64,000 nucleotides of DNA from NCBI GenBank assembly GCA_950295325.1, contig OX485804.1, positions 684,001 to 748,000 of the forward strand, read 5' to 3'. Source of the DNA: Polytrichum commune (taxonomy: Eukaryota; Streptophyta; Polytrichopsida; Polytrichales; Polytrichaceae). Position 1 is the first letter of the stretch. Each line of letters begins with the position of its first letter. Positions 1-64,000 of this stretch are shown in pieces. A program made the translations under genes and the position numbers. The notes under the pieces were generated by a model. That model saw only the letters and a list, made by a program, of their open reading frames with translations. It did not search any database and was not told the origin of the DNA.

Positions 1-311
1 AAGATGTTCATTATCCAACAGGTGAATCCAATCCGGTCCATGTTGAGAGTTCGGGCCATTAAAAAGCTCGTCCTGATTTCTTCAAGTTGGCCCGAAGTTT
101 TGGCGCCAATATTATGCCACCTAAGATGCCACTTGGGATGAGTGAGTGTTTAGGCCCAACCCTAGTATAAAGCCCTCGGGCCGCATTTGATGAAATCAAG
201 CGGTCTTATTGAACCAAATTTTTAGGCTTCAGGCCGGCCCTCAATCTAGCCCCAAGTGTAACTTGGCCCTAAGGGCCACTTCACACATGAGACTGAGAGC
301 ATGTGACCAAT
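1..311. other. Intergenic, repeated at 23481-23789
   Basis: No gene is supported. The stretch is the left edge of the duplicated unit and runs into the LTR target site CCAAT at 307-311. Open frames on the minus strand here run into the LTR, are not conserved in the other unit and show no family signature. Confidence 0.6.
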
Positions 312-1305
312 TGTCGCGCACCTTTCCATGAGGAGTGCCCGAAACACCATGGGCACAAGGGGGACCCTGGAGTGACACCCGGGACTTGTGGCGCCATTGG
401 TGAGAGGGCCCAAGTGATCCTAGTGTGGGCGAGGGCCCCGGGCGTTGGGAACGCCTCCCACCCACGGAGACTATGATGCATGAGGGTAAGGCCATGAGCT
501 ATGCCTAGCTCATGGCGTGCTGATTCTAGAATGCTCAAGATCACCTTAATCGGAGGTGTGAGCTAAGAGTTATGGCAATTTGAGTGGGGCGCTGTCCCGG
601 GACAGCGCCCTGGTACAGCAGTGCCTGGGAGTGATTCCCGGGACTGCCAAGGTTTGAACAGGCATAACTTCCTCAGTACTTGCCTGAATGGGGCAAGTGA
701 GGAGTTTATCAGCATCTACGTGAAGCGTAGATGAAGATGGAGTGGTTGCTTGTTGAAATCAGACATCATACAAGGAAGTTATGATGGTCTGAAGCTGCTG
801 GGGCTTCTAGGCCCAGCGGCTAAGGGAAAGTGTACACTTGGCCCCAACTCTTGGTAGAGAGACAAGAGGTTTCTTGACGGTGGGGTAGGGGCCCCGTGTA
901 AAGTCCTAGAGGCTTATATGGGTGAGGTGGTGTAGCCTCACCCACCCGAGGCCGAACAACACGGCCTCCATTGGCATTGGCCTAATGTGAGGCCATAGTT
1001 GCCTAGTATGGTTCGGGTTGTTGTAGTGTTGTTCCGGCAACGCGATGATCAACATAAGATTGGACTTCCATGGATGGAAGTCCACATCTAAGGATTGGTT
1101 ACAGATTCAAGGGCTTGGTTACCGATTAAGGGATGAGTCCCGAAAGCAAAGTACGAGGGTTGGTTCCCCTCCTATGAACTATAAGGTCCGGGGTGAGAGG
1201 AGCTAACCATTAGCATGGCGGAATGCGAAGGGTTAGCGCTCGTAACCTTTGCTAGAAAGTGAAAATTGGCAAGATGGTCAAGGGGGGCTAGCTAGGGTTG
1301 CGACA
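312..1305. mobile_element. Solo LTR of an LTR retrotransposon, 994 bp
   Basis: The segment begins TGTCGC and ends GCGACA, the TG...CA termini with a 6-bp inverted repeat expected of an LTR. It is bounded by a 5-bp direct repeat CCAAT (307-311 and 1306-1310). The corresponding place in unit 2 (about 23785-23793) runs straight through with a single CCAGT, which is an empty site. No internal retrotransposon genes are present, so this is most simply a solo LTR left by LTR-LTR recombination. The family (Gypsy or Copia) cannot be told. Orientation is unknown. Confidence 0.85.
587..610. repeat. 24-bp perfect palindrome inside the solo LTR
   Basis: The left half is GGGCGCTGTCCC and the right half is its exact reverse complement, meeting at a CCCGGG centre. 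It lies in the first third of the LTR. It could be a dimeric protein-binding site or a hairpin in the LTR transcript; nothing in the sequence decides between them. Confidence 0.9.
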
Positions 1306-1728
1306 CCAATATACTTCAAGCACTCTCATTGGTGGGAAAAGGCAAAGCTGGTCCAAGTTCGCTTCACACTACGCTTGAGGGACCAACATAGTATGTGAAT
1401 GCAAGATGGTTGTAAAGTCTACATGGATTCCTACACGACATCGAATGGATCATGTTAAAGGTCACTTGCATTATTATCAAAATCACCTCTTGGAAGAGGC
1501 CTAACACAAAACCGGAAGACCATGCATGGCAATCCGAACGTTCACAATAGTTGGTTTATTTTATTTTATCATGTGACCCGCATGAAAAGATATTCATTGA
1601 AATGACATTTGGTTTAGGGCGCGATCACATATGACTTCACACGGCACTCGAGGATCCGTTACCACACTACATGATTTTGGAGGTAGCTTGGGACAACCAG
1701 TGGACACTTTCTTTTGGGCTCTCACAAT
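1306..1728. other. Intergenic, partly shared with unit 2
   Basis: Positions 1311 to about 1580 match 23790-24052 (minus small indels). After that the two units diverge, unit 1 going on to the pogo-related element. No gene, RNA or regulatory element is recognised here. Confidence 0.5.
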
Positions 1729-2702
1729 TACCGTACGTTAAGGGCAGCTTCGGCACAAAATAATTCTAAAAATAGACGCCGAAATTTTTGGAAAATTATT
1801 GACATTTTTTGCCAAATATAAAACTAATTAATTTTCAAAATTGCCGAAAAGTATGAAATTTTAACTTCTTACTAGAATTTTACTTACACTGGAAGCATAT
1901 ATGAATTCTTAAGGAGAGAAGGTGCTCCTTTTGTAATCAAGCTCACTTACATTAGTCCACAAAGAATATGGGTTAAGAAGTAGCAAGACTCTATGTGAGG
2001 CTTTTCAAATGTGTTGTACACAATTTTTTGGAGTCCAATTGAGCATAGAAGATGAAGTTTTATAGAGTTTTGTCCAACTAACAAAAGTTGAGAAATCAAG
2101 TAATCTTCCACCTCCAACAAGTTTTGTGTCAAAATAAGTCTTTATGCAAAAGATATGGACAAAACATTGCAGCCGTGTAAAGATCAAAAAATTAAAATGC
2201 GTTCATAACAGTTTTTCGGAGCTCATTTGTGCATAGAAGATCAACTTTTTTGGAATTTTGTTTCTCTAAGAAAAGTTTAGAAATCAAGTAATCTTCCACC
2301 TCCAACAAGTTTTATGTCATTTGAAGACTCTATGCAAAAGATATGCGTGTTATAAAAATGAAATCTAACTAGGTGCTTCACCTCAAACTTTACATATCCC
2401 ATATGCATTGTTGAACACAACTCCACTCTACTTGTATAAAGCACAGAGCATTCTCAACTCTTCACAAAATCGTGAAAGATTTATATCTGTTGTAAAACTT
2501 TTCACACAAATTGTGAAATCATGAATGAACATCCTTGTTTCCCGTTAGATAATAACTTCTTGGATGTATGCCGAAATTGCATTATTAAAATATTTAAAAT
2601 GCCGAAAGTTTTAGTATTTTTTTTTTTCCCGCCGAACACTGTTTTTTTACTTTTAATAATTATTCGGCAAGAGAGAGCCGAAGCTGCCCTTAACGTACGG
2701 TA
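1729..2702. mobile_element. Non-autonomous pogo-like element (970 bp) with TA target duplication
   Basis: The ends at 1731-1754 and 2677-2700 are perfect 24-bp inverted repeats beginning CCGTACGTTAAG and ending inward in TTCGGC, flanked by TA on both sides (1729-1730, 2701-2702). The terminal repeat agrees at 19 of 24 positions with that of the autonomous elements at 40451, 55278 and 60611, which end in the same TTCGGC. The interior is AT-rich with scattered GCCGAA motifs and holds no transposase, so it is a MITE-like derivative presumably mobilised by a related transposase. It is absent from unit 2, where the surrounding block is different, so no clean empty site is available. Confidence 0.8.
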
Positions 2703-3049
2703 CATGGACACGGCTCTTGACTCGTGTGTGAGGTGGCCCTACAAACAGAGGCTGCCCGAAAGGATAACAAAAGGAGAGTATCGTGGGGTGATTCTCGTTC
2801 CGCAAGGGACACAGGAGACACCCATCAATGCTCCTGCGTTGTTTGTCAATCTCATCAGATTTCAACTTCTCAAAGAACGCCACCACTTGAGGATCCATTA
2901 AGTACTTATTGTCATCCGGCACCCAAGGGGGCTTCAGATGCAGATGCTACTTGAATCCACCCATCAGCAGTGCACGATCCGGTGTCTCCCTCACCGCTCA
3001 TTAGTTGGAGGTGACGATCGTTTCATATTGTGGAGATGTTATTGATGCA
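2703..3049. other. Intergenic spacer; possible captured gene fragment
   Basis: A minus-strand open frame starting at 2922 gives a protein-like stretch (MPDDNKYLMDPQVV...), but it runs into the transposon end and is not recognised. From about 2917 the sequence matches 24665 onward in unit 2, so only the part before that is private to unit 1. No function is assigned. Confidence 0.25.
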
Positions 3050-4413
3050 TCGATTCATTTGATAGACCTGCTTGCGGCGGTAGTGTCATCCTCTCAATGT
3101 TTTCTCTCTTGCTGCCACTAGGTGAAACGTCGCGGGCAAAGTTGATGACGTATTCGATACAGGTTGCAACTCGCAAGGGTTTGGAATTCTAGTCAGCTTC
3201 GCTCTATGGCCTCCTGGACAGGGCCAGGTATGTACTCTTATTTCTACACAATAGTTGCAATCTATTTGAGTTTCCGACGAGAACGTCATAGTAGATTATT
3301 AGTTTGATGAGGATACGTTATTGATATGGTGCTCCAGATGTTTCTAGAAGGTGGTCCCATAGGATTTAAGAAGAAAGAGGCGGAACTAAACATATGCACT
3401 TAAACTCCTTATGGTGGTCATGGTGTCACTGGATTCAATATCAATTTTTGACAATGTATAAGTGGACCATTCAAAGGAATCCTCACTATGTTCAACCGGT
3501 AAGCATGGCGCTGCTGCTTAATCATTATAGAACAGGTGTGGCCGACTTTGAGGGAAGGCAGTGACTCCTATCGATTCGAAGACGAACTTACCCTCCCAGA
3601 TACAGCTTATAGCCATAGCCACATTTTACTTCTTGTAAAGCTCGCAGCTCGATGTTACATGAGGCTCATTGGTGAGCCTTTTGATATTTTGTCTATGTCT
3701 GAGAATCTCATGGTGATTGTGGTTATTTGGATGCCAGAGGTGTCGGATGGGGTTGGTGAAAAGGCCTTGGAGGGATAATTTGGACGTGCAAAAGGAATCA
3801 ATTGTCTGGCTACTAGCATTCTAATTATATGTGGAAGACTGTGTGGTTGCCGAGCTGATGCTCCGAGCTATGACCCGACTAGCAAATTCGGAAGGTATGC
3901 GCCTTAACTGTCATAGGTGTCAAAATCTCTAGCTACGAACAGAAACTTCAGATATATGAAGCTGGTTGTGCTGCTTTAACCATCCAACGGAGGCATGGCC
4001 TATCCGTGATCCTCTCATCGTCCCAGTCTTTCGTAGTTACTTCAAATTCACTCTTCCAAGTTCAAGAAAGTTTCAAATGCAGTAGTGATTCTACAAGACA
4101 TAATTTGGTCATGACTGACTCCTTGATCGATGCTGTTCTGTGCAGACAAGGGATCACTCCAAGAAATGATTTCCACTTTCAATGTGTGACATGCTTCTTC
4201 ATGATGTTATTACGTCCATGTGAATCCTGGTGAGTTCCTTCTGTAATTATAGTGCTGCAACAAATTGCCCGATACTCTTGAGCATTGGCCCACACTCTGC
4301 AAGGTTTTGAAGGTTTGCTAGTGTAAATTACAAGCTTGACTTGGTGGTTATGTGGTGAAGATAGAAACAGGTATGCGGGAGATTGTGCATCTCCAAGGTT
4401 GTGTTGAAGGGGC
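3050..4413 (+). promoter_or_regulatory. Conserved upstream and leader block of type-A kinase
   Basis: About 1.3 kb directly upstream of the 4414 start recurs upstream of the type-A genes at 26054 and (reverse strand) 52041. Its first 650 bp or so is also recognisable upstream of the type-B genes (16425-16960, 33490-34030). It contains a strong plant-type 5' splice site, GGGCCAG|GTATGT, at 3227/3228, so it may hold a 5' UTR exon and intron. The acceptor is not certain. Several short open frames here are not conserved as protein. Retention across A and B paralogues suggests promoter or leader function, or simply co-duplication. Confidence 0.5.
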
Positions 4414-7400
4414 ATGGCCATGTTTAGCGCCGTATTTGCGACAAGTGGTGTTGGTGAAACTTCCTCGCCCACTGGAACAGATTACTTCACAACCTCGATC
4501 CAGTCATGTGTGCAAGGTATCGAAGCCCAACTTGTAGGTCATAAATCCCTGCTAAACGGGAGGCAATGTCTGGATCTCTGTACAAAACTTGTCAAGACCG
4601 TCGAGAATGTTCAGAAACTAGTTTCACATTCTCAGGTAGCATTTCGAAGATATGAAACCTTGCGACCAGCCTTGGAGAACTTGCATAGAATCTTGGAGAA
4701 GGCGAGGTTTCTTATCAAGGGGTGCTCTGAAGCAGATTGTAAAGCGTTGATATTTCAGATGCAGAATGAAGAGGCCTTTCGAGAGATTTTGTGTGAGGTA
4801 GGCTTGTGTTACACTGCCATCTACGAGCAAGCCAAAGATATCGTAGGATGGGAATGGAGGAATCTTGGAGTAGAAGATCTCCGTGAGTCGATTTCTACAT
4901 TTGTGCCGGCACTGGAAAGAGAGGTTCTCGAAGATCAACACGCACTGCAGACAATACTTGAGAATCTTGTCAGGAGTCCATCAAATGACACAAAGATTCA
5001 ATGCCTTGCAAAGTACTTGTTAAACAATCTGAAATTCATATGCGAATATAGCGGGGGGAACAGAGTGGCCCGCTCGATGATGTCTAATGCGGTGATGTGG
5101 GTGCCCGAAACAGAAATGCAAGGTACTTGGAAGATCAAAGGCTTCCTTGGAAATGGAGGAGGGGCTAATGGTGTTTTGGACACTGAATGGCTTGGAATCC
5201 CCTGTGCCAAGAAGATTTTCAAAGCTCACAACTCAGAGTATGGTGATTTTTTGGCACTCCAAGGGACTCTTGGCTATTTGGCAAATATCCCAAATTTGTT
5301 TGGCATCCAATCCATGAAGAAGGAGCTTCACAACCAAATGGAGGATTCTACTTTTCGGAAGGAAGTGGCACTCCTGGCACGCCTCAATCATCCGAATGTT
5401 GTCAAGTTCTTCTGTTGTGGTAGTGATTCAGAAGATGAATGTTTCATTGGGATGGAGCTTATGGAGATGGACCTGTCTTCCTTGATTAGAAGGCGTGAAG
5501 GAAAGCTGTTTGCGATTGAAGTGGCACTGGACATCATTTTGCAAATTGCGCGTGGGATGCTCTATCTTCATGACCGAGGGATTGCACATCGAGACCTTAA
5601 ACCTTTGAACGTGGTAATCAGCAAAGTTCCTAACTCTCCACATGTTGTTGAAAATTTCTGTGTGAAGTTGATTGACTTTGGTTTGTCAAAGGCTAAGGTA
5701 CAAGCCTCCATGTCCAGTACAGTGTCAATCCCGAACTGTGGCACCGTAACATATAGAGCTCCAGAGGTGTTTTCCCAGGCACATGAGCACGTTCTGCGTG
5801 GAGGTGAACAGAAGGTGAATTGGTTCAAGGCGGATGTATACAGTTTTGCTTTGACATGCTCAGTGATTCTGTCCTTAAAGAAACCCTTTGAAGGGCGCTA
5901 CCCTGAAGACGGGGAGGAGGGTAAGCGGTACCGGGAGTTAATAAGAGGAACTCGGCCAGAGATTCCCTCAAGCTGCCCTAAAGAGTTGGATGCACTTTTG
6001 AAAGAATGTTGGGAGACAAATCCTGAAAATAGACCCCATTTCTCAACCATTTGCACGAGGCTTGAGAAGTACAAGCATGGTCTTTTAAGAAGGCTATCTA
6101 CTTCTATGTACAAAGGTTTGGAGGAGGTGATATATGATGCAAGAAGTGATTGCAACGCATACATTGAGAGGATCCTTGAGGAGCGTTCTCGACATCGGAG
6201 TTCTATTAAGGATCTTGCCACAAATTCATCTGCAGTTGAAGCTGAGGTAATCATAAAGGCAATCATGATGATACCCTACTATGTGGGTTGTGGAATGCTG
6301 TTGAATGGATTGCAATTGTCCTTAAACCTGCTAACCTGGTGTGGACGGTCGTACAAGTCTGTTGAAGCTGCTGCTCATCTTTCTTCTCTTGAAGCAGAGT
6401 ACTCAAGTCTTAAACTTGATTACTTGTTACTCTGTGTGCAAAGTGTGGAAGATATTGCACAGGTTCAACATGTTGGTCATGAAACTCTGCTAAACGGAAA
6501 GCAATGTCAGCATTTATCTTCGGTGTTTGTTAAATGCGTTGAGAACATTCAGAAACTAGTGACAGATTTTGGAGCATCAAGAGCGGAATGCTTTCGACCA
6601 GGATTGTGGAACTTCTACATAATCTCGGAGAAGTTGAGAAGGCTCGTGAATGAGTGCTGTGAAGCAGATTGGTGTAGAGCAGCCGTTTTCCAGATTCGCA
6701 ATGAAGTGGCCTTTCGAGAGATCTTGGTGGACATAGAATTCTGTTACAATGCGATTTTCGATGAAGCCAAGAGTATGAGTGATCAGGAAGGGAAGACTTC
6801 TGAAGTAGAAGTGCTTCGCCGGTCTTCAACATTTTCCCTCGTATCGAAGGGTGAGATTTTTGAAGATCGTTGTACCCTGAAGAAAAGACTTGAGAACATG
6901 GTGGAAAGTGCCGGCTCTTCAGATGACCATAAGCAATGCCTTGCAAAATACTTGTTGGGCAGATTGGAATTCATATATGAAGAGCATCTTTTAGAAAGCT
7001 TCACAAGTTTAGAGGAATTCGACTTGTGTAATAGTACCTCGGCAGCATATAAGTTGGCAGTTGCATTGCCAATTTTAGAACATGGGTCTAAACTGTGGAG
7101 TAAACTTTCCGATTTTGTTAAATTCATCGGCTATTTAGAAGTGGGAAAACCACACTTTGCAAGTTCCTTGTTGCAGGGATTAAAAGAAGAGCTTGCCACG
7201 CATCTGGATGAAGCAACAATTTGGGTGACTAAGAAGGAACCGCCAGAGACATGGAATTATGGGGATTATGAAGATTCGCCAAGAATATTACATAGAGGTG
7301 ATTTTGGAATTGTAATATCTACCAAATGGCTTGGAATCCCCTGTGGCGAATACTCCCAGACAATGGATAATGAATACAATTTTTGGAAACCTGCAAAAGT

Positions 7401-8088
7401 AATGGCACGTCTGCACCATCCGAATATTATTAAAGTCTTCTGTTGTGGCGAAAAGAAACGAAAAGGGCATTATTTCATTAGGATGGAACTTATGGAGACG
7501 GACTTGTCTGATTGTATCAGAAGTCGCAAAGGGAGGCCATTTCCAATGGTTGTAGCACTTGACATTATTGTGCAAATAGCGCGTGGGATGCGCTATCTGC
7601 ATAGTCAGGGCATTGCACATCGGGATCTCAAGCCAGGAAATGTGTTCATCAGCAGAGCACTTAACACCACAGAGCTTGGCGGCACTTTCTGTGTGAAGGT
7701 CTTTGGTTTTGGGTTTTGCAAGGCAAACGTGGAAGCCTCTAAGGTCGAAGTACCAACAGGCAAGGCCATTAATGGCACCGCCGGTTATCTGGCTCCAGAG
7801 GTCTACGCTAGAAGAGCTTTACCATTGAAACCGTTCAAGGCGGACATTTTCAGCTTCGCGATGACTTCCTCAGATATATTATCCTTCAAACGACCCCGTG
7901 GTTTGGTGGTCTGGAAATTGGGAGACTATGTAGGAGCGATAGATGAGGGTTTGAGGCCCGAGATCGCATCAGGGTGCCCCAAAGAGTTGGTTGCTCTTCT
8001 GAAAGAGTGTTGGGATGCAAACCCCGAGTTACGCCCCGACTTTGATGCCGTTTGTACAAGGTTACAGAAGATTGTTCTGTGTCACTGA
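4414..8088 (+). CDS. HeLo-like/kinase/HeLo-like/pseudokinase fusion protein (plant MLKL-like), 1224 aa
   Basis: One uninterrupted frame from an ATG in good context (GGGGCATGG). Domains in order: HeLo/DUF1221-like helical region about 25-145 (LLNGRQC, PALENLHRILEKA), linker, kinase about 240-555, second HeLo-like region about 665-855 (LLNGKQC), second kinase-like domain about 945-1222. Kinase 1 has a Gly-rich loop (246-254), AKK lysine K267, alpha-C E317, HRD 392-394 with K396 and N399, DFG 421-423 and APE 449-451, so it should be active. The second domain has Tyr at 980 for the lysine, Pro at 993 for the glutamate and GFG at 1098-1100 for DFG, while HRD 1069-1071 remains: a pseudokinase. Kinase 1 also has an insert of about 36 residues between beta-3 and alpha-C. 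Plant MLKLs act at the plasma membrane in immunity, and tandem kinase-pseudokinases confer disease resistance. Such a role here is inference. The HeLo call rests on motif pattern, not a search. Confidence 0.8.
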   Translation: MAMFSAVFATSGVGETSSPTGTDYFTTSIQSCVQGIEAQLVGHKSLLNGRQCLDLCTKLVKTVENVQKLVSHSQVAFRRYETLRPALENLHRILEKARFLIKGCSEADCKALIFQMQNEEAFREILCEVGLCYTAIYEQAKDIVGWEWRNLGVEDLRESISTFVPALEREVLEDQHALQTILENLVRSPSNDTKIQCLAKYLLNNLKFICEYSGGNRVARSMMSNAVMWVPETEMQGTWKIKGFLGNGGGANGVLDTEWLGIPCAKKIFKAHNSEYGDFLALQGTLGYLANIPNLFGIQSMKKELHNQMEDSTFRKEVALLARLNHPNVVKFFCCGSDSEDECFIGMELMEMDLSSLIRRREGKLFAIEVALDIILQIARGMLYLHDRGIAHRDLKPLNVVISKVPNSPHVVENFCVKLIDFGLSKAKVQASMSSTVSIPNCGTVTYRAPEVFSQAHEHVLRGGEQKVNWFKADVYSFALTCSVILSLKKPFEGRYPEDGEEGKRYRELIRGTRPEIPSSCPKELDALLKECWETNPENRPHFSTICTRLEKYKHGLLRRLSTSMYKGLEEVIYDARSDCNAYIERILEERSRHRSSIKDLATNSSAVEAEVIIKAIMMIPYYVGCGMLLNGLQLSLNLLTWCGRSYKSVEAAAHLSSLEAEYSSLKLDYLLLCVQSVEDIAQVQHVGHETLLNGKQCQHLSSVFVKCVENIQKLVTDFGASRAECFRPGLWNFYIISEKLRRLVNECCEADWCRAAVFQIRNEVAFREILVDIEFCYNAIFDEAKSMSDQEGKTSEVEVLRRSSTFSLVSKGEIFEDRCTLKKRLENMVESAGSSDDHKQCLAKYLLGRLEFIYEEHLLESFTSLEEFDLCNSTSAAYKLAVALPILEHGSKLWSKLSDFVKFIGYLEVGKPHFASSLLQGLKEELATHLDEATIWVTKKEPPETWNYGDYEDSPRILHRGDFGIVISTKWLGIPCGEYSQTMDNEYNFWKPAKVMARLHHPNIIKVFCCGEKKRKGHYFIRMELMETDLSDCIRSRKGRPFPMVVALDIIVQIARGMRYLHSQGIAHRDLKPGNVFISRALNTTELGGTFCVKVFGFGFCKANVEASKVEVPTGKAINGTAGYLAPEVYARRALPLKPFKADIFSFAMTSSDILSFKRPRGLVVWKLGDYVGAIDEGLRPEIASGCPKELVALLKECWDANPELRPDFDAVCTRLQKIVLCH

Positions 8089-8455
8089 AGGTTCACGGCA
8101 TGTGAATTTTGATCAATGTGCAATCAAACTCAAAGGCGCATGTGCACCATCGCACTTACCAATGCGGCAATCAAGTAAATCATTATTGTACTTATTTGTG
8201 TGCCATAACTAGGATCTTGAAGGATTTTACCTGAATTTGCTTGGATTCCTGTTCAATGTCGAAGTTAAAATTATAATATGTTGTAAATATTGCACAACTG
8301 TAGTATCTTTGTGAGAGCTCAAACCCTAGAGAGAGCTTAAAATGTATCTTACCACATTTAGGTAGTGAAACATTTTCGTGAAATGAAATGAAATTGAATT
8401 TGAAGTCTGGGAAGCTGAAATGGCTAATGGGATTAAAAGTACATCATGATGGGTT
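8089..8455. other. 3' flank of the type-A fusion gene
   Basis: AT-rich sequence after the stop codon, presumably 3' UTR and terminator, but no clear polyadenylation cassette can be assigned. No gene is seen. The stretch is missing in unit 2, where a deletion joins kinase coding sequence to DNA matching 9231. Confidence 0.4.
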
Positions 8456-9205
8456 CTAACCTTCTAATTCTGTAGAAGGGCGGAGTGCAGTAGCCTCCGT
8501 GAATCTAATGTTAACTTGTTGGTCTAATTGAAAGGAAGACTTGAGGCTCCTTGAAAATATGTTCTCAAATAAGTTATGGAAACTTATCTCTAATGGGGTT
8601 GTGTAGGGGACATTCCAACATGAAATGTGCCTCGTTTTCAACTGCATTATAGGAGAAAAAGTGGCATAGTCTAGCATCTCTAGGGATAGGGATAATTGTC
8701 TGTTGTCTGGTTTCAATGACAAGTCTATGGTTTGAGGTGCGGTAGGCAACAATGATCTTGCGTTGTGGTGGAGTCAATGGTTGCTTCAAGTACAATTTAC
8801 ATTCATATGTAAGAAAATTCTCAAAGTGGACATAATCTAGTTTCTTCCAAGAGAGTTGTAATGACTTCCACTCTTTAGCAAACTCTTTAGCAAGTAAGAC
8901 CTCCTTGATATCAACATATGTTGTTTTTGATATAGAATTATAGAAACTCATAATAACAGTATTCAAATATCTTGGGGTTACATATATAATGTAGTCATAA
9001 GCATGATATTATAAAATTTCAATAAAGTGTAGTTCAACCTGGTCAACATTCTCCAAAAGTTTTTCCAGAGAAATTGTTGAGGCACAAGTAATTGCACAGT
9101 TGCAAACAACTTAACATTATTCAGATCCATAACAGTGTTGTGCGGACTGACAGTATTCCAAGGAATATTCCTCACATTCAGACTAAATGTGAAAATTTTA
9201 GGCAA
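8456..9205 (-). pseudogene. Decayed non-LTR (LINE-type) retrotransposon fragment, ORF2 C-terminus
   Basis: On the minus strand, 8966-8574 reads through a segment with the pattern of the zinc-binding region downstream of reverse transcriptase: a basic TSNHRLVIETRQQ stretch, IPRDARLCHFF, then HFMLECPLHNPIRDKF. The first expected cysteine pair is damaged (CHFF). After a stop or frameshift the next frame continues plausibly (LFENIFSRSLKSSFQLDQQ). The minus frame at 9205-8978 may be an upstream part of the same element. The fragment is 3'-truncated coding debris with several stops and frameshifts. Family assignment is by motif recall. Confidence 0.5.
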
Positions 9206-10054
9206 TATTCCTTAGCATACAGTCAATCCCACAGAACACTATTATGGATCTGAATAAATTTATGAAGAACTTTTCTAAAATCGGAGACTAATTAAATTTT
9301 CTTTCAGAGTGATCACTAAAAAAAATAAAATGTAAACTTATTTTAAATAGTATTGATGAGAGTGTTCGTATCTGTGTCAACAGAGTGATGGAAAGTTGAA
9401 AGCATTAGAATAGGATCTTGAAGTAGACAAACTATCGAAATCTTTCTGTAGGTGTAAGCAAAAAAATCATTTAATGGGAACATCTACTCCGTTTATGAAT
9501 TTTTATGATCATGAAGTTTTTTTTGTAAGTGATAGACAATTTTAGAATTTACTCTAATTATCATTACCATGAAACTTGTTGTGATTATAAAGTTAGAAAT
9601 AATTTATCCCAATGTAAAAAAAGAATAAAATCTGAGCAAAAATCTATAAAAAATTTGACATAACTTCATCAAAGCATTATAACATTCAAATTGGTTACTG
9701 CTATATTCTAATCATTTTGATAGTTAGTACAACCTTAGTGTTCACAATTCTAGCCATTTTACTCACAAAGTTAAGGAGGTGGGCCCACAAAGCACAAATG
9801 GGGTCAATTTTAGGCGTGAAGGGGGTCGGTACCCGGGATGCAAGGTGGCGGTTTTGCAACTGAACCTGGTGGGATCATGGAGGTGGCTTTGTGCAAGGTT
9901 CCTAGTTGGGTTTTGATCTAGCTTGGGTCTAGTACCCAACTATGTTGTGTTGGTTCTAGGCAACGAAAGTGGGGGTCCTCATCATATGATGGCTCTTGAT
10001 TCTTGAAGTAACAGATGTTTGCAAGTTTCCAACATTTTTTCCCTCCATTAAACA
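9206..10054. other. Intergenic; holds two rearrangement landmarks
   Basis: No gene is seen. The sequence from 9231 is what the truncated type-A genes at 26054 and 49423 now use as their last codons and 3' flank. TA at 9411-9412 followed by GGATCTTGAAG is the intact counterpart of the flank of the pogo-like copy at 60611. From 9413 on it is matched in reverse at 60610-58454. Confidence 0.6.
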
Positions 10055-10935
10055 AGTACCGTTCTTGAAGATCAACAAACACTTCAGGGGAAACTCAAGG
10101 AATTGGACAGAAGCGTAGGCTCTTCAGGGAAACAGTTTCCTTGCAAGATGGTACTTGCTGTGTGAGCTAAAATGCATATTCAAGAGTTGCACACGTGAAG
10201 GCCTGGGCATATGTGGTGCTATAGTGTTGGCCCGGAGTTGGCGAATGAAGCAGGTCAGCTGCATTGGAATTTAAAACCTTTCATCAGCTATGGATCAGGT
10301 GGAACCAGTGTTATGAGAAAGAAAATGACAAGGGCACCCCCTGTGCAGTTAAATAGAAAGAAATGCACATACCTTGACGACAATGACAATTTCCCTGTGA
10401 TCAGAACCACTTCTGGCACCCGGACTCTGTTGTAATATTCTTCTGTTGTCACAAGGACTTACAGAAGCAGCAGCAGTCTTTCATTGCGATGGAGGTTGGC
10501 GATCATGGAGATGAGCTTGCATTGATCAATCATGAAAAGGAGATCTGTAGATTTTGCTGAGATACCAGGGGGCCTCATTCTGCAACGTAGAGCTTGACAT
10601 GGACTGGGGATTCTATGTACATTGCAACCTGTAGATGCTGAATGTGGTAACTGGTAACCAATGAAGCTCTCTGTCCCATAACTCTCAGGCGAATTTGATT
10701 CATTTCTGGTTTGTCAGAAGTTTGATCAGCTCTTTTGGGCATTTTTCTGTTCCTTAATCCACTTGATGAATGACTTGCTTATCCTACGGCAAGTTTTTGG
10801 TCCGCTAATTTTAGGGCGAATTTATCCTCTGGAAAATTTGGGCCTTGCTTGTGGAGCAACATTCAAACCCTTAATAGAGGCCCATGATTGCAGCCAATTT
10901 GGACGAGGCTTGAGAAATACAAATATGTGAGTCCA
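10055..10935 (+). pseudogene. Decayed type-A kinase pseudogene
   Basis: Fragments of the kinase-A protein can be read in order across shifting frames: LEDQQTLQGKLKEL (linker, 10063 on), LHWNLKPFISYGSGG (glycine-loop region, about 10260), VVIFFCCHKDLQKQ then SFIAMEV (about 10432-10495), ALLVEQHSNP with two stops then RP (C-lobe, about 10845), and TRLEKYKYV (about 10900). Many stops and frameshifts make it non-functional. The catalytic-loop part is not recognisable. A sister copy lies inverted at 59075-59965. It is an older relic than the intact paralogues, showing that the kinase cluster has long been turning over. Confidence 0.65.
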
Positions 10936-11072
10936 GAGCCCCGTGCAATTGTTACCATTAGTTTTCTGCTTGGGATCTGAAATTTGCAGGGGAAAGCTAA
11001 TAATTTGTGAAGTACATAGTTGAATTGTTCAGTACTTGAATATGTAGATTGGAGGCTCTTGGCACAAGTATT

Positions 11073-11433
11073 CCACTAAATATGACATTTAGTGTCACAT
11101 GGTATTTAATGCCACTATGGCAACATTTTGGATGACACCTCCTATGAATAAGTTCACAAATATTGTCATGGATGATGGATGAGTTCATCCATTTGCCAAT
11201 ACCCTACCTTCTCTTGTCATGAACTTGTGATGAAGTACTGTCATGGATGATTGTAACTTGGATGAAATAAGTGACAGAAATTGCAACAGTATAAATCTAA
11301 TATCCCCCAAAACATTTACAAGGGAGGACAAATAATGTGGGGTTAGCGTTTAGTGTTGGTGACACTATACGGTGGTTTATAATTAGTATTTGAGCAATTA
11401 GAGTAGATGACCCTAAATATCATATTTAGTGTA
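11073..11433. mobile_element. MITE with long AT-rich terminal inverted repeats (family M1)
   Basis: The left end CCACTAAATATGACATTTAG and the right end, read in reverse complement as ACACTAAATATGATATTTAG, form an imperfect terminal inverted repeat of about 25 bp that is itself internally palindromic. The interior lacks coding capacity. Copies lie at 21807-22177, 39071-39439 and 58544-58910. A target duplication could not be fixed with confidence. Confidence 0.6.
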
Positions 11434-13344
11434 GTTCATACATGTCAACAAGAGAGTCACTGCAAACAGCCCCACCTTGAGTATTTAATGTGTAAGTAGA
11501 CCAATGAAGAGGGAGAATCAGCTGCTAGTTGCAGATGAACCAGTTGAGTTTAAGAAATAACTGGATCAAGTTCAAGATATCAAGAAATTACCGATCATTT
11601 TAAAGTAATCTACAGAATATACTTCAAAATAATAAAGAGTAACCAAACGAATCACAACATGTAACCTGTTTCGACAAGTTGGAGAACGTAGGAATTTGAC
11701 CGGTTATGCCCAAAAGTCCCCCACGGACACTGAAGTGGACACCTGGTGAGCAAGCCCATCGCTCCCTTAAATTTCACTGGGTGCTCTGTGTGGTCTAGTA
11801 AATCAATTGAATAGTTGCAGGCAACTTCATTACCTGGAAATCACTGAGATATGTAGGCAGCCCCATGAACAATATGCCTGCCTTCCATCCCATGTCTGTA
11901 AGGTGGATGGGTCTTCAGTGGCTTGTTTTCTTAATTGGACTTCTATATTTGATTGGTATGTGGTTCGGTGAGGATCGAAGAGCAAACATCATAGAGACAC
12001 ATGTTTAATGTAGAGTGAACTATGTCTTCAAATATGAGTAAGTACTCTACATGCAACAATGAATGTAAGTGGGAGGTTCCATGTATCGAGTTAAGAAAAT
12101 TACAAACATGCATTTCGGATAACCATAACTAAATCAGGGGAGGTTCAATTTTCATTTTGGTTTTTGTAGATGTTCAATTGTAGATTTGCTAGTGCAACAC
12201 GAGTTTTGTTGTTGTAAATCTGAGCGGTAGAAGTTGGGGAACATGAAAAGTGAGCCAAATACCACCCACATACCTTACCCCCTTTGTACGAGACTTGCCT
12301 TTAAGACACTTGTTCGTGGTTATAACTAATTCAAATGTGAAGGTTGAAGGTTTATTGGTAGATCCAAGGCAAGTGTGCACAAATTGATGGGTTACTACTA
12401 ACAGGGAAGCCGAGTTGAGGTTGATGAATGTTTTTTTTTTTATCGTTTACATCCAAAGGTTTGTCAATTTAATAGAGTTCTTCTTTTAGTTAGACTTGTG
12501 ACAATGACAAGAGAAATTCGAGACATATGATGGTTTTGTGACACATATGATGTGCTATGCATATGTATATCACGTCTTATTTTATTCCTTGGGGAATAGT
12601 ATAACTGATAAGTATGGTCAAGATGTCAAACTTGGCAGCCAAATAACTTATATGTTAGTGTGATTAGTTGGCAATTGTAGTAATGGTTAAACAATAGATG
12701 TTCTTTTGGTATTGTTTCATCCAACTAATTATGTAACCATAACAGTTTATGTAAACAATCCATTATGACTTAGCATTGTGATTTGTTACTTTATATTGTT
12801 TAAAATTGTCATAAATGTCAAATATGAGGAGAACAAGGTTTTGTGATGGCTTCACATTCCATGCTTAAATCAGGGCTTACAAATTTATGATGGTCATAGA
12901 TTTGTGCTTTTACCCCCCCCCCCCCCACCCCATTCAAGAAAATTAACAATTGTTTTAGAGAATTTGAGAATATTTTATGATCTAATAAAGAAAAATCAAA
13001 AGATGTCAACATGCAACTGCTTACAACATGTCCAAATGGTTGGACTTGGAAACACTAAGATCTCAACCAATTATGCCAAAAATCTCCCCAACATTGTAGA
13101 AATACATACATTGATATTGGAACTTGATCATTTTTAATCTTATTAGAGATTAAAAATGACCTACTTGCATTTGTGCACACCAATTGCCATGCAAATGTTT
13201 TTGAGTAAGAATCACATGACACAAAACTCAAAAAAATTGCATGTCACATGACACCCGTTAAAAAAAATCATTGTGCCTACTAAAAAAGAAAGAGAATCAA
13301 GTAATAATCACATAATTAGGATGATCCACTTCAAGTTCTATGTT
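11434..13344. other. Long non-coding spacer
   Basis: No gene is supported. TA at 11526-11527 inside GCTGCTAGTTGC is the unoccupied counterpart of the target of a pogo-like copy (its halves now flank 58453 and 63786). From about 12300 the sequence matches 29275 onward in unit 2 and, in reverse, about 48810 and below. A run of about 14 C residues sits at 12913-12926, followed by ACCCC. A weak resemblance of about 13045-13090 to the HeLo-coding part of the kinase was noted but is not claimed. Confidence 0.4.
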
Positions 13345-14030
13345 AATGTGAAGGATATTTTAATTTAGGCTTCATGTGCACCAGTGTCATCTATGAGCAA
13401 CCAGCAAGCCAAACATATTATAATGCAATTTGAAGAGAGGATTCTTGGAGCAAGAGATTTTCGTGAGACAAGTACACCAAATATGATATTTAGTGTTTGA
13501 TTATATTTATTTTTGTTACCACTCTACCCTGCTCAACACTATTTTTCAATTCCTTGGTAATTAGTGTGAGAAGATATGCTATAAGATATGCTCGAATTCT
13601 CCTTTTATCAATGCTATTTTTTTCTTTCGTATCCTTACTAACACTAGATTCAAACATGTAACTTCCACATATTACCATAGTTGATATTTAGTATTTGTTA
13701 CTTACTTTCATAGGGTTATTGACATTTAGTGTATGCATTTGTATTAAGTATATCCAACACTAAATGTCAAATTTAGTGTAGTTCTACATCTTTGCCTACA
13801 TAATTTTGGAAGGCGAGGTTCTCAAAGGTCAACAAACACTTCAAAAAAATACTCGACAAACTTGCAGTGAACAACAACCCAACTATTGTAGCCGATACAA
13901 TGATCAAATGCCTTCCAAATTACTAGTCATGGACAATATGAAATTCACACGTGCAAGTGGAAGGACTGAATGGGCATGCTTGGGCATGTCTATTATATTG
14001 ATGTGGGTGTTGGAAATGTAAGGAACTTTC
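13345..14030 (+). pseudogene. Decayed type-A kinase N-terminal fragment, split by a MITE
   Basis: Readable pieces match the HeLo-like end and linker of the type-A kinases: IYEQ...ASQTYY and the DNA GAGAGGATTCTTGGAG before the MITE, then EGEVLKGQQTLQK after it, and in the unit 2 copy IKCLANY. Ordering and spacing are as in the intact gene at about 4795-5115. Stops and frameshifts abound. The MITE at 13473-13780 interrupts the stretch that reads CGTGAGTCGATTTCTACATT in the intact gene. Sister copies are at 30330-31040 and, partly, 47245-47760 (minus). Confidence 0.65.
13473..13780. mobile_element. MITE (family M2) inside the kinase relic
   Basis: The ends TACACCAAATATGATATTTA and, in reverse complement, TACACTAAATTTGACATTTA form terminal inverted repeats closely like those of family M1, but the element is shorter (about 308 bp) and has a different interior. 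No open frame of note. Copies are at 30459-30782 and 47315-47639. The host sequence on either side rejoins as kinase relic. Confidence 0.6.
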
Positions 14031-14576
14031 CTTTGGCAATTTAGCAACACATTGGCAATCAAGGGGTTGGCATTATTGAAAGTAAAACATGTTCATGTGC
14101 ACATTGAAAGTAAAGCATGTCATGGTGCAAAGTGCCCACAAGGTTGTACTTAAGTGTCGTTCACCAACATCTAACGGTGGGTTTATGTGAGGATTCTAGA
14201 TCAAAGAAACTCCAAAATCGAGCAATCCTATCGGTTAAGAGTAAAATTTTGCACCTAAAGAGTTTACAATGAGACACGAGTCCAAAGCATGAGAAACCAT
14301 AGTGGTGCTAATGCAACACCAATAATATCTTGTCAACACATGTTGGTTTCAATTCAAGAAAACTCGACCCAATTTGATAAACCAAACTTCAAACTTGAAG
14401 GAAGATCCAATAAGGGGAGTTTCAAATTGCAGATTTCTTGGAGCCAAACCCTGCCCTAAGTTTGATTTCACATTGGATCCAATGTAACTTGTTGTGGACC
14501 ATAAGTGAGCAAAATAAAATCATCTCCAGCCTAGTGGGAATGGTTGTAAATGTAAACAAGTGTAACCTAGCGTACA
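14031..14576. other. Spacer between kinase relic and MULE-like element
   Basis: Matches 31041-31581 in unit 2. No conserved open frame, RNA gene or regulatory motif is recognised. Confidence 0.4.
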
Positions 14577-15958
14577 CCTCAAAATGGGCGGGGATTCGTG
14601 GCACTCAACTAAAGTCATCCGGTAACAAAAATCCGATGAGTCCATCAAGAAGTTTGGATGGAGCTTATTTTACTGAACGCCTCCAAGTTGGCATGTAAGA
14701 GCATTTTCTTCCTCATAGCTATTGTGAATTATTAGCTATATTGTAAATAACAATTAGTTGGCAAGGGGCAATGATGTGGCCTTGGATGCTCTAAGCCTAT
14801 TTTCTAACCTCCCATGAGTTGTTTCCAAGGCCATGATGTGGCTTTGAATTCCACATGATTATTTTGATAAATATCGCAAGATATCAATGTGTGCAACATA
14901 TAATTATGACATGTTGTCATAGACATTTTTTGTTTATTCATAATTCATTTATTTTTCACGGGTGTGATTGCTCAAATTTTGTAATATGTCAAAATAATAT
15001 AGATCACCTTATGGTAAACTGGTGAACTCAAAAGATAATTCAATATTGTTATTATTATTATGTAATGAAATTTATTTGACAATAATTAATATACATCATG
15101 CGTTTTTAAAGATTATACAACATATGATGAGGATAAAATATTACAATAATTCAAATAGGTTATAGTCAGAACCTTATGATCTTTTGAGTATACCCCATCC
15201 ATAATGTTGTCCCACAAGTCTAATTCCAAATAACATACAATCTTTTTATACCTCATATTATATTACTTAAAAAACAAAATTGATTTTTATATAATATTTT
15301 GTTATATGTTTGATATTCTATCTTCATTGTTTCATTTTGGTCATCTTATGAACACTTGCACTAATCTATCATTAGGATAACAAAGTTAACACATGTAAAT
15401 GGTAGGTCACAAAATTATAACGTCAATGTTAATGAGGATTTTGTAATGTTCAAGACCTCCAATTTAATTATGTGCTTCATTGATGGTTTCACTTTTGGAA
15501 TGAAATCCCAATCAATTGTTTATTTACTATTTGGGAGTGCACATATATATTGGATTTTAGACATTGAAGGTGAAGTGCACTCAATATGGGATCTGTAGTC
15601 AACCAACCTTCAAGAATGCAAGGGCAATGTTTTTTTTGAAGTTGGACGGGATGGGCAACAATTTTTGGTTGGGTTCAAAAAATTCTTTTAAAAATAACTA
15701 GACTAGTACTGATAGGTTGGCAACGCATGATGCATCTACTTGCTTTTATACAAGGCAATTTTTTATTTTTATGTATAACCCCCTTTCTATTATTGCCTTA
15801 AGGATTAGATTAGACTAGGATCATTTAGAACTACTAAAACTTGGTATTTTTGAAACCCTTGAGACAAGAAGCCAATGACGTAAGGTAGTGTCTAAAGTGG
15901 GAATGAACTCTCACTAATGAAAATACATGAGTGCCACGAATCCCCGGCCCCTCAAAAT
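14577..15958. mobile_element. Non-autonomous MULE-like element with 9-bp target duplication
   Basis: The 1364-bp body (14586-15949) is bounded by the 9-bp direct repeat CCTCAAAAT (14577-14585 and 15950-15958). Its termini are about 22-bp inverted repeats; the right end reads inward GGCCGGGGATTCGTGG, and the left end has a C to G change at its third base. A 9-bp target duplication points to the Mutator superfamily; hAT would normally give 8. No transposase is encoded. The unit 2 copy (31591-32995) has perfect 22-bp ends, so insertion preceded the duplication. Confidence 0.75.
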
Positions 15959-16424
15959 AGGGTAAGTGACACTATTATGCATGGGACACTAAATACCATA
16001 AATACCATAGATTGTGTACTACTATTGCATAAGTAATGAACATTCCCACTTCATTAGGTAGAAGATGGTGAAGTTAACTCTTGAGTGTTCCAAAGGTGGA
16101 CCACATTGGACCTCTCCATACATAAATACATGCCGTATTGAAACTATACACTTTTACTTCTAACTGATTATGTAAAAAAAAAATGACCTTGTCAAATGCA
16201 CTTATTGAATCAGTTGAATACATTGATGTAATTGAAAATTTAAGTTCAAATTTTGCAACTTGGGTGCCCTTGGATGCAAATACATACGTTGTATTTTTAT
16301 CATCAGTGAACATGTGGGTTTATTTTGTGCTTAACATAAGGTGGGCAGGAAGGAGCCTCCGCCTGGACGCGACACAGTGCCGAGGCCGGCCGGCCGGCTT
16401 CCGACAATCCCTTCAGAACATGAT
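15959..16424. other. Spacer upstream of the type-B kinase block
   Basis: No gene is supported. It ends in a GC-rich patch with GGCCGGCCGGCCGG near 16384, which is also present in unit 2 near 33452. A short frame here is longer in one unit than the other and is not conserved as protein. Confidence 0.4.
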
Positions 16425-17470
16425 TTTGATGCATGGCTTCTTGCTTGCGGTGGTAGCGTCATCCTCTCACTGTTTTCCCTCTTGCTGCCACGTAGGTGCA
16501 ACTTCGGCAAAGTGACCACGTAATTGATGCAGTTTGCAACTCACAAGGGTTTGGAATTCTAGTCAGCTTCGCTCTACGGCCTCCTGGGAAGGACCGGGTA
16601 TGTACTCTTCCTTCTGCACAATAGTTCCGATCTAATTTAAGTTGCCCACCAGAGCGTCATAGCAGATTATTGGTTTGATGAGGTTACGTTATTGATATGG
16701 TGCTCCAGTTGTTTCTGGAAGGTGGTCCCATAGGATTTAAGAAGACAAGAGGTGGACCCAATCAATGTGCACATTCAACTCCTTATGGTGGTTATGGTAT
16801 AACTGGATTCGATATCAAAATTGACAATGTGTAAGTGGACCATGTAAAGAATCTTCACTATGTTCAAATTGTAGACATGGTTACAGCTTATAGCCACAGT
16901 TTTCTTCTTGCAAAGATTGCAGTTTGGTGTTGAATGACGCTCATAGGTGAAGTGAGCTGTAGCCCCAAGTTGAAGTGCATACAAGTCTACATTCTGAGAG
17001 TTTCAACGTGATTGTGCTGTAGAGTGCTGTGGAGGGGACCCCATCTCTCTCTCCCTCCCCTTAAGTTTCCTGGAAAAATAGGTTGTTTGTGAACTACTAT
17101 GCAAAACCCCACGGATCGGAGCAAGAAGTGTTTGCCGAGGTCGAATGTCCGTGCAGGCCGACTTATTTTAAGGTTTTTGTGGGGATATAAAGTTGTGACC
17201 CCACTTGTTAGGGATTCTTGTAGGGAATAGTGAACAGGTAGAAGGGGACGAGCACGCGTATCGCGAAATTAGACGCTTGCCGGATGGAAAGGCAACCCAA
17301 GGAATCGGCGGGCAGAGAGGGAAGGGGTGCCCTTTGAAGCGCTTCTCTTGTCGACAGGATATCTTCAAAATTCGCGGTGTTAATGGAATAGTGGAACTGA
17401 AGGCTGGAGTTTTATCGCTGTTATTGCCTCTACTTTCTATTCAACGAGTAGGTCTCCATTGGGCCCAAAA
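16425..17470 (+). promoter_or_regulatory. Upstream and leader region of type-B kinase (copy 1)
   Basis: Positions 16425-16960 are recognisably homologous to the block upstream of type-A kinases (3050-3700), including the splice-donor-like GG|GTATGT at 16597/16598. Closer to the gene, GATATAAAG at 17184-17192 is a TATA-like element about 280 bp before the start codon and is kept in the other unit at 34254-34262. Which of the two marks the real transcription start is not decidable from sequence. Confidence 0.45.
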
Positions 17471-19099
17471 ATGTCAACCTGTGGGAGCTGGTTGTTTCAT
17501 GCCATTGAACTTTGTTCCAGTTCTTCTCTTGAACCAGATTACTTGAAACTCTCTCTTGACTGTGTGCAAGATATCAAGAATGTGTTATGTGCTGGTCATG
17601 AATTGCAATTAAACGGGAGGCAGTGTCAGGATCTTGCTTCGAAGCTTGAAATTTTCGTGGAGAAGATGCAAAACCTAGTCTTAAATGTTGAAGCATCAGG
17701 TTTGAGATCCTTTTATCCAGCTTTGAGGAACATGTACAGAGTCTCGGAGAAAGCGAAGTTGCTTGTCAATGACTGCTGCAAAGAAGATTGGTGTAGAGAA
17801 TGCATGTTTCAGATCCAGAATGAAGAAGCATTTGGAGAGATTTTGCGGGAGATAGGGTTATGCGACGAGCAAGCTAAAGCTATAACAATGCTTGGCCAAT
17901 TGAAAGAGCAGAATCGAGTCAAAGATCTCGGTCTGCCTTCAACAATTTCACCCGCATCGGAGACAAATGACCTGGTTCTAGAAGATCGACGTACATTGAA
18001 GGAGAGACTTCAAGACATGGTCAAAAGCAGCACCTCATCAGATAAGCACCTTGTGAGATTCATGTTGAGAAAACTTGAAGTTTGCTCTGCAGAGCAAAGG
18101 ATTGAGAATTTGGACCCATCTGATCCAATAAGTTTGGGTACCATTTCAGATCTGCAAGATACACAGGACAATGCATTGTTGGGCAAACAGGAACTGGCGT
18201 CTAGAGTGCAAAGAATTGAGAATGTGGGCCTGTCTGATGCAATAGATTTGGGTTCAGATTCAGAATTGCAACATGCATGGGAGAATTCCAACTTAAAAGT
18301 GATTGGAAAGGGAGCACATGGAGCTGTTTTGTCCATCAAATGGCATGGCATCCCCTGCGCCAAGAAGGTATTTGAAGTGAAGGCCAGTGAAATTTTTCAG
18401 GGGGAAGCAGCTGTGCTGAGACGCCTCAACCACCCGAACATTGCCAAGTTCTTCTTTTGTGGCACTGAAAACCAGCACTGTTTCATTGCGATGGAGCTAA
18501 TGCATATGAGTCTGCATGAATAGATCAAGGAACGTAAAGGAAGGCCATTTTCGACTGATGTAGCAATAAACATCATTTTGCAAATCGCGAATGCAATGTA
18601 CTATCTACATAAACAGGGGATTGCACATCGTGACCTCAAATCACTTAACGTGGTGATCAACAAAGTGTCAACCACTCCACACCCTGGTGACAAATTTCAG
18701 GTGAAGTTGGTTGATTTTGGGTTGTCAAAGACAAAGGTGGAAGCTTCCAGGTCCAACTCAGTGTCTATAGAGAATTGTGGCACCACAGCATATAGAGCAC
18801 CAGAGGTGTTTTCCAAGGGAGATGATCCTGGAAAGGTGGTTTGGTTCAAGGCGGATGTATATAGTTTTTCTTTGATCTGCTCAGCAATTTTGTCCTTGAA
18901 GGAGCCCTTTGAAGGTGTAGACACGAAGACCTTGTTTGACGAGCTGTGCAAGGGTCTGAGGCCACGTCTCCCACAAGATTGCCCCAAAGAGTTGGCTGCA
19001 CTCGTGGAAGAATGTTGGAATGCAGAACCTAAGTTACGACCCAGTTTTCTAGCCATTCGCACAAGGCTGGAGAAACTTGTTTTCCCGAGTGAGAATTGA
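17471..19099 (+). pseudogene. Type-B HeLo-like kinase, broken by a nonsense codon
   Basis: The frame starts at ATG 17471 (MSTCGSWLFHAI) and aligns throughout with the intact type-B protein at 34540-36189. It stops at TAG 18521-18523, where the intact copy has TTG (Leu) in SLHKLIQERKGRPF. The frame then continues open to 19099 with HRDLKSLN, DFGLSK and YRAPEVF all present. The stop cuts the kinase between the hinge and the catalytic loop, leaving HeLo-like region, linker and N-lobe (350 residues). It could be a recent pseudogene or a truncated HeLo-linker protein. The rest of the sequence has hardly decayed, so the loss looks young. The linker carries two related segments each starting QRIEN. 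Confidence 0.8.
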
Positions 19100-21806
19100 T
19101 CCTATGTGCAACCAGACTAATTACTCCTAACTGCAAATGCTCCAGAGAAGACAACAGTAGTCGAGGTAACCATCATTGATTAATTTCCTTATTATGTTTG
19201 TTTTCCCACTAGGTCAATTCCATGTAAAAATGGTTGGATTGGTTCAAAGTTAGATATTTATTATCAGTGATACGTTGTGCTCTGCCAAACCTTCTGTTGG
19301 TTATTGTTAACTCAGTGAATGCTACCTTAATGTTTGTTGATTAATACAATATTTACATTTCACAATCGTCCAATGTAATGAGATTAAATCATACCTTGAT
19401 TATTTGCACCTAGTACTTAGGGCCACTTTACACTATGGCCAAGTGTCATGACCATGAAATTGTGAGGGACCGGGGTCCTTGAAACTCATTTGAAGGCCGT
19501 ACCATGGAAACTGAAACTGGATTTGGTGTGGTCACGGGCCTTCAAGTGTAATGTAAAGACATAGTATGCGACTGGGCTATCCACCGTACGTCATTCCATT
19601 ACCATCTTTTTCATGTAGGCCCTTCTACACAATGAGGTATAATAGATCAAGAGTTGCAAGATCTTGAATAGTCATGGTCTTCCGGAACTGTGGTTTGAGG
19701 TAGGCTTCACGCAAAAGTCGGTAGATCATGTAAAATTATCCTGTTAATGCCATGTAGGCTTCCAATGTAGGTTCAATCATTCAAACTCCCTTGGCCCCTT
19801 AGGCCCTCGAGCTTTAGTAGTAATGTGCGCAGGCTCATACAAACAGTAAAGAACTGCAGAAAATAATCTAGACTTGGATATGAGTGGGTGGCCTTCCTAA
19901 ACATAAATTGCTCATACAAGGAGATGTTCACCTCTACTTGTTTGGCTCGTACTTTCCCCACTATTTGTTTAAGCTTACAAAGCTTACGAGGGATATGGAG
20001 GAGATGTTTCGATGGAATTAGAATTTGGATCAGATTCTCCACTTGTAATTTTGGTCTGAAGAATTTATACTGAAACAAAACCACCAGCCCTTGAGACAAG
20101 AAAACTTTACGAAGACTTCTCACCTGCACATTCAGAAAACATAGATGTATTAGGCCCGGCAGGTTTTTCACAATTCCGTATGTGCAACAATTTCCGAGCA
20201 TCAAGGCAATCTACTTTGTAACGGTTCCAAGAGATTATCCCACAATCAGTTCAACCTGCGTTGGTGATAGATCCTTGATGATATATTCTTGCAAACCAAT
20301 TGAGCACCTTGCAGTCTTACCTGCTAATTTGTAGGGAGGTTCAAAAGAATGCAAGTTTGCCGAAAGTATGGCAAACTAAGCTCTAGAGAACATGAAATTG
20401 CTTATATGTGGAAGGGTTGCGACACACAACTTGCAAGTTTGATGGCCCAAGGTAAATGAATTTGGACCCTTACATGCGCATAAAATGGTGGAGCTCAGGT
20501 TCCTTCTTTTTTGGAGTGATTTGAGACCATGAAACATGAATACTCTACAAGTTTGAGTTCAAAACATGACCTTGAATACCAATCAAAACAAAAGCAAGGA
20601 CCAATCTTGAGACAAAGCTCCACCACAAAAGACACATGTAAGGATGCATAATCATTTACCAAGGCCCACCAAATTTGCAAGCTTGAGCTTGTGCTCAAAG
20701 TTTGTGCATGGCAAGGTTATTAACAATTAATTGGTCAAGTACATAAGTTCCACTTCACCATTTGTTGCCTTCCATCCTCTCATGTTGTAGAAACAAACAC
20801 TTGTTAGACAACCTCCACACCAACCGCCACAATGAAGAAATACATGCACTAGCTAAGAACCTATCGGTGCATCCCACCACAAGTTGCTTCACACTCATAA
20901 GTGTTGGCAAATTCAAAAATTATGCACCTAGTGTTTCAAAAGTGGCATTTGGATACATTTATGTGAGTCCACTAGGATTGATTTGCAGCTGATGACATGA
21001 CAAATGATGCATGCACCTGTTGGCAGGGATGGAGGTTTCATGTTGTCAATCTCAAACCACATCCTCGGGCTTATCCTTTGCCCCTCGCCTGCCTTACTTT
21101 CCCACTCCTTTGCATGTAATGGACGCCTCACATGACTCGATTCTAACACCTTCTAATGCCTCATATTAGTTAGTGGTAGGGGGCCCCACCTTTCCATATT
21201 AGTTCTCCAGTTTGCACACATAAGTAGTGTGACAATTTGTTTTCCTCTATGTACACGTTGTTGTAGTAGCATGTATACTTTGGTTTTATGATTGCAAGAT
21301 GTCAATGTTGTAAGGTAGTATGGGATGTGTAGATGTTAAGGTGCGAGTAAAGGTAAAGGGTGTTGTGTATCCTTATGTTGGTCCTTTGTATGGTGAAGTT
21401 TGTAAGATTACATTTGATAGAAAATATTTTGTTTCTAGAAAAACATTTGCATAGACGTGTGGACTCTGCAACATTGGTCTTCACAACACCCAAAAGGCTA
21501 TTCATATAGGTCTTCATTGCACCAAAATAAAGGTCACAACTTTGTTTAGCCCTCTTATAAACAAACATGGCTATATGTATACTCACTCAAAGGACGAGGA
21601 GCTCATTGCTAGAGTGGAAAGAAATAAATGATTACACACCAAAAGTCAGGTGGAAAAGGTTGGGATGGCACAACCCCATACTACTTGCCATACATGTGAT
21701 GGCCAAGCATTTTACCTAGGTTAGTGTTTTGTGACATGGCATCTAAAATAGGTATAAGATATACGTACATGTTTACTAACTTGGAAGGGGGGGCTTAAGG
21801 TGGGAT
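19100..21806. other. 3' flank and long spacer after type-B kinase (unit 1)
   Basis: No supported gene. A minus-strand frame of 143 codons at 19773-20204 is split by a frameshift in the unit 2 counterpart (36842-37272), so it is not kept as protein. Relative to unit 2, about 210 bp has been deleted near 20775, with CCTC at the junction. Confidence 0.45.
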
Positions 21807-22177
21807 CTACACTATTTAAAATCATATGGTATTTTAGGTCATTGTGAAAACTTTTCTAGTGACACATTTTATGAATAAGTTTACAAGTATTGTCATCCCA
21901 ACTTACTCTTTGTTCATTCAAATGCCAATCATTCAGAGTTTTTTTAATATATTTTGCAACTTCACATTTATGTGATGAGATATTGTCATGTATGATTGAA
22001 TTTTGGATGAAAAATCATTTTGTGAGTGACAATTTTTACAAATACTGTAAATATGTAATGCCCAATTTCTTTTCACAAGGAATGACAAATGATGTTAGGT
22101 TTACAATTAGTGTTGGTGACACTACATGGGCAGCAAGACAATAGAATTGGTGACTCTAAATTTAATACTTAACTGTA
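21807..22177. mobile_element. MITE, family M1 (second copy)
   Basis: Same interior blocks as the copy at 11073-11433: a GAATAAGTTTACAAG...TTGTCAT stretch, TTGTCATGTATGATTG, and TTAGTGTTGGTGACACTA near the right end. The ends are degenerate versions of CTACACTAAAT. The orientation matches that at 11073. It is also present in unit 2 at 39071-39439. Confidence 0.55.
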
Positions 22178-23480
22178 CAAAGGTTGAAGAGTTTCAATTC
22201 CTCTGACTAGCCATTTTTATTGTATTCACTTTACATGAAATAAAAGTGATTATCCGTAATACCTTATATCTGATGTAATATGTAAAAGCAATGATATGAC
22301 CTGTCCATTTGAAACATTATTCAACAGGAATTGTAGGTAGAAATAGGTTTTTGGGTGAGGAGTATAATTTAATAATAATAAAAGGACAATAAACCAGGAC
22401 ATGGAGCGGGTAACGAGGAAGAGATCTGGAGGGGTTTCTTTAGGAGTTGCCCAAAGTTCAGTCTCAAAAATTTGTTTCTCGACTCCAATAGTAGGGGACA
22501 TTTATGGCATGAGGTCCAACAGGCCAATGGACTTTGACTAAGCATAACTTTATAACATTATTAAGCAATGTGCATTCATTCATGTGGACACCGAGAATAT
22601 AACCATGGACACACAATCTTAATAGGCACTAGTTGCGGTATTCATAATTATATTTTTAGGGCCCGCATGAACGAATCCACACTACATAATAATTCTATGT
22701 TGATCACAAAGAGTCCAAACCAATATTTTAGAGATGGAGTAGCACTCTATATGTGATGAAGCAAATGAACATCAACATTTTTTGAGGGTCCAAGGTCAAC
22801 TTGTCATCCATATATAGAAACACATGACTATATTTTTGGTTGCCCCTACTTAACTGACATTTGGATATATTTGGACAAACCACTTGTCCAAAAAAACCAA
22901 AAAAAAAATCATATGACAACTACAAAAACAACAACACAATAATTATAACTTTGAATGTTTGTATTCCATTTTCGCCAACCACCATATTTGTGTAGTGTTG
23001 CGATCTAGTGTACCGGTACGTCATGTTGGCGGTTGGAATTGTCCAAAATTCATGCAAAAATCCAAATATACTTAAGTCTTATCTTTGGGTAATTAAACGT
23101 TGACACCATTGATTTTTGTGAGATTTCAATGGATTTTGGATTTTCTTGGAACAAAAGATGTGTGTTAATTCTAGGTAACACAAGCAAAGGCCTGATCATA
23201 AAAATAAATAAAAATTTTGATTTAAAAGGGTTGAAGGCTACATAACAATGTGTTTCATATGAAATTCAATCAACCCAAGTAACATTGGACCATGGGGCAA
23301 GAAAGCATTAAGCCTTAATATTTATCTAGATCACCATCTGATTATGAGATCATTCCTCTAACCCATGTAGCACTCTAAAGTTGGAGGTCCTTTTTGATAA
23401 GGGAATATATTTTGGGGGAGTGTTCAAGGTTTAGGTTCAAATTGTAGTGAAGAGAATTAACTTTTAGTGTACCGGCTGTA
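22178..23480. other. Spacer at end of unit 1, with the pogo empty site
   Basis: No supported gene. At 23161-23185 the sequence GTGTTAATTCTAGGTAACAC is the unoccupied counterpart of the site that holds the pogo-like element in unit 2, apart from one substitution in the TA. A plus-strand stretch at about 22500-22750 has protein-like runs but is broken by stops in both units and is not recognised. Confidence 0.45.
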
Positions 23481-24052
23481 AAGATGTTCATTATCCAACG
23501 GGTGAATCCAATCCGGTCCATGTTGAGAGTTCGGGCCATGAAAATGTTTGTCCCGATTTCTTCAAGCTGGCCCGAAGTTTTGGCGCCAATATTATGCCAC
23601 CTAGGACGCCGCTTGGGATGAGTGAGTGTTTAGGCCCAACCCTAGTATAAAGCCCTTGGGCCGCATTTGATGAAATCACGCGGTCTTATTGAACCAAATT
23701 TTTAGGCTTCGGGCTGGCCCTTAATCCAACCCCAAGTGTAACTTGGCCCTAAGGGCCACTTCACACACGAGACTGAGAGCATGTGACCAGTATACTTCAA
23801 GCACTCTCATTGGTGGAAAAAGGCAGAGCTGGTCCAAGTTTGCTTCACACTACGCTTGAGGTACCAACGGAGTATGTGAATGCAAGATGGCTGTAAAGTC
23901 TACATGGATTCCTACATGACATCGAATGGATCATGTTAAAGGTCACTGGCATTATTATGAAAATCACCTCTTGGAAGAGGCCTAACACAAAACCGGAAGA
24001 CCATGGCACTCCGAACGCTCACAATCGTTGGTTTATTTTATTTTATCATGTG
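23481..24052. other. Start of unit 2; empty site of the 994-bp LTR
   Basis: Equivalent to 1-311 joined to 1311-1580. The join at about 23785-23793 reads GACCAGTATACTTC and lacks the LTR and the duplicated target. No gene. Confidence 0.6.
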
Positions 24053-24668
24053 ACCAACCAATGACTACCCGCCCAGCTTATGAGCACCCATGTTATGAAT
24101 AAGGGTGAGACCCTCGTGTTGATGGTGCATGTTGGTGTTGATGCTCTTCTTTCTCCTTCATCTCCTAGATCTAGTCTTCTTTCCTCCTCTCTTTTGGACC
24201 TAGCTTCTTGGTGACCTCTAGTTTTATCGGCCGTCTCCTTGCTAGCGCTGGGGTTTTGGCTTAGCGCTAACCTGGTCAGCCGATGTGCTAACAGGGGCTT
24301 CGGTTACTCCGCTCAGCCGGGTTTGGGGAGTTTGCAGCGCAGCTGTGGACCTGCACAGGGCAGCATACCTTCGCCCTCGTCTCTCTCTGCTCGTCCTTAG
24401 ATGCTGGATAATGACTGGTCTTCAACAGCTTCTTTTCGATTCCTCCTCGCAGTCTTCGTTGTGTCTGTCTTCCCTCCTTGATGCTCATCTTGGATCTCAC
24501 CGCATTTTCTTCCTCAGAAGGAACTGAGAAGCTTGATAACAGAACTTGAAAGCAGCCAGCCAGGGATCCTAGCAGCAACCGCCGCTTTCAGGGTATGATC
24601 GCGTTTCATGCGTAAAGCCACGGTTGTGCGTGCCCCTTGGCCCGCCCTGCACCAGATTAGTTGACGGC
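24053..24668. other. Block private to unit 2, unidentified
   Basis: Replaces the unit 1 interval about 1580-2916. It is pyrimidine-rich and GC-richer than its surroundings. It has short overlapping open frames on both strands (about 24285-24578) but no recognisable domain, terminal repeat or target duplication. It could be a leader exon of a lost gene or a retroelement fragment; neither can be supported. Confidence 0.3.
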
Positions 24669-26053
24669 ACCCAAGGGGGCTTCAGATGCAGATGCTACTT
24701 GAATCCACCCATCAGCAGTGCACGATCCGGTGTCTCCCTCACCGCTCATTAGTTTGAGGTGACGATCGTTTCATATTGTGGACATGTTATTGATGCATAT
24801 ATTCATTGGATAGACCTGCTTTCGGCGGTAGTGTCATCCTCTCAATGTTTTCTCTCTTGCTGCCACTAGGTGAAACGTCGCGGGCAAAGTTGGTCACGTA
24901 TTCGATACAGGTTGCAACTCGCAAGGGTTTGGAATTCTAGTCAGCTTCGCTCTATGGCCTCCTGGACAGGGCCAGGTATGTACTCTTATTTCTTCACAAT
25001 AGTTTCCATCTATTTGAGTTCCGAGGAGAACGTCATAGCAGATTATTAGTTTGATGAGGATACGTTATTGATATGGTGCTCCAGATGTTTCTAGAAGGTG
25101 GTCCCATAGGATTTAAGAAGAAAGAGGCGGAACTAATCATATGCACTTTAAACTCCTTATGGTGGTCATGGTGTCACTGGATTCAATATCAAAATTTTGA
25201 CAATGTATAAGTGGACCATCTAAAGAATCCTCACTATGTTCAACCGGTAAACATGGCGCTGCTGCCTAATCAGTTTAGAACAGGTGCGGCCGACTTTGAG
25301 GGAAGGCAGTGACTCGTATCGATTCCAAGACGAACTCACCCTCCCAGATACAGCTTATAGCTATAGCCACATTTTGCTTCTTGTAAAAGCTCGCAGCTTG
25401 ATGTTACATGAGGCTCATTGGTGAGCCTTTTGATATTTTGTCTAGATTCTGAGAATTTCAGGATGATTGTGGTTAGTTGGATGCTAGAGGTGTCGGATGG
25501 GGTTGTTGAAAAGACCTTGGAGGGATAATCTGGACGTGCGAAAGGAATCAATTGTCTGGCTACTAGCATTCTAATTATATGTGGAAGACTGTGGTTGCCG
25601 AGTTGATGCTGTGAGCTATGACCCGACTAGCAAATTCGAAAGGTATGCTCCTTAACTGTCATAGGTGTCAAAATCTCTAGCTACGAACAGAAACTTCAGA
25701 TATATGAAGCTGATTGTGCTGCTTTAACCATCCAACGGAGGCATGGCCTATCAGTGATCCTCTCATCGTCCCAGTCTTTCGTAGTTACTTCAAATTCACT
25801 CTTCCAAGTTCAAGAAATTTTCAAACACAGTAGTGATTCTAGAACACATAATTTGGTCATGACTGACTCCTTGATAGATGCTGTTCTGTGCAGACAAAGG
25901 ATCACTCCAAGAAATGATTTAGGGTTTAGGTTTTAGGGTTGAGTGGTTGAAGGTTTGCTGGTGTAGATAACAAGCTTGACTTGGTGGTTATGTGGTGAAG
26001 ATAGAAACAGGTATGCGGGAGATTGTGCATCTCCAAGGTTGTGTTGAAGGGGC
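24669..26053 (+). promoter_or_regulatory. Conserved upstream and leader block of the second type-A kinase
   Basis: Counterpart of 2917-4413. It keeps the splice-donor-like GCCAG|GTATGT at 24975/24976. Near 25920-25945 a short TTTAGGGTTTAGG...TTTAGGGTT run replaces about 115 bp of unit 1 sequence; it resembles interstitial plant telomere repeat, which may mark repair of a break, but is only two to three imperfect units. Confidence 0.45.
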
Positions 26054-28675
26054 ATGGCCATGGCTAGCGCCGTATTTGCGACAAGTGGTGTTGGTGAAAC
26101 TTCCTCGCCCACTGGAACAGATTACTTCACAACCTCGATCCAGTCATGTGTGCAAGGTATCGAGGCCCAACTTGTAGGTCATAAATCCCTGCTAAACGGG
26201 AGGCAATGTCTGGATCTCTGTACAAAACTTGTCAAGACCGTCGAGAATGTTGAGAAACTAGTTTTACATTGTCAGGTAGCATCTGGAAGAAATGAAACCT
26301 TGCGACCAGCCTTGGAGAACTTGCATAGAATCTTGGAGAAGGCGGGGTTTCTTATCAATGGGTGCTCTGAAGCAGATTGTGAAGCGTTGATATTTCAGAC
26401 GCAGAATGAAGAGGCCTTTCGAGAGATTTTGTGTGAGGTAGGCTTGTTTTACAATGCCTTCTACGAGCAAGCCAAACATATGGTACAATCGGAAGGGAGG
26501 ATTCTTGGAGTAGAAGATCTCCGTGAGTCGAGGTCTACATTTGTGCCGGCACTGGAAAGAGAGGTTCTCAAAGATCAACACACACTGCAGACAATACTTG
26601 AATATCTTGTCAGGAGTCCATCAAATGACACAAAGATTCAATGCCTTGCAAAGTACTTGTTGGACAATCTGAAATTCATATGCGAATATCGCGGGGGGAA
26701 CAGAGTGGCCCGCTCGATGATGTCTAATGCGGTGACGTGGGTGACCGAAACAGAAACGCAAGGTACTTGGAAGATCAAAGGCTTCGTTGGAAATGGAGCA
26801 GGGGCTAAAGGTGTTTTGGACGCTGAATGGCTTGGAATCCCCTGTGCCAAGAAGATTTTCAAAGCTCACAACTCAGAGTATGCCGATTTTTTGGCACTCC
26901 AAGGGACTCTTGGCTATTTGGCAAATATCCCAAATTTGTTTGGCATCCAATCTATAAAGAAGGAGCCTCACAACCAATTGCAGGATTGTACTTTTCGGAA
27001 GGAAGTGGCACTGCTGGCACGCCTCAATCATCCGAATGTTGTCAAGTTCTTCTGTTGTGGTAGTAATTCAAAAGGTGAACGTTTCATTGGGATGGAGCTT
27101 ATGGAGACGAACCTGTCTTCCTTGATTACAAGGCGTGAAGGAAAGCCGTTTGCGATTGAAGTGGCACTGGACATCATTCTGCAAATTGCGCGTGGAATGG
27201 TCTATCTTCATGATCGAGGGATTGCACATCGAGACCTTAAACCTTCGAACGTGGGAATCAACAAAGTTCCTAACTCTCCACATGTTGTTGAAAATTTCTG
27301 TGCGAAGTTAATTGACTTTGGTTTGTCAAAGGCTAAGGTTCAAGCCTCCATGTCCAGTACAGTATCAATCCCGAACTGTGGCACCGTAACATATAGAGCT
27401 CCAGAGGTGTTTTCCAAGGCACATGAGCACGTTCTGCGCGGAGGTGAACAGAAGGTGAATTGGTTCAAGGCGGATGTATACAGTTTTGCTTTGACATGCT
27501 CAGTGATTCTGTCCTTGAAGAAACCCTTTGGAGAGCGTGACCCTTTGAAAGATGGGGAGCAGGATGAGTGGTACCTGGAGTTAATAAATGGAACTCGGCC
27601 AGAGATTCCCTCAAGCTGCCCTAAAGAGTTGGATGCACTTTTGAAAGAATGTTGGGAGACAAATCCTGAAAGAAGACCCCATTTCTCAGCCATTTGCATG
27701 AAGCTTGAGAAGTACAAGCATGGTCTTTTAAGAAGCGTATCTACTTCTATGGATGAAGGTTTGGAGGAGGTGAAATATGATGCAACAAGTGATTGCAATG
27801 CATGCATTGAGAGGATCCTTGGGGAGCGTTCTCGACATCGGAGTTCTATTAAGGATCTTGCCACAAATTCATCTGCAGTCGAAGCTGAGGTAATCATAAA
27901 GGCATTCATGATGATACCCTACTATGTGGGTCGTGGAATCCTGTTGAATGGATGGCAATTGTCCTCAAAGCTGCCAAGCTGGTTTAGAGGGTGGTACAAA
28001 TCTGTTGGAGCTGCTGCTCATCTTTCTTCTCTTGAAGCAGAGTACTCAAGTCTTAAACTTGATTACTTGTTACTCTCCGTGCAATGTGCGGAAGATATTG
28101 CACAGGTTCAACGTGTTGGTCACGAAACTCTGCTAAACGGAAAGCAGTGTCAGCATTTATCTTCGGTGTTTGTTAAATGCGTTGAGAACATTCAGAAACT
28201 AGTGACAGATTTTGGAGCATCAAGAGCGGAATCCTTTCGACGAGGATTGTGGAACTTCTACATAATCTCGGAGAAGTTGAGAAGGCTCGTGAATGAGTGC
28301 CGTGAAGCAGATTGGTGTAGAGCAGCCGTTTCCCAGATTGGCAATGAAGTGGCCTTTCGAGAGATCTTGGTGGACATAGAATTGTGTTACAATGCGATTT
28401 TCGAAGAAGCCAAGAGTATGAGTGATCAGGAAGGGAAGGCTTCTGAAGAAGAAGTGCTTCGCCGGTCTTCAACATTTTCCCTCGTATCGGAGGGTGAGAT
28501 TTTCGAAGATCGTTGTACCCTGAAGAAGAGACTCGAGAAAATGGTGGAAAGTGCCGGCTCTTCAGATGAGGATAAGCAATGCCTTGCGAGATTGGGATTC
28601 ATATATGAAGAGCATCATTTAGCATCAAAAAAGGAACTGGAGGAGTTGGAAAATAGAACACTATTATGGATCTGA
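26054..28675 (+). CDS. HeLo-like/kinase/HeLo-like protein, pseudokinase domain lost (873 aa)
   Basis: Closely related to residues 1-850 of the 4414-8088 protein: HeLo-like region about 25-145, kinase about 240-555 with GIPCAKK lysine, HRDLKPSN, DFGLSK and YRAPEVF all intact, and second HeLo-like region about 665-850. It then ends in a novel tail (KKELEELENRTLLWI) instead of the pseudokinase. From about 28654 the DNA matches unit 1 position 9231, which is non-coding there. A deletion has therefore removed the pseudokinase and about 1.1 kb of flank, and the reading frame closes on a TGA from former spacer. The frame is otherwise intact over 2.6 kb, so it is probably expressed. The ATG matches the one at 4414. 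Confidence 0.75.
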   Translation: MAMASAVFATSGVGETSSPTGTDYFTTSIQSCVQGIEAQLVGHKSLLNGRQCLDLCTKLVKTVENVEKLVLHCQVASGRNETLRPALENLHRILEKAGFLINGCSEADCEALIFQTQNEEAFREILCEVGLFYNAFYEQAKHMVQSEGRILGVEDLRESRSTFVPALEREVLKDQHTLQTILEYLVRSPSNDTKIQCLAKYLLDNLKFICEYRGGNRVARSMMSNAVTWVTETETQGTWKIKGFVGNGAGAKGVLDAEWLGIPCAKKIFKAHNSEYADFLALQGTLGYLANIPNLFGIQSIKKEPHNQLQDCTFRKEVALLARLNHPNVVKFFCCGSNSKGERFIGMELMETNLSSLITRREGKPFAIEVALDIILQIARGMVYLHDRGIAHRDLKPSNVGINKVPNSPHVVENFCAKLIDFGLSKAKVQASMSSTVSIPNCGTVTYRAPEVFSKAHEHVLRGGEQKVNWFKADVYSFALTCSVILSLKKPFGERDPLKDGEQDEWYLELINGTRPEIPSSCPKELDALLKECWETNPERRPHFSAICMKLEKYKHGLLRSVSTSMDEGLEEVKYDATSDCNACIERILGERSRHRSSIKDLATNSSAVEAEVIIKAFMMIPYYVGRGILLNGWQLSSKLPSWFRGWYKSVGAAAHLSSLEAEYSSLKLDYLLLSVQCAEDIAQVQRVGHETLLNGKQCQHLSSVFVKCVENIQKLVTDFGASRAESFRRGLWNFYIISEKLRRLVNECREADWCRAAVSQIGNEVAFREILVDIELCYNAIFEEAKSMSDQEGKASEEEVLRRSSTFSLVSEGEIFEDRCTLKKRLEKMVESAGSSDEDKQCLARLGFIYEEHHLASKKELEELENRTLLWI

Positions 28676-30329
28676 ATAAATTTATGAAGAACTTTCTAAA
28701 ATCGGAGACGAATTAAATTTTCTTTCAGAGTGATCACTAAAAAAATAAAATGTACACTTATTGTAAATAGTATTGATGAGAGTGTTCAATATGAATGACT
28801 AAAATCAAATCTGTGTCAACAGAGTGATGGGAAGTCGGAAGCATTAGAATAGGATCCACGTCATAAGTTTCCGGCATTATGTTTATTTTGCATAAAATGG
28901 TTACCCTGTACCGTTCAGTACAACTAAATCTCCTGCAAACCATCTCATCAACTGCCGTGCTTTAGATGTTGCTAAAGAGATTCACTATTAAAAAATCACG
29001 CGGTATTTGCCACTGACTGTTTATGGTACTCAGTGTCACAAACTATTCGACGTTACACCATGCTATAACTTCTTACTTAAAATGCAACTCTGACCAAGTG
29101 AAGACGTTTAAGTCCTCTAATGTCTAAAAATGAATATATTTGATCTTTTCTTATAGAAACGAATATCCATACAAACTATGTATAACACTGTAATTACAAA
29201 TAGTAAGTGACACTAAATATCATGAACGATGTAAGGGTTGAGCATTTACCTTGGGGACCAACCCACAAGTGTTACTTAAGACACTTGTTCGTGGTTATAA
29301 CTAATTCAAATGTGAAGGTTGAAGGTTTATTGGTAGATCCAAGGTAAGTGTGCACAAATTGGTGGGTTACTACTAACAGGGAAGCCGAGTTGAGGTTGAT
29401 GAATGTTATTTTTTTATTGTTTACATCCAAAGGTTTGTCAACTTGATAGAGTTCTTCTTTTAGTTAGACTTGTGACAATGAGAAGAGAAATTCGAGACAT
29501 ATGATGGTTTTGTGACACATATGATGTGCTATGAATATGTATATCACGTTTTATATTATTCCTTGGGGAATAGTATAACTGGTAAGTATGGTCAAGATGT
29601 CAAACTTGGCAGCCAAATAACTTACATGTTAGTGTGATTAACTTATGAACAAGTTGGCAATTGTAGTGATGGTTTAACAACTGATGTTCTTTTGGTATTG
29701 TTTCATCCAACTAATTATGTAACCATAATAGTTTATGTAAACAATCCATTATGATTTAGCAATGTGATTTGTTACTTTATATTGTTTAAAATTGTTCTAA
29801 ATGTCAAATATGAGGAAAACAAGGTTTTGGTGATGGCTTCACATTCCATGCTTAAATCATGCTTACAAATTTTATGATGGTCATAGATTTGTGTTTTTAC
29901 CCCCCCCCCCCCCCATTCAAGAGAATTACCAATCATTTTAGAGGATTTTAGAGAATATTTTATGGTCTAATAAAGAAAAGTCAAAAGATGTCAACATGAA
30001 ATTGCTTGCAACACGTCCAAATGGTTGGACTTGGAAACACTAGGATCTCGACCAATCTTGCCAAAAATCTCTCCAACATTGCATAAATACGTACATTGAT
30101 ATTGGAATTTGATCATTTTTTTTTATCTTATTAGAGATTAAAAATGAATACTTGCATTTGTGCGCACCAATTGCCATGCAAATGTTTTTGAGTAAGAATC
30201 ACATGACACATCACTCAAAAAAATTGCACATCACATGACACCCGTTACAAACAAACATTTTGCCTACTAAAACGGAGGAGAATCAAGTAATAATCACATA
30301 ATTAGGATGATCCACTTCAAGTTCTATGT
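28676..30329. other. 3' flank of second type-A gene and spacer
   Basis: Begins as the counterpart of 9257-9415, then from about 29275 matches unit 1 from about 12300. A run of 15 C residues lies at 29900-29914. No gene is supported. A 61-codon minus frame at 28758-28943 is identical in the other arm, but that only reflects the recent duplication. Confidence 0.45.
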
Positions 30330-31040
30330 TCTAGTGAAGGATATTTTAATTTAGGTTTCATGTGCACCAATGTCATCTATGAGCAAGCAGCAAGCCAAAC
30401 ATATTATATTGCAATTTGAAGAGAGGATTCTTGGAGCAAGAGATTTTCGTGAGACAGGTACACCAAATATGATATTTAGTGTTTGATTATATTTAATTTT
30501 GTTACCACTCTACCCTGCTCAACACTGCTTTTCAATTCCTTGATAATTAGTGTGAGAAGATATGCTAGAAGATATGTTCGAATTCTCCTTTTATCAATGT
30601 TATTTTTTTTTCTTTCATATCCTTACTAACACTAAATTCAAACATGTAACTTCCACATATTACCATAGTTGATATTTAGTATTTGAGTTTACATTTAATG
30701 TTACTTACTTTCATAGGGTTATTGACATTTAGTGTATGCATTTGTGTTTAGTATGTCTAACACTAAATATCATGTTTAGTGTAGTTCTACATCTTTGCCT
30801 GCATAATTTGGGAAGCGAGGTTCTCAAAGGTCAACAAACACTTCAAAAAATACTCCACAAACATGCAGTGAACAACAACCCAACCATTGTAGCCGATACA
30901 ATGATCAAATGCCTTGCAAATTACTAGTCATGGACAATATGAAATTCACATGTGCAAGTGGGAGGACTGAATGGGGCTCCTTGGGCATGTCTAATATATT
31001 GATGTGGGTGTTGGAAATGTAAGGAATTTTCCTTTGGCAA
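30330..31040 (+). pseudogene. Decayed type-A kinase fragment (unit 2 copy)
   Basis: Sister of 13345-14030. After the MITE it reads SEVLKGQQTLQKILHKHAV then IKCLANY, which aligns with the linker REVLEDQHTLQTILE...IQCLAKY of intact type-A proteins. Stops occur immediately after LANY, and the start is missing. Interrupted by the MITE at 30459-30782. Confidence 0.65.
30459..30782. mobile_element. MITE, family M2 (unit 2 copy)
   Basis: Counterpart of 13473-13780, with the right end CACTAAATATCATGTTTAGT keeping the inverted repeat. It is slightly longer (about 324 bp). Present in the same place in both units, so it predates the duplication. Confidence 0.6.
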
Positions 31041-31581
31041 TTTAGCAACACCTTCGCAATCAAGGTGTTGGCATTCTTGAGAATAGAGCACGTTCATGTG
31101 CACATTGAAAGTAAAGTATGTCATGGTGCAAAGTGCCCACAAGTTCGTACTTAGGTGTTGCTTACCAACATCTAACAGTGGGTTTACGTGAGGATTCTAG
31201 GTCAAAGAAACTCCAAAATCGAGCAATCCTATCAGTTAAGAGTAAAATTTTGCACCTAAAGAGTGTACAATGAGACACGAGTCTAAAGCACAAGAAACCA
31301 TAGTGGTGCTAATGCAACACCAATAATATCTTGTCAACACATGTGGGTCTCAACTCAAGAAAATACTCGACCCAATTTGATAAAGCAAACTTCAAACTTG
31401 AAGTTGTAAGATCCAATAAGGGGAGTTATGGATTGTAGATTTCTTGGAGCCAAACCCTGCCCTAAGTTTGATTCACATTGGATCCAATGTCACCTGTTGT
31501 GGACCATAAGTGAGCAAAATAAAATCATCGCCAACCTAGTGGGAATGGTTGTAAATGTAAACGAGTGTAACCTAGCATACA

Positions 31582-33004
31582 CCTCAAAATGGCCGGGGAT
31601 TCGTGGCACTCAAGTAAAGTCATCCGGTAACAAGAATCGGATGAGTCCATCAAGAAGTTTGGATGGAGCTTATTTTACTGAAACGCCTCCAGTAAAACCA
31701 TTTTCTTCCTCATATTTATTGTGAACTATTAGTTGTATTGTAAATATCAATTAGTTGGCAAGGGGCAATGATGTGGCCTCGGATGCTCTAAGCCTATTTT
31801 CTGACCTCCCATGAGTTGTTTCCAAGGCCATGATGTGGCTTTGAATTGCACATGATTATTTTGATAAATATCGCAAGATATCAACGTGTGCAACATATAA
31901 TTATGACATGTTGTCATAGACATTTTTTGTTTGTTCATAATTCAGTTATTTTTCACGGGTGTGAATGCTCATATTTTGTAATATGTCAAAATAATATATA
32001 TCACCTTATGGCAAATTGGTGAACTCAAAAGATCAATTCAATAAAAAAATAATAAAAAAATAATAATGAACAAGATTTATTTGAAAATAATTAATGTACA
32101 TCATGCATTTTTAAAGATAATGCAATATATGACGAGGATAAAATATTACAATAATTCAAATAAGTTATAGTCAGAAGCTTATGATCTTTTGAGTATACCC
32201 CATCCATAACGTTGTCCCAGAAGTCTAATTCCAAATAACATACAATCTTTTTATACCTCATATTATATTACTTAAAAAACAATTTTGATTTTTATATAAC
32301 ATTTTTGTTATATGTTTTATATTCTATCGTCATTGTTTCATTTTGGTCATCTTATGAACACTTGCACTAATCTATCATTAGGATAACAAAGATAATTTTA
32401 AATGGTAGGTCACAAAATTAATTATAACCTCGATGTCAACGAGGATTTTGTAATGTTTTTGACCTCCAAGTGAATTATGTGCTTCATTGATGGTTTCACT
32501 TTCGGAATGAAATCCCAATCGATTGTTTATTTACTAATTGGAAGTGCACATATATATTGGAATTTAGACATTGAAGGTGAAGTGCACTCATAATGGGATT
32601 TGTAGTCAAGCAACCTTCAAGAATGCAAGGGCAATGTTTTTTTCGAAGTTGGACGGGATGGGAGACAATTTTCGGTTGGGTTCAAAATATTTGTTTTAAA
32701 AATAACTATACTAGTAATGATAGGTGGGCAACGCATGATGCACCCACTTGCTTTTATATGAGGCAAATTTTAATTTTTTAATTTTAATTTCTTTTAATGT
32801 CTAAGCCCCTTTGTATCATTGCCTTAAGTATTAGATTAGACTAGGATTATTTAGAAGTACTAAAACTTGGTATTTTTGAGACCCTTGAGACAAGAAGCCG
32901 ATGACGTAAGGTAGTGTCTAAAGTGGTTCATCTCATCCGCAAAGATGAATGAACTCTCACTAATGAAAATACATGAGTGCCACGAATCCCCGGCCCCTCA
33001 AAAT
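31582..33004. mobile_element. Non-autonomous MULE-like element (unit 2 copy)
   Basis: Body 31591-32995 (1405 bp) with perfect 22-bp terminal inverted repeats starting GGCCGGGGATTCGTGG, and an exact 9-bp target duplication CCTCAAAAT at 31582-31590 and 32996-33004. This copy is better preserved at its ends than the unit 1 copy. No transposase. Confidence 0.8.
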
Positions 33005-33489
33005 AGGGTAAGTGACACTATTATGCGTGGGACACTAAATACCATAAATACCATAAATTGTGTACTACTATTGCAGAAGTCATGAACACTCGCTCCCACT
33101 TGATTAGGTAGAAGATGGTGAAGTTAACTCTTAAGTGTTCGAGAGGTGGACCACATTGGACCTCTCCATGCATAAAAACATGCCGTATTAAAACTATACA
33201 CTTTTACTTCTAACTGATTATGTAAAAAAATGACCTTGTCTAATGCACTTTTTGAATCAGTTTGATACATCGATGTAATTGAAGATTTAAGTTCAAATTT
33301 GCAACTTGGGTGCCCTTGGATGCAAATACATACGTTGTATTTTGATCATCAGTGAACATGTGGGTTTATTTTGTGCTTAACATAAGGTGGGAGGAGGGAA
33401 GGCCGGGTGGGCAGGAAGGAGCCTCCGCCTGGACGCGACACAGTGCCGAGGCCGGCCGGCCGGACGACTTCCGACACTCCCTTCAGAAC
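33005..33489. other. Spacer upstream of the second type-B block
   Basis: Matches 15959-16424. It contains a GGCCGGCCGGCCGG patch near 33452. No gene supported. Confidence 0.4.
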
Positions 33490-34539
33490 ATGATTTTGAT
33501 GCAATGGCTTCTTGCTTGCGGTGGTAGCGTCATCCTCTCACTGTTTTCTCTCTTGCTGCCACGTAGGTGAAACGTCGGCAAAGTGACCACGTAATTGATG
33601 CAGTTTGCAACTCACAAGGGTTTGGAATTCTAGTCAGCTTCGCTCTACGGCCTCCTGGGAAGGACCGGGTATGTACTCTTCCTTCTGCACAATAGTTCCG
33701 ATCTAATTTAAGTTGCCCACCAGAGCGTCATAGCAGATTATTGGTTTGATGAGGTTACGTTATTGATATGGTGCTCCAGTTGTTTCTGGAAGGTGGTCCC
33801 ATAGGAGTCAAGAAGACAAGAGGTGGACCCAATCAATATGCACATTCAACTCCTTATGGTGGTTATGGTATAACTGGATTCGATATCAATTTGACGATGT
33901 GTAAGCGGACCATGTAAAGAATCTTCACTATGTTCAAATTGTAGACATGGTTACAGCTTATAGCCACAGTTTTCTTCTTGCAAAGATTGCAGTTTGGTGT
34001 TGAATGACGCTCATAGGTGAAGTGAGCTGTAGCCCCAAGTTGAAGTGCATACAAGTCTACATTCTGAGAGTTTCAACGTGATTGTGCTGTAGAGTGCTGT
34101 GGAGGGGACCCCATCTCTCTCTCCCTCCCCTTAAGTTTCCTGGAAAAACAGGTTGTTTGTGAACTACTATGCAAAACCCTACGGATCGGAGCAAGAAGTG
34201 TTTGCCGAGGTCGAATGTCCGTGCAGGCCGACTTATTTTAAGGTTTTTGTGGGGATATAAAGTTGTGACCCCACTTGTTAGGGATTCTTGTAGGGAATAG
34301 TGAACAGGTAGAAGGGGACGAGCACGCGTATCGCGAAATCAGACGCTTGCCGGATGGAAAGGCAACCCAAGGAATCGGCGGGCGGAGAGGGAAGGGGTGC
34401 CCTTTGGAGCGCTTCTCTTGTCGACAGGATATCTTCAAAATTGCGGTGTTTATGGAATAGTGGAACTGAAGGCTGGAGTTTTATCGCTGTTATTGCCTCG
34501 ACTTTTTATTCAACGAGCAGGTCTCCCTTGGGCCCAAAA
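33490..34539 (+). promoter_or_regulatory. Upstream and leader region of type-B kinase (copy 2)
   Basis: Counterpart of 16425-17470. TATA-like GATATAAAG lies at 34254-34262. The splice-donor-like ACCGG|GTATGT is at 33667/33668. A CTCTTGTCGACAG at about 34417-34429 resembles a 3' splice site before the coding region. Together these suggest a spliced 5' UTR, without proof. Confidence 0.45.
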
Positions 34540-36189
34540 ATGTCAACCTGGGAGAGGTGGTTGTTTCATGCCATTGGACTTTGTTCCGGTTCTTCTCTTG
34601 AACCAGATTACTTGAAACTCTCTCTTGACTGTGTGCAAGATATCAAGAATATGTTACGTGCTGGTCATGAATTGCTATTAAACGGGAGGCAGTGTAAGGA
34701 TCTTGCTTCGAAGCTTGAAATTTTCGTGGAGAAGATGCAAAACCTAATCTTAAATGTTGAAGCATCAGATTTGACATCCTTTTATCCAGCTTTGAGGAAC
34801 ATGTACAGAGTCTCGGAGAAAGCGAAGTTGCTTGTCAATGACTGTTCCAAAGAGGATTGGTGTAGAGAATGCATGTTTCAGATCCAGAATGAAGAAGCAT
34901 TTGGAGAGATTTTGCGGGAGATAGGGTTATGCGACGAGCAAGCTAAAGCTATAACAATGCTTGGCCAATTGAAAGAGCAGAATCGAGTCAAAGATCTCGG
35001 TCTGCCTTCAACAATTTCACCCGCATCGGAGACAAATGACCTGGTTCTAGAAGATCGACATACATTGAAGGAGAGGCTTCTAGACATGGCCAGAAGCAGC
35101 ACCTCATCAGATAAGCACCTTGTGAGATTCATGTTGAGAAAACTTGAAGTTTGCTCTGCAGAGCAAAGGATTGAGAATTTGGACCCATCTGATCCAATAA
35201 GTTTGGGTACCATTTCAGAAGTGCAAGATACACAGGACAATGCATTGTTGGCCAGACAGGAACTGGCGTCTAATGTGCAAAGAATTGAGAATGTGGGCGT
35301 GTCTGATGCAATAGATTTTGGTTCAGATTCAGAATTACAACATGGATGGGAGAATGACGAATTAGACAAGATTGGAAGCGGAGCACATGGAGCTGTTTTG
35401 TCCATCAAATGGCATGGCATCCCCTGCGCCAAGAAGGTATTTGATGTGAACACCATTCACGTTTTTCAGAGGGAAGCAGCTGTGCTGAGATGCCTCAACC
35501 ACCCAAATATTGCCAAGTTCTTCTTTTGTGGCACTGAAAAGCGGCACTGTTTCATTGCGATGGAGCTAATGCATATGAGTCTGCATAAATTGATCCAGGA
35601 ACGTAAAGGAAGGCCATTTTCGACTGATGTAGCAATAAACATCATTTTGCAAATTGCAAATGGGATGTGCTATCTACATAGCCAGAAGATTGCACATCGT
35701 GACCTCAAAACACTCAACGTGGTGATCAACAAAGTGTCAACCACTCCACACTGTGGTGACAAATTTCAGGTGAAGTTGGTTGATTTTGGGTTGTCAAAGA
35801 CAAAGGTGGAAGCTTCCAGGTCCAACCCAGTGTCTATAAGAAATTGTGGCACCACAGCATATAGAGCACCAGAGGCATTTTCCAAGGGAGATGATCCTGG
35901 AAAGGTGGTTTGGTTCAAGGCGGATGTATATAGTTTTTCTTTGATCTGCTCAGCAATTTTGTCCTTGAAGGAGCCCTTCGAAGGCGTGGCCAGGAAGACC
36001 TTGTTTGACGAGCTGTGCAAGGGTCTGAGGCCACGTCTCCCACAAGATTGCCCCAAAGAGTTGGCTGCACTCGTGGAAGAATGTTGGAATGCAGAACCTA
36101 AGTTACGACCCAGTTTTCTAGCCATTCGCACAAGGCTGGAGAAACTTGTTTTCTCGAGTGAGAATAGATCCTATGTGCAACCAGACTAA
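34540..36189 (+). CDS. Type-B HeLo-like kinase, intact (549 aa from the ATG at 34540)
   Basis: Start chosen at ATG 34540 (MSTWERWLFHAI), the position matched by the sister gene; the frame is open for 62 more codons upstream, but those are leader. HeLo/DUF1221-like region about 20-140 (LLNGRQC 46-52, PALRNMYRVSEKA 83-95), linker 140-270 with two repeats starting QRIEN (209, 247), and kinase 275-535. Catalytic residues are all present: glycine loop GSGAHGAV 279-286, K299, alpha-C E312, HRD 386-388, DFG 415-417, APE 443-445. Only 12 residues separate K299 and E312, without the insert seen in type A. Plant MLKL-like by pattern. Any membrane or cell-death role is inference. It is the only intact type-B gene in the window. 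Confidence 0.8.
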   Translation: MSTWERWLFHAIGLCSGSSLEPDYLKLSLDCVQDIKNMLRAGHELLLNGRQCKDLASKLEIFVEKMQNLILNVEASDLTSFYPALRNMYRVSEKAKLLVNDCSKEDWCRECMFQIQNEEAFGEILREIGLCDEQAKAITMLGQLKEQNRVKDLGLPSTISPASETNDLVLEDRHTLKERLLDMARSSTSSDKHLVRFMLRKLEVCSAEQRIENLDPSDPISLGTISEVQDTQDNALLARQELASNVQRIENVGVSDAIDFGSDSELQHGWENDELDKIGSGAHGAVLSIKWHGIPCAKKVFDVNTIHVFQREAAVLRCLNHPNIAKFFFCGTEKRHCFIAMELMHMSLHKLIQERKGRPFSTDVAINIILQIANGMCYLHSQKIAHRDLKTLNVVINKVSTTPHCGDKFQVKLVDFGLSKTKVEASRSNPVSIRNCGTTAYRAPEAFSKGDDPGKVVWFKADVYSFSLICSAILSLKEPFEGVARKTLFDELCKGLRPRLPQDCPKELAALVEECWNAEPKLRPSFLAIRTRLEKLVFSSENRSYVQPD

Positions 36190-39070
36190 TTACTCCTAAC
36201 TGCAAATGCTCCAGAGAAGACAACAGTAGTCGAGGTAACCATCATTGATTAATTTCCTTAATATGATTGTTTTCCCACTAGGTCAATTCCATGTAAAAGT
36301 AGTTGGATTGATTCAAAGTTAGATATTTATTATCAGTGATACGTTGTGCTCTGCCAAAACTTCTGCTGGTTATTGTTAACTCAGTGAATGCTACCTTAAT
36401 GTTTGTTGATTAATACAATATTTACATTTCACAATCGTCCAATGTAATGAGATTAAATCATACCTTGATTATTTACACCTAGTACTTAGGGCCACTTTAC
36501 ACTATGGCCAAGTGTCATGACCATGAAATTGTGAGGGACCAGGGTCCGTGAAACTCATTTGAAGGCCGTACCATGGAAACTGAAACTGGATTTGGTGTGG
36601 TCACGGGCCTTCAAGTGTAATGTAAAGACATAGTATGCGACCGGGCTCTCCACCGAACGTCATTCCATTACCATCTTTTTCATGTAGGCCCTTCTACACG
36701 ATGAGGTATAATAGATCAAGAGTTGCAAGATCTTGAATAGTCATGGTCTTCCGGTTCTGTGGTTTGAGGTAGGCTTCACGCAAAAGTCGGTAGAACATGT
36801 AAAATTATCCCGTTAATGTCATGTAGGCTTCCAATGTAGGTTCAATCATTCAAACTCCCTTGGCCCCTTAGGCCCTCGAGCTTTAGTAGTGATGTGCACA
36901 GGCTCATACTAACAGTAAAGAACTGCAGAAAATAATCTAGACTTGGATAGGAGTGGGAGGCCTTCCTAAACATAAATTGCTCATACAAGGAGATGTTCAC
37001 CTCTACTTGTTTGGCTCGTACTTTCCCCACTATTTGTTTAAGCTTACAAAGCTTAGAGGGATATGGAGGAGATGTTTCGATGGAATTAGAATTTGGATCA
37101 GATTCTCCACTTGTAATTTTGGTCTGAAGAATTTATACTGAAACAAAACCACCAGCCCTTGAGACAAGAAAACTTTACGAAGACTTCTCACCTGCACATT
37201 CAGAAAACATAGATGTATTAGGCCCGGCAGGTTTTTCACAATTCCGTATGTGCAACAATTTCCGAGCATCAAGGCAATCTACTTTGTAACGGTTCCAAGA
37301 GATTATCCCACAATCAGTTCAACCTGCGTTGGTGATAGATCCTTGATGATATATTCTTGCAAACCAATTGAGCACCTTGCAGTCTTACCTGCTTATTTGT
37401 AGGGAGGTTCAAAAGAATGCAAGTTTGCCGAAAGTATGGCAAACTAAGCTCTAGAGAACATGAAATTGCTTATATGTGGAAGGGTTGCGACACACAACTT
37501 GCAAGTTTGATGCCCCAAGGTAAATGAATTTGGACCCTTACATGCGCATAAAATGGTGGAGCACAGGTTCCTCTTTTTTTGGAGTGATTTTGAGACCATG
37601 AAACATGAAAACTCTACAAGTTTGAGTTCAAAACATGACTTTGAATACCAATCAAAACAAAAGCAAGGACCAATCTTGAGACAAAGCTCCACCACGAAAG
37701 ACACATGTAAGGATGCATAATCATTTACCTTGGCCCACCAAATTTGCAAGCTTGAGCTTGAGCTCAAAGTTTGTGCATGGCAAGGGTATTAACCATTAAT
37801 TGGTCAAGTACATAATATCCACTGCACCATTTGTTGCCTTCCATCATTGACCATGCGTGTGTTGATCCAATATGCCATGAAGACCCTCCTCTAGTTCTTT
37901 CATACCAACATGTCCTTCAATTCCAATATGGTAGATACTTGCGAACCTACCAAAAAAACATGTCCTCAAAAATGACATCTCACAACTTTGTAATTTTTGC
38001 CCACTCAAACAAATTGACAACTCCCTCCACCTCCTCTCATGTTGCAAAAACAGACACTTGTTAGACAACCTCCACATGAACCGCCATAATGAAGAAATAC
38101 ATGCACTAGCTAAGAACCTATCGGTGCATCCCACCACAAGTTGTTGCACACTCATAAGTGTTGGCAAATTCAAAAATTATGCACCAAGTGTTTCAAAAGT
38201 GGCATTTGGATACATTTATGTGAGTCCACTAGGATTGATTTGCAACTGATGACATGGCAAATGGTGCATGCACCTGTTGGCGGGGATGGAGGTTTCATGT
38301 TGTCAATTTCAAATCACATCCTCGGGCTTATCCTTTGCCCCCCGCTTGCCGTACTTTCCCACTCCTTTGCATGCAACGGACGCCTCATATGACTCGACTC
38401 TAACACCTTCTAATGCCTCATATTTGTTAGTAAGAGGTGGCCCCGCCTTTCCATCTCCGTTCTCCAAATTGCACACAAAAGTAGTGTGACCGTTTATTTT
38501 CCTCTATGTACACGTTGTTGTAGCAACATGTATACTTTGGTTTTATGATTGCAAGATGTCAATGTTGCAAGGTAGTATGGGATGTGTAGATGGTAAGGTG
38601 TGAGTAAAGGTAAAGGGTGTTGTGTATCCTTATGTTGGTCCTTTGTACAGTGAAGTCTCTAAGATTACATTCGATAGAAAATATGTTGTTTCTAATCAAA
38701 CATTTGCATGGACATATGGACTCTGCAACACTAGTCTTCACAACACCTAAAAGGCTATTCAGACGGGTCTTCATTGCACAAAAAAAGAGGTCACAACTTT
38801 TTTTTTTGGTCCCTCTTATAAATAAAAATGGCTATAGGTATACTCACTCAAAGGAAGAGGAGCTCATTGCTAGAGTGGAAAGAAATAGATAATTACACAT
38901 CAAAAGACAAGTGGAAAAGGTTCGGATGGCACAACCCCGTACTACCTGCCATACATGTGACAACCAAGCATTTTGGCTAGGTTGGTGTTTTGTGACATGT
39001 CATGCAAAATAGGTATAAGATGTATGTACATGTTTACTAACTCAAGAGGGGGGGGGGTTTAAGGTGGGAT
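36190..39070. other. 3' flank and long spacer after type-B kinase (unit 2)
   Basis: Matches 19100-21806, with an extra 210 bp at about 37840-38050. Open frames do not agree between the two copies, so no protein-coding gene is supported. A G run (GGGGGGGG) lies at about 39050. Confidence 0.45.
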
Positions 39071-39439
39071 CTACACTATTTAATGTCATATGGTATGTTA
39101 GGTCGTTGTGAAAACTTTTCTAGTGACACATTTTATGTATAAGTTTACAAGTATTGTCATCCCAACTTACTCTTTGTTCATTCAAATGCCAATCATTCAG
39201 AGTTTTTCTAAATTTTGTATATTAACATTTATGTGATGAGATATTGTCATGTATGATTGAATTTTGGATGAAAAATCATTTTGTGAGTGACAATTTTTAC
39301 AAATACTGTAAATATGTAATGCCCAATTTCTTTTCACAAGGAATGACAAATGATGTTAGGTTTACAATTAGTGTTGGTGACACTACATGGGCAGCAAGAC
39401 AATAGAATTGGTGACTCTAAATTTAATACTTAATTGTAC
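39071..39439. mobile_element. MITE, family M1 (unit 2 copy)
   Basis: Counterpart of 21807-22177 in the same orientation, with the same interior blocks (TTGTCATGTATGATTG, TTAGTGTTGGTGACACTA) and degenerate inverted ends. Confidence 0.55.
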
Positions 39440-40448
39440 AGAGGTTGAAAAGTTTCAATTCCTCTCACTAGTCGTTTTTAATGTATTCATTTTACATGAA
39501 ATAAAAGTGATTATCCGTAATACCTTATATCCAATGTAATATGTAAAAGCAATGATATGACATGTCCAGTTGAAACATTATTCAGCAGGAATTGTAGGTA
39601 GAAATAAGTTTTTGGGTGAGGAGGATTATTTAATAATAATAATAATAATAAAAGGATAGTAAACCATGACATGGAGCGGGTAACAAGGAAGAGACCTGGA
39701 GGGATTTCTTTAGGAGCCGCCCAAAGTTCAATCTCAAAATAAGTTTCACGACTCCTAACAGTAGGGGACTTTCCCCACATGAGGTCCAACAGGCCAATGG
39801 ACTTTGACTATGCATAACTTCATAAGATTATTAAGCAGTGTGCTTCATTCATGTAGACACTGAGAATATAACCATGGATACATAATTTGAATTTGCACTA
39901 GTTGCAGCATCCATAGTTATATTTTTAGGATCCGCATGAATGAACCCACAATACATAATAAATTTTTGTTGATCACAAAGAGTCCAAACCAATATTTCAG
40001 AGATGAAGTAGGAATTTATATGTGATGGAGCAAATGAACATCAACATTTTTTGAGGGTCCAAGGTCAACTTGTCACCGATATATAGAAAACACGACTATT
40101 TTTTTGGTTGCCCCTACTTAATTGACATTTGGATATATTTGGACAACCCACTTGTTAAAAAAAACAAGGGATGTGCACATGTGGGGGACAAAAACATCAT
40201 ATGATAACTACAAAAACAACAACACAATAGTCACAACTTTGAATGTTTGTATTTCATTTTTGCCAACCACCATATTTGCATAATGTTGCGATTTAGTGTA
40301 CGTCATGTTGACGGTTGGAATTGTCCAAAATTCATGCAAAAATCCAAATATACTTAAATCCTAGCTTTGGATAATTGAACTTTGACACCATTGGTTTTTG
40401 TGAGATTTCTATGGATTTTAGATTTTCTTGAAGCAAAAGATGTGTGTT
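39440..40448. other. Spacer before the pogo-like element
   Basis: Matches 22178 to about 23168. It contains an (AAT)n microsatellite near 39631-39650. No gene supported. Confidence 0.45.
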
Positions 40449-40560
40449 AATACCCTACCTCAACGGCAGGTCCGGCACACCAGTGCCGGATAATTAAAGA
40501 AAATAGTGCCCAACCAGGTTCGGCAAGTGCCACTGGAAATTTCTAACTCCGGCACTTGCC

Positions 40561-40882
40561 GTTGATGACATTTCCGGCACTGCCGGAGTCTGCTGCCGGA
40601 TCTGCTGCCGGAGTTTGTTGGACTGTTGAAGCAGTTAGGAGTTGAAGTTGTGAGTGGGGTGGAGTGCAGGAGGTTTAGTTAGGGGAAGAGGAAGAGAACA
40701 GACTGCCGCTGCCGCCGGAGTCTGCTGCCGGATCTGCTGCCGGAGTCGGAGTTTGCTGGATCTGCTGCCGGGGGGAGTCGGAGTTTGCTGGATCTGCTGC
40801 CGGAGTCGAAGTCTGCTGCCGGGGGGAGTCGGAGTTTGCTGGATCTGCTGCCGGAGTCGGAGTCTGCTGCCGGAGTCTGATG
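40561..40882 (+). repeat. Subterminal GC-rich minisatellite of the pogo-like element
   Basis: Irregular tandem repeats built from CTGCTGCCGGAGTCGGAGT and GTTTGCTGGATCTGCTGCCG, at least six CTGCTGCCG cores. The same block lies at 60721-61042 and, reversed, at 58022-58343. Overlapping open frames on both strands are by-products of the repeat. It may be an array of transposase-binding sites or part of the promoter. Confidence 0.7.
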
Positions 40883-41499
40883 GACCGTCGAAGCGTTGTG
40901 AATTACCGGTACCGGTATATGTTTCTGTAACTAGCAGCTGGATCTCCCTGTTCGTTGAGCACCAACCTCGATCGCTGAACAAGTGCTGTACGCGGGCATA
41001 GTGGGAAGCTGTGTATGATTTCAATCTTATCACACGTTTCGGAGTCCAAATGCTCAAATCTACATACTTGCAGTTGTCTGTAACTTGAGGCTCCTGCTGA
41101 TTCTTCGACTCACAGCCGCTTGGTGGTGTTGGTGGTGGTGGGTTTCTTCCACTTATAACTTGCATTCCGCATTCCGTCCTTGCTCTTGCTTGTACCGTAT
41201 TTATGTTGAAATCAGCAAACGCTCACACGCAGTGTTTTTCCTGCCCTTCTTTCTTGTTTGTATGGGTAGTCCGTGTACCCATAGTATGTGTAGATTATAG
41301 TAGAACAACCCGGCCACAATACTAACTTTGTGTGCTTGATGCTTGGTTGTATGTGTTGATTTATATTTGCGCTTTATTTACCCAAACTAATTTTCCTGGT
41401 TGCATGCTTAGAAATATCCCTGTGTGCAACTTATGTCAGTTTTGTGCAAATTGAATCGCAACTCCACCTTTGAACGAAGAGTTTTCTAAGCCTAATTTC

Positions 41500-41516
41500 T
41501 TTTTGTTTTCATACAG
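41500..41516 (+). promoter_or_regulatory. 3' splice site in the transposase 5' leader
   Basis: A pyrimidine-rich run TTTTTGTTTTCATACAG ends 8 bases before the transposase ATG, a near-ideal plant acceptor. It implies a 5' UTR intron whose donor was not identified. The same site occurs in the other two copies. Confidence 0.5.
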
Positions 41517-41524
41517 CTTTCAAA

Positions 41525-43366
41525 ATGAGCCAACTTTTGTTATCATCGATGTTCGGTCGTATAAGTAAAGAGGAGAATCAATCTTATATTGAGAAGGCTG
41601 CTGAGGTTGACCGGTTGGAGCACAAAGATAAGAGGAAACCTTGTGAAATTATCAAGAAACCGGTTGGTAGACCTAAAAAAATTAGAAGATTGGAGATGAG
41701 TTTGGTTTCCAACATATCTCCAATATTGCAACCTTCATCTTCTGGTACTAATGCTAGGGTGAGGGGGCCTTACACCAATTGGTTTACGCATGAGCTTTGG
41801 CCTCCAATTGAAGCAGCTATGAAACAACACAAAAATCATACTGCTGCATTGAAATATTTGAGGATCACTCATCGCACCAAGGGTACATCTACAGGGCCTT
41901 ACGATAAATTGTCACGAGGAAGTTTAAATGAGTGGTTCACAACCAGTGGAGAGATTCGAGGTCATGTTTTTGCATGTGTTGCAAGAGAACACGCATTTGT
42001 ACCTCAAGGGCAACACATGCCACCACTTCAATCGCATATGGAGGTTACCACAGAACTTGTGGAATTACTCTTAAGTATGAGGGAAGCAGGTGTTTCTTTG
42101 CATGCTGGAATTGTTCAACCAATCATTATTGGTTTTCTCCAAGAAAAAGCCCCCGAAGTACTTCAAAAATTGAAGGTGTCATTGAATTGGACTAGGAGAT
42201 TTATGCGATCTAGGCTCAATTGGCGATTTCGGAAGCCCACAACGGTTAAGGGTAAACTTCCAACTGATTGGGTAAATCAAGGTCACATGATGACCTTGAG
42301 AATTGCATACTTGGTTAAACTATACAACATACCTCTTAGTCTTGTGGTGAATACTGATCAAACAAGCATACATTTGGTACCATTAGCTGGAGATAGGACT
42401 TGGGAAAAGAAAGGATCCAATGATGTTGGCGTTATTGGAGGTGATGACAAAAGGGCTATCACTGCTTGTGTATCTTCAGCAGCAAATGGTTCTTTACTTC
42501 CGCTTCAACTCATATTTTCAGGGACTACAAAGAGAGTCTTACCCAAAACTCAGCGAGGACGGCAAGGCCTTGATTATGGTTTTCATTTCACTATGAGTGG
42601 GAATCATTGGTCGAATTTGGAATCTATGAAACAATTTGTGAATTTCATAATTGTTCCATATCTTCACCGTGAGAGTGACAGGTTAAATCTTTCTAGTTCG
42701 CAAAATATGGTGTGGCTTATTGATTGTTGGAGCGTACATACCAGTTCAGAATTTCGACTTTGGATGAAAACAACTCATCCCCGCATTTTGTTGCTTTATG
42801 TGCCGGCCAATTGTACATCTAAATTTCAACCAGCAGATGTTGTCTTACAAAGGCCTTTAAAATGTGCTTTTGCAAATTTTTTTAAGTTATGGTCTGCAAG
42901 TGAAATTCAAAGGATGGTGGCTAGTAAAGTGCCAGTTGGTGCAATGAAGGTTGATAGTTCAATGGAGACAGTCCGTGAAAATGCTGCTGAGTGGATGTTT
43001 ATGGCTTGGGATAAGCTTCGAGTTCATAAAGAGATGATTGCATCCGGTTGGGCGCGATGTGGGATTCTAAAAGCGTGGGACTTTCAAATTCAGAATGAAG
43101 CAATGAGAGTGAATTTTGAGAAATCTCTTTTTGGAGAATTAGGCAATCTTGTTGAAGACCAAAATTCGGAATTAGATGTTCCTGATTATTATTTAGACAT
43201 GGATGTTTTAGATTGTTTAGCTCGTTGTGTGTCTAACTTGAGCATATCTGATGAGATAGACTTACCTGATTTGAATGAAAGTCTTGACTTGGAGAATGAC
43301 ATACTAGATTTTGCACATTTTGATTCTACTGGGACTGAAGAATGCCCACCAACAAGTGAGAATTAG
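41525..43366 (+). CDS. Pogo-like DDE transposase, 613 aa (copy 1)
   Basis: Catalyses excision and reinsertion of its element in the nucleus. An AT-hook/NLS-like basic patch VGRPKKIRR lies at 47-55. A helix-turn-helix/CENP-B-like DNA-binding region covers about 85-240 (ends SLNWTRRFMRSRLNWRF). The DDE_1-type catalytic domain covers about 268-450, with D278 in NTDQT, D400 in LIDCWSVH and D438 in SKFQPAD, a DD37D spacing. The C-terminal 70 residues are strongly acidic (DEIDLPDLNESLDLEND). The frame is full length with no defects, and the protein is identical in all three copies, so it is probably functional. The ATG follows an acceptor-like splice site. Family assigned by motifs; TA duplication agrees. 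Confidence 0.85.
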   Translation: MSQLLLSSMFGRISKEENQSYIEKAAEVDRLEHKDKRKPCEIIKKPVGRPKKIRRLEMSLVSNISPILQPSSSGTNARVRGPYTNWFTHELWPPIEAAMKQHKNHTAALKYLRITHRTKGTSTGPYDKLSRGSLNEWFTTSGEIRGHVFACVAREHAFVPQGQHMPPLQSHMEVTTELVELLLSMREAGVSLHAGIVQPIIIGFLQEKAPEVLQKLKVSLNWTRRFMRSRLNWRFRKPTTVKGKLPTDWVNQGHMMTLRIAYLVKLYNIPLSLVVNTDQTSIHLVPLAGDRTWEKKGSNDVGVIGGDDKRAITACVSSAANGSLLPLQLIFSGTTKRVLPKTQRGRQGLDYGFHFTMSGNHWSNLESMKQFVNFIIVPYLHRESDRLNLSSSQNMVWLIDCWSVHTSSEFRLWMKTTHPRILLLYVPANCTSKFQPADVVLQRPLKCAFANFFKLWSASEIQRMVASKVPVGAMKVDSSMETVRENAAEWMFMAWDKLRVHKEMIASGWARCGILKAWDFQIQNEAMRVNFEKSLFGELGNLVEDQNSELDVPDYYLDMDVLDCLARCVSNLSISDEIDLPDLNESLDLENDILDFAHFDSTGTEECPPTSEN

Positions 43367-43626
43367 AAGTACGATATTACTTATTATATACCAAATAGGT
43401 TAAATGTGATTTTATCACATTAAGTTTGCATATTAGTGTTGTTTTTTTATTTCTACGGAAATCACATATGTATTTTTCAGTTTATAATGAAATTTGTTTT
43501 ACAAAAATTTGGCACTTTTATGATAGATTTTCCAACATTTTAGGCATTTTTGGGTTGCTGAAAAATAATTATTAGGCACTAGCAAAATCAATTAATTATG
43601 GCCGAACCTGCCGTTGAAGTAGGGTA

Positions 43627-43864
43627 CTAGGTAACACAAATAAAGGCCCGATCATTAAAAAAATGTTGATTTGAAAGGGTTGAAGGCTACATAACAATGT
43701 GTTTGGTATGAAATACAAGTAACCTAAGTAACATTGGACCGTGGGTCAAGAAAGGATTAAGCCTTGATATTTTGTCAACATCACCATCTGATTATGAGAT
43801 CGTTCCTCTAACCCATGTAGCACTCTAAAGTTGGAGGTCCTTTTTTATAAGGGAGTATATTTTG
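43627..43864. other. Short spacer between transposon and LTR
   Basis: Continuation of unit 2, matching about 23172-23409. No gene. Confidence 0.5.
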
Positions 43865-44656
43865 GGGGATGTATACCCCAAGCCATGAGTACCGGCACGA
43901 GGTGGATAGCAACAGGTGTAAAGGCGATGGGTAGCGACCAGTGGAGACCAGCGGGGAGAGGAAGCAACACAACTTTTCTTTTCCCAAAGCAGAGAGGAGC
44001 GGAAGTGACGACGAGCCGAGGAAAGAGAGAGATGGCCAGTAGGGAGTGGCGACGACGAGGACTGCAAGGGTGAACTAATACCTGGGAGAGGAGCTGTTAA
44101 ATTAGCTAAGGCCCGGACCGAGGAAGGCATGGGCAGCCAATACCCGGGTAGAAGGGGAGTCTATAAAGTGGATGTGCAGTTGGCCTCAACAGGTCAGGTT
44201 AGGTTAATTAGCTCAAGCCGGCGGGAACGGATTTAGGCCGGCGGGAACGGACCCCAAGCCTCGGGAACGCAACTTAGTACTTAGGGAACGGCCGCATTAG
44301 TAAGTAGACTAAATTAGTGAGCATGTAGTTACTTTAGGGGTAGGGATGAAGGATCATGCCCAAGGGAGGATCATCCCCCCCTTGGATGAACATAAACTTC
44401 TTAACCACCTTGAATGAATGCATATAATTTGGATGAATGGCATACAACCGAATTCCCCTAAGCACATCTAGTAATTAGTTAATTACACCAAATGTATTTC
44501 ACAAGTACATCTATTTTAAGCACGTGTTAATACTGTTAATAGATATGACTTAACTAAAATTAGGCGACATAAACATATACCGCTTAAAATAGTATATTCA
44601 TACATTTGACAACAAGAGGGAAGCGCCGAATCTTAATAGTGGTAGATTTTAGATCT

Positions 44657-44664
44657 TATATAAG
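44657..44664 (+). promoter_or_regulatory. TATA box of the long LTR
   Basis: TATATAAG, followed by GGAAGAC, about 790 bp into the LTR, where a U3 promoter would be expected. No other support. Confidence 0.4.
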
Positions 44665-44756
44665 GGAAGACAAAGGGGGCCTAAAGCACCTCATTTTCAA
44701 ATACGAACTATTCAACGTGAGCGTCGAAAGGAGTTTATCGGGAGCGATTTTACTCG

Positions 44757-45060
44757 AAGACCGGAGGACTTCGAGAATGAAGGCCCGCGAGACTGAAGGA
44801 CCACGAATTTACTCAAAGACCGGAGGACTTCGAGACTGAAGGCCCGCGGGACTGGAGGACCGCGAGACTGAAGATACTTTTCAAGACCGAAGACTAAGAA
44901 GTTTTCTTTCAAGACCGAAGGCGTTTTGAAGACTAAGAAGATTATTTTCAAGACTAAGAAGTTTTCTTTCAAGACGAAGGCTAATCGAAGAAGGACGAAG
45001 GCATTTTTGAAGAACGAAGACCTTTTGAAAAAAAAAGACATTTTTGAAGGCATCGGAAGA
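44757..45060 (+). repeat. Degenerate GAAGAC/GGAGGAC purine-rich repeat in the LTR
   Basis: Irregular tandem units: ACCGGAGGACTTCGAGA, GACTGAAGGCCCGCG, then CAAGACCGAAGACTAAGAAG and TTTTCTTTCAAGAC repeated with varied spacing. The units are not of fixed length and have no unique spacers, so it is not a CRISPR. It lies directly downstream of the TATA box, so it would be in the transcript leader. Confidence 0.6.
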
Positions 45061-45994
45061 TTGATAATTTGGAGGACTTAGAGATTCAAGGCCATAATAC
45101 AACTTTGGAACTTAGAATTATTGGAGAAAATAAAATACGGACTTAGCTAAGTTTAGTGGACATCAAAAGGAAAAAGACTTTAGACACTAACACTTCGAAG
45201 GCTTGTTACAAGATTGAAGTTTCGAAGAGGATTGTGTTTCAAATTCCAATTGAACACACAAGATGAAAGAACAAAAGGAAGATCTAGTACGTTCATACCA
45301 AGAATATCCTAAGCCTTGGAGTTAAACTTATGGATCCAAGTACGAGGTAATATGCAAGGCATCATCATATCAAGAGGAGGACAAAGGAAGTGGCTGACAA
45401 ATGGGCCACATCAATCACCACATGAAGCTCAAGCAAGATTAAAATTCCATCTCAATAATCCTACCTCATCAATTAAAGGGAATTCTAAATGATGACATAA
45501 GATTTAGAGGAACGAGAATTTGAATAGGAAATGGAACAAACTCTTTGATGGAAGAATTCATGATGAATGAATGAGGAAATTCTTATACTTGAATACTATC
45601 TAAGTGAATGAACTTGCATTAGTGAGGAAGTATGCTTGAGATTTATCAAAGCTACATACTCTCTTAATAAAGCATTCTTAGAATATTTGAGAAGATAGGA
45701 ACGGGGCTAAGCATACAAACCATGAAAGATATTGTTTACAAGAATGGAGTGTCTCTAAGACACTTAACCTCGACATTAGGATTTAGGGGAACATAAGCTT
45801 GAAATTTTAGGGTACTTTCTCCTCAGAGATTCACTAAGAGGAAACATCATATTAAGAGCCATATGCATTAGACCACCTTCAAGTTTATAAGTTTATAAGT
45901 AGGCTAATTTGGATAGGTGTAGTGTCCGTGTAAACCGGTTAGCAGCAGGTTACACTGTCTAAGGCTGAGGGTTGAAGGTGGCCTCGACAAGGGA

Positions 45995-47240
45995 GTGTTC
46001 AAGGTTTACTTCATATTAACATTTTGAAAAGTGGACTTGGGTTTATCATAGTATTTAATGGTTCTATATTAAGCACATAGCCAATCTCCCAACCGGTGAA
46101 TAATTTTCACGACATAGTTGTTGTATTCATGACAACTACCTAATGACTTACAATCCTCGAATGATTTTCCTCCCAAAAGAATAATTTTTGGGAATAAATT
46201 TCTCTGATCATGGAGTGAACAAAATGTAGTAGAAAGTTGAAACTATCTAGATTTTGATTTTAGAAAGCATTAACTCAACATTAAACTTAAATAATTTGTA
46301 GGAGATGCTAATTGTATGAGTTTTGTTTCAAATTTTGTATGTGCATTACAAAGATGATTACGTATGTTGGGTAAAAAGTTGGAAAAAAACATCATCTTGA
46401 TGAACTGGATAACAAGTATTCAATTTCATTAACAAGAGTTGTGCACACTCTCTACAAATAAATGATATTTTCTTTACACATGTTGAAAAATGTGACAAGT
46501 CTTTAGAAAGTGGACTTAAACATCAAATATCCAAACAAACTAATGCCATCTCCAATTTTGTAATATTTCTTTAATTTTTGCTTTGAAAATGCTTACCGTA
46601 CTCGAAGCTGATGACATTTTAGAAAAGGTTCGATCGTACAAATGTGTTCTCCAACAATTTTTCTTCATGAATGTTTCCTAAAGCAAGCTTGCAAATCTCA
46701 TTTCATAATTGACCTTGAAAATACATAAAGTTTTAAAAGATAATGTGGGCTGAACCTGTCATAGGATTACTAAGCGGCTAGATGATGGTCTCTTTTTGAA
46801 GAAAGAGGCCGCAATTCAAAAACCATGATAAATCTTAGATACTTGTTGATACATAACTCTATAATACACAATATGACTGCTCCCCATAAATGGGTGAGTT
46901 CCGAAATTGAAGGACAGTTATGCTCGCCCGATGCCTGGTCCCACGGAATGCACCCAAGGAGTTGAACTTAATAAATGGCAAAATACTACTGAATATGTTT
47001 TGGTAAAACTTCCCTTGACAATGGTAAATTCAGTCAACTTTGGGAAAAGAATGAAATCGCAATTTTTAAGATATATAAGGGCCTGGGCCCGGGTGCGGGG
47101 TGAAGGGGAGGGTGGGCCCACAAGGTGTTATTATTATTATTACTAATTTATATTAATTTAAAATAAAATAAAAATAAAAATATTTAAATTTATGGGTGTG
47201 TGTGTGTGTCCAAGATCCCAATCTTGAAGTTTGAGGACGA
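45995..47240. other. Unique spacer between unit 2 and the inverted block
   Basis: Not repeated elsewhere in the window except for its first dozen bases. Low-complexity tracts occur near its end: (TTA)n at about 47128-47142, an A/T-rich run, and (GT)n at about 47196-47208. No gene is supported. The breakpoint of the inverted duplication is at about 47241. Confidence 0.45.
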
Positions 47241-47244
47241 AGAA

Positions 47245-47760
47245 GTATTTTTTGAAGTGTTTGTTGACCTTTGAGAACCTCGCTTCCCAAATTATGCAGG
47301 CAAAGATGTAGAACTACACTAAACATGATATTTAGTGTTAGACATACTAAACACAAATGCATACACTAAATGTCAATAACCCTATGAAAGTAAGTAACAT
47401 TAAATGTAAACTCAAATACTAAATATCAACTATGGTAATATGTGGAAGTTACATGTTTGAATTTAGTGTTAGTAAGGATATGAAAGAAAAAAAAATAACA
47501 TTGATAAAAGGAGAATTCGAACATATCTTCTAGCATATCTTCTCACACTAATTATCAAGGAATTGAAAAGCAGTGTTGAGCAGGGTAGAGTGGTAACAAA
47601 ATTAAATATAATCAAACACTAAATATCATATTTGGTGTACCTGTCTCACGAAAATCTCTTGCTCCAAGAATCCTCTCTTCAAATTGCAATATAATATGTT
47701 TGGCTTGCTGCTTGCTCATAGATGACATTGGTGCACATGAAACCTAAATTAAAATATCCT
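47245..47760 (-). pseudogene. Partial type-A kinase relic (inverted copy)
   Basis: Reverse complement of part of 30330-31040, cut at the duplication breakpoint within the linker-coding portion (SEVLKGQQTLQKIL). Interrupted by the MITE at 47315-47639. Confidence 0.6.
47315..47639. mobile_element. MITE, family M2 (inverted copy)
   Basis: Reverse complement of 30459-30782, same ends and length. Moved with the inverted duplication, not by transposition. Confidence 0.6.
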
Positions 47761-49422
47761 TCACTAGAACATAGAACTTGAAGTGGATCATCCTAATTAT
47801 GTGATTATTACTTGATTCTCCTCCGTTTTAGTAGGCAAAATGTTTGTTTGTAACGGGTGTCATGTGATGTGCAATTTTTTTGAGTGATGTGTCATGTGAT
47901 TCTTACTCAAAAACATTTGCATGGCAATTGGTGCGCACAAATGCAAGTATTCATTTTTAATCTCTAATAAGATAAAAAAAAATGATCAAATTCCAATATC
48001 AATGTACGTATTTATGCAATGTTGGAGAGATTTTTGGCAAGATTGGTCGAGATCCTAGTGTTTCCAAGTCCAACCATTTGGACGTGTTGCAAGCAATTTC
48101 ATGTTGACATCTTTTGACTTTTCTTTATTAGACCATAAAATATTCTCTAAAATCCTCTAAAATGATTGGTAATTCTCTTGAATGGGGGGGGGGGGGGGCA
48201 AAAACACAAATCTATGACCATCATAAAATTTGTAAGCATGATTTAAGCATGGAATGTGAAGCCATCACCAAAACCTTGTTTTCCTCATATTTGACATTTA
48301 GAACAATTTTAAACAATATAAAGTAACAAATCACATTGCTAAATCATAATGGATTGTTTACATAAACTATTATGGTTACATAATTAGTTGGATGAAACAA
48401 TACCAAAAGAACATCAGTTGTTAAACCATCACTACAATTGCCAACTTGTTCATAAGTTAATCACACTAACATGTAAGTTATTTGGCTGCCAAGTTTGACA
48501 TCTTGACCATACTTACCAGTTATACTATTCCCCAAGGAATAATATAAAACGTGATATACATATTCATAGCACATCATATGTGTCACAAAACCATCATATG
48601 TCTCGAATTTCTCTTCTCATTGTCACAAGTCTAACTAAAAGAAGAACTCTATCAAGTTGACAAACCTTTGGATGTAAACAATAAAAAAATAACATTCATC
48701 AACCTCAACTCGGCTTCCCTGTTAGTAGTAACCCACCAATTTGTGCACACTTACCTTGGATCTACCAATAAACCTTCAACCTTCACATTTGAATTAGTTA
48801 TAACCACGAACAAGTGTCTTAAGTAACACTTGTGGGTTGGTCCCCAAGGTAAATGCTCAACCCTTACATCGTTCATGATATTTAGTGTCACTTACTATTT
48901 GTAATTACAGTGTTATACATAGTTTGTATGGATATTCGTTTCTATAAGAAAAGATCAAATATATTCATTTTTAGACATTAGAGGACTTAAACGTCTTCAC
49001 TTGGTCAGAGTTGCATTTTAAGTAAGAAGTTATAGCATGGTGTAACGTCGAATAGTTTGTGACACTGAGTACCATAAACAGTCAGTGGCAAATACCGCGT
49101 GATTTTTTAATAGTGAATCTCTTTAGCAACATCTAAAGCACGGCAGTTGATGAGATGGTTTGCAGGAGATTTAGTTGTACTGAACGGTACAGGGTAACCA
49201 TTTTATGCAAAATAAACATAATGCCGGAAACTTATGACGTGGATCCTATTCTAATGCTTCCGACTTCCCATCACTCTGTTGACACAGATTTGATTTTAGT
49301 CATTCATATTGAACACTCTCATCAATACTATTTACAATAAGTGTACATTTTATTTTTTTAGTGATCACTCTGAAAGAAAATTTAATTCGTCTCCGATTTT
49401 AGAAAGTTCTTCATAAATTTAT
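47761..49422. other. Spacer in the inverted arm
   Basis: Reverse complement of about 28676-30329, with a run of 15 G residues at 48184-48198. No gene supported. Confidence 0.45.
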
Positions 49423-52041
49423 TCAGATCCATAATAGTGTTCTATTTTCCAACTCCTCCAGTTCCTTTTTTGATGCTAAATGATGCTCTTCATATATGAA
49501 TCCCAATCTCGCAAGGCATTGCTTATCCTCATCTGAAGAGCCGGCACTTTCCACCATTTTCTCGAGTCTCTTCTTCAGGGTACAACGATCTTCGAAAATC
49601 TCACCCTCCGATACGAGGGAAAATGTTGAAGACCGGCGAAGCACTTCTTCTTCAGAAGCCTTCCCTTCCTGATCACTCATACTCTTGGCTTCTTCGAAAA
49701 TCGCATTGTAACACAATTCTATGTCCACCAAGATCTCTCGAAAGGCCACTTCATTGCCAATCTGGGAAACGGCTGCTCTACACCAATCTGCTTCACGGCA
49801 CTCATTCACGAGCCTTCTCAACTTCTCCGAGATTATGTAGAAGTTCCACAATCCTCGTCGAAAGGATTCCGCTCTTGATGCTCCAAAATCTGTCACTAGT
49901 TTCTGAATGTTCTCAACGCATTTAACAAACACCGAAGATAAATGCTGACACTGCTTTCCGTTTAGCAGAGTTTCGTGACCAACACGTTGAACCTGTGCAA
50001 TATCTTCCGCACATTGCACGGAGAGTAACAAGTAATCAAGTTTAAGACTTGAGTACTCTGCTTCAAGAGAAGAAAGATGAGCAGCAGCTCCAACAGATTT
50101 GTACCACCCTCTAAACCAGCTTGGCAGCTTTGAGGACAATTGCCATCCATTCAACAGGATTCCACGACCCACATAGTAGGGTATCATCATGAATGCCTTT
50201 ATGATTACCTCAGCTTCGACTGCAGATGAATTTGTGGCAAGATCCTTAATAGAACTCCGATGTCGAGAACGCTCCCCAAGGATCCTCTCAATGCATGCAT
50301 TGCAATCACTTGTTGCATCATATTTCACCTCCTCCAAACCTTCATCCATAGAAGTAGATACGCTTCTTAAAAGACCATGCTTGTACTTCTCAAGCTTCAT
50401 GCAAATGGCTGAGAAATGGGGTCTTCTTTCAGGATTTGTCTCCCAACATTCTTTCAAAAGTGCATCCAACTCTTTAGGGCAGCTTGAGGGAATCTCTGGC
50501 CGAGTTCCATTTATTAACTCCAGGTACCACTCATCCTGCTCCCCATCTTTCAAAGGGTCACGCTCTCCAAAGGGTTTCTTCAAGGACAGAATCACTGAGC
50601 ATGTCAAAGCAAAACTGTATACATCCGCCTTGAACCAATTCACCTTCTGTTCACCTCCGCGCAGAACGTGCTCATGTGCCTTGGAAAACACCTCTGGAGC
50701 TCTATATGTTACGGTGCCACAGTTTGGGATTGATACTGCACTGGACATGGAGGCTTGTACCTTAGCCTTTGACAAACCAAAGTCAATTAACTTCGCACAG
50801 AAATTTTCAACAACATGTGGAGAGTTAGGAACTTTGTTGATTCCCACGTTCAAAGGTTTAAGGTCTCGATGTGCAATCCCTCGGTCATGAAGATAGAGCA
50901 TCCCACGCGCAATTTGCAGAATGATGTCCAGTGCCACTTCAATCGCAAACGGCTTTCCTTCACGCCTTGTAATCAAGGAAGACAGGTTCGTCTCCATAAG
51001 CTCCATCCCAATGAAACGTTCACCTTTTGAATTACTACCACAACAGAAGAACTTGACAACATTCGGATGATTGAGGCGTGCCAGCAGTGCCACTTCCTTC
51101 CGAAAAGCACAATACTCCAATTGGTTGTGAAGCTCCTTCTTTATAGATTGGATGCCAAACAAATTTGGGATCCATGCGGTTACCAAATAGCGAAGAGTCC
51201 CTTGGACATCGGCATTCTCTGAGTTGTGAGCTTCGAACATCTTCTTGGCACAGGGGATTCCAAGCCATTCAGTGTCGAAAACACCTTTAGCCCCTGATCC
51301 ATTTCCAACGAAGCCTTTGATCTCCCAAGTACCTTGCGTTTCTGTTTCGGTCACCCACGTCACCGCATTAGACATCATCGAGCGGGCCGCTCTGTTCCCC
51401 CCGCTATGTTCGCATATGATTTTCGGACCTTCCAACAAGGACTTTGCAAGGCATTGAGTCTTTGTGTCATTTGATGGACTCCTGAAAAGATTCTCAAGTA
51501 TTGTCTGCAGTGTGTGTTGATCTTCGAGAACCTCTCTTTCCAGTGCCGGCACAAATGTAGACCTCACCTCACGGAGATCTTCTACTCCAAGAATCCTCCC
51601 TTCCGATTGTACCATATGTTTGGCTTGCTCGTAGATGGCATTGTAACACAAGCCTACCTCATACAAAATCTCTCGAAAGGCCTCTTCATTCTGCGTCTGA
51701 AATACCAACGCTTTACGATCTGCTTCAGAGCACCCATTGATAAGAAGCCTCGCCTTCTCAAAGATTCTATGCAAGTTCTCCAAGGCTGGTCGCAAGGCCT
51801 CATTTCTTCCAGATGCTACCTGAGAATGTGAAACTAGTTTCTGAACATTCTCGACGGTCTTGACAAGTTTTGTGCAGAGATCCAGACATTGCCTCCCGTT
51901 TACCAGGTATGTATGACCTACAAGTTGGGCTTCGATACCTTGCACACATGACTGGATCGAGGTTGTGAAGTAATCTGTTCCAGTGGGTGAGGAAGTTTCA
52001 CCAACACCACTTGTCGCAAATACGGCGCTAGCCATGGCCAT
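49423..52041 (-). CDS. HeLo-like/kinase/HeLo-like protein, 872 aa (third type-A gene)
   Basis: Same architecture and tail as the 26054-28675 product. From the activation loop (VSIPNCG) to the stop the proteins are identical. Before it they differ at many positions, including the beta-3/alpha-C insert (ENADVQGTLRYLVTAWIP here). Catalytic lysine (GIPCAKK), HRDLKPLN, DFGLSK and YRAPEVF are present, so an active kinase is expected. Like its sister it lacks the pseudokinase and ends ELENRTLLWI on former spacer DNA. The ATG is equivalent to 4414 and 26054. Its leader has lost the splice-donor-like GTATGT, which may affect expression. The sharp shift in identity suggests gene conversion or a recombinant duplication. 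Confidence 0.75.
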   Translation of the reverse strand: MAMASAVFATSGVGETSSPTGTDYFTTSIQSCVQGIEAQLVGHTYLVNGRQCLDLCTKLVKTVENVQKLVSHSQVASGRNEALRPALENLHRIFEKARLLINGCSEADRKALVFQTQNEEAFREILYEVGLCYNAIYEQAKHMVQSEGRILGVEDLREVRSTFVPALEREVLEDQHTLQTILENLFRSPSNDTKTQCLAKSLLEGPKIICEHSGGNRAARSMMSNAVTWVTETETQGTWEIKGFVGNGSGAKGVFDTEWLGIPCAKKMFEAHNSENADVQGTLRYLVTAWIPNLFGIQSIKKELHNQLEYCAFRKEVALLARLNHPNVVKFFCCGSNSKGERFIGMELMETNLSSLITRREGKPFAIEVALDIILQIARGMLYLHDRGIAHRDLKPLNVGINKVPNSPHVVENFCAKLIDFGLSKAKVQASMSSAVSIPNCGTVTYRAPEVFSKAHEHVLRGGEQKVNWFKADVYSFALTCSVILSLKKPFGERDPLKDGEQDEWYLELINGTRPEIPSSCPKELDALLKECWETNPERRPHFSAICMKLEKYKHGLLRSVSTSMDEGLEEVKYDATSDCNACIERILGERSRHRSSIKDLATNSSAVEAEVIIKAFMMIPYYVGRGILLNGWQLSSKLPSWFRGWYKSVGAAAHLSSLEAEYSSLKLDYLLLSVQCAEDIAQVQRVGHETLLNGKQCQHLSSVFVKCVENIQKLVTDFGASRAESFRRGLWNFYIISEKLRRLVNECREADWCRAAVSQIGNEVAFREILVDIELCYNAIFEEAKSMSDQEGKASEEEVLRRSSTFSLVSEGEIFEDRCTLKKRLEKMVESAGSSDEDKQCLARLGFIYEEHHLASKKELEELENRTLLWI

Positions 52042-53361
52042 GCCCCTTCAACACAACCTTGCAGATGCACAATCTCCCGCATACCTGTTTCTATCTTCAC
52101 CACATAACCACCAAGTCAAGCTTGTTATTTACACTAGCAAACCTTCAAAACCTTGCAGAGTGTGGGTCAATGCTCAAGAGTGTCGCGCAATTTGATGCAG
52201 CACTATAATTACAGAAGGAACTCACCAGGATTCGCATGGACGTAATAACATCGTGAGGAAGCATGTCACACATTGAAAGTGGAAATCATTCCTTGGAGTG
52301 ATCCTTTGTCTGCACAGAACAGCATCGATCAAGGAGTCAGTCATGACCAAATTATGTGTTGTAGAATCACTACTGCGTTTGAAACTTTCTTGAACTTGGA
52401 AGAGTGAATTTGAAGTAACTACGAAAGACTGGGACGATGAGAGGATCACGGATAGGCCATGCCTCCGTTGGATGGTTAAAGCAGCACAACCAGCTTCATA
52501 TATCTGAAGTTTCTGTTCGTAGCTAGAGATTTTGACACCTATGACAGTTAAGGCGCATACCTTTCGAATTTGCTAGTCGGGTCATAGCTCACAGCATCAG
52601 CTCGGCAACCACACAGTCTTCCACATATAATTAGAATGCTAGTAGCCAGACGATTGATTCCTTTTGCACGTCCAGATTATCCCTCCAAGGCCTTTTCAAC
52701 AACCCCATCCGACACCTCTGGCATCCAACTAACCACAATCACGATGAAATTCTCAGAATCTAGACAAAATATCAAAAGGCTCACCAATGAGCCTCATGTA
52801 ACATCAAGCTGCGAGCTTTACAAGAAGCAAAATGTGGCTATGGCTATAAGCTGTATCTGGGAGGGTAAGTTCGTCTTGGAATCGATACGAGTCACTGCCT
52901 TCCCTCAAAGTCGGCCGCACCTGTTCTAAACTGATTAGGCAGCAGCGCCAAGTTTACCGGTTGAACATAGTGACGATTCTTTAGATGGTCCACTTATACA
53001 TCGTCAAAATTTTGATATTGAATCCAGTGACACCATGACCACCATAAGGAATTTAAAGTGCGTATGATAGTTCCGCCTCTTTCTTCTTAAACCCTATCAT
53101 GGGGCCACCTTCTAGAAACATCTGGAGCACCATATCAATAACGCATCCTCATCAAACTAATAATCTGCTATGACGTTCTCCTCGGAACTCAAATAAATTG
53201 CAGCTATTGTGCAGAATAGCTGGCCCTGTCCAGGAGGCCATAGAGCGAAGCTGACTTGAATTCCAAACCCTTGCGAGTTGCAACCTGTATCGAATACGTG
53301 ATCAACTTTGCGTGCGACGTTTCACCTAGTGGCAGCAAGAGAGAAAACATTGAGAGGATGA
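52042..53361 (-). promoter_or_regulatory. Upstream and leader block of the third type-A gene, cut at an inversion junction
   Basis: Reverse complement of the block at 3100-4413 and 24830-26053. It ends abruptly at about 53361, where the reverse of GTCATCCTCTCAATGT meets plus-strand kinase coding sequence. At about 53210-53222 the expected GGGCCAG|GTATGT reads GGGCCAGCTATTC, so the donor-like site is gone. Two divergent kinase sequences thus share this interval, but the one on the right has no start of its own. Confidence 0.5.
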
Positions 53362-55277
53362 CAAGGTACTTGGGAGATCAAAGGCTTCGTTGGAAATGGA
53401 TCAGGGGCTAAAGGTGTTTTGGACAGTGAATGGCTTGGAATCCCCTGTGCCAAGAAGATGTTCGAAGCTCTCAACTCAGAGAATGCCGATGTCCAAGGGA
53501 CTCTTCGCTATTTGGTAACCGCATGGATCCCAAATTTGTTTGGCATCCAATCTATAAAGAAGGAGCTTCACAACCAATTGCAGGATTGTACTTTTCGGAA
53601 GGAAGTGGCACTGCTGGCACGCCTCAATCATCCGAATGTTGTCAAGTTCTTCTGTTGTGGTAGTAATTCAAAAGGTGAACGTTTCATTGGGATGGAGCTT
53701 ATGGAGACGAACCTGTCTTCCTTGATTACAAGGCGTGAAGGAAAGCCGTTTGCGATTGAAGTGGCACTGGACATCATTCTGCAAATTGCGCGTGGGATGG
53801 TCTATCTTCATGATCGAGGGATTGCACATCGAGACCTTAAACCTTCGAACGTGGGAATCAACAAAGTTCCTAACTCTCCACATCTTGTTGAAAATTTCTG
53901 TGCGAAGTTAATTGACTTTGGTTTGTCAAAGGCTAAGGTTCAAGCCTCCATGTCCAGTACAGTATCAATCCCGAACTGTGGCACCGTAACATATAGAGCT
54001 CCAGAGGTGTTTTCCAAGGCACATGAGCACGTTCTGCGCGGAGGTGAACAGAAGGTGAATTGGTTCAAGGCGGATGTATACAGTTTTGCTTTGACATGCT
54101 CAGGGATTCTGTCCTTGAAGAAACCCTTTGAAGGTCGCGACCCTTTGAGAAACGTGGATGAGGATGAGCGGTACCTGGAGTTAATAAATGGTACTCGGCC
54201 AGAGATTCCCTCAAGCTGCCCTAAAGAGTTGGATGCACTTTTGAAAGAATGTTGGGAGACAAATCCTGAAAGAAGACCCCATTTCCCAACCATTTGCACG
54301 AGGCTTGAGAAGTGCAAGCATGGTCTTTTAAGAAGCGCATCTACTTCTATGGATGAAGGTTTGGAGGGGGTGAAAAACGATGCAACAAGTGATTGCAACG
54401 CATGCATTGAGAGGATCCTTGAGGAGCGTTCTCGACATCGGAGTTCTATTAAGGATCTTGCCACAAATTCATCTGCTGTCGAAGCTGAGGTAATCATAAA
54501 GGCAACCATGATGATACCCTACTATGTGGGTCGTGGAACCCTGTTGAAGGGATGGCAATTGTCCTCCAGCCTGCCAAGCTGGATTAGACGGTGGTACAAA
54601 TCCGTTGGAGCTGCTGCTCATCTTTCTTCTCTTGAAGCAGAGTCCTCAAGTTTTGAACTTGATTACTTGTTACTCTCCGTGCAATGTGCGGAAGATATTG
54701 CACAGGTTCAACGTGTTAGTCACAAAACTCTGCTAAACGGAAAGCAATGTCAGCATTTATCTTCGGTGTTTGTTAAATGCGTTGAGAACATTCAGAAACT
54801 AGTGACAGATTTTGGAGCATCAAGAGCGGAATGCTTTCGACGAGGATTGTGGAACTTCTACATAATCTCGGAGAAGTTGAGAAGGCTCGTGAATGAGTGC
54901 CGTGAAACAGATTGGTGTAGAGCAGCCGTTTCCCAGATTGGCAATGAAGTGGCCTTTCGAGAGATCTTGGTGGACATAGAATTGTGTTACAATGCGATTT
55001 TCGACGAAGCCAAGAGTATGAGTGATCAGGAAGGGAAGGCTTCTGAAGTAGATGTGCTTCGCCGGTCTTCAACATTTTCCCTCGTATCGGAGGGTGAGAT
55101 TTTTGAAGATCGTTGTACCCTGAAGAAGAGACTCGAGAACATGATGGAAAGTGCCGGCTTTTCAGATGAGCATAAGCAATGCCTTGCAAGATACTTGTTG
55201 GGCAGATTGGGATTCATATATGAAGAGCGTCATTTAGAAATATTTGCATCTATAAAGCAACTTGAGGACTTGGTTAA
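53362..55277 (+). pseudogene. Type-A kinase truncated at both ends
   Basis: The kinase frame begins at CAA 53362 (QGTWEIKGFVGNGSG) directly after an in-frame TGA. The HeLo-like region 1 and the start codon are missing. It then runs open through the kinase (GIPCAKK, HRDLKPSN, DFGLSK, YRAPEVF) and second HeLo-like region to 55277, where the pogo-like copy 2 inserts. The frame ends nine codons later in the transposon terminal repeat, at TAA 55306-55308. It would lack promoter, start and pseudokinase. Translation from a downstream ATG would give a kinase without its first beta strands. No internal stops, so loss is recent. Forms the right arm of a palindrome with the 49423-52041 gene. Confidence 0.8.
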
Positions 55278-55537
55278 TACCCTACTTCAACGGCAGGTTC
55301 GGCCATAATTAATTGATTTTGCTAGTGCCTAATAATTATTTTTCAGCAACCCAAAAATGCCTAAAATGTTGGAAAATCTATCATAAAAGTGCCAAATTTT
55401 TGTAAAACAAATTTCATTATAAACTGAAAAATACATATGTGATTTCCGTAGAAATAAAAAAACAACACTAATATGCAAACTTAATGTGATAAAATCACAT
55501 TTAACCTATTTGGTATATAATAAGTAATATCGTACTT

Positions 55538-57379
55538 CTAATTCTCACTTGTTGGTGGGCATTCTTCAGTCCCAGTAGAATCAAAATGTGCAAAATCTAG
55601 TATGTCATTCTCCAAGTCAAGACTTTCATTCAAATCAGGTAAGTCTATCTCATCAGATATGCTCAAGTTAGACACACAACGAGCTAAACAATCTAAAACA
55701 TCCATGTCTAAATAATAATCAGGAACATCTAATTCCGAATTTTGGTCTTCAACAAGATTGCCTAATTCTCCAAAAAGAGATTTCTCAAAATTCACTCTCA
55801 TTGCTTCATTCTGAATTTGAAAGTCCCACGCTTTTAGAATCCCACATCGCGCCCAACCGGATGCAATCATCTCTTTATGAACTCGAAGCTTATCCCAAGC
55901 CATAAACATCCACTCAGCAGCATTTTCACGGACTGTCTCCATTGAACTATCAACCTTCATTGCACCAACTGGCACTTTACTAGCCACCATCCTTTGAATT
56001 TCACTTGCAGACCATAACTTAAAAAAATTTGCAAAAGCACATTTTAAAGGCCTTTGTAAGACAACATCTGCTGGTTGAAATTTAGATGTACAATTGGCCG
56101 GCACATAAAGCAACAAAATGCGGGGATGAGTTGTTTTCATCCAAAGTCGAAATTCTGAACTGGTATGTACGCTCCAACAATCAATAAGCCACACCATATT
56201 TTGCGAACTAGAAAGATTTAACCTGTCACTCTCACGGTGAAGATATGGAACAATTATGAAATTCACAAATTGTTTCATAGATTCCAAATTCGACCAATGA
56301 TTCCCACTCATAGTGAAATGAAAACCATAATCAAGGCCTTGCCGTCCTCGCTGAGTTTTGGGTAAGACTCTCTTTGTAGTCCCTGAAAATATGAGTTGAA
56401 GCGGAAGTAAAGAACCATTTGCTGCTGAAGATACACAAGCAGTGATAGCCCTTTTGTCATCACCTCCAATAACGCCAACATCATTGGATCCTTTCTTTTC
56501 CCAAGTCCTATCTCCAGCTAATGGTACCAAATGTATGCTTGTTTGATCAGTATTCACCACAAGACTAAGAGGTATGTTGTATAGTTTAACCAAGTATGCA
56601 ATTCTCAAGGTCATCATGTGACCTTGATTTACCCAATCAGTTGGAAGTTTACCCTTAACCGTTGTGGGCTTCCGAAATCGCCAATTGAGCCTAGATCGCA
56701 TAAATCTCCTAGTCCAATTCAATGACACCTTCAATTTTTGAAGTACTTCGGGGGCTTTTTCTTGGAGAAAACCAATAATGATTGGTTGAACAATTCCAGC
56801 ATGCAAAGAAACACCTGCTTCCCTCATACTTAAGAGTAATTCCACAAGTTCTGTGGTAACCTCCATATGCGATTGAAGTGGTGGCATGTGTTGCCCTTGA
56901 GGTACAAATGCGTGTTCTCTTGCAACACATGCAAAAACATGACCTCGAATCTCTCCACTGGTTGTGAACCACTCATTTAAACTTCCTCGTGACAATTTAT
57001 CGTAAGGCCCTGTAGATGTACCCTTGGTGCGATGAGTGATCCTCAAATATTTCAATGCAGCAGTATGATTTTTGTGTTGTTTCATAGCTGCTTCAATTGG
57101 AGGCCAAAGCTCATGCGTAAACCAATTGGTGTAAGGCCCCCTCACCCTAGCATTAGTACCAGAAGATGAAGGTTGCAATATTGGAGATATGTTGGAAACC
57201 AAACTCATCTCCAATCTTCTAATTTTTTTAGGTCTACCAACCGGTTTCTTGATAATTTCACAAGGTTTCCTCTTATCTTTGTGCTCCAACCGGTCAACCT
57301 CAGCAGCCTTCTCAATATAAGATTGATTCTCCTCTTTACTTATACGACCGAACATCGATGATAACAAAAGTTGGCTCAT
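55538..57379 (-). CDS. Pogo-like DDE transposase, 613 aa (copy 2)
   Basis: Identical protein to the one at 41525-43366: AT-hook-like VGRPKKIRR, helix-turn-helix region, D278/D400/D438 triad, acidic tail. Distance from element end to ATG (1072 bp) equals that in copy 3, so leader length is unchanged. Presumably functional. It reads towards the truncated kinase at 53362-55277. Confidence 0.85.
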   Translation of the reverse strand: MSQLLLSSMFGRISKEENQSYIEKAAEVDRLEHKDKRKPCEIIKKPVGRPKKIRRLEMSLVSNISPILQPSSSGTNARVRGPYTNWFTHELWPPIEAAMKQHKNHTAALKYLRITHRTKGTSTGPYDKLSRGSLNEWFTTSGEIRGHVFACVAREHAFVPQGQHMPPLQSHMEVTTELVELLLSMREAGVSLHAGIVQPIIIGFLQEKAPEVLQKLKVSLNWTRRFMRSRLNWRFRKPTTVKGKLPTDWVNQGHMMTLRIAYLVKLYNIPLSLVVNTDQTSIHLVPLAGDRTWEKKGSNDVGVIGGDDKRAITACVSSAANGSLLPLQLIFSGTTKRVLPKTQRGRQGLDYGFHFTMSGNHWSNLESMKQFVNFIIVPYLHRESDRLNLSSSQNMVWLIDCWSVHTSSEFRLWMKTTHPRILLLYVPANCTSKFQPADVVLQRPLKCAFANFFKLWSASEIQRMVASKVPVGAMKVDSSMETVRENAAEWMFMAWDKLRVHKEMIASGWARCGILKAWDFQIQNEAMRVNFEKSLFGELGNLVEDQNSELDVPDYYLDMDVLDCLARCVSNLSISDEIDLPDLNESLDLENDILDFAHFDSTGTEECPPTSEN

Positions 57380-58021
57380 TTTGAAAGCTGTATGAAAACA
57401 AAAAGAAATTAGGCTTAGAAAACTCTTCGTTCAAAGGTGGAGTTGCGATTCAATTTGCACAAAACTGACATAAGTTGCACACAGGGATATTTCTAAGCAT
57501 GCAACCAGGAAAATTAGTTTGGGTAAATAAAGCGCAAATATAAATCAACACATACAACCAAGCATCAAGCACACAAAGTTAGTATTGTGGCCGGGTTGTT
57601 CTACTATAATCTACACATACTATGGGTACACGGACTACCCATACAAACAAGAAAGAAGGGCAGGAAAAACACTGCGTGTGAGCGTTTGCTGATTTCAACA
57701 TAAATACGGTACAAGCAAGAGCAAGGACGGAATGCGGAATGCAAGTTATAAGTGGAAGAAACCCACCACCACCAACACCACCAAGCGGCTGTGAGTCGAA
57801 GAATCAGCAGGAGCCTCAAGTTACAGACAACTGCAAGTATGTAGATTTGAGCATTTGGACTCCGAAACGTGTGATAAGATTGAAATCATACACAGCTTCC
57901 CACTATGCCCGCGTACAGCACTTGTTCAGCGATCGAGGTTGGTGCTCAACGAACAGGGAGATCCAGCTGCTAGTTACAGAAACATATACCGGTACCGGTA
58001 ATTCACAACGCTTCGACGGTC

Positions 58022-58343
58022 CATCAGACTCCGGCAGCAGACTCCGACTCCGGCAGCAGATCCAGCAAACTCCGACTCCCCCCGGCAGCAGACTTCGACT
58101 CCGGCAGCAGATCCAGCAAACTCCGACTCCCCCCGGCAGCAGATCCAGCAAACTCCGACTCCGGCAGCAGATCCGGCAGCAGACTCCGGCGGCAGCGGCA
58201 GTCTGTTCTCTTCCTCTTCCCCTAACTAAACCTCCTGCACTCCACCCCACTCACAACTTCAACTCCTAACTGCTTCAACAGTCCAACAAACTCCGGCAGC
58301 AGATCCGGCAGCAGACTCCGGCAGTGCCGGAAATGTCATCAAC
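58022..58343 (-). repeat. Subterminal minisatellite of pogo-like copy 2
   Basis: Reverse complement of the CTGCTGCCGGAGT-type repeats at 40561-40882 and 60721-61042, with no visible change. Confidence 0.7.
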
Positions 58344-58543
58344 GGCAAGTGCCGGAGTTAGAAATTTCCAGTGGCACTTGCCGAACCTGGTTGGGCACTA
58401 TTTTCTTTAATTATCCGGCACTGGTGTGCCGGACCTGCCGTTGAGGTAGGGTAGCAGCTGATTCTCCCTCTTCATTGGTCCACTTACACATTAAATACTC
58501 AAGGTGGGGCTATTGCAGTGACTCTCTTGTTAACGTGTATGAA

Positions 58544-58910
58544 CTATGCTAAATATGATGTTTAGGGTCATCCATTCTAATTGTCTTGCTCAAATACTAA
58601 TTGTAAACCACCGTATAGTGTCACCAACACTAAATGCTAACCCCACATTATTTGTCATCCCTTGTAAATGTTTTGGGGCATTATAGATTTATACTGTTGC
58701 AATTTCTGTCACTTATTTCATCCAAGTTACAATCATCCATGACAGTACTTCATCACAAGTTCGTGACAAGAGAAGGTAGGGCATTGGCCAATGGATGAAC
58801 TCATCCATCATCCATGACAATATTTGTGAACTTATTCATAGGAGGTGTCATCCAAAATGTTGCCATAGTGGCATTGAATACCATGTGACACTAAATGTCA
58901 TATTTAGTGG
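58544..58910. mobile_element. MITE, family M1 (inverted-segment copy)
   Basis: Reverse complement of 11073-11433, carried along in the inverted segment. Ends keep the CTAAATATGAT / ATGTCATATTTAG inverted pattern. Confidence 0.55.
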
Positions 58911-59074
58911 AGTACTTGTGCCAAGAGCCTCCAAGAATATCAATCTACATATTCAAGTACTGAACAATTCAACTTTCTACTTCACAAATTATTAGCTTTC
59001 CCCTGCAAATTCCAGTTCCCAAGCAGAAAACTAATGGTAACAATTGCAAACATTGCATGGGGCTATGGACTCGC

Positions 59075-59965
59075 ATATTCGTAAATCTCAAGCCTCGTCC
59101 AAATTGGCTGCAATCATGGGCCTCTATGAAGGGTTTGAATGTTGCTCCACAATCAAGGCCCAAATTTTCCAGAGGATAAATTCGCCCAAAGATTAGCGGA
59201 CCAAAAACTTGCCGTAGGATAAGAAAGTCATTCATCAAGTGGATTAAGGAACAGAAAAATGCCCAAAAGAGCTGATCAAACTTCTGACAAACCAGAAATC
59301 AATCAAATTCGCCTGAGAGTTATGGGACATAGAGCTTCATTAGTTGCCAGTTACCACATTCAGCATCTCCAGGTTGCAATGTATGTACAATCCCTAGGTC
59401 ATGCATATGTAACCCCATGCCATATCAAGCTCTACGTTGCAGAATGAGGCCCCCTGGTATCTCAGCAAAATCTACAGATCTCCTTTTCATGACTGATCAA
59501 TGCAAGCTCATCTCCATGATCTCCAACCTCCATCGCAATGAAAGACTGCTGCTGCTTCTCTAAGTCCTTGTGACAACAGAAGAATATTGCAACAGAATCC
59601 GGGTGCCAGAAGTGGTTCTGATCACAGGGAAATTGTCATTGTCGTCAAGGTATGTGCATTTCTTTCCAATTAACTGCACAGGGGGTGCCCTTGCCATTTT
59701 CTTTCTCATAACACTAGATCCACCTGATCCATAGCTGATGAAAGCTTTCAAATTCCAATGCAGCTGACCTGCTTCATTCGCCAACTCCGGGCCAACACTA
59801 TAGCACCACACATGCCCAGGCCTTCACATGTGCAACTCTTGAATATGCATTTTAGCTCGCACAGCAAGTACCATCTTGCAAGGAAACTGTTTCTCTGAAG
59901 AGCCTACACTTCTGTCCAATTCGTTGAGTTTCCCCTGAAGTGTTTGTTGATCTTCAAGAACGGTA
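59075..59965 (-). pseudogene. Decayed type-A kinase pseudogene (inverted copy)
   Basis: Reverse complement counterpart of 10055-10935. The minus strand reads EDQQTLQGKL near 59955, an open stretch 59811-59560 containing LHWNLKAFISYGSGG, FFCC...QQQ near 59580-59530, and CWS/TRLEIYEYA-like C-lobe remnants near 59085. Stops and shifts as in the sister. Not functional. Confidence 0.6.
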
Positions 59966-60610
59966 CTTGTTTAATGGAGGGAAAAAATGTTGGAAACTCG
60001 CAAGGATCTGTTACTTCAAGAATCAAGAGCCATCATATGATGAGGACCCCCACTTTCCTTGCCTAGAACCAACCCAACATAGTTGGGTACTAGACCCAAG
60101 CTAGATCAAAGCCCAACTAGGAACCCTGCACAAAGCCACCTCCATGATCCCACCCGGTTCAGTTGCAAAACCGTCACCTTGCATCCCATGTACCGACCCC
60201 CTTCACGCCTAGAACTGACCCCCTTTGTGCTTGTGGGCCCACCTCCTTGACTTTGTGAGTAGAATGGCTAGACTTGTGAACACTAAAGTTGTACTAACTG
60301 TCAAAATGATGAGAATTATAGCAGTAACCAATTTGAATGTTATACTGCTTTGATGAAGTTATGTCAAATTGTAGATAGATTTTTACTCCGATTTGATTCC
60401 TTTTTTACATTGGGATAAATTATTTCTAACTTTATAATCACAACAAGTTTCATGGTAATGATAATTAGAGTACCTTCTAAAATTGTCTATCACTTACAAA
60501 AAAAAACTTCATGATCATAAAAATTCATAACCGGACTAGGTGTTCTCATTAAATGATTTTTTTGCTTACACCTAAAGAAAGATTTCGATAGTTTGTCTAC
60601 TTCAAGATCC
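59966..60610. other. Spacer at the right of the inverted segment
   Basis: Reverse complement of about 9413-10054. No gene; ends at the TA of pogo copy 3. Confidence 0.5.
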
Positions 60611-60630
60611 TACCCTACCTCAACGGCAGG

Positions 60631-60650
60631 TCCGGCACACCAGTGCCGGA
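60631..60650. repeat. Terminal hairpin of the pogo-like element
   Basis: TCCGGCAC and GTGCCGGA separated by ACCA form a perfect 8-bp stem directly inside the left terminal repeat. Further GGCAAGTGCC and CCGGCACTTGCCG motifs follow within 90 bp. The right end lacks such a hairpin. Confidence 0.75.
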
Positions 60651-60720
60651 TAATTAAAGAAAATAGTGCCCAACCAGGTTCGGCAAGTGCCACTGGAAAT
60701 TTCTAACTCCGGCACTTGCC

Positions 60721-61042
60721 GTTGATGACATTTCCGGCACTGCCGGAGTCTGCTGCCGGATCTGCTGCCGGAGTTTGTTGGACTGTTGAAGCAGTTAGGA
60801 GTTGAAGTTGTGAGTGGGGTGGAGTGCAGGAGGTTTAGTTAGGGGAAGAGGAAGAGAACAGACTGCCGCTGCCGCCGGAGTCTGCTGCCGGATCTGCTGC
60901 CGGAGTCGGAGTTTGCTGGATCTGCTGCCGGGGGGAGTCGGAGTTTGCTGGATCTGCTGCCGGAGTCGAAGTCTGCTGCCGGGGGGAGTCGGAGTTTGCT
61001 GGATCTGCTGCCGGAGTCGGAGTCTGCTGCCGGAGTCTGATG
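60721..61042 (+). repeat. Subterminal minisatellite of pogo-like copy 3
   Basis: Same CTGCTGCCGGAGT-type repeat as at 40561-40882, with no visible difference, despite the instability expected of such arrays. This supports very recent spread. Confidence 0.7.
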
Positions 61043-61684
61043 GACCGTCGAAGCGTTGTGAATTACCGGTACCGGTATATGTTTCTGTAACTAGCAGCTG
61101 GATCTCCCTGTTCGTTGAGCACCAACCTCGATCGCTGAACAAGTGCTGTACGCGGGCATAGTGGGAAGCTGTGTATGATTTCAATCTTATCACACGTTTC
61201 GGAGTCCAAATGCTCAAATCTACATACTTGCAGTTGTCTGTAACTTGAGGCTCCTGCTGATTCTTCGACTCACAGCCGCTTGGTGGTGTTGGTGGTGGTG
61301 GGTTTCTTCCACTTATAACTTGCATTCCGCATTCCGTCCTTGCTCTTGCTTGTACCGTATTTATGTTGAAATCAGCAAACGCTCACACGCAGTGTTTTTC
61401 CTGCCCTTCTTTCTTGTTTGTATGGGTAGTCCGTGTACCCATAGTATGTGTAGATTATAGTAGAACAACCCGGCCACAATACTAACTTTGTGTGCTTGAT
61501 GCTTGGTTGTATGTGTTGATTTATATTTGCGCTTTATTTACCCAAACTAATTTTCCTGGTTGCATGCTTAGAAATATCCCTGTGTGCAACTTATGTCAGT
61601 TTTGTGCAAATTGAATCGCAACTCCACCTTTGAACGAAGAGTTTTCTAAGCCTAATTTCTTTTTGTTTTCATACAGCTTTCAAA

Positions 61685-63526
61685 ATGAGCCAACTTTTGT
61701 TATCATCGATGTTCGGTCGTATAAGTAAAGAGGAGAATCAATCTTATATTGAGAAGGCTGCTGAGGTTGACCGGTTGGAGCACAAAGATAAGAGGAAACC
61801 TTGTGAAATTATCAAGAAACCGGTTGGTAGACCTAAAAAAATTAGAAGATTGGAGATGAGTTTGGTTTCCAACATATCTCCAATATTGCAACCTTCATCT
61901 TCTGGTACTAATGCTAGGGTGAGGGGGCCTTACACCAATTGGTTTACGCATGAGCTTTGGCCTCCAATTGAAGCAGCTATGAAACAACACAAAAATCATA
62001 CTGCTGCATTGAAATATTTGAGGATCACTCATCGCACCAAGGGTACATCTACAGGGCCTTACGATAAATTGTCACGAGGAAGTTTAAATGAGTGGTTCAC
62101 AACCAGTGGAGAGATTCGAGGTCATGTTTTTGCATGTGTTGCAAGAGAACACGCATTTGTACCTCAAGGGCAACACATGCCACCACTTCAATCGCATATG
62201 GAGGTTACCACAGAACTTGTGGAATTACTCTTAAGTATGAGGGAAGCAGGTGTTTCTTTGCATGCTGGAATTGTTCAACCAATCATTATTGGTTTTCTCC
62301 AAGAAAAAGCCCCCGAAGTACTTCAAAAATTGAAGGTGTCATTGAATTGGACTAGGAGATTTATGCGATCTAGGCTCAATTGGCGATTTCGGAAGCCCAC
62401 AACGGTTAAGGGTAAACTTCCAACTGATTGGGTAAATCAAGGTCACATGATGACCTTGAGAATTGCATACTTGGTTAAACTATACAACATACCTCTTAGT
62501 CTTGTGGTGAATACTGATCAAACAAGCATACATTTGGTACCATTAGCTGGAGATAGGACTTGGGAAAAGAAAGGATCCAATGATGTTGGCGTTATTGGAG
62601 GTGATGACAAAAGGGCTATCACTGCTTGTGTATCTTCAGCAGCAAATGGTTCTTTACTTCCGCTTCAACTCATATTTTCAGGGACTACAAAGAGAGTCTT
62701 ACCCAAAACTCAGCGAGGACGGCAAGGCCTTGATTATGGTTTTCATTTCACTATGAGTGGGAATCATTGGTCGAATTTGGAATCTATGAAACAATTTGTG
62801 AATTTCATAATTGTTCCATATCTTCACCGTGAGAGTGACAGGTTAAATCTTTCTAGTTCGCAAAATATGGTGTGGCTTATTGATTGTTGGAGCGTACATA
62901 CCAGTTCAGAATTTCGACTTTGGATGAAAACAACTCATCCCCGCATTTTGTTGCTTTATGTGCCGGCCAATTGTACATCTAAATTTCAACCAGCAGATGT
63001 TGTCTTACAAAGGCCTTTAAAATGTGCTTTTGCAAATTTTTTTAAGTTATGGTCTGCAAGTGAAATTCAAAGGATGGTGGCTAGTAAAGTGCCAGTTGGT
63101 GCAATGAAGGTTGATAGTTCAATGGAGACAGTCCGTGAAAATGCTGCTGAGTGGATGTTTATGGCTTGGGATAAGCTTCGAGTTCATAAAGAGATGATTG
63201 CATCCGGTTGGGCGCGATGTGGGATTCTAAAAGCGTGGGACTTTCAAATTCAGAATGAAGCAATGAGAGTGAATTTTGAGAAATCTCTTTTTGGAGAATT
63301 AGGCAATCTTGTTGAAGACCAAAATTCGGAATTAGATGTTCCTGATTATTATTTAGACATGGATGTTTTAGATTGTTTAGCTCGTTGTGTGTCTAACTTG
63401 AGCATATCTGATGAGATAGACTTACCTGATTTGAATGAAAGTCTTGACTTGGAGAATGACATACTAGATTTTGCACATTTTGATTCTACTGGGACTGAAG
63501 AATGCCCACCAACAAGTGAGAATTAG
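61685..63526 (+). CDS. Pogo-like DDE transposase, 613 aa (copy 3)
   Basis: Same protein as copies 1 and 2, full length, with catalytic D278, D400 and D438. ATG follows the acceptor-like CATACAG at 61670-61676. Leader, coding and 3' parts keep a constant 20160-bp offset from copy 1, with no internal indel between about 40501 and 43626. Confidence 0.85.
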   Translation: MSQLLLSSMFGRISKEENQSYIEKAAEVDRLEHKDKRKPCEIIKKPVGRPKKIRRLEMSLVSNISPILQPSSSGTNARVRGPYTNWFTHELWPPIEAAMKQHKNHTAALKYLRITHRTKGTSTGPYDKLSRGSLNEWFTTSGEIRGHVFACVAREHAFVPQGQHMPPLQSHMEVTTELVELLLSMREAGVSLHAGIVQPIIIGFLQEKAPEVLQKLKVSLNWTRRFMRSRLNWRFRKPTTVKGKLPTDWVNQGHMMTLRIAYLVKLYNIPLSLVVNTDQTSIHLVPLAGDRTWEKKGSNDVGVIGGDDKRAITACVSSAANGSLLPLQLIFSGTTKRVLPKTQRGRQGLDYGFHFTMSGNHWSNLESMKQFVNFIIVPYLHRESDRLNLSSSQNMVWLIDCWSVHTSSEFRLWMKTTHPRILLLYVPANCTSKFQPADVVLQRPLKCAFANFFKLWSASEIQRMVASKVPVGAMKVDSSMETVRENAAEWMFMAWDKLRVHKEMIASGWARCGILKAWDFQIQNEAMRVNFEKSLFGELGNLVEDQNSELDVPDYYLDMDVLDCLARCVSNLSISDEIDLPDLNESLDLENDILDFAHFDSTGTEECPPTSEN

Positions 63527-63786
63527 AAGTACGATATTACTTATTATATACCAAATAGGTTAAATGTGATTTTATCACATTAAGTTTGCATATTAGTGTT
63601 GTTTTTTTATTTCTACGGAAATCACATATGTATTTTTCAGTTTATAATGAAATTTGTTTTACAAAAATTTGGCACTTTTATGATAGATTTTCCAACATTT
63701 TAGGCATTTTTGGGTTGCTGAAAAATAATTATTAGGCACTAGCAAAATCAATTAATTATGGCCGAACCTGCCGTTGAAGTAGGGTA

Positions 63787-64000
63787 GTTGCAGATGAACC
63801 AGTTGAGTTTAAGAGATGACTGGGTGAAGTTCAAGACTTCAAGAAATTACCGATCATTTTAAAGTAATCTATGGAATATACTTCAAAATAATAAAGAATA
63901 ACCAAACAAATCACAACATGTAACCTGTTTCGACAAGTTGGAAAACGTAGGAATTTGACCGGTTATGCCCAAAAGTCCCCCTGGACACTGAAGTGGACAC
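63787..64000. other. Continuation of unit 1-like spacer
   Basis: Matches 11528-11742 in forward direction with scattered substitutions, showing that a third unit-like block continues beyond the window. Confidence 0.7.

Follow-up and report, generated by a model that had tools for sequence, protein, structure and literature searches.

A Polytrichum commune gene with two MLKL-type units, a kinase and a pseudokinase, in one chain

Does one gene of the moss Polytrichum commune encode two complete MLKL-type units, and what might such a protein do? The window analysed here is a 64,000-nucleotide stretch of contig OX485804.1 (assembly GCA_950295325.1, positions 684,001 to 748,000), in which the original prediction, made from the letters, had placed a fusion of two HeLo-like modules with a kinase and a pseudokinase. 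We find that this double gene belongs to an expanded, clustered, immune-type HeLo-kinase family. We put at about one half the probability that its product is a tandem MLKL-type immune protein, with kinase 1 predicted to be active, pseudokinase 2 acting as a sensor and MLKL-type executioner domains.

Two bundle-brace-kinase units in one frame

The open reading frame starts with ATG and runs through 1224 codons in a single frame, and it holds two complete bundle-brace-kinase units, in agreement with the expectation of one chain with two MLKL-type units. Its parts are as follows.

4414..8088, + strand: double gene, HeLo-like bundle, brace and kinase followed by HeLo-like bundle, brace and pseudokinase (open reading frame, 1224 amino acids)
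4477..5118, + strand: H1, first helical bundle and brace, residues 22-235 (helices of the full-chain model; superposition on AtMLKL3 and AtMLKL2)
5119..6093, + strand: K1, first kinase, with K267, E317, HRD at 392 and DFG intact (Pfam, PDB sequence matches, alignment of copies)
6094..6393, + strand: linker with a hydrophobic stretch (hydropathy over 19 residues in five copies)
6394..7248, + strand: H2, second helical bundle and brace, residues 661-945 (unit 2 model)
7249..8085, + strand: K2, pseudokinase, residues 946-1224, with Pro993, Tyr980 and GFG (alignment of copies)
7684..7824, + strand: K2 activation segment, residues 1091-1137, hypervariable among copies (codon comparison, M2a sites)

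The predicted likeness of the helical bundles to plant MLKLs was borne out by structure models, in which both units superpose on AtMLKL3 from bundle through kinase. Unit 1 of the full-chain model matches AtMLKL3 (6ka4_A) with Z 28.7 and rmsd 3.1 over 459 residues and AtMLKL2 (6lba_A) with Z 25.8 over 406 residues, and the unit 2 model matches 6ka4_A with Z 25.5 and rmsd 3.5 over 439 residues, at Foldseek rank 1. Helices between bundle and kinase, the brace, are present in both models, and for each half AtMLKL3 gives the best structural match to the complete unit. Among the 50 rows listed for unit 2, all but 6ka4_A span the kinase part alone, and no animal MLKL structure occurs among the 50 rows listed for either unit. 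Mean pLDDT was 75 for the unit 2 model; the full-chain model (pLDDT 65, pTM 0.50) is not readable for the relative placement of the two units.

Profile searches gave a more divided answer. Pfam placed two kinase stretches, and no bundle match, above cut-off on the window protein. Across 18 family bundle sequences, eight matched MLKL_N (best 2.1e-4), five RPW8 (best 3.7e-5) and three DUF1221 (best 0.024), so the proposed HMM check yielded weak matches in the family, but H2 of the window gene matched none of these three profiles. A bundle profile searched against PDB sequences placed the AtMLKL2 chain 6lba first, with a merely suggestive E of 0.12. Assignment of both bundles to the plant-MLKL type is thus decided by predicted structure, sequence similarity being weak.

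Mean hydropathy of the hydrophobic stretch in the linker is 1.53-1.85 over 19 residues in five copies, near the 1.69-2.06 of a helix within kinase 1, and we therefore do not claim a membrane helix there. Judged by eye, the stretch resembles the C-terminal tail of a second group of doubles (C1, below).

Copies of the double gene and their origin

At least five intact doubles of 1224-1229 amino acids, including the window gene, share one contig with single-unit relatives (group C2; group names were assigned once the first tree had been seen), and singles and doubles largely alternate along this cluster. At least two further doubles (C1, loci L031 and L032) lie on another contig. The copy survey scored 38 of 717 candidates, so these counts are minimum values. 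Five intact copies in the genome argue that the double layout is not a product of chance. Further family members in the window are listed here.

17375..19117, + strand: single-unit HeLo-kinase relative with one in-frame TAG
26054..28675, + strand: truncated double, H1-K1-H2, 873 amino acids, without K2
34354..36189, + strand: single-unit HeLo-kinase relative, intact, 611 amino acids
49423..52041, - strand: truncated double, 872 amino acids, without K2
53362..55308, + strand: partial double, K1 to H2, with one in-frame TGA reported

The two truncated doubles share a 3928-nt inverted repeat of 100% identity. Of the eight C2 copies listed, three are incomplete or disrupted and all three lack K2, which may therefore be dispensable.

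Internal duplication, the origin first proposed for this gene, survives in part: a sister relationship of C2 units 1 and 2 is not rejected (p 0.32), but the trees do not join them. Placing unit 2 (p 0.40) or unit 1 (p 0.27) with the singles is not rejected either. Support for unit 2 with neighbouring singles is 85.9/67 for the whole unit and 74.4/81 for the bundle, and the grouping is absent from the kinase tree. As units 1 and 2 are not joined and unit 2 groups weakly with its single neighbours, fusion of neighbouring genes appears as likely as internal duplication for the C2 doubles.

The two units of C1 are sisters in every tree, with bootstrap/SH-aLRT of 99/97 in the first tree and SH-aLRT/bootstrap of 98.9/99 for the whole unit, 90.5/89 for the bundle and 87.6/97 for the kinase; the same pattern could arise if gene conversion had made the two C1 halves alike. 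One doubling shared by C1 and C2 gave borderline values, with p 0.041 and 0.019 when the halves are constrained one at a time and, under a joint constraint, p 0.055 for the whole unit, 0.11 for the bundle and 0.028 for the kinase. From these trees, separate doublings are favoured, not proven. The first tree comprised 36 units, leaving aside fragments L008, L019, L029 and L030 together with the second truncated copy, the partial copy and the TAG-bearing single of the window; the joint-constraint test additionally left aside C3K2, C6s24236, C6s24396, C6s24422 and W_trunc710.

Catalytic residues, frame and diversification

As predicted, the first kinase of the window copy has K267, E317, HRD and DFG, and the Gly-loop, Lys, Glu, HRD and DFG are kept in 5/5 C2 doubles. 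Its best PDB sequence matches are 6lba and 6ka4. In K2 of the window copy, Tyr980, Pro993, the kept HRD and GFG at 1098-1100 all read as first given, but two of these are not traits of the group: Tyr in place of the VAIK Lys occurs in this copy alone, the four other doubles and the C3 copy having Lys, and the DFG position reads GFG, GFV, DFR or NFL across copies. What the six second-type kinases (five C2 doubles and the C3 copy) have in common is Pro for the alpha-C Glu, an altered Gly-loop and the lack of DFG. The second kinase is accordingly a pseudokinase, alpha-C Glu and DFG being absent from K2 in the five C2 doubles, and HRD and APE are kept while the activation segment changes. Both kinases of the two C1 doubles look active in sequence. 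A compensated frameshift as the source of Tyr980 is not supported: the nucleotide alignment has only multiple-of-3 gaps, although identity with copy 645 over the tract is as low as 71%.

If the same base changes fell at random, each comparison of the window copy with another intact double should give 9.1-10.2 stops. None is seen, and 0/300 random placements of the window-copy differences were stop-free; among the other four copies, 2.0-4.7 stops are expected and 1 to 38 of 300 placements were stop-free. With roughly nine to ten stops expected per window-copy comparison and none seen, these data argue that the double-gene frame is kept by selection.

Amino acid change is concentrated in the K2 activation segment. 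Of its 45 compared codons 19 vary, as opposed to 91 of 1176 elsewhere (four copies, Fisher 1e-9) and 3 of 45 in the equivalent segment of kinase 1 (four copies). For the nonsynonymous:silent contrast between the K2 segment and the rest, p is 0.045 when four copies are compared and 0.14 when the fifth is added. This distribution bears on the possibility that the protein is an in-chain RIPK3/MLKL analogue, an upstream-triggered executor and not a sensor, in which kinase 1 would phosphorylate pseudokinase 2 within the molecule or oligomer and release H2. The order of an active-looking unit and a HeLo-pseudokinase unit is consistent with it, as is the presence in 5/5 doubles of a Thr following Pro (1115) within the activation segment of K2; among the PDB rows listed that align best within kinase 2, RIPK1 also comes first, a likeness that may merely reflect a TKL-type kinase. 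However, in human MLKL a phospho-switch would sit in the activation segment, and in K2 this expected switch site is the least conserved part. We consider such an executor unlikely.

Site models, run with our own implementation and not PAML, favoured M2a over M1a in K2 (2dlnL 52.5) and K1 (7.5, p 0.024), with 3.3 for H1, 2.1 for H2 and 0.04 for the linker. The sites picked out by M2a in the K2 activation segment are 1097, 1100, 1120, 1123 and 1135. The K2 value was 49.3 with a slightly different column set, 53.7 without the window copy and 53.7-85.7 across all three topologies. Allowing double and triple hits gave 17.4 (p 1.7e-4) and 19.8 (p 5e-5) for K2 and 4.4 for K1, and removing all codons with multi-nucleotide differences, a step that takes the variable sites themselves, left 1.8 for K2. 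Signal was also found in the C2 singles (bundle 21.6, or 21.5 with multi-hits, equal in strength to K2 under the multi-hit model; kinase 14.4, or 5.8 with multi-hits) and in C5 (bundle 12.2, kinase 4.0), and K2 is thus not the sole diversifying part of the family. Per-domain dN/dS in the C2 and C1 genes stays close to 1 (mostly 0.75-1.2), with lower values in C5 (0.62-0.86) and C6 relatives (0.26-0.44); relaxed constraint would also produce values near 1. Domain trees of the double copies conflict with each other, suggesting exchange between copies.

Some of these data would suit a by-product of fusion, in which deletions within a recombining cluster joined HeLo-kinase neighbours, weak constraint lets the second kinase decay, and apparent diversification reflects multi-nucleotide mutation and copy exchange. 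The dN/dS of C2 genes, the three listed copies without K2, the K2 signal that goes with the multi-hit codons, and the window's transposons and identical repeats could all be so explained. However, five copies free of the expected stops, a K2 signal that persists when multi-hits are modelled and whichever of the three topologies is used, and change focused on one segment with HRD and APE retained speak against simple decay, and we judge this origin improbable.

A possible sensor and executor in one chain

If the double is a tandem MLKL-type immune protein, the K2 activation face would bind, or be modified by, pathogen molecules as a sensor or decoy. Engagement of K2 may alter contacts between the two units and so free or activate kinase 1, and phosphorylation of the brace or bundle would then release the HeLo bundles. 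These could oligomerise and disturb membranes or channel ions, so that cells would die locally, with or without the aid of a helper NLR. The original suggestion of sensing and executing parts in one chain gains from the concentration of change in the pseudokinase activation segment; the function itself we infer.

Like plant MLKLs (AtMLKL2, AtMLKL3 and wheat Pm13), each unit combines a HeLo/DUF1221 bundle, a helical brace and a kinase-fold domain, and Pm13 keeps its catalytic residues as kinase 1 does (PMC10951266). The PDB titles of the AtMLKL2 and AtMLKL3 structures give tetramers. However, described plant MLKLs have one bundle and one kinase per chain, whereas five C2 and two C1 genes have two of each, the C2 doubles pairing an active-looking kinase with a pseudokinase, and bundle sequence similarity between them and the doubles is weak. 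Plant tandem kinase-pseudokinases (RPG1, WTK1/Yr15, WTK6-vWA) likewise have two kinases per chain, one predicted active and the other pseudo. Some arose by duplication, and 175/184 of their kinase domains are RLK-type, according to PMC6170490; PMC10260399 proposes the second kinase as a decoy. In the doubles, by contrast, each kinase has its own MLKL-type bundle and brace. The animal RIPK3-MLKL pair, as outlined in portions of PMC8816944, is a functional parallel and not a matter of membership, an active kinase working with a HeLo-pseudokinase as two proteins that in the double are fused. Among the papers listed in our literature searches we saw no protein of this layout described, and the plant-wide tandem-kinase survey of Reveguk 2025 may already list such proteins.

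Two separately described themes of plant immunity, tandem kinase-pseudokinase sensors and MLKL-type executors, meet in one gene, which extends both beyond cereals and Arabidopsis. Because differences among the copies are densest in the K2 activation segment, the effector-bait idea for tandem pseudokinases can be tested by exchanging this 47-residue segment among natural copies.

The family also reaches into kinase-NLRs. Among the loci listed, all eight C6-clade relatives have the HeLo-kinase unit 0.3-0.6 kb before an NB-ARC match, with an LRR seen in two; the NB-ARC survey scored 126 of 466 candidates, so its counts are lower bounds, and NB-ARC near C5 singles is judged from that listing. As in the PNL (Pkn-NLR) class of mosses, for which PMC3352924 describes an intron between kinase and NBS, a kinase frame, a gap and an NB-ARC frame follow one another here, and the HeLo-kinase unit forms the N-terminus of such genes in the Polytrichum commune genome. 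Kinase-NLRs occur in monocots also (part of PMC11218826). The doubles differ in having two units and no NB-ARC/LRR match nearby, a PNL-type query from L033 finding none in the window or in C1 loci L031 and L032.

A doubtful but broader proposal is a self-contained necroptosis-like receptor with a sensor pseudokinase, an activating kinase and two membrane-executing bundles, which would have arisen at least twice in one genome from the HeLo-kinase unit that also heads kinase-type NLRs, with pathogens driving diversification of the pseudokinase activation face. Quite improbable, in our estimate, is a headless adaptor, a PNL-type receptor whose NB-ARC-LRR part was lost or never present and whose bundle or kinase contacts make it a partner, a regulator or a decoy for the HeLo-kinase-NB-ARC-LRR receptors. 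The shared N-terminal unit and the wheat tandem kinases that work together with an NLR (sections of PMC12830362) lend it some plausibility, but long branches part the PNL clade from the doubles and the window lacks a PNL-type NB-ARC or LRR match. The 'kinase' of Polytrichum commune kinase-NLRs is an entire MLKL-type unit, including its own helical bundle.

Two MLKL-type units in one chain

The gene under study encodes a double, that is, two units of HeLo-like bundle, brace and kinase in one chain (H1 and K1, then H2 and the pseudokinase K2). As the original prediction held, it is a single open frame, uninterrupted from its ATG:

4414-8088, + strand: double gene, one ATG-started frame of 1224 codons

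Pfam identifies both kinase domains, and the bundles have no Pfam match above cut-off. By sequence, K1 is nearest to two plant MLKL chains (PDB 6lba, AtMLKL2, and 6ka4, AtMLKL3), and RIPK1 heads, among the matches listed, the PDB entries whose best stretch lies in K2. Sequence profiles point only weakly to bundle likeness: MLKL_N, RPW8 and DUF1221 match eight, five and three of 18 family bundles, respectively, and the top PDB match of the bundle profile is 6lba (E 0.12). The unit 2 model (mean pLDDT 75.5) has AtMLKL3 as its top Foldseek match, superposing over 439 residues (Z 25.5), and the remaining 49 matches listed cover the kinase only. In the full-chain model, which starts at residue 18 (pLDDT 65.4, pTM 0.50), unit 1 aligns structurally with AtMLKL3 (459 residues, Z 28.7) and with AtMLKL2 (406 residues, Z 25.8). 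Thus, both halves are predicted to form complete plant-MLKL-type units, and the proposed helical-bundle likeness to plant MLKLs is upheld, in models, by a structure search with unit 2 and superposition of both units.

Copies, constraint and origin

We surveyed the 407.8 Mb host genome (64 contigs) and scored 38 of 717 candidates, so all copy counts are lower bounds. The contig carrying the window, C2, holds at least five intact doubles (442, 508, 535, 645 and 688 kb, the last being the window copy, to which the others are 86-88% identical), at least two ending after H2 (710 and 733 kb) and at least one partial double (737 kb). Between them lie at least eight single-unit relatives (413, 499, 524, 549, 635, 677, 702 and 719 kb), largely alternating with doubles; that at 635 kb has no bundle match among the matches listed, and that at 702 kb contains a TAG. 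At least two further doubles on contig C1 (10.90 and 11.03 Mb), which end in a hydrophobic C-terminal tail and whose two kinases both look active, are probably a second, separate pair. At least one isolated K2-like frame lies on C3. The match ends at residue 870-874 in all three incomplete doubles of the window (26054-28675, +; 49423-52041, -; 53362-55308, +) and begins at 887 in the C3 frame, placing a breakpoint just ahead of the pseudokinase module.

The window copy differs from each other intact C2 double by 230-251 nt; random placement predicts 9.1-10.2 stops, none is seen, and 0 of 300 placements were stop-free. Among the other four, 2.0-4.7 stops are expected and 1 to 38 of 300 placements were stop-free. 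The five copies compared were picked as intact; of the eight C2 copies listed, three are incomplete. K1 catalytic residues are retained in all five. Per-domain dN/dS is mostly 0.75-1.2 in C2 and C1 genes, 0.62-0.86 in C5 relatives and 0.26-0.44 in C6 relatives.

Of the suggested internal duplication, the presence of two like units is upheld; the trees do not recover the C2 units as sisters, whereas those of the C1 doubles are sisters in every tree. One doubling common to C1 and C2 is disfavoured by borderline tree tests (p 0.02-0.11), and the C2 doubles are equally compatible with unit duplication and with fusion of neighbours.

Repeats also occupy the window:

41525-43366, + strand: transposase frame, 613 aa, one of three identical
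55538-57379, - strand: transposase frame, 613 aa, one of three identical
61685-63526, + strand: transposase frame, 613 aa, one of three identical
26927-30854 and 47244-51171: inverted repeat, 3928 nt, 100% identical

Each transposase frame lies in a 3.18 kb stretch, the three stretches being 100% identical; the single frame scanned matches DDE_1, and the element looks recently active; one stretch starts at the end of the third incomplete double. The inverted repeat, spanning much of the two K2-less doubles at 26054-28675 and 49423-52041, is either a segment recently duplicated in inverted orientation or an artefact of assembly.

A variable pseudokinase

The residue losses first proposed for K2 fared unevenly across six second-type kinases. 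Pro at the alpha-C Glu position, with a changed Gly-loop, is common to all six; Tyr at the VAIK Lys is confirmed, but in the window copy only, the other five keeping Lys; and GFG is present yet varies between copies (GFG, GFV, GFV, DFR, NFL, GFG).

Site models gave 2dlnL of 52.5 for K2, and 7.5, 3.3, 2.1 and 0.04 for K1, H1, H2 and the linker. The K2 value was 53.7 without the window copy, 53.7-85.7 across three topologies, and still significant with double and triple substitutions allowed (17.4 and 19.8; K1, 4.4); removing every multi-hit codon abolished the signal (1.8). Among four copies, amino acids vary in 19 of 45 codons of the K2 activation segment (residues 1091-1137; one silent-only) versus 91 of 1176 elsewhere (32 silent-only), a density contrast of Fisher 1e-9, the nonsynonymous:silent contrast alone giving p 0.045 (0.14 with five copies). 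The equivalent K1 segment varies in 3 of 45 codons. Signal also occurs in C2 single bundles (21.6; 21.5 with multi-hits) and kinases (14.4; 5.8), and in C5 bundles (12.2), with none in C5 kinases (4.0). Thus, the whole HeLo-kinase family evolves like immune genes, and K2 is the seat of the signal within doubles. At the start of the K2 N-lobe (7231-7392), the window copy is 71% identical in DNA to the 645 kb copy, with a 15-nt insertion and length changes that are multiples of three throughout.

The double joins two features that the literature treats apart: tandem kinase-pseudokinases (PMC6170490, PMC10260399) and the MLKL-type bundle-kinases, of which Pm13 is an example (PMC10951266). Among the papers listed in literature searches, titles and abstract openings contained no double HeLo-kinase, a plant-wide tandem-kinase survey lying outside this search. 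Several wheat tandem kinases are described as interacting with effectors, some requiring an NLR (PMC12830362). By analogy, the variable K2 would be the sensor, K1 the switch and the two bundles the executor; of this scheme, the analysis shows the anatomy and the selection pattern.

Relatives followed by NB-ARC and leucine-rich repeats

All eight C6-clade relatives are followed, after roughly 0.3-0.6 kb, by an NB-ARC match of like strand. At one C6 locus (L033), a kinase frame is followed by an NB-ARC frame and a 508-aa leucine-rich-repeat (LRR) frame, and a second (L034, around the C6:24260562 kinase) matches its NB-ARC and LRR. These genes fit the kinase-NB-ARC-LRR (PNL) class, which Xue et al. 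(PMC3352924) describe from Physcomitrella as moss-specific, with an intron separating kinase and NBS, which makes a moss the probable source of this genome. Chia et al. (PMC11218826) mention kinase-NLRs in monocots too, and report mild ion leakage from those N-terminal kinases of such receptors that they tested, the response to a moss one being modest and variable. Neither the window nor the two C1 double loci gave a PNL-type NB-ARC or LRR match. Elsewhere in the C2 cluster, an LRR array (L008:1-960, C2:634000), 58% identical to the PNL-type LRR, adjoins the single kinase that has no bundle match. At L033 and L034, a complete bundle-brace-kinase unit, not a kinase alone, lies ahead of the NB-ARC. 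Two PNL-type kinases on C6 (L024 and L026) carry HMD for HRD, suggesting that kinase loss may have occurred in this NLR class as well.
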